A model generated the notes under the pieces. The model worked only from the letters and a program-made list of their open reading frames with translations. It did no database searches and was not told the origin of the DNA. The translations under genes were made by a program, and so were the position numbers. Positions 1 through 64,000 of a DNA stretch of 64,000 bases are shown here, piece by piece. The DNA is from Microbulbifer bruguierae (lineage in GTDB: Bacteria > Pseudomonadota > Gammaproteobacteria > Pseudomonadales > Cellvibrionaceae). The first letter of the stretch is position 1. Every line of letters begins with the position of its first letter. The stretch is from positions 2,172,001-2,236,000 of the forward strand of contig NZ_CP118605.1 in NCBI RefSeq assembly GCF_029869925.1, in the 5' to 3' direction.

Positions 1-333
1 CAGGTTGAAGTCCGGACCCAGGCCGCGCACGGTGACTTTACTGCCTTCGCCGTTGACCCGGTCAATGGACACACCGGTAATACGCTGCATGGATTCCGCG
101 AGGTTGGTGTCGGGGAATTTGCCGATATCTTCCGCGGAGATGGCATCGACGATACCTTTGGCATCGCGCTTCGCATCCATGGATTTCTCGAGACTGCCGC
201 GAATACCCAGCACCACCACTTCTTCGAGTGCGGCATCCAGCTCACTCTGTGCAAAGGCGGCGCCGCTAACGCCAGCGAGGGTGGCGATCGCTACCGCGAT
301 GGAATTCTTCTTGAATCCGGTCATTTTATTCAT
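1..333 (-). CDS. TonB-dependent receptor, N-terminal part (runs off left edge)
   Basis: Only the first 111 codons are inside the window; the frame stays open to base 1. The ATG at 333 follows a strong purine-rich ribosome site (GGGGGAGA). A Sec signal peptide (about residues 1-27, ending AAFA-QS) is followed by a TonB-box-like acidic stretch (EEVVVLGIRGS) and the start of a plug domain with 'DIGKFPDTNLAESMQRITG' and 'VTVRGLGPDFN'. This wording is typical of the carbohydrate-type TonB receptors of Xanthomonas, Caulobacter and marine gammaproteobacteria. It lies downstream of, and on the same strand as, a maltose-type ABC importer. I therefore infer uptake of malto-oligosaccharides or a related glycan across the outer membrane. 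The substrate is not shown by the sequence, and the barrel is outside the window. Confidence 0.88.
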   Translation of the reverse strand, partial: MNKMTGFKKNSIAVAIATLAGVSGAAFAQSELDAALEEVVVLGIRGSLEKSMDAKRDAKGIVDAISAEDIGKFPDTNLAESMQRITGVSIDRVNGEGSKVTVRGLGPDFNL

Positions 334-647
334 GGAGTTGTCTCCCCCATCGTCACGTTATTTTCGTTATTGATTTCGCCGAAACCGGGTATCACTGAGA
401 CCGCAAAAGGATAACCCGATCTGGCGCCACGCTATAGTCCCGCCACGCTCCAGATTGAGTCGTCCCACCTTGGGGAATTACCTCAAAATGGACTATCCCA
501 CCTTGAAACCAGCAAAGCGGGAATAAAAATATCCTTTAAAATCAATGCATTAAACGTTATCCGGCATTTTGCACAGGAATGGCGCAATAGCCGGCAGAAA
601 GAAGTGCAAATCAGCATGGCGACAGGGGAAACACAGAACCGGCGGGT
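334..647 (-). promoter_or_regulatory. Leader region of the TonB receptor with a 10-bp direct repeat
   Basis: This 314-bp gap separates malG from the receptor gene. It holds two exact copies of tcccaccttg (463-472 and 496-505), 33 bp or about three helical turns apart, so both would face the same side of the helix. That is compatible with an activator or repressor site for the receptor. I do not see a convincing -35/-10 pair or a rho-independent terminator for malG, and the repeat does not match the E. coli MalT box. Confidence 0.35.
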
Positions 648-1628
648 TTATCCTTTTACCGCACCAGCGGAGAGTCCGGAAACCAGGAACCGCTGCAACG
701 CGAGAAACAGCAGCATTACCGGCAACGACACCAGTATGGAGCCGGCAGCGAAGTAACCCCATTCGGAGGCGTAGTCGCTGACGAAGAAACGCAGCCCCAC
801 GGGTACGGTATACAGCGATTCATCGTCCATAAAAATGGAGGCGAGAATGAATTCGTTCCATGCGGTCATAAAGGCGAACAGTCCGGTTACCGCAATCGCC
901 GGGCGCGCCAGGGGCAGGATAATGCGGGTAAAGATGGTCCAGCGGGAGGCGCCCTCCAGCAGCGCAGACTCTTCGATTTCGTAGGGCAAGGTATCGAAGT
1001 AACCCTTCAGCATCCACACGCAGAACGGCAGCGCGGTGATGGCATACACCAGGATCAGCCCCAGCCAGGAATTGCCCAGTCCCAGCCACTGCACCACGAT
1101 CACGTACAGGGGAATCAGCATCAGCACTGCGGGAAACATCTGCGAAATCAGGAACAGCATCAGGCCGCGTTCGCGCCCGGCAAAGCGGAAGCGGGAAAAG
1201 GCGTAAGCCGCGGAGCAGCTGAGAGACAGGCCGACCGCAGTGGTGGCCAATGCAATGATCAGGCTGTTGCCCAGCCAGCGCAGGAACGGCTGCTCGGTGA
1301 GTACCGAACGGAAATTCGCCAGGGTCCACTGCTCCGGCAGGGGAATCAGGGCCATCAACTGCTCACCGAAAGTGGCATCCGCCGGCAACTGCACCAGGGT
1401 AAGCGATTGCTGGCCGGAAAAGGCGAGGCTTACCACCCACAACAGCGGGTAGATGACAATCAGCGAAGCGAACAGCAGCAGGGCGAAGCGCCAGCTGAAA
1501 ATATCCCGCAACACACGCCCAAGCGCTCTCACAGGAGCCAGTTCGCACGCGAACCGGTACAGGCTATGCAGCCAGGTCCGCGGTGGTTCGCCTGCAGGCA
1601 GGCTCCTACGGTTTTCTCCCGGTATCAT
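648..1628 (-). CDS. malG: Maltose-type ABC importer, inner-membrane permease (MalG-like)
   Basis: This is the second membrane subunit of a type I sugar importer. The 326-residue product has about six hydrophobic segments. Its cytoplasmic EAA loop (EESALLEGASRWTIFTRI, then LPLARP) docks the ATPase, and the C-terminus ends in SAGAVKG, close to the TAGGVKG end of E. coli MalG. From about residue 33 onward it aligns in length with MalG (296 residues). The extra N-terminus (RRSLPAGEPP and what follows) is translated from REP-like DNA. The ATG at 1628 is kept because GGAGGT lies about 8 bases upstream; a GTG at 1532 would give the classical length. It follows malEF after a gap of about 76 bases and is probably cotranscribed with malK-malEF. 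Confidence 0.9.
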   Translation of the reverse strand: MIPGENRRSLPAGEPPRTWLHSLYRFACELAPVRALGRVLRDIFSWRFALLLFASLIVIYPLLWVVSLAFSGQQSLTLVQLPADATFGEQLMALIPLPEQWTLANFRSVLTEQPFLRWLGNSLIIALATTAVGLSLSCSAAYAFSRFRFAGRERGLMLFLISQMFPAVLMLIPLYVIVVQWLGLGNSWLGLILVYAITALPFCVWMLKGYFDTLPYEIEESALLEGASRWTIFTRIILPLARPAIAVTGLFAFMTAWNEFILASIFMDDESLYTVPVGLRFFVSDYASEWGYFAAGSILVSLPVMLLFLALQRFLVSGLSAGAVKG

Positions 1629-1690
1629 CCCACTACCTCCAACACCACACCCTCCAACACCACACCGGTGGGAGCCTGCTTGCAGGCGAA
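1531..1690. repeat. Three alternating REP-like palindromes at the malEF/malG junction
   Basis: A 23-bp palindromic motif starting gtaggagcctgcctgcagg occurs inverted at 1587-1609, forward with two changes at 1668-1690, and forward in degenerate form at 1531-1553. Between the last two forward copies lies a tandem duplication of about 15 bp (ctccaacaccacac, near 1637-1665). The alternating orientation is what REPIN/BIME clusters show in pseudomonads. The first two copies lie inside the malG reading frame. Confidence 0.7.
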
Positions 1691-1704
1691 TTGGTGGCGG
1701 TTAC

Positions 1705-4071
1705 TCATCGGGAGGCCTCCAGGGTGCGGCTTACCCGGGTCTGCCACAGGGCGTAACAGAACAGCAGTGCGAGGATCACCATCGAGTAAGCGGCGGCGTA
1801 GGCGTACTGGTATTTTTCAAAGCCGATGCGGAACGCCTTGGTGATCAGGATATCGTTGGCCCCGGCCGGGGCGCCGTCGCTGACCAGATAAATGACGTTG
1901 AACATATTGAAGGTCCACACCACCGACAGGATTACCGCCGGGATCAGTACCGGCTTTAGCAGCGGCAGGGTGATGGTGCGAAACTGCAGCCAGCGGCCGG
2001 CGCCTTCCACCCGCGCGGCTTCGTACAACTCCTTCGGTATCGACTGCAGGCCGCCGAGTATGACCACCATCATGAACGGAATACTCAGCCAGACGTTGGT
2101 CACCAGCCCGGCAAAAAAGCTGGCGCCGATGGAATCAAACCAGGCCACCGGCGCCAACCCGATCACCTGCAAGCCCTGGTTGATCACCCCGAACTGCGGG
2201 TGGAACATGCCCTTCCATACCAGCGCGGTGATGTAATTGGGTATGGCCCACGGCAGGATCAGGATCAGGCGAAACAGGCCGCGGCCGAAGATCGGCTTGT
2301 CCAGCGCCAGTGCCAGTACCAGCGCCAGTCCCACCGCCAGCAGTACGTTGCTCGCGGTCCACAGCACGGTTATCCACAGGGTCCAGTAGAAGTTGTCGAA
2401 ATCCAGACTGCGCGCGGCGCCCTCCCCGCTCCAGACACTGAAATTCCCGAGAATAGAAGCGTAGTTGTCCAATCCCACCCAGCGGGACCACAGCGGCGTA
2501 TGTTCGTTAAATACCGTGGTGTCGGTAAACGACAGCAACAGACCGTAAAGCAGCGGAAAAAACACCAGCACCAGCATGCCCAGCACCGCCGGCAGCACAT
2601 ACAGATAGGCGCTGCGGTTGGCCCGCCAGCCGGCGCTCAACTGACACCGATACCGTCGCCAGCAGTAAAGGGCGGCGGCCACCAACAGCAGCGGTAACAG
2701 CCAAAGACCCCGCGGCATCTGCGCCGGCATGCCATCACCGCGGGCGCGGGAGCGTTCCAGCTGGGCCAGATCGGCGCCAATCTGCCGCTGCAGCTGGCGC
2801 AATTCCGCTTCCGGCTGCGCCGCACCTTTCACCACTTTCTTGAGCGCGTTTTCCAGCGGCACCCAGATCAGGGTCATGGCTGGCCAGCTGGGAATGGGCA
2901 CCGCGTATTCCAGTTGGCGGCGAAACGCCATGGCGCTGTCATTAGTCGCAATACTCGGGTGTGCGAAGGCGCGAATATTGGCGGGCAGCTGTCCGCCCTC
3001 AATAGCCATTCTTTCCGCCGCTTTACGGCTGGTGAGATGTGCCATTACCGCCACCGCGGCGGCGGGCTGCTGCGACCAGGGAGAAAGAAACAGACCCTCC
3101 ACAGCCACCCAGGGGGCCAGGTGCTGCCCGCTTTCGCTGTTCAGCGGCAGCGGCACCACCCGGTAATTTACCGATGGCGCTATCTCCCCCAGCATCCAGG
3201 GACCGCTGATCACCATGGCCGCGCGCTGCTGGTTGAACAGGCTGGTCACCAGGGTACTGCTGGGCTCCTCCGGCAGAATGCGATCCTGCCGCGCCCACCG
3301 GGTGAGCATCTGCAGGGAGCGGATATTGGCGAGACTGTTGAGATCCAGGTTGCCTGCACGATCGAAGGGACCGGAGCCAAAGCTGTTCATCAGCGCGCCG
3401 TGAAAAAAGGGCTCAGTGTAGCTGTAAGCGAGGCCAAAGCGGCCTGCCTTGCGATCGGTGAGACGACGGGCCTCCACAACCAGCGCGTCGGTGTCCGCCG
3501 GTGGCGACGGCACCAGATCGGTATTGACGATCAGTGCCGGGCTTTTGAAATTGAACGGCAGACCGTAGAGCTGGCCGCCGTAGGTCATCGCCGCCACCAG
3601 ATTGTCCGGAAAACGGGCCAGCAGGGCTTCACTCACATACTCGTCGATCGGCGCCACCGTATGCCCGGCACTGACCCAGCCGCCGAGGCGGTCGTGGGCA
3701 AACACAAACAGGTCCGGACCCTGCCTCCGCGGCAGCGCCGCGGCGAGCTTGTCCGCGAGACTGCCGAAGGGCACCGCCAGGGTCCTGACCTGCACCGCGC
3801 TCTGGCTGCGGTTGTATTCCTCGATCAACTGCTCGAAGGCGGCGCGCTCGGCACCGCGGTAGCCGTGCCACAAGTTGAGGGTGTCGGCAGCACTGGCGCG
3901 GCCGGCGCACAAAAACAGCAACAACAGAACAAACACTCTCTGTAGGAGCCTGCCTGCAGGCGAAGCCTTCCCCGGTGACGGCCACAGTGCGAACCTTGGC
4001 GCAAATCCGGTCGGGGGTTCGCCTGCAGGCAGGCTCCTACGGGAGAGGTGGGGTCTTGGGGAGTGGGGCAT
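1705..4071 (-). CDS. malEF: Fused solute-binding protein and permease (MalE-MalF) of a maltose-type importer
   Basis: One chain of about 788 residues carries two normally separate subunits. After a long leader, a signal-like segment (VFVLLLLFLCAGRASA) precedes a MalE-like periplasmic domain (TLNLWHGYRG; LPFNFKSPALIVNTDL; ISGPWMLGEI). A short charged linker and a membrane anchor (LWLLPLLLVAAALY) follow, then a MalF-like domain with an EAA loop (KELYEAARVEGAGRW). The start at 4071 shares TGATG with the malK stop, indicating translational coupling. The leader includes REPIN-encoded sequence; a GTG at 3936, just before the signal segment, is an alternative start. Tethering the binding domain fixes a 1:1 stoichiometry and removes the need for a diffusible MalE. 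To my recollection a comparable MalE-MalF fusion is known from Bdellovibrio. Confidence 0.9.
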   Translation of the reverse strand: MPHSPRPHLSRRSLPAGEPPTGFAPRFALWPSPGKASPAGRLLQRVFVLLLLFLCAGRASAADTLNLWHGYRGAERAAFEQLIEEYNRSQSAVQVRTLAVPFGSLADKLAAALPRRQGPDLFVFAHDRLGGWVSAGHTVAPIDEYVSEALLARFPDNLVAAMTYGGQLYGLPFNFKSPALIVNTDLVPSPPADTDALVVEARRLTDRKAGRFGLAYSYTEPFFHGALMNSFGSGPFDRAGNLDLNSLANIRSLQMLTRWARQDRILPEEPSSTLVTSLFNQQRAAMVISGPWMLGEIAPSVNYRVVPLPLNSESGQHLAPWVAVEGLFLSPWSQQPAAAVAVMAHLTSRKAAERMAIEGGQLPANIRAFAHPSIATNDSAMAFRRQLEYAVPIPSWPAMTLIWVPLENALKKVVKGAAQPEAELRQLQRQIGADLAQLERSRARGDGMPAQMPRGLWLLPLLLVAAALYCWRRYRCQLSAGWRANRSAYLYVLPAVLGMLVLVFFPLLYGLLLSFTDTTVFNEHTPLWSRWVGLDNYASILGNFSVWSGEGAARSLDFDNFYWTLWITVLWTASNVLLAVGLALVLALALDKPIFGRGLFRLILILPWAIPNYITALVWKGMFHPQFGVINQGLQVIGLAPVAWFDSIGASFFAGLVTNVWLSIPFMMVVILGGLQSIPKELYEAARVEGAGRWLQFRTITLPLLKPVLIPAVILSVVWTFNMFNVIYLVSDGAPAGANDILITKAFRIGFEKYQYAYAAAYSMVILALLFCYALWQTRVSRTLEASR
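3942..4040. repeat. REPIN-like inverted REP pair inside the malEF leader
   Basis: Two 23-bp arms, 3942-3964 and 4018-4040, are perfect inverted copies of each other and share the motif seen near malG. The 53-bp spacer contains gtgcgaaccttggcgc. The element is 99 bp, a multiple of three, so it keeps the malEF frame open and is translated as RRSLPAGEPP...GKASPAGRLLQ. No RAYT transposase is present in the window. Confidence 0.75.
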
Positions 4072-5171
4072 CAACACACGCCAACTCCGGCGCGCCTATC
4101 AATGTGACGGATGCGCTGCTGGCTGTCGCCATCAAACAGGTAAACCGCGGCAGGATCGAAGGCCAGCTCCAGGGATTCCCCGGGAGTAAGTAGATGCATA
4201 CCTGGCAGGCGTGCAATCACCTTGCTGTCGCCAGCGCGCAGGTGTACCAGCCGCTCGGCCCCCAGGCTTTCCACCAGCTCGATGGCGCCGCGCAGTCGCG
4301 GCCAGTGGGCCGGGGCGCGCTCCGTGTGCAGCAGCTTTTCCGGGCGCACCCCGAAAACCAGCGCGCTGCCGAGACCATCCAGGCCCTCCAGTGGCAGTTT
4401 CACCAGCTCGTTGAACAGACCGCTGCCGGTGTTCCGCACCGGCACCAGGTTCATCGGCGGCGAGCCCATAAAGCTGGCCACAAAGGTGTTGTACGGGTCG
4501 TTGTACAGTTCCAGCGGGCTGCCCACCTGCATCAGCCGCCCCTGATTGAGGATGGCGATACGGGTACCCAGGGTCATAGCCTCCACCTGGTCGTGGGTCA
4601 CATACACCGAGGTGGTGCCGTATTCCCGGTGCAGGCGATGGATATAGGCGCGCATCTGCACCCGCAGCTCGGCGTCGAGATTGGACAGCGGCTCGTCGAA
4701 CAGGAATACCTGGGGGTCGCGCACCATCGCGCGCCCCAGCGCCACCCGCTGGCACTGACCGCCGGACAGCTGCCCGGGCTTGCGCTGCAGGAAGTCCGTC
4801 AGCCCCAGGGACTCGGCGGTCTCCCGTACCCGGCGCTCGATCGCGAGCTTGGGGGCGTGGCGCACCCGCAGACCAAAGGCCATGTTTTCAAACACGGTCA
4901 TGTGCGGGTAGAGGGCGTAGTTCTGGAACACCATGGCGATGTCCCGGTCTTTGGGAGGCAGGTCGTTGACCCGGTGGCCGCCGATAAACAGGTCGCCGCT
5001 GGTGATCGTCTCCAGCCCGGCGATCATCCGCAGCACGGTGGACTTGCCGCAGCCGGACGGGCCCACCAGCACCATGAATTCGCCATCGCGAATATGCAGA
5101 TCAAGGCCAGGTACCGTGGCGGGACCGTCGCCGTAATGCTTGGTTATGCCATTGAATTCAATACTGGCCAC
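4071..5171 (-). CDS. malK: Maltose-type ABC importer ATPase (MalK/UgpC family)
   Basis: This cytoplasmic ATPase energises the MalEF-MalG importer. It has Walker A GPSGCGKST, signature LSGGQCQRVALGRAM, Walker B VFLFDEPLSNLD, a switch His (VTHDQVEA), and a C-terminal regulatory TOBE-type domain (FGVRPEKLL) as in MalK/UgpC. I start it at the GTG at 5171 (VASIEFNGITKHYG), which aligns exactly with the N-terminus of known MalK proteins and follows GAGAGG by about eight bases. The frame is open further upstream (ATG at 5189 and 5225, GTG at 5267), but those starts lack good ribosome sites. The stop overlaps the start of malEF (TGATG). It is first in the operon malK-malEF-malG. Confidence 0.92.
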   Translation of the reverse strand: MASIEFNGITKHYGDGPATVPGLDLHIRDGEFMVLVGPSGCGKSTVLRMIAGLETITSGDLFIGGHRVNDLPPKDRDIAMVFQNYALYPHMTVFENMAFGLRVRHAPKLAIERRVRETAESLGLTDFLQRKPGQLSGGQCQRVALGRAMVRDPQVFLFDEPLSNLDAELRVQMRAYIHRLHREYGTTSVYVTHDQVEAMTLGTRIAILNQGRLMQVGSPLELYNDPYNTFVASFMGSPPMNLVPVRNTGSGLFNELVKLPLEGLDGLGSALVFGVRPEKLLHTERAPAHWPRLRGAIELVESLGAERLVHLRAGDSKVIARLPGMHLLTPGESLELAFDPAAVYLFDGDSQQRIRHIDRRAGVGVC

Positions 5172-5565
5172 GGGGCAGGCCTCTCTCATCGCGGTGGTGG
5201 TTGCAGTCACTGTTAGGACTGTCATTTTTTGGGGCGAATTTTGCCAGCGGTAACAGTCTGCCGCCACCTGGCGCTATCCGCCTCCCCCGGGGCCAGGGGG
5301 GATAAGCCGGGGCCAGCCACAAAAACTGAACAATAAATGAACAACGCATCTATTGCAAAAATCCACGCCACAAACCGGGCGATGGCGTTACTGCTCCCCG
5401 CCAAACAACACGACTGGCTCTCGCCGTCTAGTCACACGCCACCGATGCACTATTAGCGCTTTTATCCGCCCCAATTGCTTGCAAATTACACCCCTGTACT
5501 AAATTTAACGGGCGCAGCAGTAACGTGCACTCAGCAGTCAATAAGTATCCTAAGGACAAAGAGAT
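5172..5565. other. Divergent intergenic region between malK and the TolC-like gene
   Basis: This gap of about 394 bp must carry the promoters for both the leftward mal operon and the rightward secretion cassette. I see a good ribosome site (aaggacaaagag) just before the ATG at 5566. A weak candidate promoter (ttgctt 5475-5480, tactaa 5497-5502, 16-bp spacing) precedes it. No palindromic operator or RNA gene is evident. Confidence 0.3.
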
Positions 5566-7137
5566 ATGCGCCTGGCTCCCCTCGCCGCGTTCAGCCTTAC
5601 CGTGGCAACCATTGCCGCTTGCTCTGTCACCCCCGAAGCAATCGATGAAGCCAGCGTGGACCAACGAGCCAGCACTGACTGGATGACGGTGTTCGGCAAT
5701 CAGCAACCGGTTACCGGTCCGATTGACCTCAACGAAGCGATTGCCCGCGCCATCGCCTACAACATGGACAACCGCCTCAAACTGATGGAGGCGGTGGTCG
5801 CCAACCGCAACCTGCGACTGTCCCGCTGGGACATGCTGCCAGAAATTGCCGCCAGCGCCGGCTACCACCATCGCAACAAGCAGCACTTTGCCTCCAGTGA
5901 GGACGTCAACGGCAACCAGTCCCTGGCCCAGTCCACCTCCCTGGACAAAACCTACAGCACCGCGGGGCTGGAACTGTCGTGGAATGTGCTGGATTTCGGC
6001 ATCAACTACCTGTCGGCCAAACAGGCCGCGGACGGGGTGATGATCGCCATCGAGCGTCAGCGCAAATTGATGCACAACGTCATCATGGATGTGGAGTACG
6101 CCTTCTGGATGGCCGCCGCCGCCCAGCGCGCCCACACTCAGCTGCCCGGGCTGATCGAACAGACCCACCGCGCGCTGGAGAAATCCCGCCAAAGTGCCGA
6201 GCGCGGCCTGCGCCAGACCGAGGCCAGCCTTTCCTACCGCCGCGACCTGCTGGACCTGATGCAACAGCTGCTGGCCCTGGAAGCGGACATGTTCAACGCA
6301 AAAATGGAACTGGCGTCGATGATGGGTCTGCCCCCCGGGACAGAGTTCACCGTCAGCGCCAGCCAGAGCGATATCCTGCGCAGCCCGTTTGCGGAAATGA
6401 GTGTGCCGGAGCTGGAGCAGTACAGCCTGCGCAACCGCCCGGAACTGCTGGAAGAAGACTATCGCGAGCGCATCGCCGCCACCGAAATCCGCAAGGCCTG
6501 CCTGCAACTGCTGCCCGGCCTGGAATTGCGCACCGGCTATTTCTACGACGACAACAGCTACCTGCTGTACAACGACTGGGCCGAAAGCAGTCTGAGGCTG
6601 ACCTGGGACCTGCTCGGCACCGTGGTGGCCGGCCGCGATCTGGTGGGCTACGCCCGTGACAGTGAGCGCCTCGGCGATGTGCGCCGCGCCGCGCTCACCG
6701 TGGCAGTACTCACCCAGGTCAACCTGGCCTACAGCCACATGCGCCGCGCACAGCTGAATCACGGTTATGCCGAAGAACTGGCAGACATCGACGGCGCCAT
6801 GGCGAGCCAGTCCCGCGCCCGCTGGCAGTCCAGCCAGGGCACCGAACTGGAAACCATTCACGCCGCCACCCAGGCCCTGCTCTCGAATGTGGAGCGCGAT
6901 GCCAGCTATGCCGACTGGCGCAGCGCCAACAGCCGCCTCGCCAACGCCGTGGGCTTCCAGCCGGAGTTTTATATCGACTACCGCCAGCCGCTGGAGGTTA
7001 TCGAGCAGCAGGTAGCAGACATGCGCACCCAGGGCGCGAGCATGGAACTGTTGCCGGTCGGCGGGTACAACTCGGACGGCGCCGAGAAACGCGAGGCGGA
7101 AATCCGTGAAGACGGGCTGGATGCCGCTTACTGGTAA
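5566..7137 (+). CDS. TolC-like outer-membrane channel lipoprotein
   Basis: This is the likely outer-membrane exit duct of the cassette. The 523-residue product starts with a lipoprotein signal (TIAAC-S, acylated Cys near residue 19). Two related halves of the outer membrane efflux family follow, rich in long amphipathic helices (IERQRKLMHNVIMDVEYAFWMAA; VAVLTQVNLAYSHMRRAQLNHG) with strand segments such as AGLELSWNVLDFG and SSLRLTWDLLGTV. The second half carries the typical ELEQYSLRNRPEL region. The C-terminus is charged and extended (about 50 residues after FQPEFYIDY). Lipidated TolC homologues usually serve RND or type I-like exporters; here the downstream genes supply three HlyD-type adaptors but no RND pump and no ABC ATPase. 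Start: ATG 5566 behind AGGACAAAGAG. Confidence 0.88.
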   Translation: MRLAPLAAFSLTVATIAACSVTPEAIDEASVDQRASTDWMTVFGNQQPVTGPIDLNEAIARAIAYNMDNRLKLMEAVVANRNLRLSRWDMLPEIAASAGYHHRNKQHFASSEDVNGNQSLAQSTSLDKTYSTAGLELSWNVLDFGINYLSAKQAADGVMIAIERQRKLMHNVIMDVEYAFWMAAAAQRAHTQLPGLIEQTHRALEKSRQSAERGLRQTEASLSYRRDLLDLMQQLLALEADMFNAKMELASMMGLPPGTEFTVSASQSDILRSPFAEMSVPELEQYSLRNRPELLEEDYRERIAATEIRKACLQLLPGLELRTGYFYDDNSYLLYNDWAESSLRLTWDLLGTVVAGRDLVGYARDSERLGDVRRAALTVAVLTQVNLAYSHMRRAQLNHGYAEELADIDGAMASQSRARWQSSQGTELETIHAATQALLSNVERDASYADWRSANSRLANAVGFQPEFYIDYRQPLEVIEQQVADMRTQGASMELLPVGGYNSDGAEKREAEIREDGLDAAYW

Positions 7138-7201
7138 ACGCCATCGCACTCAATGCATGCAGACGTTCGCAGTCCGACGGTAATGATGGTCGCAATGTAC
7201 G

Positions 7202-7225
7202 AGACACTCTGAGGATGGAGTGTCT
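7202..7225 (+). promoter_or_regulatory. Hairpin enclosing the start codon of the adaptor gene
   Basis: agacactc (7202-7209) and gagtgtct (7218-7225) are perfect 8-bp complements. The 8-base loop tgaggatg contains both a Shine-Dalgarno-like GAGG and the ATG at 7215. If formed in mRNA it would occlude initiation there. Directly after it, gtatcc repeats several times between 7248 and 7280. Confidence 0.45.
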
Positions 7226-8192
7226 GTACCAGACCGAGGTAGAGGTATCCGTGGTAGAAGTATCCGTAGCAGTATCCGAGGGAGAAGTCTCTGATTCCGG
7301 GGTGAACCAACCTGCTGTAGCGGCAGCGCGACATCCCCTGCCCGCGCTCATTTTCGCAGCCGCGCTCACCCTGTGTTGCGCTCTGCCAACCCCGCTGCAG
7401 GCGCACAGTGCCAGCCAGCCTTCCGTCGACAGCAATCACACCGCCCCCGCCAAACTCAACGCCCTCAGCCGGGTACAGCTTTCCAGCGAACTGGCCGGAC
7501 GCATTACCGAAGTGCGCCTGCGTGCCGGCGACCGTTTCGACAAAGGCGATCTGCTGGCGCGTTTCGACTGCACCGAACTCAAGGCCGAACTGGAGGGCGC
7601 CGACACCCGCCGCGCCCTTGCCCGCCGGCAACTGGATGCCAATATTTCCCTCAAACAGCTGGGCGGCAATATCAGCGAGCTGGAAATGGTACAGAGCGAA
7701 TCACAGCTTGCAGAAGCCACCGCCAATACCAAAGTGCTCAAGCACCGCACCGGTTACTGCGAGGTGCGCGCACCTTTCTCCGGTTTTGTGATCAGTCGCA
7801 GTATCGAGCCCCACCAGCGGGTGGAAGTCGGTGCACCACTGCTGGAGCTGGTGGACAACCGGGGGCTGGAAGTGGAAGCCATCATCGATTCCGCCTGGCT
7901 GGAACACCTCTCCATCGGCGACACGTTCAGGGTCGTGATCAATGAAACCGGACGCGAGTACACCGCCACCCTGCAGCGGATAGTGCCGGTGGTGGATCCG
8001 GTTACCCGCACGGTGCGAGTGATCGGCAACATCGAAAAAACACCCGGCGAAATTTCCCCGCTGTCCGCCTCTGGCGCATTGCTGATTTCCGGGATGAGCG
8101 GCGAAGCGCACTTTGCTCTCGACCGCCCTGATGACAAATCCGCGGCACTGCTCGCGGACAGGCCATCCAACAAACGCGACGGAGCCGACTGA
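7215..8192 (+). CDS. Periplasmic adaptor subunit (HlyD/RND-type membrane fusion protein)
   Basis: The product (325 residues from ATG 7215) has a lipoyl-like half (LSSELAGRITEVRLRAGDRFDKGDLLARFDC), a short helical hairpin and the second lipoyl half (CEVRAPFSGFVISRSIEPHQRVEVGAPLLELV), then a beta-barrel domain (VEAIIDSAWLEHLSIGD). This is the membrane fusion protein fold that joins an inner-membrane complex to TolC. The hydrophobic signal segment (ALIFAAALTLCCALPTPLQA) begins about 45 residues in. The preceding N-terminus (VEVSVVEVSVAVSEGEVS) comes from a short gtatcc tandem repeat and looks unlike protein-coding leader. A GTG at 7302 would give a normal signal peptide but lacks a good ribosome site, so the start is uncertain. 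It is the second gene of the cassette. Confidence 0.85.
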   Translation: MECLYQTEVEVSVVEVSVAVSEGEVSDSGVNQPAVAAARHPLPALIFAAALTLCCALPTPLQAHSASQPSVDSNHTAPAKLNALSRVQLSSELAGRITEVRLRAGDRFDKGDLLARFDCTELKAELEGADTRRALARRQLDANISLKQLGGNISELEMVQSESQLAEATANTKVLKHRTGYCEVRAPFSGFVISRSIEPHQRVEVGAPLLELVDNRGLEVEAIIDSAWLEHLSIGDTFRVVINETGREYTATLQRIVPVVDPVTRTVRVIGNIEKTPGEISPLSASGALLISGMSGEAHFALDRPDDKSAALLADRPSNKRDGAD

Positions 8193-8193
8193 C

Positions 8194-9498
8194 GTGGATG
8201 CGCGGCTGCTGGAAAAACTGAATCATTTTCTCGCGCTGGAAAACCGGCTGCGCAATGCCAGCAACCTGCAGCAGATCGCGCAGATTGCCAGCAGTGACAG
8301 TCAGCAACTGCTCGCGTTTGACAGCTGCCTGTTTTTTTCCGGCCCGCACCTGAAACTGATCGCCGCCTCCAATGTTTCCACCGTGGATGCCACCAGCAGC
8401 GAGGCCCAGGGATGGCGCGAACAGGTGCGCCGCCACTTCGCCGACGCCACCGCGCAACCGCCACTGCAACTGGAAATTCCCCCGCCGGAACACCACCGCA
8501 ATGAGGTCGCCAGCCAAACCCTGACGCTGATGCCACTGGGCAATAAAAACCCTGAAGGCTGCCTGGCCATACTGCGCCAGCGACGCTTCTCCGAACAGGA
8601 GTTGCAGGTGCTGCGGGAGCTGGCCGCTGCCGTGCATCAGGCGATACTGGCCCAGCGCGGTGCGCGGCGATTTTCCCTGCGCCGCTGGTGCCGTCGGCGA
8701 CCATTGCTGGTCGCCGCCGCCCTCGCCGCCATCGGCCTGATTCCGGTGCGCCAGAGTGTGCTGGCACCGGCTACCCTGGCGGCGATAGAGCCGCGTATTG
8801 TGTCTGCGCGCACCGATGGTGTCGTGCGGGAAATCGTGATTCCACCCAATGCCCCGGTGCAAAGTGGACAGCTGCTGTTCACCCTGGAAGATGCAGAGGT
8901 CACCGCAGAAATCGACCGTGTGCAGCAGGAGATTGTGCTCTACCAGGAGCGCCTGCGCATGACTCGCCAATACAATTTCCAGCAGGCCTCCGCGGGCCAC
9001 AAGCTGGCACAGGCGGAAACAGACCTGTCCATTCGCAAGCTTGATCTGGAATACCAGAACACCCTGCTGGAAAAAACCCGGGTAAAGGCGCCCGCCTCAG
9101 GTGTGGCCATTTATACCGACCCCGCCGAGTGGATCGGGCGGCGGATCCGCGCCGGTGAAAAAGTCATGGAAATCGTAAAGCCGGACGCGCGCCAGATTCA
9201 GATCGATCTGCCCACCGTGGATGCCATCGGCCTGCCACAACAGGCGCGCACGGTGTTTTATGCGGAATCCAACCCACTGGCGCCGATCGAGGGACAACTG
9301 CACTACCACAGTCTGCTCACCAGCGAGGGTGAAAACCTCCCCGCCAGTTACCGCCTGCTCGCCACCATTGACGAGGACCAGCCGCAGATTCCCATCAACA
9401 CCCGCGGTCACGCGCGCCTTTACGGTGCCCGTGTGCCTCTCATTTATTACCTGCTGCGCCGACCACTGGCCACCGCCCGCCGTTGGATCGGGGTGTAA
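8194..9498 (+). CDS. Inner-membrane HlyD-type adaptor with a cytoplasmic GAF-like domain
   Basis: A ~155-residue soluble N-terminus (LEKLNHFLALENRL ... SQQLLAFDSCLFFSG ... LTLMPLGNKNPEGCLAILRQ ... EQELQVLRELAAAVHQAI) reads like a GAF-type sensory domain. A basic stretch (RRWCRRR), one transmembrane helix (about residues 168-184) and a HlyD-type periplasmic part (ARTDGVVREIVIPPNAPVQSG; KTRVKAPASGVAIYTDP) follow. The GTG at 8194 is chosen because it follows ACGGAGCC by about seven bases and comes right after the upstream stop; an ATG at 8131 inside the upstream gene is possible. The domain order suggests an inner-membrane adaptor that could sense a cytoplasmic ligand or dock the cargo. The ligand is unknown, and the GAF assignment rests on pattern only. 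Confidence 0.8.
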   Translation: MDARLLEKLNHFLALENRLRNASNLQQIAQIASSDSQQLLAFDSCLFFSGPHLKLIAASNVSTVDATSSEAQGWREQVRRHFADATAQPPLQLEIPPPEHHRNEVASQTLTLMPLGNKNPEGCLAILRQRRFSEQELQVLRELAAAVHQAILAQRGARRFSLRRWCRRRPLLVAAALAAIGLIPVRQSVLAPATLAAIEPRIVSARTDGVVREIVIPPNAPVQSGQLLFTLEDAEVTAEIDRVQQEIVLYQERLRMTRQYNFQQASAGHKLAQAETDLSIRKLDLEYQNTLLEKTRVKAPASGVAIYTDPAEWIGRRIRAGEKVMEIVKPDARQIQIDLPTVDAIGLPQQARTVFYAESNPLAPIEGQLHYHSLLTSEGENLPASYRLLATIDEDQPQIPINTRGHARLYGARVPLIYYLLRRPLATARRWIGV

Positions 9499-9531
9499 TC
9501 GCAGCAGAGGTAAAGAAGTAGAGAGGTAAAC

Positions 9532-11811
9532 GTGCAGTCAACGCCATACGCCAACCAGCCCTTCATCGCGGCACCGCCTGCACACGCGGCCGGCACAGGC
9601 CCCACTTCGCCGCCGCGTACGGGCTGGCCGAAACTGCGCAGCGACCTGCGGTTTCACCGACTCGCGGAAGACGACGGCGAGACCGGCTGGATGCTGTACG
9701 ATCCTCTGCGCGGCCAATACCTGGAGCTGGGAGAGCTGGAATTGCTGGTGCTGCACCACTGGCACCAGGGCAGCGCGGAAAAAATCGCCCGCAGCATTGC
9801 CGCGGAACAGGGCTGCCGGCTGGAGCCGTCACAGGTGGAAGCCGTCGCCGGCTTTGTGCGCGACAATGAACTGTTGCAGAGCGAAAGTCTGCCGCTGCTG
9901 CAGAAACTGGCGGCGATCAGTCCACAACAACAGCGGCTGCAAAAACTGCAGCGCACCCTGTTCTGGCGCCGGCCACTGTTTACCCCGGAACTCAGCAGCC
10001 GACTGCTATTGCCCCTGGCCCGCGCCAGTCAATCGCCCTGGTTTTATGCGCTGTTGCTGGCAGCGGCCATTTTTTCGGCCATCTCCATCGGTCAGCACAG
10101 CGGTGAATTTTTTGCGTATTTTGATGCGAGCTGGAATGCCGCCGGCGCGCTGGTGTTTTTTCTCTGCTACCTGATCCTCAGTCTGTTTCACGAACTCGGG
10201 CACGCCAGTGTCGCGCGGCTCTATGGTGTGCGCGCCAACAGTGTCGGTGTGGGACTGATCGCGATGATGCCGATCATGTTCAGCGAAATTACCGATGCCT
10301 GGCGGCTGCCGCGCAAGGCGCGGCTGCATATCTCCGCTGCCGGCGTGCTGTTCGAAGCTGCCATTGGCGCCGCTGCCGCCACCACCTGGTGCCTGCTGGA
10401 CGACGGTCCATTGCGGGCGCTGATGTTCTACCTGTTCACCACCTCGCTGGTCAGCACCCTGCTGATCAACGCCAACCCGCTGATGAAATTCGACGGCTAC
10501 TATCTATTGAGCGATTTCACCGGGGAAAAAAACCTGCATCAAGGCGCGAGTACAACCCTGCGGCACTGGCTCTGGGTCCAGTTATTGCGCGGACCCAAGC
10601 CGGCGATCAGTCGCCGGCAGAAACTGCTGGTGCTGTTCGGCCTGACAAGCCTTATCTACCGCACTTCGGTGTTCGCACTGATCAGTTACGGCGCCTACCA
10701 GCTGCTGTTCAAGGCCGCCGGAATTCTGATTCTGGTGCTGTGCCTTTTTCTGCTCCTGGTATTGCCGGCGGTACGGGAAGCGCGCGCGTTTATTGCTTTT
10801 GTGAAAGAACAAAACGAACAGAAAGTACAGAAAGAACAGCCGCAATCCCAAGCCATGACTAGCCAGAACACGGATAACGGCACACCGCCGACACAACCAT
10901 CGCGGTCTGATTTTTTCGCGTTCGTGCAGCTGCTCAATCCGAAATTTATTTTCGCATTTTCGGCGTTACTGGCGGTCCTGCTGATTCCCCTGCCATGGCC
11001 GGTACAACTTCCAGCCAGCACCTATTTTTCCGCCCAGCAACAGGTCAAATCCCCCGCCGGCGCCGTGTTGGAAAAACTGGCTCTGGAGCCCGGCGGCACG
11101 GTGGTCTCGGGCAGTGTGATTGCACAGCTGCGCGACACCGAACTGGATTACCGTATCGCGCGCACGCAACAAGAGCTGGGAATGCTCAACCGCCGCCAGC
11201 AAAGTGACGGTTTTGCCGAAAGCCTGGATGCCCTCGACGGGGTCTATCTCCAGGATCTGCTCAGCAAGCGACAACTGCTACACGCGCTGCTCACCGAGAA
11301 AAAGCAGCTGGAAATCGTCGCCAAGGTTGCCGGCACCGTGGACTGGGTATCACCAGGGTTGCACGAAGGACAATACCTCGAGGTCAACCAGCCCTTCCTG
11401 TCCATCGCCCGCCGCGACAGTCTCGCCGGCCGCGCCTACGGCAAAGCCCAGCAGCTGGCGCGCCTGCAACAGAACTCCGGGCAGCCGTTGCGAGGCAAAT
11501 TGTTTGTGCAAGGCCAGTGGCTGCCGCTGGCGGCCACCGTGCACAGCGCGGAACAGATTGCCTCGCGCCGTATCCAGGACCCGGCGCTGGCCTCCGCCTA
11601 CGGCGGTCCGCTGCAGACAGTGGCGGACGAGCCGGAACGCGCGGCGGAAGCACTGCATATTCTCTCGTTCACCTTCGATGCCGACGCCCGCGCGACATTG
11701 AACAGCGCCCAGCGCAGCGGTTATCTAGTACTGCTCGGCAAGCCCACCAGCCTGCTGTCTCTGGCGGTGGATCGTGTGGCCGGCGTATTGATTCGGGAAA
11801 GCGGCGTGTGA
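9532..11811 (+). CDS. PqqD-like / M50 site-2-type metalloprotease / HlyD fusion protein
   Basis: Starts with GTG 9532 behind GAGAGGTAAAC. Three parts are visible in 759 residues. Residues about 35-115 resemble the PqqD winged-helix fold that binds leader peptides (MLYDPLRGQYLELGELE). Residues about 175-420 are a polytopic M50 core with the zinc motif HELGH (His220, Glu221, His224) and the distal NPLMKFDGYY motif (Asp321). After a Gln/Glu-rich linker and another membrane helix, residues about 490-700 form a lipoyl/HlyD-like periplasmic domain (VKSPAGAVLEKLALEPGG). M50 enzymes cleave substrates in or near the membrane. Fusion to an adaptor suggests that cleavage is coupled to export, with the giant downstream protein as the obvious substrate. 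All zinc ligands are present, so it is probably active. Confidence 0.87.
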   Translation: MQSTPYANQPFIAAPPAHAAGTGPTSPPRTGWPKLRSDLRFHRLAEDDGETGWMLYDPLRGQYLELGELELLVLHHWHQGSAEKIARSIAAEQGCRLEPSQVEAVAGFVRDNELLQSESLPLLQKLAAISPQQQRLQKLQRTLFWRRPLFTPELSSRLLLPLARASQSPWFYALLLAAAIFSAISIGQHSGEFFAYFDASWNAAGALVFFLCYLILSLFHELGHASVARLYGVRANSVGVGLIAMMPIMFSEITDAWRLPRKARLHISAAGVLFEAAIGAAAATTWCLLDDGPLRALMFYLFTTSLVSTLLINANPLMKFDGYYLLSDFTGEKNLHQGASTTLRHWLWVQLLRGPKPAISRRQKLLVLFGLTSLIYRTSVFALISYGAYQLLFKAAGILILVLCLFLLLVLPAVREARAFIAFVKEQNEQKVQKEQPQSQAMTSQNTDNGTPPTQPSRSDFFAFVQLLNPKFIFAFSALLAVLLIPLPWPVQLPASTYFSAQQQVKSPAGAVLEKLALEPGGTVVSGSVIAQLRDTELDYRIARTQQELGMLNRRQQSDGFAESLDALDGVYLQDLLSKRQLLHALLTEKKQLEIVAKVAGTVDWVSPGLHEGQYLEVNQPFLSIARRDSLAGRAYGKAQQLARLQQNSGQPLRGKLFVQGQWLPLAATVHSAEQIASRRIQDPALASAYGGPLQTVADEPERAAEALHILSFTFDADARATLNSAQRSGYLVLLGKPTSLLSLAVDRVAGVLIRESGV

Positions 11812-11894
11812 CGCTGCGGCAATTGCAGCAGTAACTGACAGTTTTTTTGCGCGGCGGGAAAGCCGTGCAATATCGACAAGGAAAGAGGTATCCC

Positions 11895-14800
11895 ATGGAG
11901 CTCAACGAGTTTTCCAGATCGTCCCTGGCCAAGGCCATCAACCTGCACGGCAGACAGCTCTCCAGTGTGCGCCGCGCGCTGGAGAAACGGGTTCTGCTGG
12001 ATGCCACCATCGCCGCGGATGCCAGCCAGTCCCTCAGCCATGGGGACAGCGATAACGGGCCTGTGGACAGTGATGCAGGTCAACATGCCAAACAGGATCA
12101 GAGCGACAAGTCCGCCACTCAGTACGACGGCGACAAGCAAACCATCAACGGCACCGTGACTGATACGAATCAGCGCAACGAACTGGTAGTGATCGACCTG
12201 CAACTGGATCAGGCCCAGGCCCTGATCGACGACCTGTTGCAACAGGCCAGCGACGTCGTGCAAGGGGAAGATTCCCTGCAACTCACTATCGGCGATCGCG
12301 TTGTCACCCTGCTCACCCTGGACGCCAGCGACAGTCTGCAGACCGTAACGGACTTTTTGCAGGATGCCAGCGCACAAAGCGGCACCACCTTTGACGCCGT
12401 ACACCTGATTTCTCACGGCGGCGCCGGCGGTATCGACGTGGGTGGGGAGCAACTGTCACTGGACTCCCTCAGCAGTGCGGGCGACGCCGGCAGCCACACG
12501 GCCCAGCTGCAAAACTGGGCCGCGAGCCTCAGCGCCGGTGCGGATATCCTGATGTACGGCTGCAATACCGGTTACAGCCTTACCGGGGAACATTTCATCC
12601 AGCAGGTTGCCGATCTCACCGGCGCCGATGTGGCCGCTTCCGATGACCCCACCGGCAGCGCCCTGCGCGGCGGCGACTGGGATCTCGAGCAGCAACAGGG
12701 CGAAGTGGAAACCGATATTGTTTTTTCCAAACTGCTGCAGGGCACCTGGGAAGGGTTGATGGTGGCGACGCCCTCGGCCACGGTGGATGCACCTGCCGAG
12801 GACTTTATCAACGAGTCCACCGATATCGGCTTTTCTTTTGAAAACGACGGCGACACAGAGGGCTATGGCCCGTTTATGGATATTGTCGCCGGCCCGGGGC
12901 TGGAGCTCGGCAGTGTCAGCGGTCTCGACGGCGCCTCGGTAATTACCTACACCTACGAAGACGGCCAGTGGGTAGACAGCGACGGCAATGTAGTGGAGTA
13001 CCACCCCTACGACTTCAACCAGACCGGCGCCATTCCACTGCCCCCCGGTGAGGAAGGGGCCACCTGGTATGCGATTCAGCTGCCGTTCGGTTCGTTTTCG
13101 CCGGACCAGCCGTCGTTCGATTTCAATGTCTCCGCGATTCTCGATGAAGCCGCCGGCGCCCTTGTCGGGGTTCCGATTCCCATCTGGGTGCGCCCGGGCT
13201 TTGCCTACGGCAACGACCCGCTGAACAACCCGGATGTAGACCCGCCGATTATCGGCAACCCGATCGAAACGGAAATCACCCCCACCGTGATTGATGTAGA
13301 TAAAGTCGCCCAGGACGGCGATGGCGATAACATTTCCATCGGTGATGATGGCGAAACCGTTACCGGCCCCAGTGAACCGGTGGTCTGGCAGGTGACGGTG
13401 GATATCGCCAATCTGTCGACGATCGAAAATCTCGTGGTCACCGAGGATGTTCCCAATAATTTCTACTACCAGACGGGTTCCGTTACGGTCACCGACGCCG
13501 CCGGCAATACCCTGGTGCCGGCTCCGGCTCCAAATGCAGATTACATCCTCACCGAGCCCCCTGCAGGCGCCAACAACGATGCGCAGCTGATCATCGAATT
13601 TCTCAACCCCATCCAAGGTACCGAAGACAGCAACGATATTGTCATCACCTATCGGGGCTACGTGCCGGCCTTCGATGCCGATGGCAATCCCATCGTGATC
13701 AACGATGGCGCCGACGATGTGGTGCGCAACACCGCCAGTGTCACCGGCGACTACCAGGACCAGACCGTCAGCGACGACGATGACGCCATCATCGTCGCCG
13801 TGGCCACCGCACTGCAGAAAGACGTTGCGATCATCGACCCCATCGGCGATACGGATTACACCCCGGGCGACACGGTGGAATACACCCTGACCCTGGAAAT
13901 TTCCGACTATATGCAACTGGCGGATCTGGTGCTGACGGACAGTGTCGGCGATGGCATGGAAATCGATCCGGACTCTTTTTCCTTTGAACTGTTTGTGAAC
14001 GGCGACAGCTTCGGACCAGGCGCTTTCGGCGACGGCAATGTAACGGTGACGGAAAATGCCGGTGACGGCAGTACCGATATCAGTATCGACCTGTCGCAAG
14101 AACTGATCGACCTCGGTATCAGTGCCGATGGCAGCCTGGACGGCGACATGTTTTCCGACAATGACATCGACGGCACCACCACCGTGGTGATCACCTATGA
14201 GGGCACCATCCGCGAGAACTATCTCGCCACCGGCGGGCCGGTAAACATTCTGGATGTCATCAACAACCAGTCCACCGTCACCGCGACCGATACCACCACC
14301 GGAGCCGAAGTCGACAACGAAGGTGATGCGAGCCTTACCATCGGCACGGCCAGTTCCAGCAAGAGCGTCTATGCCATTGACGACAGCACCGACCCCGACG
14401 ATCTCACCGATATCGCCGTCGGCCAGACGGTAACTTTCGCCATTGATATCAACCTGTCCACCCTGGACAACAACGGTCTGGTGATCACCGACTACTTGCC
14501 GCAGCCGGTGTTCGATGCCGTGGCCCCTACTTTTACCGACACCGGTGAGGGCACCACCATCCCCGGCATCAATGAGTGGGGCTTCGGCCCCGACACCGAC
14601 TTCGACAACTGGCCGGACGGCTATCTGGACGGAATCAACATCACCACCAGCGCCGACGACGGCAACAATTCCATCACCTGGAATTTCGACCCCATCGATC
14701 AGTTGGAGTCCATCGGCGGCCATGTGCAGCTGCTGTTTACGGTGCAGGTACAGGACCAGCCGTTTACCGACGGCCTGTTCCTGACCAACGTCGCCCAGGT

Positions 14801-17800
14801 CACCGTCAACGGCACCGATGAAACCCTCACCCTGCCGCCGGGCAATATTCAAATCGAAGTCGTATCACCGGATGTAAATGTCACCAAGGGCGTAGTCTCC
14901 ACCGGCGTCGACGACGGCGGTGTGTTCGATCCGGAGCCCCCGGGGCCGGTGGATTTCGCTGATGCCGGTACAGATCCCGTTCCAGGCACGCCGCCCTGGG
15001 GCGTCCCCGTCACCAGCGGTGACCTGGACAACCTGCCAATCGATTCGAATCTCAGCGACGTGGACGCCGGCGACACGGTGCGCTTTGCCATTACCCTGGA
15101 AAATACCGGCGGTTCCGATGCCTTCAATCTGGTCATCAGCGACACCCTGCCGGACGGTTTCGAAATACCCCCGGACGGACTGAACCTGCAGGTCTACACC
15201 GGCGACGGCACCCAGATCGACTTTACCGGCAACCCGGAGGACCTGTTTGGCGGCGGTATCACCCTGGTCGATCCTTCCGCTGACGAGGGCGCACTGAATG
15301 AGGGCCGCGACCCGGATAGCGGCGACACCACCGATGGCAGCAACATCATCATCATCACCTACGACCTGATCGCCACCGACGCGGTACAGCCGGGCCAGGA
15401 AATCGAAAATACGGCACAGCTGGAACAGTATGGCGGCGTGGATGAGGGCAACGACTACACCGAGGGCAACTCCAACCTCAACTGGCAGGACGACGCCACC
15501 GTCACGGTGAAAGAAAACGCGGTGGACAAAGCCCTCTTAGGCACCAACATCGATGGCCCCAATAACGCCAACGACGAGGCGGTGATCGGCGAGGTGATCA
15601 CCTACTCCCTGACCCTGACCATTGCCGAGGGGGTAACCCCGTCGGCCAGCGTCGTCGATACCCTGGACGACGGTCTGGTGTTTCTCGGTGTCACCAGTGT
15701 CACTTCCTCTTCCGGCGATATCGAAAATGGCAGTGACCTCCCCTGGGGCGAGAGCGACCTCAATGTCTCTACCAACGGCCAGCAGGTAACCTTCGACCTG
15801 GGCGACCTGGACAACATCAATCGCGATAACGCCGTCGACGAAACCATCACCATCGAATACGAGGTCCTCGTCGCCAACGACGTGGTGAACCAAAGCGGCG
15901 ACCAGCTGAACAACAGCGCGCAGTTTATCTGGGACAGCACCGATGACGGCGTCGACAACCCCACCGTCAACGACACCGATTCGGCGGAGGAGGTGACGGT
16001 CATCGAGCCGGACCTGCAGGTGGACAAAACCCTGACCAACACCCCGCAGCCGATCGACGCGGGTGATACGGTCGAATACACCATCGTGATTTCACACACC
16101 GGGTTCTCCGATACCGATGCCTTCGACGCGACCTTTATCGATACCCTGCCACCAGAACTGACCAACGTCATACTGGTCAGTGCCGAACTGGACGGTGCGA
16201 GCGTCTTCGATCTGTTTGAGGTCAACGGCAATACCGTTCAAACGGCCCCGGACCAATCCTTTGACCTGCCCCAGGGCTCGACCCTGACCCTGGTAGTCCG
16301 CGCGGATGTGGTCAACGACGTGGTGCTCGGTTCGGTGGTCAACAACACCGCCACCGTCGACTGGGAAAGCATCGACGGCGATGACCCCAACGAGCGCACC
16401 GGCGAGGACGGCGCCGGTGGCGCACTGAATGATTACGAAACCGACGACAGTTTCCAGTTTACCGTGGCGACGGTGGAAGCCGGCAAAACCATCGTCAGCA
16501 GTTCGGTGGAGGATGAATACAACGGACTCACCGAAGCGGTGATCGGCGAAGAGGTCACCTATCAGGCCAGTTTCGAAGTCCCCGAGGGTGTGGTGATCAA
16601 CGCCCAGATTCTGGATACCCTGCCGGCGGGGATGGAGTTCCTCAGCCTGGACAGCATCACGATCGGCGACGATATCGTCATTCAGAATGGCGGCTTCGGC
16701 GACCCGACCGTGGTCGTCAATCCCGACGGCACCACCAGTTTGGATTTCGGTTCCGCAACCGTCGAAAACGTCGGCACCGATGACGTCCCGGACATGATCA
16801 CGCTCGTGTACACGGTGCGGGTCACCAACGTCGAGTCCAACCAGGCCGGTACCGAGCTGATCAACAACGCCCAGTTCATTACCGACAATGGCACTTCGGA
16901 AGCCTCCACCACCGTCACCGTGATCGAGCCGGTGCTGACCATCGACAAGAGCGCCAACATCACCAACGGCGACAACGGCGACGACGTCAGTTACACCATC
17001 ACCATCACCAACCCGGACGACGGCAGCAGCACCACCGCCAACGACATCAGCTTCAGCGATCCGCTGCCCCCGGAGCTGACCAATATCACCTTCAGCGCGA
17101 TGCTGCAGACTGCCGACAGCACCACCGATGTTTCCGGCTTCTTCGACATTGTCGCCGGCGAACTGGTGCTGGATCCGCAGGCAGAACTCGATCTGGATCC
17201 CGGCAGCGTGGTGACCATCACCGTCAACGGTACCCTCGCCAACACCATCAGCGGCGACACCATCACCAACGCCGCGGATGTGGACTGGACCAGCCTGGAT
17301 GGGGACGATGACAATGAGCGCACCGGTGAAGGCGGCATCAACGATTACACTGCCAGTGACGACGTCGACATCACCGTGAACTCGCCGGAGATCGACAAGG
17401 TACTGGTATCGACCTCGCAGAACGACGACCTCAACGACGACACCGAGGCCACCATCGGCGAGATCGTCACCTTCTCGGTCACCCTGACCCTGCCGGAGGC
17501 GTCACTCACCGGCCAGCTCACCGATGTCTATGGCCCCGGGCTCGAATTTCTCGATCTGGTCAGCGTGACCGCGAGCAACCCCGACGCCATCGACTACAAC
17601 CCGGACGACATCGTTGTTACCGACGACCCGGCCAACAACACCGTGAGTGTCGACTTCGGCACCATCGTCAATACCGATACCGACAACAGCACCGACGAAA
17701 CCATCACCTTCACCTTCCGTGCGCGGGTTGCCGATATTCCCTCCAACGTGGACGGCACCACCCTCACGGATGAAGCCACCCTGGATTACGACACCGACGG

Positions 17801-20800
17801 CGACGGCACCCCGGATACCAGCATCAGTGACGACGCCACCGTGGACGTGGTGGAACCGCTGCTGGATCTGGACAAGGAATTGCTGAGCGACACACCGCTC
17901 ACCCTGGGCGGTATCGCCACCTACCAGATCACCCTTCAGCTGGATCCCGACAGCGGCGCCAATGCCTACAACGTCACCATCGAGGACGCGCTGCCGCCAT
18001 ACCTGTCCGCGGTGGAGAATGTGCAGATCGACGTGGCTGGCGGCTCGCCCACCATCGTCGACAATTCCACCGCCAACCTGCTGTCGCTGGATATCAGCGA
18101 GATCGATCCCAACACCGTCATCACCATCACCGTCGATGCGCGGGTAACCACTGACCCCTCCGCCGTGGGCCAGACCACCACCAACCTGGTGGAAGGCGAA
18201 TACACCAGCCTCGACACCCCCGAGGGCGGCGATGACAGCGACATCGAGCGGGAGTATGAAGTCGATGACGAAGTCACTGCGGAGATCGGTGCAGTGGACC
18301 TGGTGGTCGACAAGGATGACGGCGGTATTACCGCGGTGCCTGGTGGCGATATCGTTTACACCATCGACTATGAAAACGCCGGCAATATCGACGCCACCGG
18401 CGTGGTCATCACCGAATCCCTGCCGGAATATGTGACCTTCGATCCCGCCGCCAACCCCGGCTGGGTGTTGAATGGCGATACCCTGACCTATGACATCGGC
18501 GACCTGGCCGCCGGTGAAACCGGCAGTATCGAGCTGGTGGTTACCGTCATCGATCCGCTGCCCACAGGCGTCGAGGAAACCAACAACACGGTTTCCATCG
18601 ACGGCGACGAAAGCAACGGCACCGATCCAACCCCCGACAACAATATCGACACAGACGTCACCCCACTGGAAGCCGCACCGGATTATGTGATCGACAAGAT
18701 CGAGAACTTCGAGGATCCGGCCAACCCCGGCGACACCATTTCCTGGACCATTGAAGTCACCAACGAAGGCAATCAGGACGGTACCGGCGTAGTGGTCACC
18801 GACTCCCTGCCGGACACCAGCCTGTTCAATAATTTCACCGCCAGCGACGGCGGTGTTATCGACCTGGGCGCGGGTACCGTCACCTGGGAAATTGGCGACA
18901 TGGCGGTTGGCGACAGCTACACCTTCACCCTGAGTGCGGTGGTCAACGAATCGGTGCCCACGGATATTCCCACCCAGATCAACAGTGTGGTGGTGGAAGA
19001 TGACGGCACCAACGGCGAGGACCCGACCCCGGACAACAACCGCGACGACGAAGACTTCGACATCGCCTATGTGGATCTCGCCATCGACAAGGACGATGCC
19101 GGCGTGACCGTCGAACCCGGCGATACCCTGGTCTACACCCTGGATTACGCCAACAACGGCACCGCCGATGCCACCGGTGTGGTGATCACCGAATCCCTGC
19201 CGGAATACGCCACCTTCGATGCCGGCAGCTCCACCGCCGGCTGGATCGACAACGGCGACGGCACCTTCAGCTTCGAGGTCGGCGACCTCGCCGCCGGGGA
19301 AACCGGCACCGTCGAGTTCGCGGTGATCATCGACGATCCCATCCCCAGCGGCGTGGAGGAAACCAGCAACACCACCAGCATCACCGACGACGGCGACCAC
19401 GGCCCGGACCAGAATACGGAAGACAATGACGACGATGAGGTAACGCCCATCGACGGGCGCCCGGATTATGTGATCGACAAAATCGAGCTGTTCGATGACC
19501 CCGCCGCCCCCGGGGAAACTATCAGCTGGGATATCGTGGTCACTAACGAAGGCAACCAGGATGGCACCGGCGTCGTGGTCACCGACACCCTGCCCACCGG
19601 CGACTTTTTTGATGCCGGCTTTATTGCCAGCGATGGCGGCATCGTGGATCTGGATGCCGGCACCGTGACCTGGAATATCGGCGACCTCGCCGCCGGCGAC
19701 AGCGTCACCCTGACCCTGACCACCACCGTCAATGAAGATGTACCGCCGGTGCTGCTGCCCACCCAGGTTAACTCGGTGGAAGTCACCGACGACGGCACCA
19801 ATGGGGAGGACCCGACCCCGGAAAACAATCGCGACGACGAAGAATTCGACATTACCCTGGTGGACCTCGCCATCGCCAAGGACGACGGCGGCATCACCAC
19901 CACCCCGGGCGGCTCGGTTACCTACACACTGCAGTATGCCAATATCGGCGGGTTTGATGCGGAAGACACCGTCATCACCGAGACGCTGCCGGACAACGTG
20001 ACCTTCGATGCGGCCAACTCCGATCCGCGCTGGGTGGATCAGGGAGACGGCACACTTACCCTGGATCTCGGCACGGTGGCGGCCGGTGAAAACGGCAGCG
20101 TCACCTTTACCGTGATCGTCGACGACCCGCTGCCCGCCGGTGTAGAGGAAATACTGAACGAAACCGAGATTGACTATGGCGGAGGCAATGGCCCGGATCA
20201 GAACCTGAGCAACAACACCGACGATGACACCACCCCGGTCATCGCCCAGCCGGATTATGTGATCGACAAGATCGAGAATTTCGACGACCCCGCCCACCCC
20301 GGTGACACCATCGAGTGGACCATCGAGGTTAGCAACCAGGGCAACCAGGACGGCACCGGCGTAGTGGTGACCGACACCCTGCCGGATACCACCCTGTTCA
20401 GCGAATTTACCGCCAGCGACGGCGGCGTGATCGACCTCGCGGCGGGCACCGTGACCTGGGACATCGGCGACCTGGCGGCGGGCGAATCCCTGACCTTCAC
20501 CCTCACCGCGGTGGTGAGCGATTCGGTGCCCACGGATATCCCCACCCAGACCAATACCGTGGTGGTGGACGACGACGGCAGCAACGGCGAAGACCCGACC
20601 CCGGACAACAACCGCGACGACGAAGATCTGGATATCACCTATGTGGATCTCGCCATCGACAAGGACGATGGTGGCGTGGACGGTGACAACCCGGCGGAAC
20701 CCGGCGACACCATCACCTACACCCTGGATTACGCCAACAACGGCACTGCCGATGCCACCGGTGTGGTGATCACCGAAAGCCTGCCGGACTACGTCACCTT

Positions 20801-22394
20801 CGACCCCGCCGACAACCCCGGCTGGGTACTGGACGGCGATACCCTGACCTTTGATATCGGCACCCTCGCCGCCGGTGAAACCGGCTCGGTCACCCTGGTG
20901 GTCACCGTCATCGACCCGCTGCCCGCCGGCGTGGAGGGCACCAGCAACAGCGCCAGTATCGAGGACGACGGCAATGTCGGCCCGGATCAGAATCTGGTGG
21001 ACAACAAGGACGACGAAGTCACCCCCATCGACGGTCGCCCGGACTATGTGGCGGAGAAAACCGAGAACTTCGAGGACCCGGTCAACCCCGGCGACCCGGT
21101 GTCCTGGACCATCGAAGTGCGCAATGAAGGCAACCAGGACGGCACCGGTGTGGTAGTCACCGACAGCCTGCCGGACACCAGCCTGTTCACCAATTTCAGC
21201 GCCAGCAACGGTGGCGTGATCGACCTCGCTGCCGGCACTGTCACCTGGAACATCGGCGACCTGGCGGTAGGTGACAGCGTGACCCTGAGCGTCTCCGCGG
21301 TGGTGAGCGACAGCGTGCCCGCCAATGTCGGCCCGCAGACCAATACCGTGGTGGTGGACGACGATGGCAGCAACGGCCTCGACCCGACCCCGGACAACAA
21401 CCGCGACGACGAGACCCTGGAAATCGAGTTCGTGGACCTGTTTGTGGACAAGGACCACGGCGACGCCGAACCCGGCCCCACCGACACCCTGGTATACACC
21501 CTGAGCTACGGCAATCTCGGCACCGCCGAGGCCAATGGCGTAGTGATTACGGAAACGCTGCCGCCGAACACCAGCTTCGATGCCGCCAACTCCAGTTCCG
21601 GCTGGGTGCAAAATGGCGACACCTTCACCTTTGACGTCGGCACCCTGGCCGCGGGGGAAACCGGCAGCGTCACCTTTGCGGTCACCATCGACTATCCCCT
21701 GGACGCCACGGTGCAGCAGATCGACAACACCGCGGTAATCACCGACGACGGCGGCCACGGGCCGGACCAGGACCTGGAAAACAACCGCGACGACGATGTC
21801 ACCGACCTGTTCAACCCCGGCCCCAATGTGGACAACATCACCCTGTCCCGGCTGTACCCGGAGTACATCTACCCGCCGCGGGAATGGGAGCGCCAGGCCC
21901 CGGAAATGCACGGCCGCCTGATCTCCAGAGAAACCCAGGACGTCACCGCCAACCTGCAGGGCGGGCGCAACGGCAACCACTTCGACCCGGCCTTCGGCAC
22001 CACAGACGGCCACCGCTACCCCAACGACTGGTCGCAGGTATTCCGCAACGACCTCAGCATCGAGACCGGTGCCGCGGGCAGTTCTGGTGAACCATCCAGC
22101 CCGCTGGAAATGGATGGGGACTTTGGCCGCTACCGCGCCAACTCCCTGTTCGGCGACTTCGAGCGCCCCGCCGCCAGCCCCGAATTGCCGAGCAGCCCGG
22201 ACATGGCCCCGGTCCCCGAGCCCCTGCCGGCGCCACTGCAGGAGGAGCCCGTCAACCTGATCATGGAGCGCCACCCGATGCAGCAGCAGTTGGACGACAT
22301 CGCCCGCGAGCTGAGTGAAGCGCGGGTATCGCCCCTGCTCGCCGCTTTGGCCGCGCTCACCGCCGAGGAAACCGGAACCGTCACCAGGAAATAA
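11895..22394 (+). CDS. Giant acidic DUF11-repeat surface protein with LEPR-XLL-like leader and DUF4347 domain
   Basis: A 3,499-residue protein, with ATG 11895 chosen over an upstream in-frame start because GAAAGAGGTA precedes it. There is no Sec signal. The N-terminus carries LEKRVLLDA (residues 29-37), which fits the LEPR-XLL motif of giant exported proteins. Residues about 95-285 match DUF4347, with a possible His-Cys dyad (His174 in HLISHGG, Cys223 in MYGCNTG) as in C14/CHAT-like folds. Next come at least ten longer DUF11-like domains, then nine shorter ones in a regular A-B alternation. Asp-rich segments (PDNNRDDE) suggest calcium binding. The C-terminus (about residues 3310-3499) is Pro-rich and then helical, with no RTX repeats or LPXTG signal. 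As last gene of the cassette it is probably the exported cargo, a large adhesin or surface-layer fibre. Confidence 0.86.
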   Translation: MELNEFSRSSLAKAINLHGRQLSSVRRALEKRVLLDATIAADASQSLSHGDSDNGPVDSDAGQHAKQDQSDKSATQYDGDKQTINGTVTDTNQRNELVVIDLQLDQAQALIDDLLQQASDVVQGEDSLQLTIGDRVVTLLTLDASDSLQTVTDFLQDASAQSGTTFDAVHLISHGGAGGIDVGGEQLSLDSLSSAGDAGSHTAQLQNWAASLSAGADILMYGCNTGYSLTGEHFIQQVADLTGADVAASDDPTGSALRGGDWDLEQQQGEVETDIVFSKLLQGTWEGLMVATPSATVDAPAEDFINESTDIGFSFENDGDTEGYGPFMDIVAGPGLELGSVSGLDGASVITYTYEDGQWVDSDGNVVEYHPYDFNQTGAIPLPPGEEGATWYAIQLPFGSFSPDQPSFDFNVSAILDEAAGALVGVPIPIWVRPGFAYGNDPLNNPDVDPPIIGNPIETEITPTVIDVDKVAQDGDGDNISIGDDGETVTGPSEPVVWQVTVDIANLSTIENLVVTEDVPNNFYYQTGSVTVTDAAGNTLVPAPAPNADYILTEPPAGANNDAQLIIEFLNPIQGTEDSNDIVITYRGYVPAFDADGNPIVINDGADDVVRNTASVTGDYQDQTVSDDDDAIIVAVATALQKDVAIIDPIGDTDYTPGDTVEYTLTLEISDYMQLADLVLTDSVGDGMEIDPDSFSFELFVNGDSFGPGAFGDGNVTVTENAGDGSTDISIDLSQELIDLGISADGSLDGDMFSDNDIDGTTTVVITYEGTIRENYLATGGPVNILDVINNQSTVTATDTTTGAEVDNEGDASLTIGTASSSKSVYAIDDSTDPDDLTDIAVGQTVTFAIDINLSTLDNNGLVITDYLPQPVFDAVAPTFTDTGEGTTIPGINEWGFGPDTDFDNWPDGYLDGINITTSADDGNNSITWNFDPIDQLESIGGHVQLLFTVQVQDQPFTDGLFLTNVAQVTVNGTDETLTLPPGNIQIEVVSPDVNVTKGVVSTGVDDGGVFDPEPPGPVDFADAGTDPVPGTPPWGVPVTSGDLDNLPIDSNLSDVDAGDTVRFAITLENTGGSDAFNLVISDTLPDGFEIPPDGLNLQVYTGDGTQIDFTGNPEDLFGGGITLVDPSADEGALNEGRDPDSGDTTDGSNIIIITYDLIATDAVQPGQEIENTAQLEQYGGVDEGNDYTEGNSNLNWQDDATVTVKENAVDKALLGTNIDGPNNANDEAVIGEVITYSLTLTIAEGVTPSASVVDTLDDGLVFLGVTSVTSSSGDIENGSDLPWGESDLNVSTNGQQVTFDLGDLDNINRDNAVDETITIEYEVLVANDVVNQSGDQLNNSAQFIWDSTDDGVDNPTVNDTDSAEEVTVIEPDLQVDKTLTNTPQPIDAGDTVEYTIVISHTGFSDTDAFDATFIDTLPPELTNVILVSAELDGASVFDLFEVNGNTVQTAPDQSFDLPQGSTLTLVVRADVVNDVVLGSVVNNTATVDWESIDGDDPNERTGEDGAGGALNDYETDDSFQFTVATVEAGKTIVSSSVEDEYNGLTEAVIGEEVTYQASFEVPEGVVINAQILDTLPAGMEFLSLDSITIGDDIVIQNGGFGDPTVVVNPDGTTSLDFGSATVENVGTDDVPDMITLVYTVRVTNVESNQAGTELINNAQFITDNGTSEASTTVTVIEPVLTIDKSANITNGDNGDDVSYTITITNPDDGSSTTANDISFSDPLPPELTNITFSAMLQTADSTTDVSGFFDIVAGELVLDPQAELDLDPGSVVTITVNGTLANTISGDTITNAADVDWTSLDGDDDNERTGEGGINDYTASDDVDITVNSPEIDKVLVSTSQNDDLNDDTEATIGEIVTFSVTLTLPEASLTGQLTDVYGPGLEFLDLVSVTASNPDAIDYNPDDIVVTDDPANNTVSVDFGTIVNTDTDNSTDETITFTFRARVADIPSNVDGTTLTDEATLDYDTDGDGTPDTSISDDATVDVVEPLLDLDKELLSDTPLTLGGIATYQITLQLDPDSGANAYNVTIEDALPPYLSAVENVQIDVAGGSPTIVDNSTANLLSLDISEIDPNTVITITVDARVTTDPSAVGQTTTNLVEGEYTSLDTPEGGDDSDIEREYEVDDEVTAEIGAVDLVVDKDDGGITAVPGGDIVYTIDYENAGNIDATGVVITESLPEYVTFDPAANPGWVLNGDTLTYDIGDLAAGETGSIELVVTVIDPLPTGVEETNNTVSIDGDESNGTDPTPDNNIDTDVTPLEAAPDYVIDKIENFEDPANPGDTISWTIEVTNEGNQDGTGVVVTDSLPDTSLFNNFTASDGGVIDLGAGTVTWEIGDMAVGDSYTFTLSAVVNESVPTDIPTQINSVVVEDDGTNGEDPTPDNNRDDEDFDIAYVDLAIDKDDAGVTVEPGDTLVYTLDYANNGTADATGVVITESLPEYATFDAGSSTAGWIDNGDGTFSFEVGDLAAGETGTVEFAVIIDDPIPSGVEETSNTTSITDDGDHGPDQNTEDNDDDEVTPIDGRPDYVIDKIELFDDPAAPGETISWDIVVTNEGNQDGTGVVVTDTLPTGDFFDAGFIASDGGIVDLDAGTVTWNIGDLAAGDSVTLTLTTTVNEDVPPVLLPTQVNSVEVTDDGTNGEDPTPENNRDDEEFDITLVDLAIAKDDGGITTTPGGSVTYTLQYANIGGFDAEDTVITETLPDNVTFDAANSDPRWVDQGDGTLTLDLGTVAAGENGSVTFTVIVDDPLPAGVEEILNETEIDYGGGNGPDQNLSNNTDDDTTPVIAQPDYVIDKIENFDDPAHPGDTIEWTIEVSNQGNQDGTGVVVTDTLPDTTLFSEFTASDGGVIDLAAGTVTWDIGDLAAGESLTFTLTAVVSDSVPTDIPTQTNTVVVDDDGSNGEDPTPDNNRDDEDLDITYVDLAIDKDDGGVDGDNPAEPGDTITYTLDYANNGTADATGVVITESLPDYVTFDPADNPGWVLDGDTLTFDIGTLAAGETGSVTLVVTVIDPLPAGVEGTSNSASIEDDGNVGPDQNLVDNKDDEVTPIDGRPDYVAEKTENFEDPVNPGDPVSWTIEVRNEGNQDGTGVVVTDSLPDTSLFTNFSASNGGVIDLAAGTVTWNIGDLAVGDSVTLSVSAVVSDSVPANVGPQTNTVVVDDDGSNGLDPTPDNNRDDETLEIEFVDLFVDKDHGDAEPGPTDTLVYTLSYGNLGTAEANGVVITETLPPNTSFDAANSSSGWVQNGDTFTFDVGTLAAGETGSVTFAVTIDYPLDATVQQIDNTAVITDDGGHGPDQDLENNRDDDVTDLFNPGPNVDNITLSRLYPEYIYPPREWERQAPEMHGRLISRETQDVTANLQGGRNGNHFDPAFGTTDGHRYPNDWSQVFRNDLSIETGAAGSSGEPSSPLEMDGDFGRYRANSLFGDFERPAASPELPSSPDMAPVPEPLPAPLQEEPVNLIMERHPMQQQLDDIARELSEARVSPLLAALAALTAEETGTVTRK
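15520..18290 (+). repeat. Three copies of a ~920-bp two-domain DUF11 unit (C-D type)
   Basis: Inside the giant gene, C-type domains begin near 15520 (KALLGTNID), 16480 (GKTIVSSSVED) and 17392 (DKVLVSTSQND). D-type domains begin near 16014 (LQVDKTLTN), 16937 (LTIDKSANI) and 17863 (LDLDKELLS). C domains share 'EA.IGE.VTY', and D domains share '..LPPELTN'. The pair recurs about every 910-950 bp. Confidence 0.7.
18298..21810 (+). repeat. 4.5 copies of a ~785-bp two-domain DUF11 unit (A-B type)
   Basis: A-type domains begin near 18298, 19074, 19860, 20645 and 21435 (DLAIDKDDGG; GVVITESLPEY). B-type domains begin near 18680, 19460, 20250 and 21038 (PDYVIDKIENFDDP; GNQDGTGVVVTDTLPD). The period is about 776-790 bp. 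Copies are much closer to each other than the C-D units are, which points to recent duplication. Confidence 0.85.
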
Positions 22395-22452
22395 CCACGA
22401 CAGCGCCGGCGGGCGACGCAAAATGTCAACCGTCTGGCCAGTTCGGTCAATT

Positions 22453-22488
22453 CCCACCGCAGCGGATACCGTATGCTGCTGCGGTGGG
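22453..22488 (+). terminator. Inverted repeat downstream of the giant gene
   Basis: cccaccgcagc (22453-22463) and gctgcggtggg (22478-22488) form a perfect 11-bp stem with a 14-base loop, 59 bp after the giant gene's stop. No T-run follows, so it may be a mRNA-end hairpin rather than a full intrinsic terminator. Confidence 0.45.
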
Positions 22489-22640
22489 CACCTCATATCG
22501 CCTTTATCCCATTGCGAAATCCGTCCGCAATCGTCCAGAGTGTGAAGAAAAGCCCGCGTACAATCGGCTTTCGACCGTGGCCATTCGCGCACTGTCGGAC
22601 AAGTGAATACAACAATCGAACATCCAGTCGAGCCAGAAGC

Positions 22641-24086
22641 ATGACCGAGATCGCCGCTCCCGTAGAAAACCATCAGTCCCAGGCCCTGTCATCGCTGTTG
22701 CACGCACAGCGCCAGGCCTACCTCGCCAACCCCGCGCCGGACCGCGAACAGCGGATCAACGACCTCAAGGCGCTGGCGCGAATGATCCGCGAACACCAGG
22801 ATGAACTGGTACAGGCGGTGAGCCGCGACTATGGCAACCGCTCTCAGCACGAGACCCTGTTCGCGGAAATATTCCCTGCCCTGGACAGCATCAAGGACAC
22901 CATCAAGCGACTGAAAAAGTGGATGAAACCACAGCGTCGCCATATCGACATCACCGCCTTCCCCACCTCGTCGGTAAAAGTGATTCCGCAGCCGTTGGGC
23001 GTAGTGGGCGTGATCGTGCCGTGGAACTTCCCCATCAACCTGTCCTTCGGCCCGCTGATCAATATCTTCGCCGCCGGCAACCGCGCGATGGTGAAAATGT
23101 CGGAGAACTCCCGCAATCTCACCGCGCTGTTGAAGCGCATCAGCGGCGACTATTTCCCCGAGAGCAAGCTGGTATTTATCGAGGAAAGCGGTGGTGTGGG
23201 CATCGAGTTTTCCACCCTCAAGTTCGACCACCTGATCTTCACCGGCTCCGGCACCACCGGCCGCAAGGTCATGGCTGCCGCCGCCGCCAACCTGGTTCCG
23301 GTTACCCTGGAGCTGGGCGGCAAGTCCCCGGCCATTGTCGGTCCCGATTTTGATATCGACAAAGCGGTCGAGCGCGTACTTTTCTGGAAACTGTTCAACG
23401 CCGGCCAGATCTGCACCACCGTCGACTACCTGTTATTGCCGGAAGACAAGGTGGAAGCCTTTGTCGAAAAGGCCAAGCAAATCTTCAAACAGCGCTACCC
23501 GGATATCCAGCACCCGGACTACACCTCGGTGATCGACGAGCGCTCCTTTCAAAGAATCTGGCAGACCCTGGATGACGCAACGCAGAAAGGCGCCACTGTC
23601 ATCGATCTTACCGATGGCCAGGGCCAGCGGGACGACCCGCTGAAAAAATTCCCCGCGCATCTGCTGATTGATGTCAGCGAAGAAATGGATGTGATGAAGC
23701 GGGAAATCTTCGGTCCACTGCTGCCGATCAAGACCTACAAAAACCGTGAGGAAGTGGCCGCGTACATCAACAATGGCGACCGCCCGCTGGCGATCTATCC
23801 GTTCACCAACGACAAATCCCTGCGGGATTACTACATCGACCATGTAATGTCTGGCGGTGTGAGTGTGAACAACGCGGTGCTGCATGTAGGCCAGCACGAT
23901 ATTCCCTTCGGTGGCGTGGGCGAAAGCGGCATGGGTCACTATCACGGCTACGAAGGTTTTATCACCTTCTCCAAACTGCGCCCGGTGTTCTACCAGGGGC
24001 CCCTGGATCCACTGAAGTTCTTAATGCCGCCATACGGCAAGCTGGCGGATAAGATGATGAAGTTGATGTTGCGGCTGACCAGGTAA
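22641..24086 (+). CDS. NAD(P)-dependent aldehyde dehydrogenase, coniferyl-aldehyde type
   Basis: A 481-residue aldehyde dehydrogenase of the class that includes coniferyl aldehyde dehydrogenase (CalB) and fatty-aldehyde enzymes. It oxidises an aldehyde to its acid. It has the cofactor-site region VGVIVPWNFPINL, FTGSGTTGRKV, the general base Glu in LELGGKSP (about residue 224) and the nucleophile Cys in FNAGQICTT (about residue 258). The late motifs EIFGPLLP and PFGGVGESGMGHYHG are also present. Its short C-terminus after the catalytic domain (LKFLMPPYGK) is characteristic of this subgroup. I choose ATG 22641, which gives the family length; the frame is open further upstream. It is a single gene, flanked by hairpins on both sides. 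The physiological substrate cannot be told from sequence. Confidence 0.88.
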   Translation: MTEIAAPVENHQSQALSSLLHAQRQAYLANPAPDREQRINDLKALARMIREHQDELVQAVSRDYGNRSQHETLFAEIFPALDSIKDTIKRLKKWMKPQRRHIDITAFPTSSVKVIPQPLGVVGVIVPWNFPINLSFGPLINIFAAGNRAMVKMSENSRNLTALLKRISGDYFPESKLVFIEESGGVGIEFSTLKFDHLIFTGSGTTGRKVMAAAAANLVPVTLELGGKSPAIVGPDFDIDKAVERVLFWKLFNAGQICTTVDYLLLPEDKVEAFVEKAKQIFKQRYPDIQHPDYTSVIDERSFQRIWQTLDDATQKGATVIDLTDGQGQRDDPLKKFPAHLLIDVSEEMDVMKREIFGPLLPIKTYKNREEVAAYINNGDRPLAIYPFTNDKSLRDYYIDHVMSGGVSVNNAVLHVGQHDIPFGGVGESGMGHYHGYEGFITFSKLRPVFYQGPLDPLKFLMPPYGKLADKMMKLMLRLTR

Positions 24087-24116
24087 ACCCACCACGCTTC
24101 CGATACGTAAATCTCC

Positions 24117-24153
24117 ACGTGAAGGCATAGTGCCCGGCACTTTGCCTTCACGT
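24117..24153 (+). terminator. Long hairpin after the aldehyde dehydrogenase gene
   Basis: acgtgaaggca (24117-24127) and tgccttcacgt (24143-24153) pair perfectly over 11 bp. An inner tgcc/ggca pair extends the stem, and ctcattt follows. This is the main feature of the 315-bp gap 24087-24401; the rest holds the promoter region of the TonB receptor, where I cannot pick a clear -35/-10. Confidence 0.55.
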
Positions 24154-24401
24154 CTCATTTCAGAGAATCTTCCCTGCTCACTCGACACTACAAAATTGCG
24201 ATATAAGCGTATTTTTTGTAGGGTTTTCTCCAGAGATTAGCCATACCGGCGCTCTTTTTTCTGGACTCTTTTTCCCAAGAGCCTCCAGCACCATTGCGGC
24301 GATGCAACATCGTCGTGCATACCGGGCACTGTCGCCCGCCATCTTATCGCGCACACCAATACGGATATTTGCGGAACTCGCGCGATCACAAGGAGAAAAA
24401 A

Positions 24402-26705
24402 ATGTCTGCAAACTATCGCAGCAATCATCACCACTCTGACGCAGTATCAACAGCAGAAACAACACCAATAACAGCACCACGAACAATACCAGCACCAATA
24501 AAAGCACTGCTTACCCGGCGCACCCTGTTAGCCAGCGCCATTGCCCTCACCGCCACACTCGGCACCGTGCCTACCCTCGCCCAGCAGTCCGTACTGGAAG
24601 AAGTCACTGTCACCGCACAGAAACGCGAGCAGTCGATGCAGGACGTTTCCGTCGCGGTCAGCGCCTTTTCCGGCGACGCCATCGACAAAATGGGCTTTGA
24701 GGAAGGACTGGATATTACCCAGCAGGTGCCCAACATGAACTTCTTCGCCATCTTCGGCGAAGCCTCCAGTCCCTCCGTCAGCCTGCGCGGTATCAGTTTG
24801 GTGAATTTCTCCGACTCCTGGGAATCTCCGGTTTCCATATACGTGGACGACGTCTATCGCGGCAATCCCGCCGGCTCCGCGATTCAACTCTTCGACCTTG
24901 AACGGGTAGAGGTGCTGCGCGGCCCCCAGGGCACCCTCTACGGCCGCAACACCACCGGTGGCCTGGTGCACTACGTTTCCCGCAAGCCCACCGACGAGTT
25001 TGCAGCCAGTGCCAGTGCCAGTTACGGCAGCTATTCCGAACGCATTCTCGAAGGCACCGTCAGCGGGCCACTCAGTGAACATATTCGCGGTCGCGTCGCC
25101 ATCAAAAGCACGAACAACGATGGCTGGCAGACCAATACCGTCACCGGCGACAAGCTCAACGATACCGACAGTTTTGGTTACCGCACGCAACTGGAGTTTG
25201 ACCTCAGCGATAGCGGCAGCCTGTTGCTGAACGTGCATGGCAGCGAAGCCGATCAGCAGTCCGTGGGCTTTGCCCATATGGGCTACCTGGAAGAAGCGGT
25301 GGAGGGTGCGAACAAATGTTCCGTGGCGGCCATCCACAACGGCGCCTGCACCAGCGCCTCCTTCGGACTCACCGGCATCCAGGCCACCGACGGCAAATAC
25401 GGCCCGGAATATGTTGCCAGCGGCGCCGCGGATGGTCTGGCAACCAAAATTGACACCTTCGGCAGCTCCGCCACTCTCAGCTGGGATTTCGACAGTTTCA
25501 GCCTCACTTCCATCACCGCCTATGAAGAACTGGACAAGTTCCTGCAGGACGACGGTGACGGCACCGCCATCGTCTGGTTTGACGAGCAGTATGCGGTGGA
25601 TGCGGAACAGTACACCCAGGAAGTCCGCCTCAACGGCAGCTCCGAAACCACGAATTGGGTAACCGGTTTTTACTACTACAAGGACGACCGCGGCCTGGTC
25701 ACCGAGGCGCCAACCACCGCAGACGGCCTCTGGCACCGGGAGATCGTCACCCTCGACAGCGCATCCTGGGCGCTGTTTGGCCAGCTGGAATACGATCTCT
25801 CCAGCACCCTGACCCTGGTGAGCGGCCTGCGCTATACGGAAGAAGAGCGGGACTTTACCCAGGATGCCGGCCCCAGTTTTTACGAGGATGCGGTCGACAC
25901 CAGCAAAGACCTGAGCGACAACGCCACCACCGGCCGCATCGGCCTCGACTGGCGCCCGGCGCCGGACACCCTCGCCTACGCCAGCTATTCCACCGGTTTC
26001 AAGAGCGGCGGCTTTTCCGGCAGCTACAACCGCAATGACCTGGCCACCGACCCGGTGGGTGCGGAAAATATCGATAACTTCGAGCTGGGCCTGAAAACCA
26101 CCATCGCCGATGTCTATCGACTGAACGCCGCCGCCTTCCATTACACCGTGGAAGACTATCAGGCACAGGTATTTATCAGTGTGGCGGAAGGCAGTGTGAT
26201 CACCAACGCCGGCGATGTCACCGGCACCGGTGCCGAGGTGGAACTGACCGCGCCGATTACGGACAACTTTGAAGTCATCGCCGGCGCCGGCTGGCTCGAT
26301 ACCGAATTCGATTCGGAGCAGATTTTCCAGGTCGCCGAAGATGCGTACACCCTCGACGGCAATGAACTGCCCTCCGCACCGGGCTTTACCTACAACCTGA
26401 TGGCCCGTTACTACATAGGCCTCGGCGGCAACGGTGAGCTGGTTTTCCAGGGCGACTACGCGTGGCAGGACGATCACTACTTACAGATCGAAAACGACCC
26501 CTATTCGAAACAGACCGCCTATGGTCTGGCCAACGCCAAGGTCAGCTGGCACTCCCCCAATGACACTTACAGTGTCGAAGCCTTTGCCAGAAACCTTACC
26601 GACGAGGAATATTTCACCTACCAGAATACGCTGGGAGCGGACTGGGGTTACGGTGTCTGGGGCCAGCCCCGCACCGCCGGCCTCCGGGTGAACTGGAAAA
26701 TGTGA
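24402..26705 (+). CDS. TonB-dependent receptor (siderophore/vitamin-type plug)
   Basis: ATG 24402 follows a perfect aaggag site. The 767-residue product has an unusual Thr/Pro/His-rich extension of about 35 residues before the hydrophobic signal core (RRTLLASAIALTATLGTVPTLAQ). The TonB-box and plug region then begin (EEVTVTAQKREQSMQDV; VEVLRGPQGTLYGRNTTGG), followed by a 22-stranded-type barrel ending RTAGLRVNWKM with a near-terminal aromatic. This is the large family of active outer-membrane importers powered by TonB-ExbBD. Plug wording (TAQKRE, LYGRNT) is shared by many marine receptors of unknown ligand, so no substrate is proposed. It stands alone, with a GC-rich hairpin after the stop. 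Confidence 0.9.
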   Translation: MSANYRSNHHHSDAVSTAETTPITAPRTIPAPIKALLTRRTLLASAIALTATLGTVPTLAQQSVLEEVTVTAQKREQSMQDVSVAVSAFSGDAIDKMGFEEGLDITQQVPNMNFFAIFGEASSPSVSLRGISLVNFSDSWESPVSIYVDDVYRGNPAGSAIQLFDLERVEVLRGPQGTLYGRNTTGGLVHYVSRKPTDEFAASASASYGSYSERILEGTVSGPLSEHIRGRVAIKSTNNDGWQTNTVTGDKLNDTDSFGYRTQLEFDLSDSGSLLLNVHGSEADQQSVGFAHMGYLEEAVEGANKCSVAAIHNGACTSASFGLTGIQATDGKYGPEYVASGAADGLATKIDTFGSSATLSWDFDSFSLTSITAYEELDKFLQDDGDGTAIVWFDEQYAVDAEQYTQEVRLNGSSETTNWVTGFYYYKDDRGLVTEAPTTADGLWHREIVTLDSASWALFGQLEYDLSSTLTLVSGLRYTEEERDFTQDAGPSFYEDAVDTSKDLSDNATTGRIGLDWRPAPDTLAYASYSTGFKSGGFSGSYNRNDLATDPVGAENIDNFELGLKTTIADVYRLNAAAFHYTVEDYQAQVFISVAEGSVITNAGDVTGTGAEVELTAPITDNFEVIAGAGWLDTEFDSEQIFQVAEDAYTLDGNELPSAPGFTYNLMARYYIGLGGNGELVFQGDYAWQDDHYLQIENDPYSKQTAYGLANAKVSWHSPNDTYSVEAFARNLTDEEYFTYQNTLGADWGYGVWGQPRTAGLRVNWKM

Positions 26706-26710
26706 TACTC

Positions 26711-26757
26711 CCGGGAGCGCGGCGCAAGCCGCGCTCCCCCCTCCCATTTCCCTGTCC
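26711..26757 (+). terminator. GC-rich palindromic 3' element (copy 1), probable bidirectional terminator
   Basis: gggagcgcggc and gccgcgctccc (26713-26738) form an 11-bp perfect stem with a 4-base loop, between the converging TonB receptor and cobO genes. The sequence around it (cccgggagcgcgg ... gcaagc ... ctcccatttccctgtcc) recurs in related form after btuB. Confidence 0.65.
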
Positions 26758-26765
26758 GTTGTAAT

Positions 26766-27389
26766 TCACCATTCCACGCCCTTGCGCGCAGAAATACCAT
26801 GTTCAAACGCGTGCTTGTGGGATTTCATTTCCGTCACCGTATCCGCAATATCCAGCAGATACGGTTTGGCCCCTCGCCCGGTAATAATCACACTCTGTTC
26901 CCGTGGCCGGTTGTGTATGGCTTCGATCACTTCCGCCTTGTCCAGCCATTTGTAATTCAGCGCGTAGGTGAGTTCATCCATCACCACCAGATAGACGCTG
27001 TCATCCGCCAGTGCGGCCTTCAGTTTTTCCCACACCGCCTGCGCCGCCGCCTTGTCCGCCTCGAAGTCCTGGGTTTCCCAGGTGAAGTCGGTGCCCATCT
27101 CAAACCACTGCAGCGGGTATTGCTCGGGCGGCAATTGGCTCAGCAGGTTTTTCTCGCCACATTCCCACACCCCCTTGATAAATTGCCCCACCACCACGTT
27201 GTAGCCGTAACCCAGTGCGCGGGTCACGGTGCCCATCGCAGCAGTGGTCTTGCCTTTGCCATCACCGGTGTACACGATGACGATACCGCGCTCTTCCAGC
27301 GCCTTGGCGACACCGGCATCGACGATTTCCTTGCGCGCCTGCATGCGTTTTTTATGGCGATTTTGTTTGTTGTTTTCGGGTTCAGACAT
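26766..27389 (-). CDS. cobO: Corrinoid adenosyltransferase (CobO/BtuR/CobP)
   Basis: This cytoplasmic enzyme transfers the 5'-deoxyadenosyl group of ATP to Co(I)-corrinoids, making adenosylcobalamin or its precursor. The 207-residue protein has the P-loop variant GDGKGKTTAAMG, the RALGYGYNVVVGQFIKG segment and VVMDELTYAL, with the usual helical C-terminus (GRGAKPYLLDIADTVTEM). The ATG at 27389 (MSEPENN) matches family starts better than one six codons upstream. It lies on the same strand downstream of btuB and its cobalamin riboswitch, so it probably belongs to the same regulated transcript: receptor uptake first, then adenosylation of salvaged B12. No de novo corrin synthesis genes are in the window. 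Confidence 0.93.
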   Translation of the reverse strand: MSEPENNKQNRHKKRMQARKEIVDAGVAKALEERGIVIVYTGDGKGKTTAAMGTVTRALGYGYNVVVGQFIKGVWECGEKNLLSQLPPEQYPLQWFEMGTDFTWETQDFEADKAAAQAVWEKLKAALADDSVYLVVMDELTYALNYKWLDKAEVIEAIHNRPREQSVIITGRGAKPYLLDIADTVTEMKSHKHAFEHGISARKGVEW

Positions 27390-27456
27390 AACGATCAACC
27401 AATACATTTTACCGAAGCATAACAGCTAACGGAGTGCAGGAATTTCCGAGGGATAA

Positions 27457-27521
27457 GCGCACTGGCGGCCCGGTATGCAACGATTGCCGGCAGGTTGTGG
27501 AGTATCGGGCCGCCAGTGCGC
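27457..27521. repeat. 15-bp perfect inverted repeat between btuB and cobO
   Basis: gcgcactggcggccc (27457-27471) and gggccgccagtgcgc (27507-27521) are exact complements around a 35-base spacer. The structure would sit in the btuB-cobO intercistronic mRNA. It could act as an RNA stabiliser, a processing site or a remnant of a palindromic element. Confidence 0.6.
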
Positions 27522-27555
27522 GCCCGCGGGACGAAAAATATTTTTGGGAAGTTGT

Positions 27556-27620
27556 GGGACGGGAAATGGAGGGCGGGCCTTCGCGGCCCGCTTGCGGAGC
27601 TGGAGCTCCGCGCTCCCGGG
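27556..27620 (-). repeat. GC-rich palindromic 3' element (copy 2) after btuB
   Basis: Starting two bases after the btuB stop, two hairpins occur: gcggagc/gctccgc (27594-27611) and gcgggcc/ggcccgc (27573-27591). On the minus strand it begins cccgggagcgcgg and ends cctccatttcccgtccc, like copy 1 at 26711-26757, and has the same orientation relative to the upstream receptor gene. Confidence 0.6.
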
Positions 27621-27622
27621 GA

Positions 27623-29506
27623 TCAGTTCAGGTTGAACTGGATTCCGGCATACACTGCCGCGCCCGTCGTATAGTAGCCCGCGACTTCACGATAATCCTC
27701 GTCGAGCAGGTTTTCCCCGCGCACACTGAAGCTGACGCGCTGGTTGAGTCGATACATGGCCGTCAGGTCAAAGCGGTTATAGCTGTCCAGCTGTTCCGGG
27801 TCGCCACCAAATACCAGCGCCGGACTCTGGCGATCCGCCACATGGCGCAGGTTGCCCGACAATGTCAGAGCGTCCCCAAACAGCGCGTAGCTGCCGCCCA
27901 GATTGTAGACTTCCTGTGCCACATTCAGACGCTGCTCACCGGCACTATCGGTGCTGTCGAGCCAGGTACCGTTGGCATACCAGCGACCGGCTTCGCCGAT
28001 GTTGCCCGCCAGGGACAGCTCCACCCCTTCAGAATCGCTGTCACCATCGTCCTGCGCGTAGGCGCCCCAGCCGGTGCCCAATCCGTTGACGTACACAATG
28101 GCATCGGTGACCGTCTGCTGGAAGGCCACCAGCTCCAGCTGCAACAGCTCTGCATAACTGTACTCCAGGCCCAGCTCGTAACCGCGGCTGGTTTCCGGCC
28201 CCACCGGCGCGGCGCCGCCAATCAGGTTGGTGGAAACCTCGTAGGGGCTGGGCGCGCGGAAGCCGGTGCTGGCGCTGGCGCGGTACTTGATTTGCTGGTT
28301 GTCCCCGATCAGCTGCGGCAGTGCGGCGGAAATCCGCCAGCTGTTGTGATCCTGATCTTCCAGGCTGTCGCGGCGAAAACCGACGCTGTAAAAAACCTTG
28401 TCCGCCAGGTCCGCACGCCACTCGCCGTAGAGCCCGACAATATCGATTTCCTGGGTGGTACCGGCGGATTCGTAATTCTGGCGATCCAGATCGGCGCCCC
28501 AGGTGAAGGCACCCCCGGCCAGCGCGCGGCTACCGATATAGTTCAGTTCGGTAATACTGCCTTCCATGGTGTAACTGCTGGTGCCCGCAGAGAAGCTTTC
28601 CCGTTCGAGTGCCTGTTCGGACAGGGAGACCTTGTGATCGGCACCCGCGGCCAACAGGTTTGCGCCCAGCTGATAGCTGGTCTGGGTATAGTCATCCAAA
28701 CAGTCGTTGATCACATCCCAGCCCAGGTAGCAGCCGTCGAACCCGGTTTCCGCCTCGGTCTGGCGCACCTGTGCTTCTACGGACAGGCGCTCGCTGAAGG
28801 CATAGCCAACGCCGGCGCTGGCGGTCTGGTTGTCGTAACCGTCGCGCTCGCCGCTGGTGTCCGCGACCCGCGCGTTGAAGCCGTCGCTGTTCAGCTGGCT
28901 CAGGTTCAGCCGATAATTCCAGCCGCCCTGCTCGCCGCGTGCCGCCAGCTGCGTGCGGTCGGTGTTGTAACGACCGGTTTCCGCAAACAGCTGCAGCTCC
29001 AGCGGCTGTTTGGCGCGCCTGGTGATGATATTGATCACACCGCCGGCACCGGCGCCGTACATCATGCCCTGGGGACCGCGCAAAACCTCGATGCGCTCGA
29101 CATCGCCCGCCAGCAGATGCTGAAACTGTGCGGTGACCTGGGTATTGGTAGGATCCGCCACATTGACGCCGTCCAGCAGTACCAGGGTGCGCGCGCCGGA
29201 TTCACCGCGCACATAGACGTTGCTCACTTTTCCGAGACCGCCATTGTTGCTGACGGAAATCCCCGGCAGGGTTTTGACCACGTCCAGCAAGGTGCTGTAG
29301 CCGAGCTTTTCAATATCCGCCGCGGTGAGTACGGAGACGGAAACACCGCTCTCGGCGCGAGGAATTTCTACCCGGCTGGCAGTAACGGTGATCTGTTCAA
29401 GGTTATTTTCCGCGGCGAGCGCGGACTGTGCCACCAGCGCGAGTGCGCAGGAAAGACCCGAACGCCTGAACACACCTGCAGGCATGTAAGAAAAATATGG
29501 ATGCAT
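27623..29506 (-). CDS. btuB: Vitamin B12 outer-membrane receptor (BtuB-like TonB-dependent transporter)
   Basis: A 627-residue TonB receptor, shorter than the other receptors here and close to BtuB length. ATG 29506 is chosen because TTGGGG precedes it and a signal peptide follows (RRSGLSCALALVAQSALAAE). TonB-box region EQITVTASRVEIPRAESG and plug motifs VYVRGESGARTLVLLDGV and ERIEVLRGPQGMMYGAGA are BtuB-like. The barrel ends with AVYAGIQFNLN, a C-terminal aromatic pattern. A cobalamin riboswitch lies in its leader and cobO lies downstream, which makes cobalamin the expected ligand. It captures B12 at the outer membrane for the BtuFCD importer encoded just upstream on the same strand. Confidence 0.92.
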   Translation of the reverse strand: MHPYFSYMPAGVFRRSGLSCALALVAQSALAAENNLEQITVTASRVEIPRAESGVSVSVLTAADIEKLGYSTLLDVVKTLPGISVSNNGGLGKVSNVYVRGESGARTLVLLDGVNVADPTNTQVTAQFQHLLAGDVERIEVLRGPQGMMYGAGAGGVINIITRRAKQPLELQLFAETGRYNTDRTQLAARGEQGGWNYRLNLSQLNSDGFNARVADTSGERDGYDNQTASAGVGYAFSERLSVEAQVRQTEAETGFDGCYLGWDVINDCLDDYTQTSYQLGANLLAAGADHKVSLSEQALERESFSAGTSSYTMEGSITELNYIGSRALAGGAFTWGADLDRQNYESAGTTQEIDIVGLYGEWRADLADKVFYSVGFRRDSLEDQDHNSWRISAALPQLIGDNQQIKYRASASTGFRAPSPYEVSTNLIGGAAPVGPETSRGYELGLEYSYAELLQLELVAFQQTVTDAIVYVNGLGTGWGAYAQDDGDSDSEGVELSLAGNIGEAGRWYANGTWLDSTDSAGEQRLNVAQEVYNLGGSYALFGDALTLSGNLRHVADRQSPALVFGGDPEQLDSYNRFDLTAMYRLNQRVSFSVRGENLLDEDYREVAGYYTTGAAVYAGIQFNLN

Positions 29507-29669
29507 GAGAACCCCAATCTGAAAAATGATCGATTGAGGGAGGGGAATACAAGGGCGAGAGAAAAGAGCGGCGGGCGAAAACCAAAACAGGACAAACCCC
29601 AGTTGGCATAAACCCAAAGTGCCGCAAACAAGCCCAGACAAAGCCCTCCGCTTTATCGCTATATGGATT

Positions 29670-29845
29670 GCCTGAGGCCGGTATCGGGCTTAGCGCTCTC
29701 TGCAGCAAGCAGACAGCACATCACCGTTGCGGGGGCAGCGCCGGATTGAGCCAGTTGTTGTGAACAAGCGATCACCGGACTTCCCGTTTAACCCAGCCAA
29801 GCAAGCCGCTTGTGGCGGCGAGTGCTGCTGGGCACCTGAAGCGGG
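29670..29845 (-). ncRNA. Cobalamin riboswitch in the btuB leader
   Basis: Read on the minus strand, the region has the hallmark elements in order: aggtgcc near 29838, gggaagtccggtg near 29782, the core ctgcccccgcaacggt near 29730, and the B12-box-like gcccgataccggcc near 29680. It ends about 165 bases before the btuB start. Such elements fold around adenosylcobalamin and shut down expression of B12 uptake genes when the vitamin is plentiful. It should control btuB and probably cobO. It occupies most of the 367-bp gap between btuD and btuB. Confidence 0.93.
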
Positions 29846-29849
29846 CGGG

Positions 29850-29878
29850 ATTATAGCGGATTGCCGGGCGGGACTACA
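29850..29878 (-). promoter_or_regulatory. Probable promoter of the btuB riboswitch transcript
   Basis: A perfect -10 (TATAAT on the minus strand, 29855-29850) lies a few bases upstream of the riboswitch 5' end. The spaced -35 (TGTAGT, 17 bp away) is weak and overlaps the btuD stop codon. This makes a separate btuB transcript likely. Confidence 0.55.
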
Positions 29879-30659
29879 GCAGGTCGCCGGCGATGAATTC
29901 GGCGCGACCGTCGCGCCAACGGAATTCGCTGTGGATACCGTACACTTCGCCGACCCGGGCCGGGGTCAGCACCTGCTCGGGCGTACCTTCCGCAAACAAG
30001 CGCCCGCCCTGCATCAACAGGAGTCGGTCACAGTAGCGCGCCGCGAGGCCCAGATCATGCAGTGCCAGCACCACGGTTTTGCCGCTGTCCGACTGCTGGC
30101 GGAAGGTCTGCATCAGCTGCAACTGGTGGCGGATATCCAGGGCGGCACCCGGCTCGTCGGCAATCAGCAGCGGGGCATCGCCGACCAGCAGTCGCGCCAG
30201 CTGTACCCGCCGCAGCTCGCCACCGGAAAGATGCGTTACCTGCCTGAGCGCCAGTTCGGTGGCATCGACCTGCGCCAGGGCCCGGGCAACCCGTTCCCGC
30301 ACCGCTGTCCTGCTGATGGCCCGCCCCCAGGGCAACAGACCCAGCGCCACCAGGTCTTGCGCCGCCATACTCCAGGCCGGCACCTCCTGCTGCGGCAGGA
30401 AGGCACAGCGCCGCGCGCGCTCCGCTACCGGGATACCCGCCAGCGCGCGGACTCCCAGGGATACCTCGCCAGCGCTCGGTGGCAGGAGTCCGGCGAGCAC
30501 ACTCAGCAGACTGCTTTTACCGGCGCCATTGGGACCGATGACCGCGGTCAGCTCGCCCGGGCGGATGTCGCAGTGGACATCGTCCAGCACCGGCCGGCGA
30601 TCGCGCGTCAGTGCCAGTGCGTTGCAGCGCAGTACCACAGGAAGTTCCTGTTCAGTCAC
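29874..30659 (-). CDS. btuD: B12/iron-type ABC importer ATPase (BtuD-like)
   Basis: This is the ATPase of the FecE/BtuD subfamily driving the BtuC channel: Walker A GPNGAGKSS, signature LSGGELRRVQLARLL, Walker B PLLIADEPGAALD, switch His in ALHDLGLAARY. The GTG at 30659 is the right start because GTGA overlaps the btuC stop, a classic coupling arrangement; a longer frame exists upstream but lies inside btuC. The product of about 261 residues fits the family. The btuB riboswitch begins only 28 bases after its stop, so btuFCD lies upstream of, and outside, that riboswitch's control. Confidence 0.92.
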   Translation of the reverse strand: MTEQELPVVLRCNALALTRDRRPVLDDVHCDIRPGELTAVIGPNGAGKSSLLSVLAGLLPPSAGEVSLGVRALAGIPVAERARRCAFLPQQEVPAWSMAAQDLVALGLLPWGRAISRTAVRERVARALAQVDATELALRQVTHLSGGELRRVQLARLLVGDAPLLIADEPGAALDIRHQLQLMQTFRQQSDSGKTVVLALHDLGLAARYCDRLLLMQGGRLFAEGTPEQVLTPARVGEVYGIHSEFRWRDGRAEFIAGDLL

Positions 30660-31678
30660 AAGCGCATCTCCCGCCGCCCGCTGACGATCAACCAGAAAAA
30701 GAACGGGGCGCCGATAAACGCGGTGACCGCACCGATGCGCAACTCCTGGGTACCCACGGTGTTGAGCACCAGCACATCCGCCAATTGCAGCAACAGGGCG
30801 CCGGCGAGGGCGCTCGCCCACAACAGGCGTCCGGGGTCCTGCGCCACCAGCGGACGCATCAGGTGCGGCACTACAAGACCGATAAAACCGATGGTGCCCG
30901 CCACCGCAACGGAACTGCCCACGGCAAAGGCGATACCGAACAGCACCAGTAATGGGTAACGCCGACCGGCAAAGCCGAGGGACGCGGCACTGGCCTCGCC
31001 GAGGGACAGCGCGCGCAGATAATTACGTGAGAGAAACAGCAGTACCGCGCCCACGGCAATAAACGGCAGCGCCAGCAACACCTGGTCCCAGCCGCGGTTG
31101 GCCAGGGACCCCAGCAACCAGAAGACGATTTCCTGCATCGCAAACATGCTCGGCGCATAGTTGAGGGCCAGCGCCATCAGCGCCGACAGAAATGCATTGA
31201 TGGCCACCCCGGCCAACACCAGCCGACTGGCACTAGCGCCGCGTCCCGCCAGCAACCACACACAGCCCACCGCCAACAGGGCGCCGACAATCGCCAGTAG
31301 CGGCAGCGCCATGCCACTCGCCACACCACTGACCAGGGTTCCGTAATACAGCACCAGTATCGCCGCCAGTGCCGCGCCACTACTCACCCCCAGCAGGGCC
31401 GGTTCCGCGAGGGGGTTGCGCAACATGCCCTGCATCGCCGCGCCGCCCATACCCAGCGCCGCACCCACCAGTAATGCGAGCGCCGCGCGCGGCATCCGCA
31501 ATTGCCACAGGATCACCGCGTCACTGCTGTTCCCGCGCCAGCCGGCGAACAGCGCGGCGGGCAGGTCGATGGCGACCGGTCCACTGGACAGCGCCGCCAC
31601 CACCGCCACCGGCAGCGCCACCAGTAACAGAGCGATAACCGATTTATTCCGCGTCGACAATTTCTGCTCTCTTTGCAT
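30656..31678 (-). CDS. btuC: B12/iron-type ABC importer permease (BtuC, FecCD family)
   Basis: A 340-residue, about ten-helix inner-membrane permease. FecCD hallmarks are visible: LRMPRAALALLVGAALGMGG, AMQGMLRNPLAEPALLGVSSGA, the cytoplasmic docking region EASAASLGF, and GTIGFIGLVVPHLMRP near the C-terminus. It forms the translocation pathway for the substrate delivered by BtuF. The gene overlaps btuF by about 35 bp at its start and btuD by four bases at its end, so the three are translationally linked. The family alone does not separate B12 from ferric siderophore or heme; the neighbouring btuB, riboswitch and cobO favour B12. Confidence 0.92.
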   Translation of the reverse strand: MQREQKLSTRNKSVIALLLVALPVAVVAALSSGPVAIDLPAALFAGWRGNSSDAVILWQLRMPRAALALLVGAALGMGGAAMQGMLRNPLAEPALLGVSSGAALAAILVLYYGTLVSGVASGMALPLLAIVGALLAVGCVWLLAGRGASASRLVLAGVAINAFLSALMALALNYAPSMFAMQEIVFWLLGSLANRGWDQVLLALPFIAVGAVLLFLSRNYLRALSLGEASAASLGFAGRRYPLLVLFGIAFAVGSSVAVAGTIGFIGLVVPHLMRPLVAQDPGRLLWASALAGALLLQLADVLVLNTVGTQELRIGAVTAFIGAPFFFWLIVSGRREMRL

Positions 31679-32477
31679 TCAGTTGTTGCAGTACGTCCAC
31701 CACCGCCAGCGCCGGGCAATACCCCAGCTGTTCCGGCAGCCGATAAGTGCGCCCGCGGTCGATATAGCGTTTCAGCACCGGGTGGCGCTCCGCCAGGTGG
31801 GCAATGGCAAAGTCCTGCGCGCCGCCGTAAAACACCAGCAGGTCCGGTTCCAGCGCGATCACCTGCTCCAGGCTCACGCGCCCCAGCTGGTTGACCCCGG
31901 CAGCCATCGCCAGGTTGGTAAATCCGGCGCGGGTCAGCAGCTGGTGTTCCAGCATGCCACTGCCGTAGGTAATGTTATTGGCGGACAGGATCAGGGCGCG
32001 GGGATGATTGACTGTTGTGCTTTCCGCGGGTGGCTCCAGTAACAGTGCGGACAGCTGTCTTTGCTGCGCCAGCAATGGCGGCAGCGGACCGAGCGCCGCA
32101 ACCAGCGCGGCCAACTGGGACTGCAGTTGTTCGAGACTGTAGGCATCGGGAATCCGCACCACGGAGAACCCCAGTTGCTCCAATCGCGCGGCCGCGCGCT
32201 GGGCGCCAAATTGTCCGGTCAGCACCAGGTCCGGCTTGAGTGGCAGCAACTCTTCCGCCTGCGCGCGATTGCGGTACACATGCTCGGGAATCGGCGCCTT
32301 GCGATACTGCGGCTGATCGGAAAGCCAGGTCACCGAGACAATCTGCTCTGGCGGCAGCCAGTTGAGGATGACCTGGTCCATACACAGGTTGAGCGACGCC
32401 ACCCGCTCGGCGCCCGAGGCGGGTACAGTGCCGGCCAGCACACACAGTAACCATACCGCCTGCCAGAGCGTTTTCAT
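31644..32477 (-). CDS. btuF: Periplasmic cobalamin-binding protein (BtuF-like)
   Basis: A 277-residue periplasmic binding protein of the helical-backbone type. ATG 32477 is chosen seven codons inside the frame because it starts a clean signal peptide (KTLWQAVWLLCVLAGTVPASGA-E). Motifs: RVASLNLCMDQVILNWLPPEQIVSVTWLS, LKPDLVLTGQF, and the second lobe ALEPDLLVFYGG. It delivers the ligand to BtuC. It begins 21 bases after the radA stop on the same strand, so btuFCD may be read through from radA; I see no separate riboswitch before it. The LNLCMDQ wording also occurs in other corrinoid or iron-chelate binding proteins, so ligand identity rests on context. Confidence 0.87.
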   Translation of the reverse strand: MKTLWQAVWLLCVLAGTVPASGAERVASLNLCMDQVILNWLPPEQIVSVTWLSDQPQYRKAPIPEHVYRNRAQAEELLPLKPDLVLTGQFGAQRAAARLEQLGFSVVRIPDAYSLEQLQSQLAALVAALGPLPPLLAQQRQLSALLLEPPAESTTVNHPRALILSANNITYGSGMLEHQLLTRAGFTNLAMAAGVNQLGRVSLEQVIALEPDLLVFYGGAQDFAIAHLAERHPVLKRYIDRGRTYRLPEQLGYCPALAVVDVLQQLNAKRAEIVDAE

Positions 32478-32498
32478 CCTTCCCTGGTAGCGCATCAA

Positions 32499-33893
32499 TC
32501 AAGCCATATCCAGTGCGTTCAGCGCTTCGGACAGGGTTTTGACCGCTATCACCTGCATGCCTTCGATATCGGTTTTGAGGCGGTTGGCCGCGGGCACGAT
32601 GGCTTTGCGGAAACCGTGCTTTGCCGCTTCCCGCAGGCGCTCCTGGCCGGAGGGCACCGGGCGGATTTCTCCGGCAAGACCCACCTCGCCAAAAATCATC
32701 ATGTCGCGGTCGAGGGTACGATTGCGGAAACTGGAGACGACGGCCATCAGCAGGGTGAGGTCGGCGCTGGTCTCCATCACCTTGACCCCGCCGACCACAT
32801 TGATAAACACATCCTGGTCGCCAACCAGCACACCGCCGTGACGGTGCAAAACGGCCAGCAGCATGTTCAGGCGGTTCTGGTCCAGCCCCACCGCCACCCG
32901 GCGCGGGTTACCCAGGCTGCTGTCATCCACCAACGCCTGCAGTTCCACCAGCAGCGGGCGCGTGCCCTCCCACACCGAAGTCACTACCGAGCCCGCCGCA
33001 ATTTCGTCGGCACGCTGCAGGAAGATCGCCGAGGGGTTGGAGACTTCTTTCAGGCCCTGCTCGGTCATCGCGAACACCCCAAGCTCGTTCACTGCGCCAA
33101 AGCGGTTTTTGTGCGCGCGCAGGGTGCGGAAGCGGGAATCGTGGGTACCCTCGAGCATGATGGAGCAATCGATGATGTGCTCCAGTACTTTCGGACCGGC
33201 GAGGCTGCCGTCTTTGGTCACATGCCCCACTAGAATCAGCGCGGTACCGGTCTGTTTGGCAAAGCGGGTCAGGTAGGCGGCACTCTCTCGCACCTGTGCC
33301 ACCGAGCCCGGTGCGGACTGCACCTCGGCCATGTGCATGACCTGGATGGAGTCCACCACCATGACCTTGGGTTTTACTTCACCGGCGGTGAGGCAGATCT
33401 GCTCGACATTGGTCTCGGACAACATCTGCAGGTGGTCCGCCGGCAGCCCCAGGCGCTTTGCGCGCATCGCCACCTGCTGCAGGGATTCCTCACCGGTCAC
33501 GTACAGCGCCGGCAGGTTTTGCGAAAGGTGACACAGGGTCTGCAGCAGCACGGTGGATTTACCGGCACCGGGATGCCCGCCAATCAACACCACCGACCCG
33601 GGCACCAGCCCACCGCCCAGCACCCGATCCAGTTCGCTGGCATTGGTGGGGATACGGGGCAGCTCGCTGAGGTCGATCTCGGAAAGCTTCTGCACCTTAC
33701 CCTGCCCCGCAGCACCGGCGTAGCCGGCCTGGGCATCGGTAAAGTTGGCCGAGCGACTGTCCGTGTGCGCCGGCCCCAGCCGCACTTCACTCAGACTATT
33801 CCAGGCCCCGCAGGCACTGCACTGGCCCGCCCATTTGCTGTAGTCGGCTCCGCATTCATTACACACAAATGCGGTTTTGGATTTTTTGGCCAA
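32499..33893 (-). CDS. radA: DNA repair/recombination protein RadA
   Basis: RadA is a RecA-like, DnaB-type helicase that promotes branch migration in recombination. The 464-residue product has the N-terminal zinc finger (CNECG ... CSACG), Walker A GHPGAGKST, the RadA-specific KNRFG motif and a C-terminal Lon-protease-like domain (GLAGEIRPV; REAAKHGFRKAIVP). A TTG at 33893 (LAKKSKTAFVCNECG) gives the normal family length and is preceded by GAGAG; the frame extends upstream to 34061, but that extension has no family match. No SMS or serB neighbour is present; btuF follows closely. Confidence 0.95.
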   Translation of the reverse strand: MAKKSKTAFVCNECGADYSKWAGQCSACGAWNSLSEVRLGPAHTDSRSANFTDAQAGYAGAAGQGKVQKLSEIDLSELPRIPTNASELDRVLGGGLVPGSVVLIGGHPGAGKSTVLLQTLCHLSQNLPALYVTGEESLQQVAMRAKRLGLPADHLQMLSETNVEQICLTAGEVKPKVMVVDSIQVMHMAEVQSAPGSVAQVRESAAYLTRFAKQTGTALILVGHVTKDGSLAGPKVLEHIIDCSIMLEGTHDSRFRTLRAHKNRFGAVNELGVFAMTEQGLKEVSNPSAIFLQRADEIAAGSVVTSVWEGTRPLLVELQALVDDSSLGNPRRVAVGLDQNRLNMLLAVLHRHGGVLVGDQDVFINVVGGVKVMETSADLTLLMAVVSSFRNRTLDRDMMIFGEVGLAGEIRPVPSGQERLREAAKHGFRKAIVPAANRLKTDIEGMQVIAVKTLSEALNALDMA

Positions 33894-34106
33894 GGTGTGT
33901 CTCTCAGTTCTTGGTACGGTGGTATCAGCTCTTTTCTGGCTTTGTGGCGGTGCCGCTATCGGGTGTGAACTTCTACCCGGGACCGTCTGCGGCCAGGACA
34001 GCCGCAGCCGAGCCCCCAGGAATGGGTTCACGGCGTGTCCCGGGGAGAAGATCCCGGTCAAGGCGCCCGGAGCTACCCGACAAGGTACCCCGAAAAGCGA
34101 AAGATT

Positions 34107-37100
34107 CTACCCTTCCTGCGCCACGGGGGAAAATTCACGGACGCGCCCATGCACCCACTGGTACAACACCGGCAGAACCACCAGGGTCAGCAACGTCGAG
34201 GAAATAACCCCCCCGATCACCACCGTCGCCAGCGGTCGCTGGACCTCCGCCCCAGTGCCTGTATTCAACGCCATAGGCACAAACCCGAGGCTCGCCACCA
34301 GCGCCGTCATCAGCACCGGCCGCAAGCGCAACATCGCGCCGTCCACCACCGACGTATACAACTCACCACTCTCCCGCCAGCGCTCGCGAATAAACGACAG
34401 CATCACCAGACCATTCAGTACCGCCACCCCGGAGAGCGCAATAAACCCGACGCCCGCAGAAATCGACAACGGCATGCCCCGCAACCACAGCGCAAGCACC
34501 CCGCCGGTCAACGCCAGCGGCACCCCGGTAAAAATGATCAGCGCATCCTTTAACGAGCCAAAAGCCAGCAGTAACAGCGCCAGAATCATCACCAGCGTCA
34601 ACGGTACCACTACAGACAAGCGGTCACTGGCAGACTTCAATTGCTCAAAAGTACCGCCGTAATCCAGCCAGTAGCCCGGTGGCAGCTGCACCGCATCCGC
34701 GACTTTTTCCTGCACGTCGCGCACAAAGGATCCCAGGTCCCGGCCGCGTACATTGGCCGTGACCACCACCCGGCGCTTGCCGTTCTCGCGACTGATCTGT
34801 CCCGGCACCGGCACCCATTCCAGGTCCGCAACCTCCTCCAGAGGCACAAAGCCTCCCGTCGGCAACGGTACCGGTAGCGAGGTCAGGCCGTCGATATCCC
34901 GGCGCAGGGGCTCCGGCAAACGCACCACCAGTTCAAAGCGGCGGTCGCCCGCGTAGATCAGCCCGGCGGATTTTCCACCAATGGCCGCGGCGATCAGTTC
35001 CTGCAGCGCCTGCAGATCGAGTCCGTACTGGGCCAGGGCGATACGCCTGGGTTTGACCGCGAGCACCGGCAGGTCGTCAACCTGCTCGATACGCACATCC
35101 GCAGCGCCCTCGACCTGGCGTACCTGGGCGAGAATTTCTCCGGCCGATTTGCGCAAGCGGTCCAGGTCGTCACCGAAAATTTTTATTCCCAGGTCCGCGC
35201 GCACACCGGAAATCAGTTCGTTGAAACGCATCTGAATCGGCTGGGTGAATTCGTAGTTGTTGCCCGGTACCTGCTCTACCGCTTCCTGCAACTGTTCGAG
35301 CAATGCCGTGCGGGAAAGCGTGCGGTCCGGCCACTCGAATTTCGGTTTCAGAATCACGAAGGTATCCGCCACATTCGGCGGCATCGGATCGGTGGCCACT
35401 TCCGGTGTGCCGATTTTGGAAAATACCCGCTGCACTTGCGGGAAAGCCGACAGCGCCTGTTCCAGCTGCCGCTGCATCGACACCGATTGCTCGAGGCCGG
35501 TGCCCGGAACGCGCAGTGCATGCAGGGCGACATCGCCTTCGTTCAGTTGCGGCACGAATTCTGATCCCAGGGAAGTCGCCAGCCAGGCGCACAGCAGTAG
35601 CAGCAACAATGCCAGGGAAACCAACAGCCAGCGCAGCTGCAACGCGAGCATCAGCACCGGTCGGTACAATTTTTTCAGCCCGCGTACCAGAACGCTTTCC
35701 CGCTCCTCAATTTTGCCGCGCAGGAATACCGCCACCGCCGCAGGCACCAGGGTAAAGCAGAACAGCATCGCCGCCAGCAGCGCCATTACCACCGTTGCCG
35801 CCATGGGATGAAACATTTTCCCTTCCACACCGGTAAGGCTAAACAGCGGTATATATACCAGGGTGATAATCAGCACACCGAACAGGCTCGGCCGGATCAC
35901 TTCGTTCGTCGCACTGAACACAATGTGCAGGCGCTGCTGTAGCGGCAACGCCTCCGCTTTGCCGCCCGCCGATGCCTGTGCCAGTCGGCGGATGGTGTTT
36001 TCCACGATAATCACCGCACCATCCACGATCAGCCCAAAGTCCAGCGCACCGAGACTCATGAGGTTGGCGGACACGCCGGTGGCGCGCATTCCGGTGAGGG
36101 TGGCCAGCATCGCCAGTGGAATGACGGCTGCGGTAATCAGTGCCGCGCGGATATTGCCCAGCATCAGGAACAGTACCGCGATCACCAACAGCGCGCCTTC
36201 CAACAGGTTTTTCTGCACCGTGGCGATGGCCTTGTCCACCAGCGTGGTGCGGTTGTACACCTCCTCGGCGCGCACACCTGCCGGCAGTGAACCCTGGATA
36301 TCCTGCAGTGCAATGGCGAGGTCGGCGGAGACTGCGCGGGAATTTTCACCGACCAGCATCATGGCAGTGCCGAGCACGGTTTCCTCGCCATTTTGCGTTG
36401 CCGCGCCGGTACGCAGCTCGCGACCGATCGCAACCTCAGCCAGGTCGCCAACCGTTACCGGCGTCGCGCTGCTGCCATCCTTACCAGTCCCCGGCACTTT
36501 AACCACCACGCTTTCGATATCGGCTATGGTTTCCAGCTGGCCCGGAGAACGCACCAGCAACTGGCTGCCACCGCGCTCGACAAACCCGGCTCCGCGATTT
36601 TGGTTGTTGCGCTGCAGTGCGCTGACCACATCCTCCATGCGCACACCAAAACTCAGCAGCTTGCGCGGGTCCGGAGTCACATGGAACTGCTTGCGGTAGC
36701 CACCGATGGTGTTGACCTCGGTTACCCCCGGCACCAGCGCCAGCTGCGGGCGGATAATCCAGTCCTGGATTTCCCGCAGCGCGGTACTATCGTAAGGTCT
36801 GCCGTTCTCCTGCCGCGCCTGGGCGTCGGCCGTTACGGTATACATGAAGATTTCACCCAGGCCGGTGGCAATGGGACCCATTTTCGGCTCCAGTCCCGCC
36901 GGCAATTCACTGCCAACGGATGCCAGGCGGTTCGCCACCAGATTGCGGGCAAAATAGAGATCGGTGCCCTCGTGAAACACCGCTGTGACCTGCGACAGGC
37001 CATAGCGGGAAAGACTGCGGGTATAGGCCAAACCCGGCAGGCCCGCGAGCGCCGTTTCCACATGGAAGGTTACCCGCTGTTCCACCTCCAGCGGTGAATA

Positions 37101-37265
37101 GCCGGTGGCTTCCGTGTTGATCTGCACCTGCACATTGGTAATGTCCGGCACCGCATCAATGGGCAGGCGTTGATAACTCCAGAGTCCGAGTGCAACGATG
37201 ATGAGGCTACTGCAAAGCAGCAGCACCCGGCGCTCGATGGAAAATCGCAATAGGGATTCAATCAT
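34107..37265 (-). CDS. czcA: Heavy-metal efflux RND pump (CzcA family)
   Basis: A 1,052-residue RND transporter driven by proton influx, the inner-membrane pump of a tripartite divalent-cation exporter. It begins MIESLLRFSIERRVLLL and has the heavy-metal RND signature in TM4 (DFGLIVDGAVIIVEN, near residue 408) with the Asp/Asp/Glu set seen in Zn/Co/Cd exporters rather than in the Cu/Ag CusA type. Large periplasmic loops and twelve expected helices are present. It lies 10 bases after czcB in the order czcI-like, czcC, czcB, czcA. Metal range (Zn, Co, Cd, perhaps Ni) is inferred from the signature. Confidence 0.93.
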   Translation of the reverse strand: MIESLLRFSIERRVLLLCSSLIIVALGLWSYQRLPIDAVPDITNVQVQINTEATGYSPLEVEQRVTFHVETALAGLPGLAYTRSLSRYGLSQVTAVFHEGTDLYFARNLVANRLASVGSELPAGLEPKMGPIATGLGEIFMYTVTADAQARQENGRPYDSTALREIQDWIIRPQLALVPGVTEVNTIGGYRKQFHVTPDPRKLLSFGVRMEDVVSALQRNNQNRGAGFVERGGSQLLVRSPGQLETIADIESVVVKVPGTGKDGSSATPVTVGDLAEVAIGRELRTGAATQNGEETVLGTAMMLVGENSRAVSADLAIALQDIQGSLPAGVRAEEVYNRTTLVDKAIATVQKNLLEGALLVIAVLFLMLGNIRAALITAAVIPLAMLATLTGMRATGVSANLMSLGALDFGLIVDGAVIIVENTIRRLAQASAGGKAEALPLQQRLHIVFSATNEVIRPSLFGVLIITLVYIPLFSLTGVEGKMFHPMAATVVMALLAAMLFCFTLVPAAVAVFLRGKIEERESVLVRGLKKLYRPVLMLALQLRWLLVSLALLLLLLCAWLATSLGSEFVPQLNEGDVALHALRVPGTGLEQSVSMQRQLEQALSAFPQVQRVFSKIGTPEVATDPMPPNVADTFVILKPKFEWPDRTLSRTALLEQLQEAVEQVPGNNYEFTQPIQMRFNELISGVRADLGIKIFGDDLDRLRKSAGEILAQVRQVEGAADVRIEQVDDLPVLAVKPRRIALAQYGLDLQALQELIAAAIGGKSAGLIYAGDRRFELVVRLPEPLRRDIDGLTSLPVPLPTGGFVPLEEVADLEWVPVPGQISRENGKRRVVVTANVRGRDLGSFVRDVQEKVADAVQLPPGYWLDYGGTFEQLKSASDRLSVVVPLTLVMILALLLLAFGSLKDALIIFTGVPLALTGGVLALWLRGMPLSISAGVGFIALSGVAVLNGLVMLSFIRERWRESGELYTSVVDGAMLRLRPVLMTALVASLGFVPMALNTGTGAEVQRPLATVVIGGVISSTLLTLVVLPVLYQWVHGRVREFSPVAQEG

Positions 37266-37275
37266 GCTACCCCCC

Positions 37276-38220
37276 TTAATGCGTATGTTCGGCGGAGGAT
37301 TTTTCCAGTTCCGCTTTCAGCAGATAACTGTTTTCCACCGCGTAGCGCGCACCGCTTTTCAGTCCGCTGCGCACTTCCACAAAGTGTTTACCACGTGCAC
37401 CCAGTACAACCGGCACCGCTTCAAAACGACCGGGGGCACGTTGCACGAACACCACGGTATTACCATCCAGAGACTGTAGTGCTCGGATATCCACCGCGAG
37501 TGGAACTTCCGTTGTTGCCACCTCGACACGTCCCTCGACAAAAATACCCGGCGCCCAGATACCATCACTGTTACCGACCAGTACGCGCGCGCGCGCGTAG
37601 GGCAAGTTTTCACTGCCCGGCACCACACTGCGCACACTGCCTGTAAATATCCGGTCTCCGGCACTGACCTGCACCCGCTGCCCTTTTCTGACCGACGCCA
37701 TCCGTGCGGGAAAGACCTGCAGGTCCGCCCACAGTTGCGAGTAATCCGCAACGGTAAACAGTATCTGGTCATTGACGAACTCCCCCGGGCCTGCGTGCTT
37801 CGCAGTCACCATGCCGGCGAAAGGCGCGCGCAACTGGTATTCCTGCAGACTCTCATTGGAATCCACCGTCGCCAGCACCTGCCCCTTTTCCACCTTATCG
37901 CCGATATGCACCTTCACCTGAGAAACCACACCCGCATAGCGTGCGCGAATATGGCTGACCGCGGTCGGTTCCGGGAGGAGTTTTCCGTACAGCGTCAGGT
38001 ATTGTTCGAGTTTTCGCGGGCCCGCCAGCGCAGTGGACAGATCTGCCCTGGCCAGTGCCTGCTCCCCAAGTTCCACCACCTTTTGTTCGCCGCGTCCGTT
38101 GCCGTGCCCGCCATAGTGCCCCCCGGCACCGGACACGCGACCACTCAACATCAAAAATAAAATTGCAGTGGCCAGCGGAAACTGGCCGCGGAGTTTTCTG
38201 CTCAACATCGATAAAAACAT
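37276..38220 (-). CDS. czcB: Metal-efflux periplasmic adaptor (CzcB-like)
   Basis: A 314-residue membrane fusion protein linking CzcA to CzcC. After a signal-type N-terminus (LATAILFLMLSGRVSGA) there is a short Gly/His segment (GGHYGGHGNGRGE) that could bind metal. Lipoyl halves (ARYAGVVSQVKVHIGDKVEKG; YQLRAPFAGMVTAKHAGPGEFV) and a beta-barrel part follow, and the end is AEHTH, a His-bearing tail. It is shorter than some CzcB proteins, which carry larger N-terminal metal-binding regions. It lies 15 bases after czcC and 10 before czcA. Confidence 0.9.
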   Translation of the reverse strand: MFLSMLSRKLRGQFPLATAILFLMLSGRVSGAGGHYGGHGNGRGEQKVVELGEQALARADLSTALAGPRKLEQYLTLYGKLLPEPTAVSHIRARYAGVVSQVKVHIGDKVEKGQVLATVDSNESLQEYQLRAPFAGMVTAKHAGPGEFVNDQILFTVADYSQLWADLQVFPARMASVRKGQRVQVSAGDRIFTGSVRSVVPGSENLPYARARVLVGNSDGIWAPGIFVEGRVEVATTEVPLAVDIRALQSLDGNTVVFVQRAPGRFEAVPVVLGARGKHFVEVRSGLKSGARYAVENSYLLKAELEKSSAEHTH

Positions 38221-38235
38221 TTGGATATTCCTGAA

Positions 38236-39546
38236 TTATTTTTCTGTCGCGGGACTGACGGGCTGGGCACTCACAGATGCCGCAGTCAGCTGTTCGATTT
38301 CTGCCGCGGCCAGCAGGGCTCTGGTTGCCTCGTCGATCAGGGCACGGCGGGCATCGAGTAATTCCTCCCGCGCAGAAACCCACTCCTGATAGCCGTAGCG
38401 GCCGGCGCGGTAATAGCGTTCGGTTTCTTCCAGTGCACGCATCTGCGCGGGAATGATTTCCGCGCGCAACTGGCGCACGGAGTCGATGGCCTGGGCGCGC
38501 AGGGAAAATGCGCGGTTCAGCTGGGTGTAGAAATTGAGACGGGCGGCCTCGCGCTCGGGCGAGATGCCACCGAGAACGGCCTGAGCACTGGCGATCTCGC
38601 CGCGGGCGCGGTTGCCGCTGAACAACGGAACGATGACACCGGCAACCAGTGACGTGCTGTCGGTTTCACGACTCTGGCGCACGCCTAGAGACCAGCCGAT
38701 ATCCGCAGAGGCACTGGTGCGAGCGAGCCGCAGCTGCGCGGCGGCGACACGCTCTTCGGAGGCGAACCGCGCCAGCCGGGGACTTTCCTCCAGCCACTGA
38801 AAGAATGTCGCGAAATCGCCAGCGACACCCACGTCGTAAAGTGCAGAGCCAGCGACGGAAAACTCCGCGGACAAATCGCCCCACATGGCGGCGAGCGCGA
38901 TGCGGTCGGCGCGCAACGCCTGTTGCGCGCCATTCAGTGCCAGTCGCGCGCGCGCCAGTGAAGCCTGTGCACGCCATTTTTCCGCCTGTGGCGCGCCACC
39001 GGCAGAAACTCTGGCATTTACCGCGTTTAGCGTATCCAGCGCCAGACGCACGGCATCGGATGCCAGCGCTTCTCGCTCACTGCCAGCGAGTACCCTTACA
39101 AAGCGCCTGGTTATCTCTCCCAGTAAATCCAGCGCCCGGATCTGGCGCTCCATATCCAACAACAGGCGCTCGCTGTTAACTGCTGCAACTCGCGCATCGC
39201 GCTTTCCGTCCAGTTCGATCACCGAAGACAACGCGACCGTAAACTCTGCATTTTCGCCGCCGTCAGAACCGGCAAAATTTTCCAGCTCAGCGTCAAGATT
39301 TATCGCCGGCCGCAGAGCCGCCGTCTGTGCGCGCCCGCTCAGTGCGCGGTCGCGGAAATCGAACACCGCCAGGGATGGATTGCGCTGTAACGTCCGGCGG
39401 ATGGCCTGCTGCAGCGACAGCGGCGACGGTGGAACCAACGCCGCGGCACTTACACTCGGGCTTAACAGTAATACGAGCGCAGCTGTCGCGAGCAAGCCCA
39501 TAGAGAAATACAGACACCGCACTGAGGGTGTCGTCAGAATACACAT
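38236..39546 (-). CDS. czcC: Metal-efflux outer-membrane channel (CzcC-like, TolC family)
   Basis: A 436-residue outer-membrane factor. A signal sequence (LLATAALVLLLSPSVSAAA) precedes a TolC-type core: SLQQAIRRTLQRNPSLAVFD, LSSVIELDGKRDARV (the CzcC-type 'ELDGKR' word) and VAGVIVPLFSGNRARGE. Long helical repeats end in REELLDARRALIDEATRAL. It provides the exit duct for CzcBA. Its position directly upstream of czcB and downstream of a His/Cys-rich small protein is the usual czcICBA order. Confidence 0.9.
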   Translation of the reverse strand: MCILTTPSVRCLYFSMGLLATAALVLLLSPSVSAAALVPPSPLSLQQAIRRTLQRNPSLAVFDFRDRALSGRAQTAALRPAINLDAELENFAGSDGGENAEFTVALSSVIELDGKRDARVAAVNSERLLLDMERQIRALDLLGEITRRFVRVLAGSEREALASDAVRLALDTLNAVNARVSAGGAPQAEKWRAQASLARARLALNGAQQALRADRIALAAMWGDLSAEFSVAGSALYDVGVAGDFATFFQWLEESPRLARFASEERVAAAQLRLARTSASADIGWSLGVRQSRETDSTSLVAGVIVPLFSGNRARGEIASAQAVLGGISPEREAARLNFYTQLNRAFSLRAQAIDSVRQLRAEIIPAQMRALEETERYYRAGRYGYQEWVSAREELLDARRALIDEATRALLAAAEIEQLTAASVSAQPVSPATEK

Positions 39547-39615
39547 ATGGTTTTCCTGAATGATTGAATGGAAACGCAGCCTCAGTCACAGAGGTCGCGC
39601 GAAAAATTCAATAAT

Positions 39616-40041
39616 TCAGGCAATAGGGGGACGGAAAGGCGTGGAAAAATATCCGTGGATAAAACCTGCATCCACCGCGGCCACCCAGCGGCTGGCGGTG
39701 CGGTTGTGGGCAATTTGATTGGTTGCGGGAAGACAAAGTGTAGAACTGCTGTGGCAGTGACAGCAGTGATTACAGTCCTGCACCACATCGGGCTTATGGT
39801 GCTCGCCCGGAGTCACCTGTTCGAGCTGAGCCACACCGTCAAGATGTAGTGTTTCGTGATTGCTGTGTTTTGGCTGATCCAGATGTGGAGTACCGTCAGC
39901 GGCATCCTGGTGATGGGGCGGCAGGTGTTGAAAAGTGACTTCCAGTTCGCGATGACTGTCATAGCAGGCCGACACCGACTGGAATACCAGCAGCGCTATC
40001 AGCATAACGCCATACAGCGTGATCGAACGGAATTTCAACAT
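39616..40041 (-). CDS. Small His/Cys-rich exported protein heading the czc operon (CzcI-like)
   Basis: A 141-residue protein starting at ATG 40041 (a TTG twelve codons upstream is possible; neither has a strong ribosome site). A hydrophobic signal-type segment (GVMLIALLVFQSVSACYDS) precedes a His-rich stretch (LPPHHQD) and a Cys/His cluster (DCNHCCHCHSS). Small proteins of this kind lead many czc operons and are thought to bind or sense metal in the periplasm. Sequence identity to described CzcI is low by eye, so this is a role inferred from composition and position. Confidence 0.65.
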   Translation of the reverse strand: MLKFRSITLYGVMLIALLVFQSVSACYDSHRELEVTFQHLPPHHQDAADGTPHLDQPKHSNHETLHLDGVAQLEQVTPGEHHKPDVVQDCNHCCHCHSSSTLCLPATNQIAHNRTASRWVAAVDAGFIHGYFSTPFRPPIA

Positions 40042-40172
40042 GGAACTAGTGACCAGTGGTCGCGCGGTGAGTTCCAATTAAAGCAAATCGTGCACAGTGA
40101 CACAAAGCACTGGCAGCAGGATGCGCCAGCGATTAGCATAAAATAAATCGTTTTACCGTTTGTCCCGATCCG

Positions 40173-40892
40173 ATGATTTTACCCGCCGTCTGGCTTCTCC
40201 GTGTTGATGATGTCTCCGAAGGCAGTGCCGAAGCCAGGGCGCTGGAGACTTTGCTCTCGGACGATGAGCTGGCGCGCCGCGCCCGTTACCACAACAGCGC
40301 GGCGCGCCATCAATTTACCCTGGGCCGCGCCCTGCTGCGGCGGGTGCTGGGCCAGGTCAGCGGTCAGGCACCGCAGGGGCTGATCTTTTCCCGTAACCAC
40401 AGTGGCAAACCGCTGCTGACCTCGGTGCCGGACCTGCACTTCAGCCTCAGCCACAGTGGCGAGTGGCTCGCACTGGCAGTTTCCTGCAAGGCGGATATCG
40501 GTGTCGATATCGAGCAGCCGCGCAAACCCCGCGACTTTATGCGGATCGCCCGCCACTACTTTCACCCGGACGAATGTGCGCTGTTGGCGTCGCCGCCTGC
40601 GGAGCTCACCCCCATGCACTTTTACCGCCTGTGGACCATGAAAGAGGCGTTTTTCAAGGCCCGCGGTACCGGAATTTCCGAAGGGCTTGCACGCATCAAT
40701 CTGGCCGGGTTCCATCTGGGCCAGGGCATCTCGTTTGCCGACGATCTGGCAGATTCCGACAAACCCTGGCAGTTTCACTACGGGATGTTCGCGCTTCCGG
40801 ATACTGCACAACTGCACCTGGCCGTGGCCGGCACCGACCCGGGTATCGTTGAGCTCAACCAAGACACGTTTCACCGCGGTTTGGATTTCTGA
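40173..40892 (+). CDS. 4'-phosphopantetheinyl transferase (Sfp/AcpT type)
   Basis: A 239-residue enzyme that transfers phosphopantetheine from CoA to a carrier-protein serine. Family motifs are intact: RKPLL-type substrate loop (SGKPLLTSVPDLHFSLSHSG), the metal-binding GVDIEQP (near residue 110) and WTMKEAFFKARG (near residues 154-165). Length matches the Sfp class rather than short AcpS. No polyketide, NRPS or fatty-acid cluster is within the window, so its carrier protein is encoded elsewhere. It is transcribed divergently from the czc operon; the 131-bp gap shows no distinct operator to my eye. Confidence 0.92.
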   Translation: MILPAVWLLRVDDVSEGSAEARALETLLSDDELARRARYHNSAARHQFTLGRALLRRVLGQVSGQAPQGLIFSRNHSGKPLLTSVPDLHFSLSHSGEWLALAVSCKADIGVDIEQPRKPRDFMRIARHYFHPDECALLASPPAELTPMHFYRLWTMKEAFFKARGTGISEGLARINLAGFHLGQGISFADDLADSDKPWQFHYGMFALPDTAQLHLAVAGTDPGIVELNQDTFHRGLDF

Positions 40893-41043
40893 GCTGCATA
40901 CACGGCATCTACTGGCCACGAACAAACAGCGACACCAAGTCGTATGAAATAATATTCCAGCCCTCAAGCATGTCCGCAGACGACGCTGTTTGCCGGGATG
41001 CGCACTCGCCTGCCGTTGAACCGCCTCGCAATCCATTTACCCG

Positions 41044-42081
41044 CTAACGCTGCGATACCTGTGCAAATCCGTCGGTAACGTTGTTGAGGGTACCCGATTC
41101 CAGAAAGGCCCGGGCAGACGGTATCCCCTTCAGCTGCGCATCGAGGAAGGCCACGCTGACCGCATTCGCCATCAACAGCGCCTGCTCCTGCGGCGCTGCC
41201 TCGCGTTCCAACCGGCAAATCAGATTACCGAAATAGTGGTCGGCCCCCTCGGTGACCAGCAGGCTATTGAGCCCTTGCACGCCCCGCTCGTAACTCATGG
41301 CGTGCAGTCGCCAGTCCCGGAAAAAACGCGCTTCCACATCCCAGGTACCGGTAGTGACCAGCTGGGGAATCGTCATATTCTGCCAGCTCTGCTCATCGAC
41401 CATATCGAACATCGGCCCCGGTGGGCTAAACGCCACGATGGCCCGAATACGGGCATCGGGCTCGTGTAAACGGATATCCGATCCGGGTACCGCGGCATCG
41501 GCGCCGCCCAGCATCTGCGCGCTAAATGCGCCAAAACTGTGGCCGGTGGCGGCCACCAGACTGCGGTCCATCCGCTGGTCCAGCTCGGCGGATTGCGCGG
41601 CGAGCGCATCGAGCCCGTCAAGGATATTGATCAGGTCGCGCGGGCGCTGCTGCATCACCCCGTCCTGACCATAACGGGTCATCGCCAGAATACCGTTCAG
41701 CATCCCGCCGGCATCCAGATGATCCGGGGCCAGCACCACATAGCCGTGGCTGACCCAGTGGCGAATGATGCGATCGTAGGAACGCCGGTCGGAAAAATTG
41801 CCGTGGGAAAACAGCAGCAGGGGGAAAGTACCGGCGGTATCGGGATAAAACGCGGTCAGCGTCAATGGTCCGTCCCGGGTATCCAGTGTCAATTCCGGAA
41901 TGGTCGCGACGTTATGGGGGCCCGGGTTGAGGCCATAAACGGCGGACAGATCTGCCCCTGCAGGCATGGACCTGGCCTCCGCCAACACCACCGGCTCAGG
42001 CTTGAATGCCAGGGTATAGAGGCCCCATCCGCCAACGAAAAGTATCAGGACAGCCAGGGTCAATCGCTTGAATATTTTCAC
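41044..42081 (-). CDS. Membrane-anchored alpha/beta hydrolase (dienelactone hydrolase/PAF-acetylhydrolase-like)
   Basis: A 345-residue protein with an N-terminal hydrophobic anchor or signal (LTLAVLILFVGGWGLYTLAF) and an alpha/beta hydrolase core: FPLLLFSHGNFSDRRSYD (oxyanion region), nucleophile Ser in ATGHSFGAFSA, and a late His (EGADHYFG). The pattern resembles predicted dienelactone hydrolases and platelet-activating-factor acetylhydrolase-like esterases. It begins two bases after the stop of another alpha/beta hydrolase, so both form one transcript. Substrate unknown; the anchor places it in the periplasm or on the inner membrane. Confidence 0.82.
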   Translation of the reverse strand: MKIFKRLTLAVLILFVGGWGLYTLAFKPEPVVLAEARSMPAGADLSAVYGLNPGPHNVATIPELTLDTRDGPLTLTAFYPDTAGTFPLLLFSHGNFSDRRSYDRIIRHWVSHGYVVLAPDHLDAGGMLNGILAMTRYGQDGVMQQRPRDLINILDGLDALAAQSAELDQRMDRSLVAATGHSFGAFSAQMLGGADAAVPGSDIRLHEPDARIRAIVAFSPPGPMFDMVDEQSWQNMTIPQLVTTGTWDVEARFFRDWRLHAMSYERGVQGLNSLLVTEGADHYFGNLICRLEREAAPQEQALLMANAVSVAFLDAQLKGIPSARAFLESGTLNNVTDGFAQVSQR

Positions 42082-42083
42082 TG

Positions 42084-43046
42084 TTAGCCCTCCCGCTCAA
42101 CAAACGCGATCAGGTCCTGCAGGGCGGCCTCCACGCCTTCGACAGGCAGCAGGTGGCCCGCACCTGGGTAAATCCGCAGGGTGACCGGATTGCCGCTGCG
42201 TTCGATAAGGGTTTTGAAACGCTCCGCCTGCGCCACGGGCAGCTGGGGATTTTTCTCTCCCCACATCACCAGGGTAGGCACTGGAATTTGGGGCAACACC
42301 GATTCCGTATGCGGAGATTTGAAGTCCTGCATGCGGCCGATAATCCCGCGCCGGGTATCGATGTTTCTGAACACCCGGATGAAATCGGATTTGAAGGCGT
42401 CGCTGGCCCGGTTGTCCGCAGTCAGCCAGTCGACAAACTGGTTCAGGGACCAGTCCGGCAGGTATCGCAGTACCCAGTAGGCGCCGTCCGGCAGCCCACC
42501 ATTTTCGGCATCCGACTTATCATGTCCTTCCAACCCGCCAGAATTGACCAGCACCAGTTTTTCTACCCGGTGGGGATGTTCAGCGGCAAAATTGAACAGG
42601 GTTGCCCCGCCCATGGAGGCGCCCACCAGAATGGCCTTATCGATCCCCTGCTGATCCATAAAGGCCTGCAGCGTATGCATGGTGCTCTGTAGGGAATAAT
42701 CACCATCCGCAGCCAGCGACGACAGACCGTGGCCGGGCACATCGAAGCGATAAACGGGCCGGCTGTGGGCCAACTCAGCTGCCCAGTCGTCCCACATCCC
42801 CATGTGGAAAAACATCGCGTGCACCAAAATGACCGGTGTTATGTCCCCGTGGTCGAGGCCTTCGGCCCGGAAGGCAATTTCCGCCGGCCCAACATCCAGA
42901 TAGGAAATCCCGTCGCTGAACTCGGTATCCCGCAGTGCATGATCCCGGTATGCGTAACCGCCATACAGCGCAAACAACACCAGTAACGTCAAACACGCAC
43001 CCAGAAGCCGCACTGACCATTTCCAGAAAAATGCCACTGAAACCAC
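42084..43046 (-). CDS. Membrane-anchored alpha/beta hydrolase
   Basis: A 320-residue protein with an N-terminal transmembrane segment (LLGACLTLLVLFALYGGYAY). The hydrolase fold shows HAMFFHMGMWDDW after the first HG-type turn, nucleophile elbow GASMGGATLF, acid region PVPTLVMWGEKN and catalytic His in GAGHLLPVEG. It is closer to the proline iminopeptidase/haloalkane dehalogenase-like branch than its downstream partner. First gene of a two-gene unit with the hydrolase at 41044-42081. No specific substrate can be named. Confidence 0.82.
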   Translation of the reverse strand: MVSVAFFWKWSVRLLGACLTLLVLFALYGGYAYRDHALRDTEFSDGISYLDVGPAEIAFRAEGLDHGDITPVILVHAMFFHMGMWDDWAAELAHSRPVYRFDVPGHGLSSLAADGDYSLQSTMHTLQAFMDQQGIDKAILVGASMGGATLFNFAAEHPHRVEKLVLVNSGGLEGHDKSDAENGGLPDGAYWVLRYLPDWSLNQFVDWLTADNRASDAFKSDFIRVFRNIDTRRGIIGRMQDFKSPHTESVLPQIPVPTLVMWGEKNPQLPVAQAERFKTLIERSGNPVTLRIYPGAGHLLPVEGVEAALQDLIAFVEREG

Positions 43047-43259
43047 CTCGCTTCCCAGTTATTACTTTACCGCGCGAACCCCTAAATATGCGGTGATTCC
43101 CAGGTGCGTCACAGAGTTAATTGGGCATAAAAATGGCTTTTATCAATTTTTACTACACAAGACGACAACCCCGAAATCAGCGCAGGGAACGAACGGGAAA
43201 CGCTGCAACCGGCAAACACATCTTGCTGTCGTGGCATCTTATAACTCCGATATTCCGAA

Positions 43260-43628
43260 TTACTCGATTACCAGCAACCCGCGATACATCTGCATTTGGC
43301 AATGGAAAGGATATTCCCCCTTCTCTGCTGCAGGAATGGTGACAGCAGTAATCTGATCCACTGCCAGTTGCGCACTCACCTCCAGGTCGGGAAACAGTAC
43401 CCATTCAGCGCAGGGAGAGGCATCTTCACGACGAAAATGCAGCACCGTTTCCTGCCCTGCCGGAAGACGGATCCGATCGGGCTCATAGACCCCATCTTTT
43501 ACCAGTATTTCCAACGTTTCTTCCACCCCCACCGCCTGCTGTTTTTTCGCTTTCGGGGCCAGCCAGAACCACCAAACCGTCAGAGCAATAGCTGCGACCC
43601 CCAACAGATTGATCAACAAAGATTCCAT
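43260..43628 (-). CDS. Membrane-anchored cupredoxin-domain protein
   Basis: A 122-residue protein: an N-terminal anchor (LLINLLGVAAIALTVWWFWL), then a compact cupredoxin fold. Candidate copper ligands are the Cys in SPCAEWV, the Cys of YPFHCQMQMYRG and the following Met residues; the His in FHC is an additional candidate. Its start overlaps the copA stop (TAATG), which indicates coupled translation and a shared role. Likely it binds copper on the periplasmic side of the inner membrane, either accepting ions from CopA or buffering them. A similar small cupredoxin often follows copA in marine gammaproteobacteria. Confidence 0.82.
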   Translation of the reverse strand: MESLLINLLGVAAIALTVWWFWLAPKAKKQQAVGVEETLEILVKDGVYEPDRIRLPAGQETVLHFRREDASPCAEWVLFPDLEVSAQLAVDQITAVTIPAAEKGEYPFHCQMQMYRGLLVIE

Positions 43629-45895
43629 TATTTTTCACCTCTCTTCAATTCACCCGTATTGCGAGAGGGCTTGAAAAAACGCAGGCGGTTGGCATTGCTC
43701 ACGACAGTAACTGATGAAAATGCCATCGCTGCACCAGCAATTACGGGACTCAGCAGCATACCGGTAATCGGATACAGTACACCGGCAGCAATCGGAATTC
43801 CCAGGGTGTTGTAAATGAACGCACCGAACAGGTTCTGCTTGATGTTGCGCAGTGTCGCGCGGGACAGTTCCACGGCATCGACAACACCGTGCAGAGAAGA
43901 GCGCATCAGGGTGACATCTGCGGATTCGATGGCCACATCGGTGCCAGCACCGATGGCAAAACCCACATCCGCGCGCGCCAGCGCCGGTGCATCGTTGATA
44001 CCATCACCGGCCATTCCCACTTTGGCGCCATCCTTTTGCAGATCGGCGACAATTTTCTCCTTGTCCTCCGGCAGCAAATCCGCGTGCACGTAATCGATAC
44101 CCAACTGCCTGGCAACGGCCTCTGCCGTCGCGCGGTTGTCACCGGTCAACATCTCGATGCGCAGCCCCAGCTTTTTCAGCCGCTGGACTGCCTCCGCGGC
44201 GTCTTCGCGTATCGGGTCCGCAACGGCAATAATGCCAGCCATGGTGCCGTCGACGGCAGCGTACATAGCGGTGCGCCCCTGCTCCGCCAGTGCTTCCGCT
44301 TTTGCGCTCCACTTCCCGGTTTCTATTCCCTCGCGCTGCATCAGTTTTCGGTTGCCGAGCAGAACCCTTTTTCCTTCCACTTCACCGCGCACACCGTGGG
44401 CGGTGATGGCTTCGAAACTATGCACGTCACCGAGAGGTAATTCTTTCTCCCGCGCTGCAGTCACAATAGCTTCCGCCAGCGGGTGCTCCGAGCGACTTTC
44501 CAGACTCGCGAGCAGCAGAAGCAAGTCATCGGCATCCCCTTCGCTTTCAATATCGGTCAGCTTCGGTGCACCCTCGGTCAAGGTGCCGGTTTTGTCGACC
44601 ACAAGGGTATCCAGATCCGTTGCCTGCTGCAGGGCCTTGCCGTTGCGCACCAGTACGCCATTTTCGGCGCCCTTGCCCACGCCGACCATTACCGACATCG
44701 GAGTGGCCAGTCCAAGAGCGCAGGGACAGGCGATGATCAGCACTGAGGTGAGAACCACCAGCATATGCGCCACTTTTGGAGCCGGTCCCCAGTTGAACCA
44801 GATCAGTGCCGCAACCACCGCGATGATGATGACACTGGGCACAAAGATCCCGGAGATGGTGTCCGCCAGACGCGCGATCGGGACACGCGAACTCTGGGCG
44901 TTTTTCACCATTTCAATGATCTGCGACAAACGGGTATCTGCGCCGACTTTTTCTGCTGTGAATAAGAGGCTGCCATTTTTGTTCAGGGTGCCAGCGGTAA
45001 GTGGATCGCCACCGGCTTTTTTTACCGCTAGCGGCTCGCCGGTGAGCATGGATTCATCCACCAGGCTCTCGCCCTCAACCACGCTGCCATCCACCGGGAT
45101 TTTTTCTCCCGGCCGCACCCGCAGCTTATCGCCCACTTGTACCTGTTCGATCGGAATATCCACTTCTTCGCCATCGCGGATTACACGTGCACTGGCATCC
45201 TGTAATTCCAGCAGTTTTTCCACCGCTGCGCTGGTGCGGCCGCGCGCACGGACTTCCAGTGCCTGCCCGAGATTAATAAGGCCGATGATCATGGCGCTGG
45301 CTTCGAAATAAACGTGGCGTGCGGACACCGGCAACACTTGAGGAAGCAGTACCACCAGCATGGAGAACAGCCAGGCAGTCCCCGTACCCAGCGCTACCAG
45401 CGTATCCATGGTGGCGCTGTGGTGACGGAAGGCCCGCCATGCGCCGGTAAAGAAATGGCCACCGCAAAATACCAGTACCGCCAGGGTTACCAGACCAACA
45501 CCGCCCCAGGCCATCTGCTGAACCGGGCTGTTTACCCCCATTTCCCCGGTAGCCAGTCCCCACACCATAAGGGGAATACCCAGCCCCAGAGCAATGCCCG
45601 CGCGCCACAACAAATGGCGATAGTGCCCATACTCTTCCTTGCGCTGTTGCTCACGCAGCTCCCGCGCACTGGCCCGCACCAGTTCGGCGCCGTAACCGGC
45701 AGACACCACCGCGTCGATACACTCCTGCGCAGCGGCATCACCCTGGACCACAAGGGTTTTATCCGCCAGATTCACACGAGCGTCTTCCACACCGGCAACC
45801 TCGCCCAGGGCGCCCTCAATCTTTTTCACGCATCCTGCGCAACTCACGCCCTGCAGACGATAGGTCTGCTGTGGTGCCGAAGCCCTGTTGCCCAT
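43628..45895 (-). CDS. copA: Copper-exporting P-type ATPase (CopA)
   Basis: A 755-residue P1B-ATPase that pumps Cu(I) out of the cytoplasm. One N-terminal heavy-metal domain ([10 protein letters not shown], Cys19 and Cys22), eight expected helices with the CPC motif (ACPCALG, near residue 388), phosphorylation loop [11 protein letters not shown] motif SEHPLAEA and hinge [11 protein letters not shown]. The C-terminal region ends with the Cu(I)-type [15 protein letters not shown]. The start at 45895 gives a normal N-terminus. It is cotranscribed with the cupredoxin gene. The leader (45896-46000) contains gcccgc/gcgggc arms around 45937-45959 but I find no clear CueR-type site. Confidence 0.95.
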
Positions 45896-46051
45896 CTTGC
45901 TCTCCTGTTTCCTTCTCCTAGGACGGATCAGAAAGCCCGCCGCTGAGGTAAAGCGGGCAGGCTTACTATCGGACTGACAGCATAACGGATGACACAGGGA
46001 CCGCCGATATATTGCCCTAACCTATCGCCACAATAAAAAAGCATTCACTTT

Positions 46052-46080
46052 CTTTATCGAAAGGTAATGCTACCTTGATA
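46052..46080 (+). promoter_or_regulatory. Dyad operator candidate before the MFS/regulator pair
   Basis: aaggta-atgc-tacctt (46061-46076) is a perfect 6-bp dyad, flanked by tatc on the left and gata on the right, 32 bp before the MFS start. It sits where a repressor would overlap the promoter or transcript start. The adjacent Cys-rich regulator is the natural candidate to bind it. Confidence 0.5.
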
Positions 46081-46108
46081 TGAAAACAAATTACTTATTT
46101 TATTTACT

Positions 46109-47344
46109 ATGCCCATCGCCAACGCAAGGACCACAATGCTGGCAGTGATGCTGGTAACCCTGATCGGGACCGCCGGCATTGCCCTCCCTTACCCTATTCT
46201 GGCACCACTCTTTCTCACCAGTCCGGCCAGTGAGCTGACCGAATTTATGGGACTGCCGCCAAAGCTACTGCTGGGCGTGGTACTGGCACTGTTCCCTCTG
46301 GGCCTGCTGCTGGGAAGCAGTGTAGTTGGCGGACTGGCGGATCAATACGGACGACGGCGCACACTGGTATTCACGCTGTTTCTGGCAGCCGCAGGTTATG
46401 TACTGTCGGCGCTCGCTCTGACGTGGCAAAACTTTCTGCTGTTCGCCACAGCGCGTTTTGTTACCGGGCTGTGTGAAGGCAATATCGCCATTGCCCGGGC
46501 CATAGCCGCGGACCTGCACCCGGCCATTGACCGTACCCGCGCACTCTCTCTGGCCATGGCCTGCGCTTACGCGGGCTGGTTGTTAGGGCCACTCAGCGGA
46601 GGCTACCTTGTTGCCGGAGGGCCTGCACAGGTGTTCTGGGGCGGCGCGTTGGCAGTGGCCGTCTGCGCACTACTGGCACAGGTATTCATGCCTGTAGATG
46701 CCCCTGGTACAACCGGCCGTGAAAGCCTGCTGCAGCTGATACGCTCACAGAATTCCCTGACCCTGTGGCAGGAGCCGGAAATCCGTGCCCTGGCGGTGTT
46801 CAATGTACTGTTCTGCCTCGGGGTAAATGCCTTCTACGAGTTTTATCCGTTCTGGCTGGTGGAAAAATTCGCTTACCAACCCCACCAGATAGCGTTCAAC
46901 ACCGTCGTCGTTACCGGATTGATGATTGCAACCAGCGCGCTGGTCATCCCGGCGTTGAAACGGCGCTTCGGCGCAGAGTCCATGCTATTGCGCGGAGCCA
47001 GCGGTCTCGGGATTCTGCTGATACTGCTACCACTGCTGAATGCACATAGCGCCACTGTACTGTTCGCAATAATCGGTATCGGGATCGCTACAGTAAATGG
47101 GGTTTTTCCGGCGATCATGGCCGAACGTTTCGAGCAATATGGCCAGGGTCGGGTTATGGGGCTGCTGACCGCCAATTTTTGCCTGACCAGCGCGCTGATT
47201 GCACTCGGGGGCAGCGGGCTGGCGTTAGTGGGTAGTGAGTGGACACTGATCCTGGGCGGGCTGTTGTGTCTCGCCAGTGCGACGTGGTTTGCAATGCTGC
47301 CACGAGCATCCGAAGATTGGCCAGCCAACGCAGACGTACACTGA
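46109..47344 (+). CDS. Major facilitator superfamily transporter
   Basis: A 411-residue, 12-helix inner-membrane transporter. The cytoplasmic loop 2-3 motif GGLADQYGRRRT is typical of drug/metabolite:H+ antiporters, and there is a long central loop (DAPGTTGRESLLQLIRSQ). Second-half motifs include GVFPAIMAERFEQYGQG. Its stop is followed after two bases by the start of a predicted iron-sulfur regulator (tgaccatg), so the two are coupled. It probably exports a small molecule in response to the signal that regulator senses. Substrate unknown. Confidence 0.88.
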   Translation: MPIANARTTMLAVMLVTLIGTAGIALPYPILAPLFLTSPASELTEFMGLPPKLLLGVVLALFPLGLLLGSSVVGGLADQYGRRRTLVFTLFLAAAGYVLSALALTWQNFLLFATARFVTGLCEGNIAIARAIAADLHPAIDRTRALSLAMACAYAGWLLGPLSGGYLVAGGPAQVFWGGALAVAVCALLAQVFMPVDAPGTTGRESLLQLIRSQNSLTLWQEPEIRALAVFNVLFCLGVNAFYEFYPFWLVEKFAYQPHQIAFNTVVVTGLMIATSALVIPALKRRFGAESMLLRGASGLGILLILLPLLNAHSATVLFAIIGIGIATVNGVFPAIMAERFEQYGQGRVMGLLTANFCLTSALIALGGSGLALVGSEWTLILGGLLCLASATWFAMLPRASEDWPANADVH

Positions 47345-47346
47345 CC

Positions 47347-47991
47347 ATGCCACGAACCATCAATCCCACCGACTCCCGCGAACAGATTCTGTATCTGCTG
47401 AAGACCCGCGGTCCCCAATCCGCGCGATTTATTGCGGAGCATCTGGGCATCACGCCTGTTGGCGCCCGCCAGCACCTGAACCAGCTGGCGGAGGAAGAAC
47501 TGCTCACGCGTTTCGATCGCGCGGAAAAAGTGGGCCGCCCCGCAAGTTACTGGGAACTGACCGAGAAGGCGCAACAGCGCTTTCCGGATCGCCACAGTGA
47601 CCTCACGCTCAAGCTGCTCGACAATGTGCGTGAAGTCTTCGGCCAGGAGGGGCTCAACACACTGATCGGTCAGCGGGAAAAGCAATCCCTGCAGGAATAC
47701 CGTGCGGCATTGGCGAGCTGTCGCGGCCTGGGTGCACAGGTGAAAAAACTTGCGGAACTGCGCAGCCGCGAAGGGTATATGGCCGAGGCGGTACAGGAAA
47801 AGCGCGGCGTATGGCTGCTACTGGAAAACCATTGCCCCATATGTGCAGCGGTGCGCCAGTGCCAGGGCTTCTGTCGCTCGGAACTGGAAATTTTCCGCCA
47901 GTGCCTGAGCACCGCACAGGTGGAGCGTTACGAATACCTGATGGATGGCGCTCGTCGCTGTGCCTACCGGATCAGCGCGCGTCCACGCTAG
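47347..47991 (+). CDS. Winged-helix regulator with Cys cluster (SufR-like/COG2345 type)
   Basis: A 214-residue transcription factor from ATG 47347. The N-terminal winged helix (SREQILYLLKTRGPQSARFIAEHLGITPVGARQHLNQL) has a wing (VGRPASYWELT). The C-terminal half ends with a Cys cluster (NHCPICAAVRQCQGFCRSE) and a final Cys (GARRCAYRI). This arrangement is that of SufR-like regulators that hold an iron-sulfur cluster. It forms a coupled pair with the MFS transporter and likely represses it through the dyad near 46061. The ligand or stress sensed is not evident. Confidence 0.85.
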   Translation: MPRTINPTDSREQILYLLKTRGPQSARFIAEHLGITPVGARQHLNQLAEEELLTRFDRAEKVGRPASYWELTEKAQQRFPDRHSDLTLKLLDNVREVFGQEGLNTLIGQREKQSLQEYRAALASCRGLGAQVKKLAELRSREGYMAEAVQEKRGVWLLLENHCPICAAVRQCQGFCRSELEIFRQCLSTAQVERYEYLMDGARRCAYRISARPR

Positions 47992-48093
47992 ATTTGGCAG
48001 ACCCTTCGCAGGAACTGACCAGTCGTCTTCCTCGAATAAAGCGGCGGCTAAATCCGTTCCCGATCACTTCGCCGCCGGTGTTATCATCGCGGC

Positions 48094-49431
48094 ATGAAAC
48101 ACCCCCAGCTCCCGGAACGCCCCCTGGTTATATCCCCTACTCTGGCCACTACCCTTGGCCTGGAGGAGGCGGTATTGCTTGGCGCTCTGGCAGATCTGGT
48201 ACCATTTCTGCCTGTTGAGTCACACCCCGGACGGGACTGGTACACCGCGCAGGGCGAACACTTGCAGCAACTGTTGCCGTTCTGGGAGCCCGCGGATATT
48301 CAGAGGGTTTCCACCAGCCTGCGTAATCAGGGCGCGCTGCTACTCGGTGCCGCGCCCTACGGCAGCAGTGCGATGCTCAAGTTTGCGCTGCCAGCAGCTT
48401 CCAGCCGTTCGAATCATGCAGCCGAGTCCACGAACAGCACGTCGCCCTCGCTGCTGCCCGCGTCACGGGCAGCCAACACCATTTCCCCCAGCTGGCAGCC
48501 GGATGGGGAGACCATGGCGCGTATCGCGCAGCTGGGTGTACCGGAACATTTCGTGCGCGAGCAGCTGCCGGAGTTTGTTACCTACTGGCGTGACCGCGGC
48601 GAGAGCCGCCACTCCTTCGGTTCCCTGTTTCTCAAGCTGGTAAAGACCAAGTGGGAATCCTTCCGCGCAACCCAGGGGCGCAAACAGCCCCTGCCAGAAC
48701 ATTGGCGCCCGGGAGAAGAAACACTGCGCAAGCTGTCCGACGAGGGCGTACCCAGCACCTTTGTACGGCGCTGCCTGCAGCGCTTTGTGGAATACCACCG
48801 CAACAGCGCCAAGCAATCGGTATCCTGGGACCTGGAATTCAACGACTGGGTGACGGAAGACTGGGAAAAACAGGAAACCCCGTTTATCGAGAAGCGCAAG
48901 CCGGTGCCCATGACCCGGGACTGGCAGCCCAGTGACAACACCTGGGAACAGCTGCGTCGATTGGCCATCAACCCCTCTTTTGCCGCAGAATTGCTGCCGG
49001 AGTTCATTTACAAGTGGCTCGAGCGCGGCGGCCACAGCGCGCGCTGGGGCGAGCAGTTTATCGATTACGCGCGCACGGAATGGGCTTACTACTGTCAGGG
49101 AATCGAGATGAACCCGGTGGCCAAGCCCATTTCGCGCAGCTGGCAGCCGTCGAGCGACTGCCTTGGCCACCTATTGAATCAATGTGAAATCGACCGCGAA
49201 TTCGCCCTCGGCCTGGTGCCCGAATTCCGCCTTTACTGGCGTGAACAGGGTGCCGCACGCAAAAGCTGGGACACCATATTTGTACGTCACGCCCGCTACC
49301 AGTGGGCCGAGCGCAACAAATTCGCGATAGGACAACAGCAACATGGCAAGTCACAAGAACCCGGACAGCCCGCTAACCAACGCACCAGGGATACCTCCGT
49401 CTGGGACATCGTCACAGACACAAACTGGTAA
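48094..49431 (+). CDS. Protein with four tandem DnaT-type primosomal domains
   Basis: A 445-residue protein not closely like any single well-known gene. After an N-terminal region of about 130 residues (LGLEEAVLLGALADLVPFL), four DnaT-like ssDNA-binding units start near residues 133, 203, 276 and 349. Each opens with a W.P word (SWQP, HWRP, DWQP, SWQP) and contains 'F...LPEF..YW..RG....W...F', matching the C-terminal domain of E. coli DnaT. DnaT helps PriA-PriB hand ssDNA to the DnaC-DnaB loader at stalled forks. Here the domain is quadrupled, as if replacing DnaT oligomers. The gene overlaps a lambda-P-like loader gene by 89 bp. Role in replication restart is inferred from domains and neighbour. 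Confidence 0.8.
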   Translation: MKHPQLPERPLVISPTLATTLGLEEAVLLGALADLVPFLPVESHPGRDWYTAQGEHLQQLLPFWEPADIQRVSTSLRNQGALLLGAAPYGSSAMLKFALPAASSRSNHAAESTNSTSPSLLPASRAANTISPSWQPDGETMARIAQLGVPEHFVREQLPEFVTYWRDRGESRHSFGSLFLKLVKTKWESFRATQGRKQPLPEHWRPGEETLRKLSDEGVPSTFVRRCLQRFVEYHRNSAKQSVSWDLEFNDWVTEDWEKQETPFIEKRKPVPMTRDWQPSDNTWEQLRRLAINPSFAAELLPEFIYKWLERGGHSARWGEQFIDYARTEWAYYCQGIEMNPVAKPISRSWQPSSDCLGHLLNQCEIDREFALGLVPEFRLYWREQGAARKSWDTIFVRHARYQWAERNKFAIGQQQHGKSQEPGQPANQRTRDTSVWDIVTDTNW

Positions 49432-49996
49432 CCCGGAACTGGATGCGCGCAAGCGTGCGCTGAACGAAGTCTTCGGCCTGCTCAAACTGGCCTATCACAA
49501 CCAGTTCAATGCGGCGTTTCCCGATGTACAGACGCTGAACCACGCCAAGCGGCTTTGGCTGGAATCCCTTGCGGGCTTTTCGCCGGAAGAGATGGTTGCC
49601 GGCGCAAAACGCGCGATCAAATACAGTGAATACCTGCCCACTGTCCACAAGATGCTGCAGCTGTGTGCCGAGGGTGACCACGGGCTTCCCGATCCCCGAG
49701 CGGCCTATCGCGAGGCCTGCAACGCTCCCAGCCCAAAGGCCAATCACAAATGGAGCCACCCGGCTGTCTATCACGCCGGCCGCGCCGCCGACTGGTTTTT
49801 CCTCGCCAACAATCCGGAGTCTTCCGCTTACCCGGTGTTTGCCAGCCACTACAAGAAAATCTGCGAGCGCCTGATGGCGGGTGAAAGTCTGCCCGCACCG
49901 CAGTCGGTGCAACTGGAGCATCAGGCGGCCAAACCCCTGTCCAAGGAAGAAAATGCCAAGAAGTTGGCGGAATTGCGCGCACAACTAAAAATATGA
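49343..49996 (+). CDS. Lambda-P-like replicative helicase loader
   Basis: A 217-residue protein resembling bacteriophage replication protein P (helicase loader). Core words: LNEVFGLLKLAYHNQFNAAFPD, AKRLWLESLAGFSPEEMVAGAKRAI, EYLPTVHKMLQLCAEG and RAADWFFLANNPESSAYPVFASHYKKICERL, followed by a charged tail (KEENAKKLAELRAQL). Lambda P binds DnaB and delivers it to the origin. Here no phage structural or integration gene is near, and the gene overlaps the tetra-DnaT gene, so I read it as a host gene that loads DnaB during fork restart. ATG 49343 has AGGA upstream. Confidence 0.78.
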   Translation: MASHKNPDSPLTNAPGIPPSGTSSQTQTGNPELDARKRALNEVFGLLKLAYHNQFNAAFPDVQTLNHAKRLWLESLAGFSPEEMVAGAKRAIKYSEYLPTVHKMLQLCAEGDHGLPDPRAAYREACNAPSPKANHKWSHPAVYHAGRAADWFFLANNPESSAYPVFASHYKKICERLMAGESLPAPQSVQLEHQAAKPLSKEENAKKLAELRAQLKI

Positions 49997-49998
49997 TG

Positions 49999-50007
49999 TT
50001 ATCCACA
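49999..50007 (+). promoter_or_regulatory. Consensus DnaA box after the helicase-loader gene
   Basis: ttatccaca, a perfect DnaA box, lies three bases beyond the loader's stop. Confidence 0.6.
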
Positions 50008-50081
50008 GCGGGCTGCTGGCGCAGGGAACGGTACACAAGGTAGCCGCGGCCCACTTCTCCACCCCAATAGCAGGTAACGCC

Positions 50082-50519
50082 ATGGTTAGGCTCACTAAAC
50101 TGCTCGTGGTAATGGCAGCCCTTTTTTCCACTCCGGCCATCGCCGACTTCTACTCTCACCGCTACTTTGGCATCGGCTTCCTTGACAGCGAAACTGATGG
50201 TTATTGCACTGAAGCCAACGCGTTTATCAATAGCTTCCAGAGCGCAGAACAAAGTGTCACCGCCACAGGCGGCGAGGGGCTGTTTTCGATCACCGGGCAG
50301 GATGGCGAAACCATTGAGATGACTATTCCGGTATCCGGGAATTTTCGCGACAACACCAGCGGCATCCACTGGGGCTATGGCGCCGGACTCAGCTACCGCT
50401 ACAACAACAGCTGGAGCATCCGCGCCGAGTGGGAATTCTTTCCGGAAATCGGCAGTGAGGAGCTACGGGGTGTGCGGGACGTAGAAACAGCCTCCCTCAG
50501 TTGGGCCATGCACTTTTGA
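50082..50519 (+). CDS. Small outer-membrane beta-barrel protein
   Basis: A 145-residue exported protein: signal peptide (LTKLLVVMAALFSTPAIA-D), then alternating strands (FYSHRYFGIGFLDSE; GIHWGYGAGLSYRYNNSWSIRAEWEFF) ending in VETASLSWAMHF with a terminal Phe, the usual signal for barrel assembly. It resembles the C-terminal part of OmpA-like porin-family barrels but is short for eight strands, so part of the ancestral barrel may be lost or it may oligomerise. It lies alone between DnaA-box-like sites. No specific role is apparent. Confidence 0.7.
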   Translation: MVRLTKLLVVMAALFSTPAIADFYSHRYFGIGFLDSETDGYCTEANAFINSFQSAEQSVTATGGEGLFSITGQDGETIEMTIPVSGNFRDNTSGIHWGYGAGLSYRYNNSWSIRAEWEFFPEIGSEELRGVRDVETASLSWAMHF

Positions 50520-50538
50520 CAGTGCGTGCACAGGTTAT

Positions 50539-50679
50539 GTGGATGACCGACGACACGATGTCGCGCATCCGCACACCCTTACCATTCAGAACGGCTTGCG
50601 ATATCTGATTTTTCTGGCAAATCTACACTTGTCCACAAGCGGGATTACACACAGAAACGTGGGACAGCCTTGTGTATAA
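50539..50679. promoter_or_regulatory. Cluster of four DnaA-box-like sites
   Basis: On either strand: tgtggatga (50539-50547, one mismatch), ttgtccaca (50629-50637, one mismatch), ttacacaca (50645-50653, one mismatch) and tgtgtataa (50671-50679, a perfect TTATNCACA on the minus strand). The cluster occupies the gap between two converging genes, where neither needs a promoter. Confidence 0.45.
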
Positions 50680-50757
50680 GTTGCGAATAGCTGCCCTAAA
50701 CCCCGTGGCTGTTAGCCTGCCCGCTGGCGCATAAAAAAACACCAACGCACTCGTTGC

Positions 50758-53199
50758 TCAACGCACCCGCACGCGAAAGCTGAATTCCGCCCAGCTATCC
50801 AAGCCTCCGGATTGCGGATTCATACGTCCAGCGGGCGTAAGCCGGATATGGCGAACTGCGGCATCGAAGCCGTCGGCATCCGGCACCGGTACATAACTCC
50901 AGTCGATCCCGTCCTGGGAGAACTCCAGATCGTCAGTGACACTATCCAGCGCAAAGTACACCCAGGTGAGCCCGCTCGCCGGTGTTCCATCGCTAAAGTC
51001 TACCGGGCTCGCAGCCGCGAGATCCTCGACATACAGGTCGACATGCTCCGGCAGCGCATCGCTCAGAACCAGACTGTCGCTATCAGTGCTTCCATCGCCG
51101 CTGTTGCTGAGACGCAGGGTGTACTGACTTACCGCTCCGGGGATGGCTTTGGGGTTGGTGCTGCCGTTGACCGGATCCCACAGGGTTACTACCCATTTCA
51201 ACAGGCTTAGGGAAGGCAACGCGCGGCTGTTGGTGGCGGTGCAAAGAATACTGGTATCGCCGGGTAGTACCGAGAGGGTAGCGCCTGACAGGCTGCCACC
51301 GCTGCAGTCGATGGCCAGGCTGTAGCGCCCGGGGTCCCCCACCGAGAAGGTCTCGGCAATGGTGCCGCTCTCTCCCGCCCAAACGGTCACCGCCGTGCCG
51401 TCGACACTGTTGTTGCCACTGGAAACGGCGGCGCCGGTGCTGGCATCGTTACGGAACCCGCTGCTTGTCACCGTCGCGGTATCGCCAGTGATGCCGTCCT
51501 GCCAGGTTTTACGCAGGGTCAGGGTGGCGGAGTGGCGGGTATTGGTAAAGGTGCAATCCACGTCAGCATTGGGCATGGTAAGACTGCCACTGGTGCCGCT
51601 GCCGCTGGTGAGCGGCGTGGTGTTGCAGCTGTAACTGGCGGTGTAATTGGCGAGATCCGTCCCCGAACCCGCGCTTTCACTGAAATCAGCACTGGCCCCC
51701 ACATCCACCAGTTCACTGGCCGTAGCACCGTTGCCGCCCTCGGTTCCTGCAGTGCCATTCGCACTCATCACAAACAGACCACTGTCGCCGCCGGGCCAGG
51801 GGCTGATCGGTGTGAGCTGCTTGATAACGGTGAGATTGCGTTGACGCACATTGGTAAAAGTACAGCCAATTTCGGCCCCCGGCTCAGACACGGCGGCGCC
51901 GTCCAGGGTGACAGTTTGCGTTGCCAGATCTGCACTGGCACTGCCGCCGTAACCCAGCCCGCTGCAGTTCACACCGGCCAGGCGCCAACCCGCCTGTGGC
52001 GTCTCTACCAGATCCGTGGCCACCCCCAATGCAGTCAGGTACTGGGCACTACCGCTTACCGATGCACCTGCGGATGTGGTGGTGATGATCTGGTCGCTCC
52101 AGCCGTTGGTACCGCTAAAGGTAAAACTGCCGCTGTCACCGAGGCTGGTTTTGGTAACGGTCACCTGGGGTAGTTTGCGGTTGGTGATGGTACAGGCCGC
52201 CGCTGAGTTAACCTCATCCAGGTCCGCGGTGATGGTGCGACTGGCATCATCACCCGTAACGGTCGGGATGCCGCGCTGGGCAGTACAGCTGATCGCCGCG
52301 GTGCTGTCCCAACCGGTTTCCAGCTGTTCGCTGATCACCAGGCGCTGGGCGGTGGGCAGAGCAGTGATAAATACCCGCGCGGTCTCTCCATCGCGCAGGG
52401 TAAAAGAAGCCTCATTGGTCGCACTCGTAATTGAGTCTTCGTAGGTCCCATCGGGGTGCCGAACGATGACTTTCGAATCTGCTGGGCCGCTGGCGGTATA
52501 GGTAAATTCCTGACCCTCGCCGTCGGGCTCGGTCTGCTTGGTGACGTCGACGTGGGCGCCGGAAAATACCTTGACGTCGCCACTGACCAGGCTGACGCCA
52601 CTGTTGCATTTGGACTTGGAGCCGGGCTGCAAATCAGACGGTGCCGCACAGGACGATGGCTCGTTCTGGTTGTAGGTCAGTACGAAGGGGACCTGCAGCG
52701 TGCCGGTTGCAGCATCGCCCTGACACAGCACGCGGATTTTATCCACGCGGACATCGTCATCGCCACGCGCGGTATAGTCACCGCAACTGTTGGCGGTGTT
52801 TGTCGGGCTGTCATCGAACCACGGAAACGGCGTGGTGGGAAAAGTCGCTACCGAGCAGGATTTGGAGGTGTCGCTTACCCGTGGGTCGTTACCGGTTTCT
52901 CCCACAAAAAAGCCGATGTCGTAGCGATCGGCATTACTTCCAGAAAGGCCGATCTCCACCCGAAACAGGAATTCTTCCCCGGCGACACAGAACGGCGGCG
53001 TACCGTCTTCCGCACTGAAAATCGGCTCCACGGTAAATTCCCCGGCGCTACAATTCAGATCACTCCCATAACGCGTACCCGCACATGACTGTCCCTGCAC
53101 TGCATTGGTTGTGGTCATAAGCTGGGCGACTGCCGGCATTGCCAGCAGCGCCAACGCGCCACTGGTGATCAATCGCCCTAACGTCTTAGCCAACATCAT
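50758..53199 (-). CDS. Secreted DUF11/prealbumin-fold-type surface protein
   Basis: An ~813-residue secreted protein, last gene of the DUF11 operon. The start shares TGATG with the preceding stop; ATG 53196, seven bases after GGGAG, is equally likely. A signal peptide (LGRLITSGALALLAMPAVA-Q) is followed by a Cys-rich N-terminal domain (about residues 30-200). Repeated short beta-sandwich modules follow, each closing with 'C.ITN', 'CTFTN' or 'CTATN' (such as IGCTFTNVRQRNLTVIKQL). They resemble SpaA/prealbumin-like folds. A DUF11 domain ends the chain (NPKAIPGAVSQYTLRLSNSG; VLSDALPEHVDLY). No anchor is visible, so attachment would depend on partners such as the neighbouring barrel. Confidence 0.78.
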   Translation of the reverse strand: MMLAKTLGRLITSGALALLAMPAVAQLMTTTNAVQGQSCAGTRYGSDLNCSAGEFTVEPIFSAEDGTPPFCVAGEEFLFRVEIGLSGSNADRYDIGFFVGETGNDPRVSDTSKSCSVATFPTTPFPWFDDSPTNTANSCGDYTARGDDDVRVDKIRVLCQGDAATGTLQVPFVLTYNQNEPSSCAAPSDLQPGSKSKCNSGVSLVSGDVKVFSGAHVDVTKQTEPDGEGQEFTYTASGPADSKVIVRHPDGTYEDSITSATNEASFTLRDGETARVFITALPTAQRLVISEQLETGWDSTAAISCTAQRGIPTVTGDDASRTITADLDEVNSAAACTITNRKLPQVTVTKTSLGDSGSFTFSGTNGWSDQIITTTSAGASVSGSAQYLTALGVATDLVETPQAGWRLAGVNCSGLGYGGSASADLATQTVTLDGAAVSEPGAEIGCTFTNVRQRNLTVIKQLTPISPWPGGDSGLFVMSANGTAGTEGGNGATASELVDVGASADFSESAGSGTDLANYTASYSCNTTPLTSGSGTSGSLTMPNADVDCTFTNTRHSATLTLRKTWQDGITGDTATVTSSGFRNDASTGAAVSSGNNSVDGTAVTVWAGESGTIAETFSVGDPGRYSLAIDCSGGSLSGATLSVLPGDTSILCTATNSRALPSLSLLKWVVTLWDPVNGSTNPKAIPGAVSQYTLRLSNSGDGSTDSDSLVLSDALPEHVDLYVEDLAAASPVDFSDGTPASGLTWVYFALDSVTDDLEFSQDGIDWSYVPVPDADGFDAAVRHIRLTPAGRMNPQSGGLDSWAEFSFRVRVR

Positions 53200-56100
53200 C
53201 ACTCTCCCGTTTCGCTTCCGCTGCCGAAGCGGGTGTTCTGGTCAAACTTGAAACGCAATTGCAGGTAGGGGCCCTGGGCCGTGTAACGGGCGGCCTCGAA
53301 ATCCCGGTCGCGGAAGCCCTGCAGGTTCCAACCCAGGGTTATCCAGCCGTCACGAACCGGGGAAAAGCCCAGCTGCGGTCCAAACGAATAGAGATGAGTA
53401 CCGGCCTCCCACGAATTGAGCGCACTGGCCTGCAGCCCAAGATCCATCCACTCACTGAGGTCGTAGCGCGCCTCGATACCCAGCAGGTCGGTGTATCCGG
53501 CGTATTCGATTCCGTCGAAATTGTCCTGCACATACTTGGCGCCGTAATACAGTGACCACTGGCTGCGCTGGTAACGCTGGAACAGGTTGCCGGTACGCTC
53601 TTCCCCACTCCAGGGGCGGGAGATCCGGTTGAGGGCGAAATTGTTGATCGCGCGACGGCTGCGGGCGTTGTCCGCGACGAGACTGTCAAAGCCAAACAGG
53701 CCGCCATCCGTGGCCGCATTTTCGACGCTCTCGTAGCGGAACTCCAGACGATTGAGGACGGACCAGTGGCTATCCAGCGGCCGCCACGCCCAGGACAAGT
53801 CCAGACTGGCGAGATCGCCACTGGCACCCTGTTTCGTATCGTTGCGGAACGCCTCAAGCGTGCTCGAGAACGCAATACCGGCCTCGGCCTGGCGCAGGAA
53901 GCCGCTGCTCACCCCCAGGCGCTCACCGCTGTCGGCGCGGCGTGATTCCAGGCGGCCGCGCCAGGCCCATACATCGCCGCGCCATGCAGCGCCGGCACTC
54001 AGGGCAACAAAGTCTTCACTGGTGGTGGTTACGGAGGACTGACCAAAGGCGCTGTTTCCAGTGGACGTATTCACCGCCGGTGACGACACACCCTCATCCA
54101 GGGCGTGGCTGGCATCCAGCCCCAGGTCCAGGCGCCACTGTTCATTCAGGTTGGCCGCCTGGCTCACCCCCAGCTGGGAATAGCGGCGGGGCCCATAGCC
54201 ACTGGCACGGCTCTCATTCAGGGTGGAGGTGACAAGTCCACCGGCCCAGGGAGTGAGCTGGACACCCACACGGCTGGCGCGGGTATCGCTGCTGTCGCCA
54301 TCGCTGAATTCCTGTCCCGCCAGCACACGGGCGTAATCGGTGAGTGCATAGCTGGCCCCCAGCAGGTAACGATCCGGGTAGTCGGCGTTCTCGTTGTTGC
54401 CACCAAGGGACGTCTCGGTTTGCAGGGACAGGTCCGCGCGGCTATTCAGCAGCTGGCGGCTGACAGAAAACAGCGCCTGACTGGAATTTGCCTCAACCGG
54501 CGCCTCACCGGCATTGCTTGCGGGTAGTTCATCTGCTGCATGCTGTGCGCCCAGACTGACCCGTGTAGCATTGGTTTCGTAACGCAAACGCGCCTCGGCG
54601 GCATTGCGCCGCGCAGCGTTGGCAAGATTCTGTTGGCGGTAGGTCTCCCCCTGTAGGGACCACTCTTCGCCCAGGCGAACCTGTCCCTGCACCCCGGACT
54701 TGCGCTGGCCCGCCTGCCCCGCGGTTTGCTGGTTGAGGCCAAATTCCACATCCTGCTGGCGACTGTAGGCGAGTACATCGTAGCGGCTGCTGTGATGCTC
54801 CACTTCCGCCAGCCAGGCCGCGCCGTCACGCCCGGCATCGTCGCCGCGGGTCTGTGCGGCTTCCAGGCGCAGCTCACTGTCGTCGCCAAAGAACCAGCGC
54901 AGGTCCGCACCGGCCAGATCCGCGCGCCCCTCAGTGCCCTCGTCGCTCAAGCCACTGAGTCCAATCTGCAGTGTTTCATCCTGCAGGTTGAGCCCCACGC
55001 GACCACCGCCACTGAGTACTTTGTTGTCACCGCCACTGGTTTCGTATTCAGCGACGATGTACACCGGGTTGAAGTCCAGGTCGCGGCTGAATACCGGCTG
55101 GCGGAAAAACAGCGTACCGGCGGCGTAGTCGATCTCGTAATCGATGTAGGGCGTCAGGGTCTCGGTTTTCAATACCTGCTCGCGGTGTATCCGATCACGG
55201 GTTTCGATACGCACCCGTTCGCTGTTGAGCAGGATTCCCGGGTAACTAAGGCGGTAGAGTCCGGAGGTACCGTCGCCCTGGATTTCATCGCGGGCGTAGC
55301 TCTGCTCGGTATCTGCGGCAAACACCGTGTACACCACCAGGCCACCGCCATCTTCCGCCTTGAAGCCATTGAGGGTACGGCTATAGCGGGACAGCTGGGT
55401 TTTCACCAGACCGGTTTCGTAGTCGCCGAACAGCGCGTAGAACTGCCCCCGCTCCATTTTCACGTACAGCTTGGCGCGGCTGGGGGCGCCGTAGACCTGC
55501 GTGGTGCCGTCGCCGTAGAGGGTGTAGTAACGGGACGGATCGATAGGCGACATCAGTGCATTATCCCGCGGCTTGTCGCTGTCGTAGGCCATAGTCAGCA
55601 GCCACTGGCCGAGCACCCGGCCCTTGGCGTAGAAGCTCAGCTGGCCATTGGTGTAGGTACCTTCGTCCTCGCCTGCCGGCAGGGATTCAATGCGTTCGTT
55701 GAGCGTGTTGTAACCCAGGGTTCCTTCGGCAAAGCCCACTACCACCCAATCCCGTGCAGCGGGCGCCATCCAGCCATGTAGCTGCTGCTCGCGGCGGGTG
55801 TCTACGCCGGTGTAGAAGCGGAAATCGAGGGTAAATGCGCCAGAGCGGGTGGTGGGGGCAAGCTCAATCCAGGCAATCCCCTCATCCCCTTCAACCCGGT
55901 ACTGGGGCTGGAACTCCCCCAGTCCCGCCAGTTTGCGCTGCTGTTTATCGTTCTGGCTTTGCCACGCTTCATAGGGGGCGCTGATGGCCACACTCCCGGT
56001 AATACCATCGCGCACCGGGAAGCCATCGCGGTCGAGAATACGTACCGCAATGCGGGGGTGCGACACACCATCTGCAAGCAGCTCGGAACGCTCCGGCAGC

Positions 56101-59100
56101 AGTTCCGCACGGGCCGGGGTATTGGCAAACCGCACCATACGACGGTAACTGGCGAGCAGCGCGCCGCTATCGTCGTAGACGTTTGCCAACAGCTGGTTAT
56201 CACCTTCCTGCAGGGGCAGCGCTCGCCACAGACTGGTGGCGACACCTCCGCGCGGTGCCGTTTCAATACCTTCATAACTGAGTGCCGGCGCAGGCTTGCC
56301 GTTGACCGACAGCTCGACCCGCTCGCCGACACCATGGGCGACGACCGCGCGCACCGCAGGGGCCCGCGGGTTGTGTCTTTCCGGAGGAAACAGAAAGCCC
56401 TGCTCGCCCGCGGCCTGCGCCAGCCAGTCCACACCCGCGCCCGCTGCACTCACCGACGAAACTTTGTCAGTGCCACGGTCTGCGTTGACCTCCGGCGCTG
56501 TGTATGTCGCGGGGTCGGTCAGATTGACCGTGAGGCGGCCGCTGTCACTGTAACTTTCCAAAGTGCCAGACACAGCATCCGCATTTGATGTATCAACCCT
56601 CTCACCCTCGCTTACACTGCAATTGAGGTGGTTTTCCGCCACCGGCAGGCGCAAATTGTCGCCCACCGCAGTATCTACCAACGCATTGACCTTGATGCTG
56701 GCACCTGCTGCGCAGCGATCTCCATCGACACGATCGCGACGGAGCTCTTCCGTCTGAAATGTGAAGCGTCGCGCATAGGGCGAATTTTCGCTCTGAGCTG
56801 CACTGGCGCCATCCGGCAGACGCCACATCAAAATCACACCGCTCTGGCGAGGATCCGCCACCGGTTCCCCGTCCAAGTATGCAGTCCCGGGCAAAAACCG
56901 CAGGCCCTCGGGCAGCATGGCAGTGATACGCAAATTGGTAAAAGTACCGCCGCTGGTGTCCAGGTCGATACTGTGGGTGTGTTGCAGGCGCTGTCCCACG
57001 ACCACTTCGGCCGGGCCTGTGCGCCCGTACACCAGCAGATCCACCCGGCGGTTGCGGGCCATACCTTCCCAGGTGAAATTGTCTGCCAGCGGCAGGCTCG
57101 GGCCCATACCACCCACGGTTACCCGCTCCGCAGACAGCCCCAGCGCACTCCCCAGCACATCGGCTACGGTACTGGCTCGGGCCATGGACAAACCGTAGTT
57201 GTCGCGAAATTTTGCTCTGGCGCGTTTGGAAAGTGGCTGATTATCGGTGTGGCCGACGATCTCCAGCCCGAAAACTTCACCGCCTTTGAGAGTCTCAACC
57301 AGCGTCTGCAATTCCTCTGCCGACTCTGGTAGGAGCTGGTCATCACCGGAAGCGAAACGGCCGCGGAAGGTATATTTGGTCGGCTCTACTGCTTCCAGCA
57401 GCGGTGACACCTGTTCCTCATGGGTCCGCATGCGCAAGCCCGCACTGGCCGGGCGCAACTGGAAGTCCGCGCGCCACAGGCTGCCGCCACGGGCATCGAC
57501 AAACTGCGAATAGGCGCTGCCGGCAAAACGCGAGTTATCCACACAGGATACCGGCTCCCACCCCACCGGCAGATTGGCGATATCCAGCTGCACCACATGG
57601 GTACCGGGGCGCAAACCCTCAAGGTGATAGCGGCCATCCGCATCGGTCACCACATAGGTACCGTCATCCAGCAGCAGGCGCACATCCGCAAGGCCTTTAC
57701 GCTCGCGCCAGGGCGTGTCGCAGTCGCCGCCATACACCCCACCGACCAGGGTGAAACGATCGCTGATGAACGGCTCGGCAATATGTACCGCCACCTGGGC
57801 CTGGTTGGAAGTCAGTGGACCGCCACCCGGGTTGAGTGCCGCGGCGGTAGCGGTGTTGACCGCGTTGCCGGTCGCTACGCCGGCGGTAACTTCCACGACG
57901 TAGCGCACTTCCACTTCCGCTTCCGCCGCCAGTTCACCGACGGGTATCTCTAGGGTACGGCCGTCTGCACCGATAATTGGATCTGCCTGTTGTTCACCAT
58001 CGATATACAGGGAGCCCGCACGGTAGCGCATGCCGACCGGCAAGCGGTCAACGATGCGGGTGTCACTCGCAACGGCAGCAATCAGGCTGCGCAGTTGCAG
58101 GCGATATTGCAAATAGTCCCCTACCCCGGCGGTGCTTTCAGACACGTTTTTTTCTAACAACAGTCCCGCACTGGAAGGGTCCGCAGGCACATCCATGGCG
58201 AGCGAAGGACTCGCGGACACAGAAAAGATCTCACCTCTAGAACCCGTCACTACCCGGTATGGCTGACCATCGGGAGCCGGAGGCATTTCACTGTCTAAGG
58301 CAGTAGAAGGGACGCTATACCCCGTGGGAGGTGTCACCGCGAGGCGATAGTTGCCCGGTGGAACATAGGGAAAGCGGAAGCTCGGGGTACCGCTGCCGCC
58401 GGTAATCTGGGTACTGGAAACCGTCGTCACACCGTCGTCGTCATAAACGATCGCGGGGGAACCGTCCGCGGCATTCACCAGTGTCACTGTCGCGCCGGCG
58501 AGAGGTGTTCCATCGACGGAATCGAACACCACGCCGAGCGGGTCGGCGATTGCCGCGCTGCGTGCGGTTTCACCGCTACACATGGGATCCTGATAACGCA
58601 GTGTGAGTTGTGCGTTTTCTCCCAGAATCAGCTGCCCATCCCCGCTCTGTGGCCGCCGATCCGCACCATAGGCTGCACTCGCCAGCGCTGCGGCAAATAC
58701 ACCGGTATCCGGGCCAGTCTCGTAAAGGTACAGCTGTTCCCGCTCCGGTGAGCCCGGGCCAGCGGCAGTATCCGGGTAATCCACGCTGAGTTCGGCTGCG
58801 ATACTTTCGCGAACACCGGGATCAATATTGCGGTTGCCGTCTTCCAGTGCGACCAGTACCGGCTCACCGCCGTGGTATATCTCAACAGCCCGCGATACTA
58901 CCGACTCCAGCAACAGGGCACTGCCATCCAGCGCGGCGGGTACCGGCAGGGGCAGAAGGCCACCGGAAGTATCCACATAGCTGCCGCCGCTGAAGTTGCG
59001 ACTAGCACTGCCGGGAGCCGACAAGGTGGAGGGAATATGCTGGTAAAAGGCTACAGAGGAAGGCGTACACGCCGGGGTTTCCAGGAGATTCAGGGTGACC

Positions 59101-59327
59101 TTGTTGGAGTCGAGCCAGCGAGCGGTCGAATCCCCGGGAAGCGCCCAGCTGGAGTGGGCGACATTGACCACTTCCCTGTCTGCAGCATGCGATGACGCAG
59201 AGGTCATGAACAGTGCAAGCAGCGGTAAAGAAATTAATTCCAATAAAAAACGCCGGGCGCAACAAAGCCCGGCGGACTTAAGTCCCCCGGGCGCGTCTGA
59301 GTGCTGGGCCAGGAGGGTTTCAACCAT
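53199..59327 (-). CDS. Chimeric outer-membrane protein: DUF11, SpaA-like, OmpA, invasin-like Ig and large C-terminal beta-barrel
   Basis: A 2,042-residue protein. Parts in order: signal region (FLLELISLPLLALFMTSASS, ending SHAA near residue 48), N-terminal beta domains, DUF11 domain about 395-505 (LLLEKNVSESTAGVGDYLQY), SpaA/carboxypeptidase-regulatory-like fold about 545-600 (VRLLLDDGTYVVTDADGRY), OmpA peptidoglycan-binding domain about 655-775 (VGHTDNQPLSKRARAKFRDN; ARNRRVDLLVYG), a second DUF11-like domain, an invasin-like Ig domain about 1080-1140 (LLADGVSHPRIAVRILDRDG), and a long beta-barrel about 1195-2042 ending in LQLRFKF. It could anchor to peptidoglycan while presenting or exporting the smaller DUF11 proteins. 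The start is uncertain: no Shine-Dalgarno precedes ATG 59327, and a terminator-like hairpin lies just inside the gene. Confidence 0.8.
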   Translation of the reverse strand: MVETLLAQHSDAPGGLKSAGLCCARRFLLELISLPLLALFMTSASSHAADREVVNVAHSSWALPGDSTARWLDSNKVTLNLLETPACTPSSVAFYQHIPSTLSAPGSASRNFSGGSYVDTSGGLLPLPVPAALDGSALLLESVVSRAVEIYHGGEPVLVALEDGNRNIDPGVRESIAAELSVDYPDTAAGPGSPEREQLYLYETGPDTGVFAAALASAAYGADRRPQSGDGQLILGENAQLTLRYQDPMCSGETARSAAIADPLGVVFDSVDGTPLAGATVTLVNAADGSPAIVYDDDGVTTVSSTQITGGSGTPSFRFPYVPPGNYRLAVTPPTGYSVPSTALDSEMPPAPDGQPYRVVTGSRGEIFSVSASPSLAMDVPADPSSAGLLLEKNVSESTAGVGDYLQYRLQLRSLIAAVASDTRIVDRLPVGMRYRAGSLYIDGEQQADPIIGADGRTLEIPVGELAAEAEVEVRYVVEVTAGVATGNAVNTATAAALNPGGGPLTSNQAQVAVHIAEPFISDRFTLVGGVYGGDCDTPWRERKGLADVRLLLDDGTYVVTDADGRYHLEGLRPGTHVVQLDIANLPVGWEPVSCVDNSRFAGSAYSQFVDARGGSLWRADFQLRPASAGLRMRTHEEQVSPLLEAVEPTKYTFRGRFASGDDQLLPESAEELQTLVETLKGGEVFGLEIVGHTDNQPLSKRARAKFRDNYGLSMARASTVADVLGSALGLSAERVTVGGMGPSLPLADNFTWEGMARNRRVDLLVYGRTGPAEVVVGQRLQHTHSIDLDTSGGTFTNLRITAMLPEGLRFLPGTAYLDGEPVADPRQSGVILMWRLPDGASAAQSENSPYARRFTFQTEELRRDRVDGDRCAAGASIKVNALVDTAVGDNLRLPVAENHLNCSVSEGERVDTSNADAVSGTLESYSDSGRLTVNLTDPATYTAPEVNADRGTDKVSSVSAAGAGVDWLAQAAGEQGFLFPPERHNPRAPAVRAVVAHGVGERVELSVNGKPAPALSYEGIETAPRGGVATSLWRALPLQEGDNQLLANVYDDSGALLASYRRMVRFANTPARAELLPERSELLADGVSHPRIAVRILDRDGFPVRDGITGSVAISAPYEAWQSQNDKQQRKLAGLGEFQPQYRVEGDEGIAWIELAPTTRSGAFTLDFRFYTGVDTRREQQLHGWMAPAARDWVVVGFAEGTLGYNTLNERIESLPAGEDEGTYTNGQLSFYAKGRVLGQWLLTMAYDSDKPRDNALMSPIDPSRYYTLYGDGTTQVYGAPSRAKLYVKMERGQFYALFGDYETGLVKTQLSRYSRTLNGFKAEDGGGLVVYTVFAADTEQSYARDEIQGDGTSGLYRLSYPGILLNSERVRIETRDRIHREQVLKTETLTPYIDYEIDYAAGTLFFRQPVFSRDLDFNPVYIVAEYETSGGDNKVLSGGGRVGLNLQDETLQIGLSGLSDEGTEGRADLAGADLRWFFGDDSELRLEAAQTRGDDAGRDGAAWLAEVEHHSSRYDVLAYSRQQDVEFGLNQQTAGQAGQRKSGVQGQVRLGEEWSLQGETYRQQNLANAARRNAAEARLRYETNATRVSLGAQHAADELPASNAGEAPVEANSSQALFSVSRQLLNSRADLSLQTETSLGGNNENADYPDRYLLGASYALTDYARVLAGQEFSDGDSSDTRASRVGVQLTPWAGGLVTSTLNESRASGYGPRRYSQLGVSQAANLNEQWRLDLGLDASHALDEGVSSPAVNTSTGNSAFGQSSVTTTSEDFVALSAGAAWRGDVWAWRGRLESRRADSGERLGVSSGFLRQAEAGIAFSSTLEAFRNDTKQGASGDLASLDLSWAWRPLDSHWSVLNRLEFRYESVENAATDGGLFGFDSLVADNARSRRAINNFALNRISRPWSGEERTGNLFQRYQRSQWSLYYGAKYVQDNFDGIEYAGYTDLLGIEARYDLSEWMDLGLQASALNSWEAGTHLYSFGPQLGFSPVRDGWITLGWNLQGFRDRDFEAARYTAQGPYLQLRFKFDQNTRFGSGSETGE
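59243..59275 (-). terminator. Intrinsic-terminator-like hairpin within the 5' end of the barrel gene
   Basis: On the minus strand, gccgggc and gcccggc pair around a short loop (tttgttgc) and are followed by gttttttatt. It lies about 120 bases after the stop of the preceding small DUF11 gene but inside the open frame of the barrel gene. Confidence 0.65.
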
Positions 59328-59393
59328 AACGGCTATGTATCGCGCACCGCTGGGTAGCGGAGCGGGTGGCGAGCGCCACCCGTTGCGGGGCGA

Positions 59394-60479
59394 TTAATTC
59401 AACTTAACCCGGAAGCTGACCCAGACACTTTCCGTAGCCGCTACCGGATCAGTGAATGTTGCTGTAACAGTGTCCGTACCATCGAAAGTGGCTTCCGTAG
59501 CAGCGTGGGTCGTAGTGCGAGAACTACATACACCGGTGCCCGTTTCGAAGACCTGATCAGCCCCGGTTGCAAAAGTAACTTCGGAAGGCAGGGCGTCTGT
59601 CAGAATTACGCTTTGTGCTTCAGCACTGCCGTCGTTGGATACGTCGATACAATATTCGATCACGGCGCCAGGAATCGCGAAGGGGCTAGTCGTCCCGTTG
59701 ATGGGATCTGAAATTACTTCGGAGCTTTTCTCAACAGTGAGGCTCGCAGTTCCGACCTCATATGCGCCGTAGGCTATGACAATACCATCATACTGACCGG
59801 CTCCAGCCGCGAGTAAGGGGTCGTCACCTAGAACCGTATATGCGCCATCGGCATCTGGCCCAAGACTCAATGAGGCGCCGCCAGCTTCTTTAGCCGTCGC
59901 CGTCAACTCCACCTCAATCCGTTCACCATTTAAAATTAAATCACCACCATTATCGAGGGGGACATCAATGACTACATATATCGTTGCCTGAGGCGATGCT
60001 GACGCAGAGAAATCAGTGTCTCCGAGCAAATTGACCGAAGTTACTTCAGTATCTCCAGCATCAAATGAACCCGGGGTTGTGCCATCATCGAGGAAAATAC
60101 GAATATTCGTTCCATCTTTATCATCATTAAAAACGATACCAGCAGAGTTATCTGCTTCCAGACCAAACTGAATTTCGGCATTAGAGAGGTTCGTCAGTGT
60201 ATATGTCGTTACCTGATTTTTTGCACCTGGTACTGTAGACACATAGCTTGCACCATCCTCTTCCAACGTCATGTCGACGATACGATCTACAATAAACTCT
60301 GCCGTATTACTAGGTACGGCCTCTTGATCTAGGCCGTCAACTTTATAAGAAACGCTCGCGGTGTTCTTAATAGGGGTGCCCGCAGCGGTACCCGCAGCAA
60401 ACACCTGCGGCACCATACCCACAGCCAGCAATATAAATGCTGCCCCAATATGCATGGTATTTTTTTTAAACATTTTCAC
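59394..60479 (-). CDS. Secreted DUF11-type protein, 361 residues
   Basis: Signal peptide (KNTMHIGAAFILLAVGMVPQVFA-A), then AGTPIKNTASVSYKVDG, an opening shared with the 329-residue protein upstream (AGTTISNTASATYTDEAG). The C-terminal DUF11 domain (SPFAIPGAVIEYCIDVSNDG; VILTDALPSEVTF) closely matches the end of the 814-residue protein. Start: GTG 60479 (GTGAAAATG), eight bases after GGGG, or the ATG at 60473. Base composition is visibly more AT-rich than its neighbours. Third gene of the operon; a structural or surface component, with no enzymatic motif. Confidence 0.78.
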   Translation of the reverse strand: MKMFKKNTMHIGAAFILLAVGMVPQVFAAGTAAGTPIKNTASVSYKVDGLDQEAVPSNTAEFIVDRIVDMTLEEDGASYVSTVPGAKNQVTTYTLTNLSNAEIQFGLEADNSAGIVFNDDKDGTNIRIFLDDGTTPGSFDAGDTEVTSVNLLGDTDFSASASPQATIYVVIDVPLDNGGDLILNGERIEVELTATAKEAGGASLSLGPDADGAYTVLGDDPLLAAGAGQYDGIVIAYGAYEVGTASLTVEKSSEVISDPINGTTSPFAIPGAVIEYCIDVSNDGSAEAQSVILTDALPSEVTFATGADQVFETGTGVCSSRTTTHAATEATFDGTDTVTATFTDPVAATESVWVSFRVKLN

Positions 60480-60533
60480 TCTAACCCCAACTCCATTTTT
60501 AATTTTTCAAACGAATCTTTTAAGTATCTCGCT

Positions 60534-61013
60534 TTACTTCAACACGGCCCGGTAACGCACACTACCGGAAGCCCCCGGCGCAACCGCGCCCTGTAAAGTC
60601 CAGCGCAGCGCCACCACATCGGATGCCAATGCCGCGCGCATGGATCCATCCGCTTCGGTGACCTGCAGGGTTTCCAGCGCACCGAAACCCTTACCATCTA
60701 CGGAAACCTCAATGCGGGCATCCTCGCCCTGCGCGGACTCGGCCACATACACCATTCCATTCGGGACCCGGTTATTCACCACCAGGTTTTCCGCGGGCTT
60801 TTCGCCAGTGTTTCGGTAGCTGATAATAAACACCACTTCCTGCCCGGGCTGGACGCGCTCTGCCTGTTCCAGTTTCGTTACCTGTGCACCACTGGCGTCA
60901 GTGGTGGTCACGTCAATAAATGCGCGGGTTTCCAGCTCTACTGCCGCAAACACCGGCATTGAAGAAGCCACAAACGCGACAGCAAGAGCGAAAGCGCTAA
61001 AGATTTTTTTCAT
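60534..61013 (-). CDS. Small secreted single-DUF11 protein
   Basis: A 159-residue protein with a clean signal peptide (KKIFSAFALAVAFVASSMPVFA-A) and a single DUF11 domain (QAERVQPGQEVVFIISYRNTGEKPAENLVVNNRVPNGMVYV ending GSVRYRAVLK, discussed in parts). GAGG lies before the ATG. It is encoded 17 bases after the 329-residue DUF11 gene, so cotranscription is very likely. The lone domain makes it a plausible subunit or adaptor that inserts between larger DUF11 proteins. No enzyme motif or anchor. Confidence 0.8.
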   Translation of the reverse strand: MKKIFSAFALAVAFVASSMPVFAAVELETRAFIDVTTTDASGAQVTKLEQAERVQPGQEVVFIISYRNTGEKPAENLVVNNRVPNGMVYVAESAQGEDARIEVSVDGKGFGALETLQVTEADGSMRAALASDVVALRWTLQGAVAPGASGSVRYRAVLK

Positions 61014-61030
61014 CTGAACCTCATTAACAA

Positions 61031-62020
61031 TCAGTCAATTTCCACCTGGAAAGTAACCGTGTGGGTGGCCGGTGCGGTGACCGTGCCGATATTGATTTCT
61101 ATACGCGGCGGTGTGGCGCTACTGTCAAATCTCACTTCATCGCTGTCGGCCACATCGCTTTTACCTGCACCATTCAGAGTGATAGAACCGGCCACGTAAC
61201 TGGTGTTGTCCGGAACGTTATCGCTCAGGATCACATTGGTGATCTCGCCGCTGCCGCTCACAGAAAATGTCAGTGTGTAAGTAATAATCGAGCCCTGCAC
61301 CGCGGAACTGCCACCGAAGGGGTCGGCGACACTCTGGCTTTTGGTGAAAGAGGCCTGCACCAGAGATACTTGATAACCATTCTGGCTAGAGGCCGCTCCG
61401 CCACTATTGCCAACGACAGCATTCCCGCCGCCGTCGCCCTGGCCTGCGAAGACAGAGCCCGGTGTATCACTTCCAGATGTAGCCTGTGCGGTAACCGACT
61501 CTGCAGTGAGGTCCACCAAACCTTGATCGCCACTAGAAAGCGCATCGGGAATATCGGAGACCACAAATACCGTAACGGATCCGTCGGCGTCTAATTCCAG
61601 TGGCGAACCTGCGGTAAACAATGCATCAGCAGCATCGTAAAGGCCGTCGCCATTGCTATCGATGTAAATGAGAGAGTTTTCAGGATCAAACTGGTCGCCG
61701 CCAAGGGCGTTATTGAGTGTGAGGTCGAACGCCTCTTTACCATTACCTGTGTTAGTAACCGTAAACGACAGTACGGCATTACTCTCTGGCGAAGAAACAG
61801 AAATGTAGCCCGCGTCATTGGACACCACCGTTACATCAAGCAACTCATCCACACGCAGGCTGGTGGTATTGGAATTCACGGACTGGGGGTTACCCGCTTC
61901 ATCGGTATAGGTGGCCGAAGCGGTGTTGCTGATAGTAGTACCCGCCTCGGTTCCAACCGCCAGTGCTTCCATGGAAAGCAGCAATGCCGCGCTTCCTAGC
62001 AGCCATGCACGCAAAGACAT
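61031..62020 (-). CDS. Secreted DUF11-type protein, 329 residues, first gene of the operon
   Basis: Signal peptide (RAWLLGSAALLLSMEALA-V), then TEAGTTISNTASATYTDEAG, a Gly/Asp-rich middle with a calcium-loop-like DSNGDGLYDAADAL, and a C-terminal DUF11 domain (GSIITYTLTFSVSGSGEITNVILSDNVP, seen in two halves). A weak ribosome site (agggaaaa) precedes ATG 62020. It opens a co-directional set of five DUF11 genes reaching 50758. Likely extracellular or periplasmic structural protein; function not known. Confidence 0.78.
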   Translation of the reverse strand: MSLRAWLLGSAALLLSMEALAVGTEAGTTISNTASATYTDEAGNPQSVNSNTTSLRVDELLDVTVVSNDAGYISVSSPESNAVLSFTVTNTGNGKEAFDLTLNNALGGDQFDPENSLIYIDSNGDGLYDAADALFTAGSPLELDADGSVTVFVVSDIPDALSSGDQGLVDLTAESVTAQATSGSDTPGSVFAGQGDGGGNAVVGNSGGAASSQNGYQVSLVQASFTKSQSVADPFGGSSAVQGSIITYTLTFSVSGSGEITNVILSDNVPDNTSYVAGSITLNGAGKSDVADSDEVRFDSSATPPRIEINIGTVTAPATHTVTFQVEID

Positions 62021-62482
62021 TTTTGATTTTCCCTAATACTTGTTCGGAGAACGCTGCCCGGTGGAACACCTGGGGAGTGGAGGAACGCATCCGATTTCAT
62101 TTTTGTGACTTATGCACGGATTTTACCCACATTATGCTATCAATGGAAGAAGACGACGCCGGGAAAGGGTAGATTTCAATTGCTAATTAGTGTTAAGGCT
62201 CGAGCCCTGGTGTTTTTTTAAACGCCAAATAAAAGCGAAAGAAGGCCCTTGTAAGCGTCGAGATATTGTCCCAAATACCTTTTCACGATGCCGGTGGTAA
62301 TTTTATAAACCTGTGGATTACGGACTTTTCCCACAGTTTTCATGGATATAGCTGGGGATAAGTCCGGGATATTGGGTGTGAGCGGCGTGGTTACTGGGTT
62401 TGGATGAGCGTTTAAAAAAGCGACAGCGGGGTTTTGAGCGGTTTCCCGCCGCCAATTAACCTAAAAATTCGATTTCACAAAC
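62021..62482. other. Upstream region of the DUF11 operon
   Basis: This stretch of about 460 bp lies between the last rRNA terminator and the first DUF11 gene and should hold the operon promoter. I cannot assign a clear -35/-10. It contains scattered DnaA-box-like words (ttatgcacg at 62110-62118; ctgtggatta near 62311) but none is perfect. No RNA gene is seen. Confidence 0.3.
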
Positions 62483-62521
62483 GAAAAAAGCCCTGACCGC
62501 GTTAGCGATCAGAGCTTTTGG
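62483..62521 (-). terminator. rRNA operon terminator 3 (duplicate of terminator 1)
   Basis: On the minus strand: ctgatcgc, loop taac, gcggtcag, then gggcttttttc. It differs at one base from the copy at 62711-62749, 228 bp away, so it arose by duplication. Confidence 0.8.
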
Positions 62522-62544
62522 AAAAAATTCATCGTATCCAAAAA

Positions 62545-62585
62545 ACAAAACCCCCGCAGGATTCCCTGCGGGGGTTTTCTTTTTT
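62545..62585 (-). terminator. rRNA operon terminator 2, symmetrical strong hairpin
   Basis: cccccgcagg/cctgcggggg (62551-62574) is a 10-bp stem with A-runs on one side and T-runs on the other, so it can work on both strands. It lies between terminators 1 and 3. Confidence 0.88.
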
Positions 62586-62687
62586 AGATGCCTGACAAAG
62601 CTGCGAGCAGCTTTGGACTGCCGTAGGCAGCCCGGAGGGTGAGAGCCTTGGGCTCGAATCACCATGACCTTTTCGCGAAGCGAAAAA

Positions 62688-62772
62688 GTAGGTCATCGGC
62701 AGGTTGCAATGAAAAAAGCCCTGACCGCGTTAGCGATCAGGGCTTTTGGAATAAAACCTGACGATGACCTAC
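62688..62772 (-). repeat. Inverted copy of the 5S rRNA 3' end around terminator 1
   Basis: The 18 bases at 62755-62772 (5S 3' end) have a near-perfect inverted copy at 62688-62705, with one mismatch. The pair brackets terminator 1, so the precursor RNA could fold back over it. Next to the copy, ttttcgc/gcgaaaa forms another small hairpin (62671-62687). Confidence 0.65.
62711..62749 (-). terminator. rRNA operon terminator 1
   Basis: Directly after 5S: on the minus strand agccctgatcgc, loop taac, gcggtcagggct, followed by ttttttc. This is a strong intrinsic terminator. Confidence 0.88.
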
Positions 62773-62873
62773 TCTCACATGGGGAAGCCCCACACTACCA
62801 TCGGCGATGTTGCGTTTCACTTCTGAGTTCGGCAAGGGATCAGGTGGTTCCACAACTCTATTGTCGTCAGGCA
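62757..62873 (-). rRNA. rrf: 5S ribosomal RNA
   Basis: The minus strand reads tgcctgacgac at the 5' end, then the conserved ccgaactcagaagtgaaac and gatggtagtgtgggg cores, and ends gtcatcgtcagg, which pairs with the 5' end. The length of about 117 bases is normal. It follows 23S in the usual order, with a spacer of about 220 bp (62874-63093) that shows no tRNA. Confidence 0.95.
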
Positions 62874-63093
62874 AACTGGCTTGGGTTGGCTTGGTCTTAT
62901 GGGCTCTTTGCCCTGCGCTGCCGCTTGACTGTCCGTTTGCACTCGCTTTTTAGCGATAACAGTCAACCCAAATACTTCGGTAAAACATTCTGTAGTAATA
63001 CACCGCAAGTCGATCAATCGAACACTGCGTCTCTCGGCTCACAATCCGCTGATCTCATTCGATCAGTCAATCGTTAGTAACCATCTCTGTTGT

Positions 63094-64000
<907 letters not shown>

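Follow-up and report, generated by a model that had tools for sequence, protein, structure and literature searches.

A five-gene TolC, HlyD and M50 protease cassette proposed to export and process a giant LEPR-box surface protein

Closest described systems

Type I secretion of RTX adhesins of the LapA/LapB type combines an HlyD adaptor, a TolC channel and a giant adhesin that carries a C-terminal tag. The cassette described here lies in a 64-kb window, by which we mean the whole stretch of DNA that was analysed, and shares with type I secretion the HlyD adaptor, the TolC channel and a giant adhesin-like cargo. It differs in that no dedicated ABC ATPase is present in the cassette, two genomes encoding none at all above the cut-off, and in that the cargo gave no RTX match and has an N-terminal tag, although a C-terminal QL box was also seen. 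It differs from RND tripartite pumps in that the inner-membrane RND pump was found neither in the cassette nor in any of the best 80 related loci.

A closer relative is the SecA_DEAD-linked, type-I-like locus for which Kamneva, Poudel and Ward proposed a role in secretion in 2015 (PMC4452313). In the portion of that paper drawn on here, the locus comprises M50, GAF-HlyD and HlyD proteins and sometimes an OEP, lacks an ABC transporter, and is proposed to use SecA as its ATPase and the M50 protein as its pore, its wider role being called completely unknown. The same portion describes the machine and does not name a cargo, and neither DUF4347 nor Pseudomonas occurs in it. The cassette analysed here has the same M50, GAF-HlyD and HlyD proteins and no ABC transporter, but it lacks the secondary SecA_DEAD protein of the published locus and contains a TolC gene.

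The excerpt of PMC10036551 that we cite describes the daptide protein MpaP as an RRE-like domain placed before an intramembrane zinc protease that removes a leader. The same order of domains is found here and in the RRE-fused site-2 proteases that NCBIfam names YydH and LiaK. Compared with these proteases, as far as that excerpt covers them, the protein analysed here is additionally fused to an HlyD half, scores below the curated NCBIfam cut-offs, and has a giant protein rather than a short peptide as its proposed substrate. The cargo resembles the LEPR-XLL (LEPR-8K, NF012209) proteins, which are giant proteins with an LExR box near the N-terminus. Its LEKRVLLDA sequence scored 14 bits with NF012209, under the cut-off of 17, and was for this reason read as a variant LEPR box.

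The present analysis proposes a cargo and a signal for the published secretion-like locus, as it appears in that portion of PMC4452313, and assigns the LEPR-XLL box a putative function. A literature search gave no link between LEPR or DUF4347 proteins and this machine among the matches listed, most subscription journals lying outside the search.

Organisation of the five-gene cassette

Five ORFs, all in one direction, were recovered between 5566 and 22394 at the coordinates given in Table 1. An earlier note on this DNA had described five co-directional genes for a TolC-like channel, an adaptor, a GAF/HlyD protein, an M50/HlyD protein and a giant protein, and both the ORF positions and the family matches agreed with it. 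Hydropathy analysis revealed one N-terminal hydrophobic segment in the HlyD adaptor. The GAF-HlyD adaptor matched GAF with 24.1 bits (cut-off 22.4) and HlyD_3 with 41.6 bits, both above cut-off, and its start at 8194 was favoured over 8113 because the database copy has 434 residues.

Table 1. Features of the cassette, with positions in the window
Feature	Position	Strand	Remarks
TolC/OEP-family outer-membrane channel, 523 aa	5566..7137	+	PF02321 99.7 bits (cut-off 22)
TIAAC lipobox-like signal, N-terminus of TolC-family channel			By-eye reading
HlyD-type periplasmic adaptor	7215..8192	+	Start codon uncertain; HlyD_3 66.7 bits; RND_mfp 110.8 bits, above cut-off
GAF domain, one TM segment and HlyD half, 434 aa	8194..9498	+	Pfam, hydropathy
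RRE-like domain, M50 (site-2) protease and HlyD fusion, 759 aa	9532..11811	+	
RRE-like (PqqD-fold) N-terminal domain, fusion residues 30-116	9619..9879	+	
HELGH zinc motif, fusion residues 220-224	10189..10203	+	D321 is third ligand candidate
HlyD/MacA-like half, fusion residues 470-742	10939..11757	+	
Giant cargo, 3,499 aa	11895..22394	+	ATG at 11895 most likely the start, hence the length; AAAGAGG upstream
LEPR-type box LEKRVLLDA, near cargo N-terminus	11979..12005	+	
DUF4347 domain of cargo	12183..12758	+	PF14252 128.5 bits
C-terminal box MQQQL of cargo	22278..22292	+	Pattern [FLMIYV]xxQ[LIVM]

The cassette had also been described as ATPase-less, and neither an ABC exporter nor an RND pump was present among its five genes. 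The window additionally encodes an ABC sugar-type importer (648-5267, minus strand) and, 12 kb downstream of the cassette, a self-contained RND operon with its own adaptor and OEP (34107-39546, minus strand). The source genome is one contig of 4.48 Mb and, by protein comparison, is closest to Microbulbifer.

The protease-HlyD fusion

In the fusion, a fold of the leader-binding type is combined with an intact zinc-protease site and a half resembling MacA. Peptidase_M50 matched it with 26.2 bits, slightly below the cut-off of 27.2, and was matched at E 0.05 by all 38 members of the fusion alignment. Residues H220, E221, H224, N313, P316 and D321 were identical across 57/57 aligned fusion proteins, so that the HExxH motif and distal Asp of the RRE-fused site-2 proteases were present in all of them. 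The NCBIfam model daptide_HExxH gave 141 bits, below its curated cut-off of 300.

The predicted structure of the fusion had a core like RseP and a C-terminal half like MacA. As the HlyD half filled the fold lists obtained with the whole model, the N-terminal domain was predicted separately; the nearest solved folds to this predicted domain were the leader-binding RREs of RiPP enzymes. By sequence, the domain alone matched no PDB entry at E 10, its NCBIfam matches were single and scattered, and Pfam gave no PqqD match among 38 fusion relatives. The PqqD-like N-terminal part proposed earlier is therefore borne out by fold, with RiPP leader-binding RREs as its nearest solved relatives, without any sequence match. 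The M50 protease core and the three HlyD halves claimed for the cassette were both supported.

The giant cargo

Pfam revealed 13 DUF11 stretches in the cargo in addition to DUF4347, and NCBIfam nine stretches of an isopeptide-forming domain. Its longest frame (3,515 aa) contained 1 cysteine and 30 lysines. No hydrophobic stretch was found in residues 1-200 with a 19-residue window, and no RTX match was listed by Pfam or NCBIfam. Hydropathy and profile searches thus agreed with the earlier description of a 3,499-residue protein with an N-terminal LEKRVLLDA and neither a Sec signal nor an RTX tail.

A second short pattern, [FLMIYV]xxQ[LIVM], was found within the last 60 residues of 27/36 cargo ends from the cassette's own clade (clade A); with the TolC protein of L016 kept in, the count was 28/37 against a shuffled mean of 7.2. 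The pattern was formed on a first set of ends, and the held-out ends, L016 excluded, were scored apart: 15 of the 22 carried it, where shuffling gave a mean of 3.9 and 0/2,000 shuffles reached 15. In internal windows it occurred in 91/930.

Other C-terminal ends looked different. Four DUF4347 giants without the LEPR box (L261, L265, L258 and L282) had, by eye, barrel-like or Gly-rich, hydrophobic, basic tails, which look as though these proteins were sorted via other routes. In the cargos L251 and L254 of the sister clade (clade B, below) a common hydrophobic C-terminal segment contains ALPAW or VLPAW and then DP, which differs from the clade-A tails.

Distribution and gene order of clade-A loci

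A search with the fusion alignment gave at least 594 confirmed loci, and the best 80 of these were taken as the clade-A set. At 100 bits or more, the fusion was accompanied by GAF-HlyD in 77/80, by HlyD in 67/80, by TolC in 43/80 and by all of these in 40/80; contig ends or the 10-kb flank cut off many loci in these counts. Such recurrence speaks for a grouping beyond chance. The M50-HlyD, GAF-HlyD and HlyD proteins thus occur together in the cassette as they do in the locus of Kamneva et al.

An ABC ATPase, searched for with the ATPase of the window's importer as query, was found in 29 of the best 80 loci, about half of these being Pseudomonas loci in which the gene sits at the far upstream end. 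A LapB-like ABC exporter was found in 4/80 within the stretch covered. Neither an RND pump (phmmer, with the window's own pump as query) nor a second SecA was found in any of the 80.

In a mainly Pseudomonas group of loci (L012-L082), acetyltransferase-, tail-collar- and sulfotransferase-like genes, named by eye, lay between the protease and giant genes; their clusters covered 18, 21 and 22 loci. Cargo modification is a possible role for these neighbours. The neighbour-gene clustering covered ORFs of 90 aa or more, and one cluster in eight loci that had first been read as SecA was rejected, as it resembles sensor kinases by eye. A different arrangement was seen in L267, from the same genus (G013), where a 408-aa M50 ORF has HlyD- and ABC-like ORFs some kb off; this may be a RiPP-type locus.

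Association of the LEPR box with the cassette

The loci were scanned with the box pattern [LMIF]Ex[RK]x[LMVIFA][LFMYIV][DSN]. Adhesin-like giants were picked by length and composition, and 37 of the 39 with an N-terminus inside the clade-A loci (80 + 10 loci) carried the box, 22 further giants being cut by the locus edge. Of the two misses, one is a TolC frame and the other contains N bases. The 37 are not independent, since many are Pseudomonas near-copies. The background was 4/887 among other ORFs of 300-800 aa. A narrower pattern gave 41 boxes in 40 of the best 80 loci, all with D as the next residue, and had no match in the 63 loci of other genes that served as controls.

The association was also present among 145 evenly drawn genomes of the host's order. 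The clade-A protease (E 1e-40) was found in 22/145, DUF4347 in 35/145 and both in 19 (p 1.5e-11). DUF4347 occurred in 26/36 genomes with the protease of either clade versus 9/109 without (Fisher p 2e-13; 145 genomes). Box counts were scored on 44 DUF4347 proteins, the two DUF4347 domains of G023 being one protein, and the box was present in 31/35 of those from genomes with the machine versus 0/9 elsewhere (p 1e-6). The residue after the box motif was D in 23/23 box-bearing DUF4347 proteins of genomes with clade A only and S in 6/6 of those with clade B only.

The pairing of fusion and LEPR/DUF4347 protein that the earlier note had suggested from one locus thus held across genomes, and gained new support in that the box tracks the machine. 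The same co-occurrence led us to reject the giant as a chance neighbour of the cassette. A reading that assigns the cassette to efflux or to the export of small (RiPP-like) peptides, with a giant gene that adjoins it by chance, would fit the usual role of HlyD and TolC families, the daptide leader protease as the nearest NCBIfam relative of the fusion, and the acetyl- and sulfotransferase-like genes that recur near it in Pseudomonas; it is highly improbable given that box and machine co-occur across loci and genomes, in a comparison limited to ORFs of at least 90 aa for the clustering. The five genes probably form a single route devoted to exporting one giant surface protein and processing its leader.

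By a simple rule, a signal-peptide-like start was found in 0/22 box-bearing sequences. Among the box-less DUF4347 proteins, such starts were seen in L156 and L258 by the rule and in L166, L171 and L282 by eye, L156 and L282 coming from genomes with the machine; further box-less proteins had little sequence ahead of the domain. As box-less DUF4347 proteins include signal-peptide-like starts and none of the 22 box-bearing ones has one, this correlation suggests that the box, and not DUF4347, sets the export route.

The SecA_DEAD-linked sister clade

A tree of 57 fusions split clades A and B at 100/100, and the split was unchanged without G014. In 4/5 stretches around second SecA genes, SecA_DEAD (about 650-690 aa), GAF-HlyD (609-640 aa) and M50-HlyD occurred together, and an HlyD gene could be recognised in 3/5; this clade-B set is the locus of Kamneva et al. 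Clade-B cargos carried the same box followed by S, e.g. as MEPRLLLSA in L032, from a Nitrospira genome, in contrast to the D at the end of the clade-A box. The cassette represents a clade that lacks the second SecA and is sister to this published, functionally unexplained locus. Of the distinct route suggested for it earlier, the cargo and the signal are newly proposed, but the machine is not wholly new, as its SecA-linked sister locus was published in 2015.

Clade B was present in 15 genomes of the order sample, with a second SecA adjoining in 9 and absent genome-wide in 5. The fifteenth, G014, was left out of this judgement because its protease sits on a 4.1-kb contig filled by the GAF and protease genes. 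A firm claim that clade B lost SecA repeatedly was dropped: the best tree without G014 gave two changes, of which the well-supported branches force one.

SecA_DEAD was searched for in 71 cassette genomes (22 G genomes and those of 50 of the 80 loci, L051 left out; G023 and G147 look like the same genome). A second SecA was found in five, namely G032, G164, G181, G182 and G185; four of these genes were embedded in a clade-B set and the fifth was on a short contig that has no protease gene. The SecA of G167 was split across two frames. Additionally, L185 and L188 each have, beside the clade-B GAF gene, a small ORF (102-114 aa) in which the stretch YANVCNV is shared and which may encode a DUF3467 protein.

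Energy source

The source genome encoded canonical SecA only. A candidate second SecA was rejected, as this weak match is RecG (1,057 bits); the lone other weak SecA_DEAD matches were of 25-29 bits and were RecG both in the source genome and in G012. SecA itself was found in 71/71 and 26/26 genomes searched. The downstream RND pump was also rejected as a motor, given the absence of such a pump from all of the best 80 loci.

Five ABC-membrane proteins were found in the source genome, and LssB, a type I model, matched two of them at E 1e-100. One, at 1,103,220, is a LapB-type exporter (790 bits, cut-off 693) with two ORFs next to it, one HlyD-like and one untyped (494 aa); the other, at 1,041,645, scored 367 bits, below the cut-off, and adjoins an HlyD-like ORF. 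An LssB-type ABC above cut-off was present in 15/22 clade-A genomes versus 40/123 others (p 0.003), the scoring having covered seven ABC candidates per genome. This excess counts against an ABC-independent reading. It speaks for an arrangement in which the cargo is exported by a type I ABC exporter whose gene lies elsewhere in the genome, the cassette supplying adaptors and trimming the leader, as do the two exporters with HlyD-like neighbours in the source genome. We consider that arrangement improbable, given a LapB-like ABC in so few of the best 80 loci, a cargo without an RTX match, and two genomes, G012 and G018 (99 and 100% complete), that encode the fusion, a cargo with the D-type LEPR box and one SecA each. 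None of their nine ABC-membrane proteins passed any type I cut-off: for eight the best-scoring model was MsbA, MsbA-related, CydD or PglK, and the one left, a fragment of 307 aa encoded by G018, matched nothing at 1e-60 and is untyped. As G012 and G018 have no second SecA and no ABC protein above a type I cut-off, neither motor is likely to be needed universally.

As a tentative first guess the motor is the housekeeping SecA, because clade B often encodes SecA beside the same protease, some of its members lacking it. It is somewhat unlikely that the proton motive force or extracellular folding is the source, and unlikely that a shared ABC exporter is. A related reading has SecYEG and SecA carry the giant across the inner membrane, so that the M50 protease merely releases it. 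That clade B has SecA_DEAD adjoining the protease in 9/15 sampled genomes, and that SecA was found in every genome searched, speaks for it; the lack of a signal-peptide-like start in all 22 LEPR-bearing sequences, when some box-less DUF4347 proteins do have one, makes it rather doubtful.

Proposed export route

In the dedicated route that we favour, the RRE-like domain, in the cytoplasm, would bind the LEPR box in the manner of RiPP enzymes and their leaders; at the inner membrane, the leader would then be cut by the M50 core. A periplasmic tube to the TolC-type channel would be formed jointly by the third adaptor and by the HlyD halves of the GAF protein and of the fusion. The C-terminal QL box may act as a late signal or as a retention element. 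The push would be supplied by a motor that the cassette does not encode, with the housekeeping SecA as the leading candidate; this is the weakest step.

More generally, we tentatively propose that the LEPR box is a new export leader, read by a RiPP-type domain within the membrane protease of an HlyD-TolC conduit, that the two clades use D and S boxes, and that clade A may run without a dedicated ATPase, on housekeeping SecA or proton motive force. If so, a RiPP-type leader reader has been recruited for exporting proteins that are thousands of residues long, a motor of its own is dispensable for a secretion system, and short boxes could assign giant adhesins to routes. The energy question becomes testable by comparing clade A with clade B members that have a second SecA and with those that do not.

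Other features of the window

Three further regions of the window were seen. The section 34107-45895 (minus strand) holds an RND efflux operon (AcrB-family pump, HlyD and OEP) with a heavy-metal P-type ATPase nearby. A second surface-protein locus at 50758-60479 (minus strand) encodes an 814-aa SpaA_4-matching protein, a 2,042-aa OmpA/DUF11 protein and a 361-aa DUF11 protein. A protein of 445 aa encoded at 48094-49431 (plus strand) matches the DnaT DNA-binding domain in four stretches.
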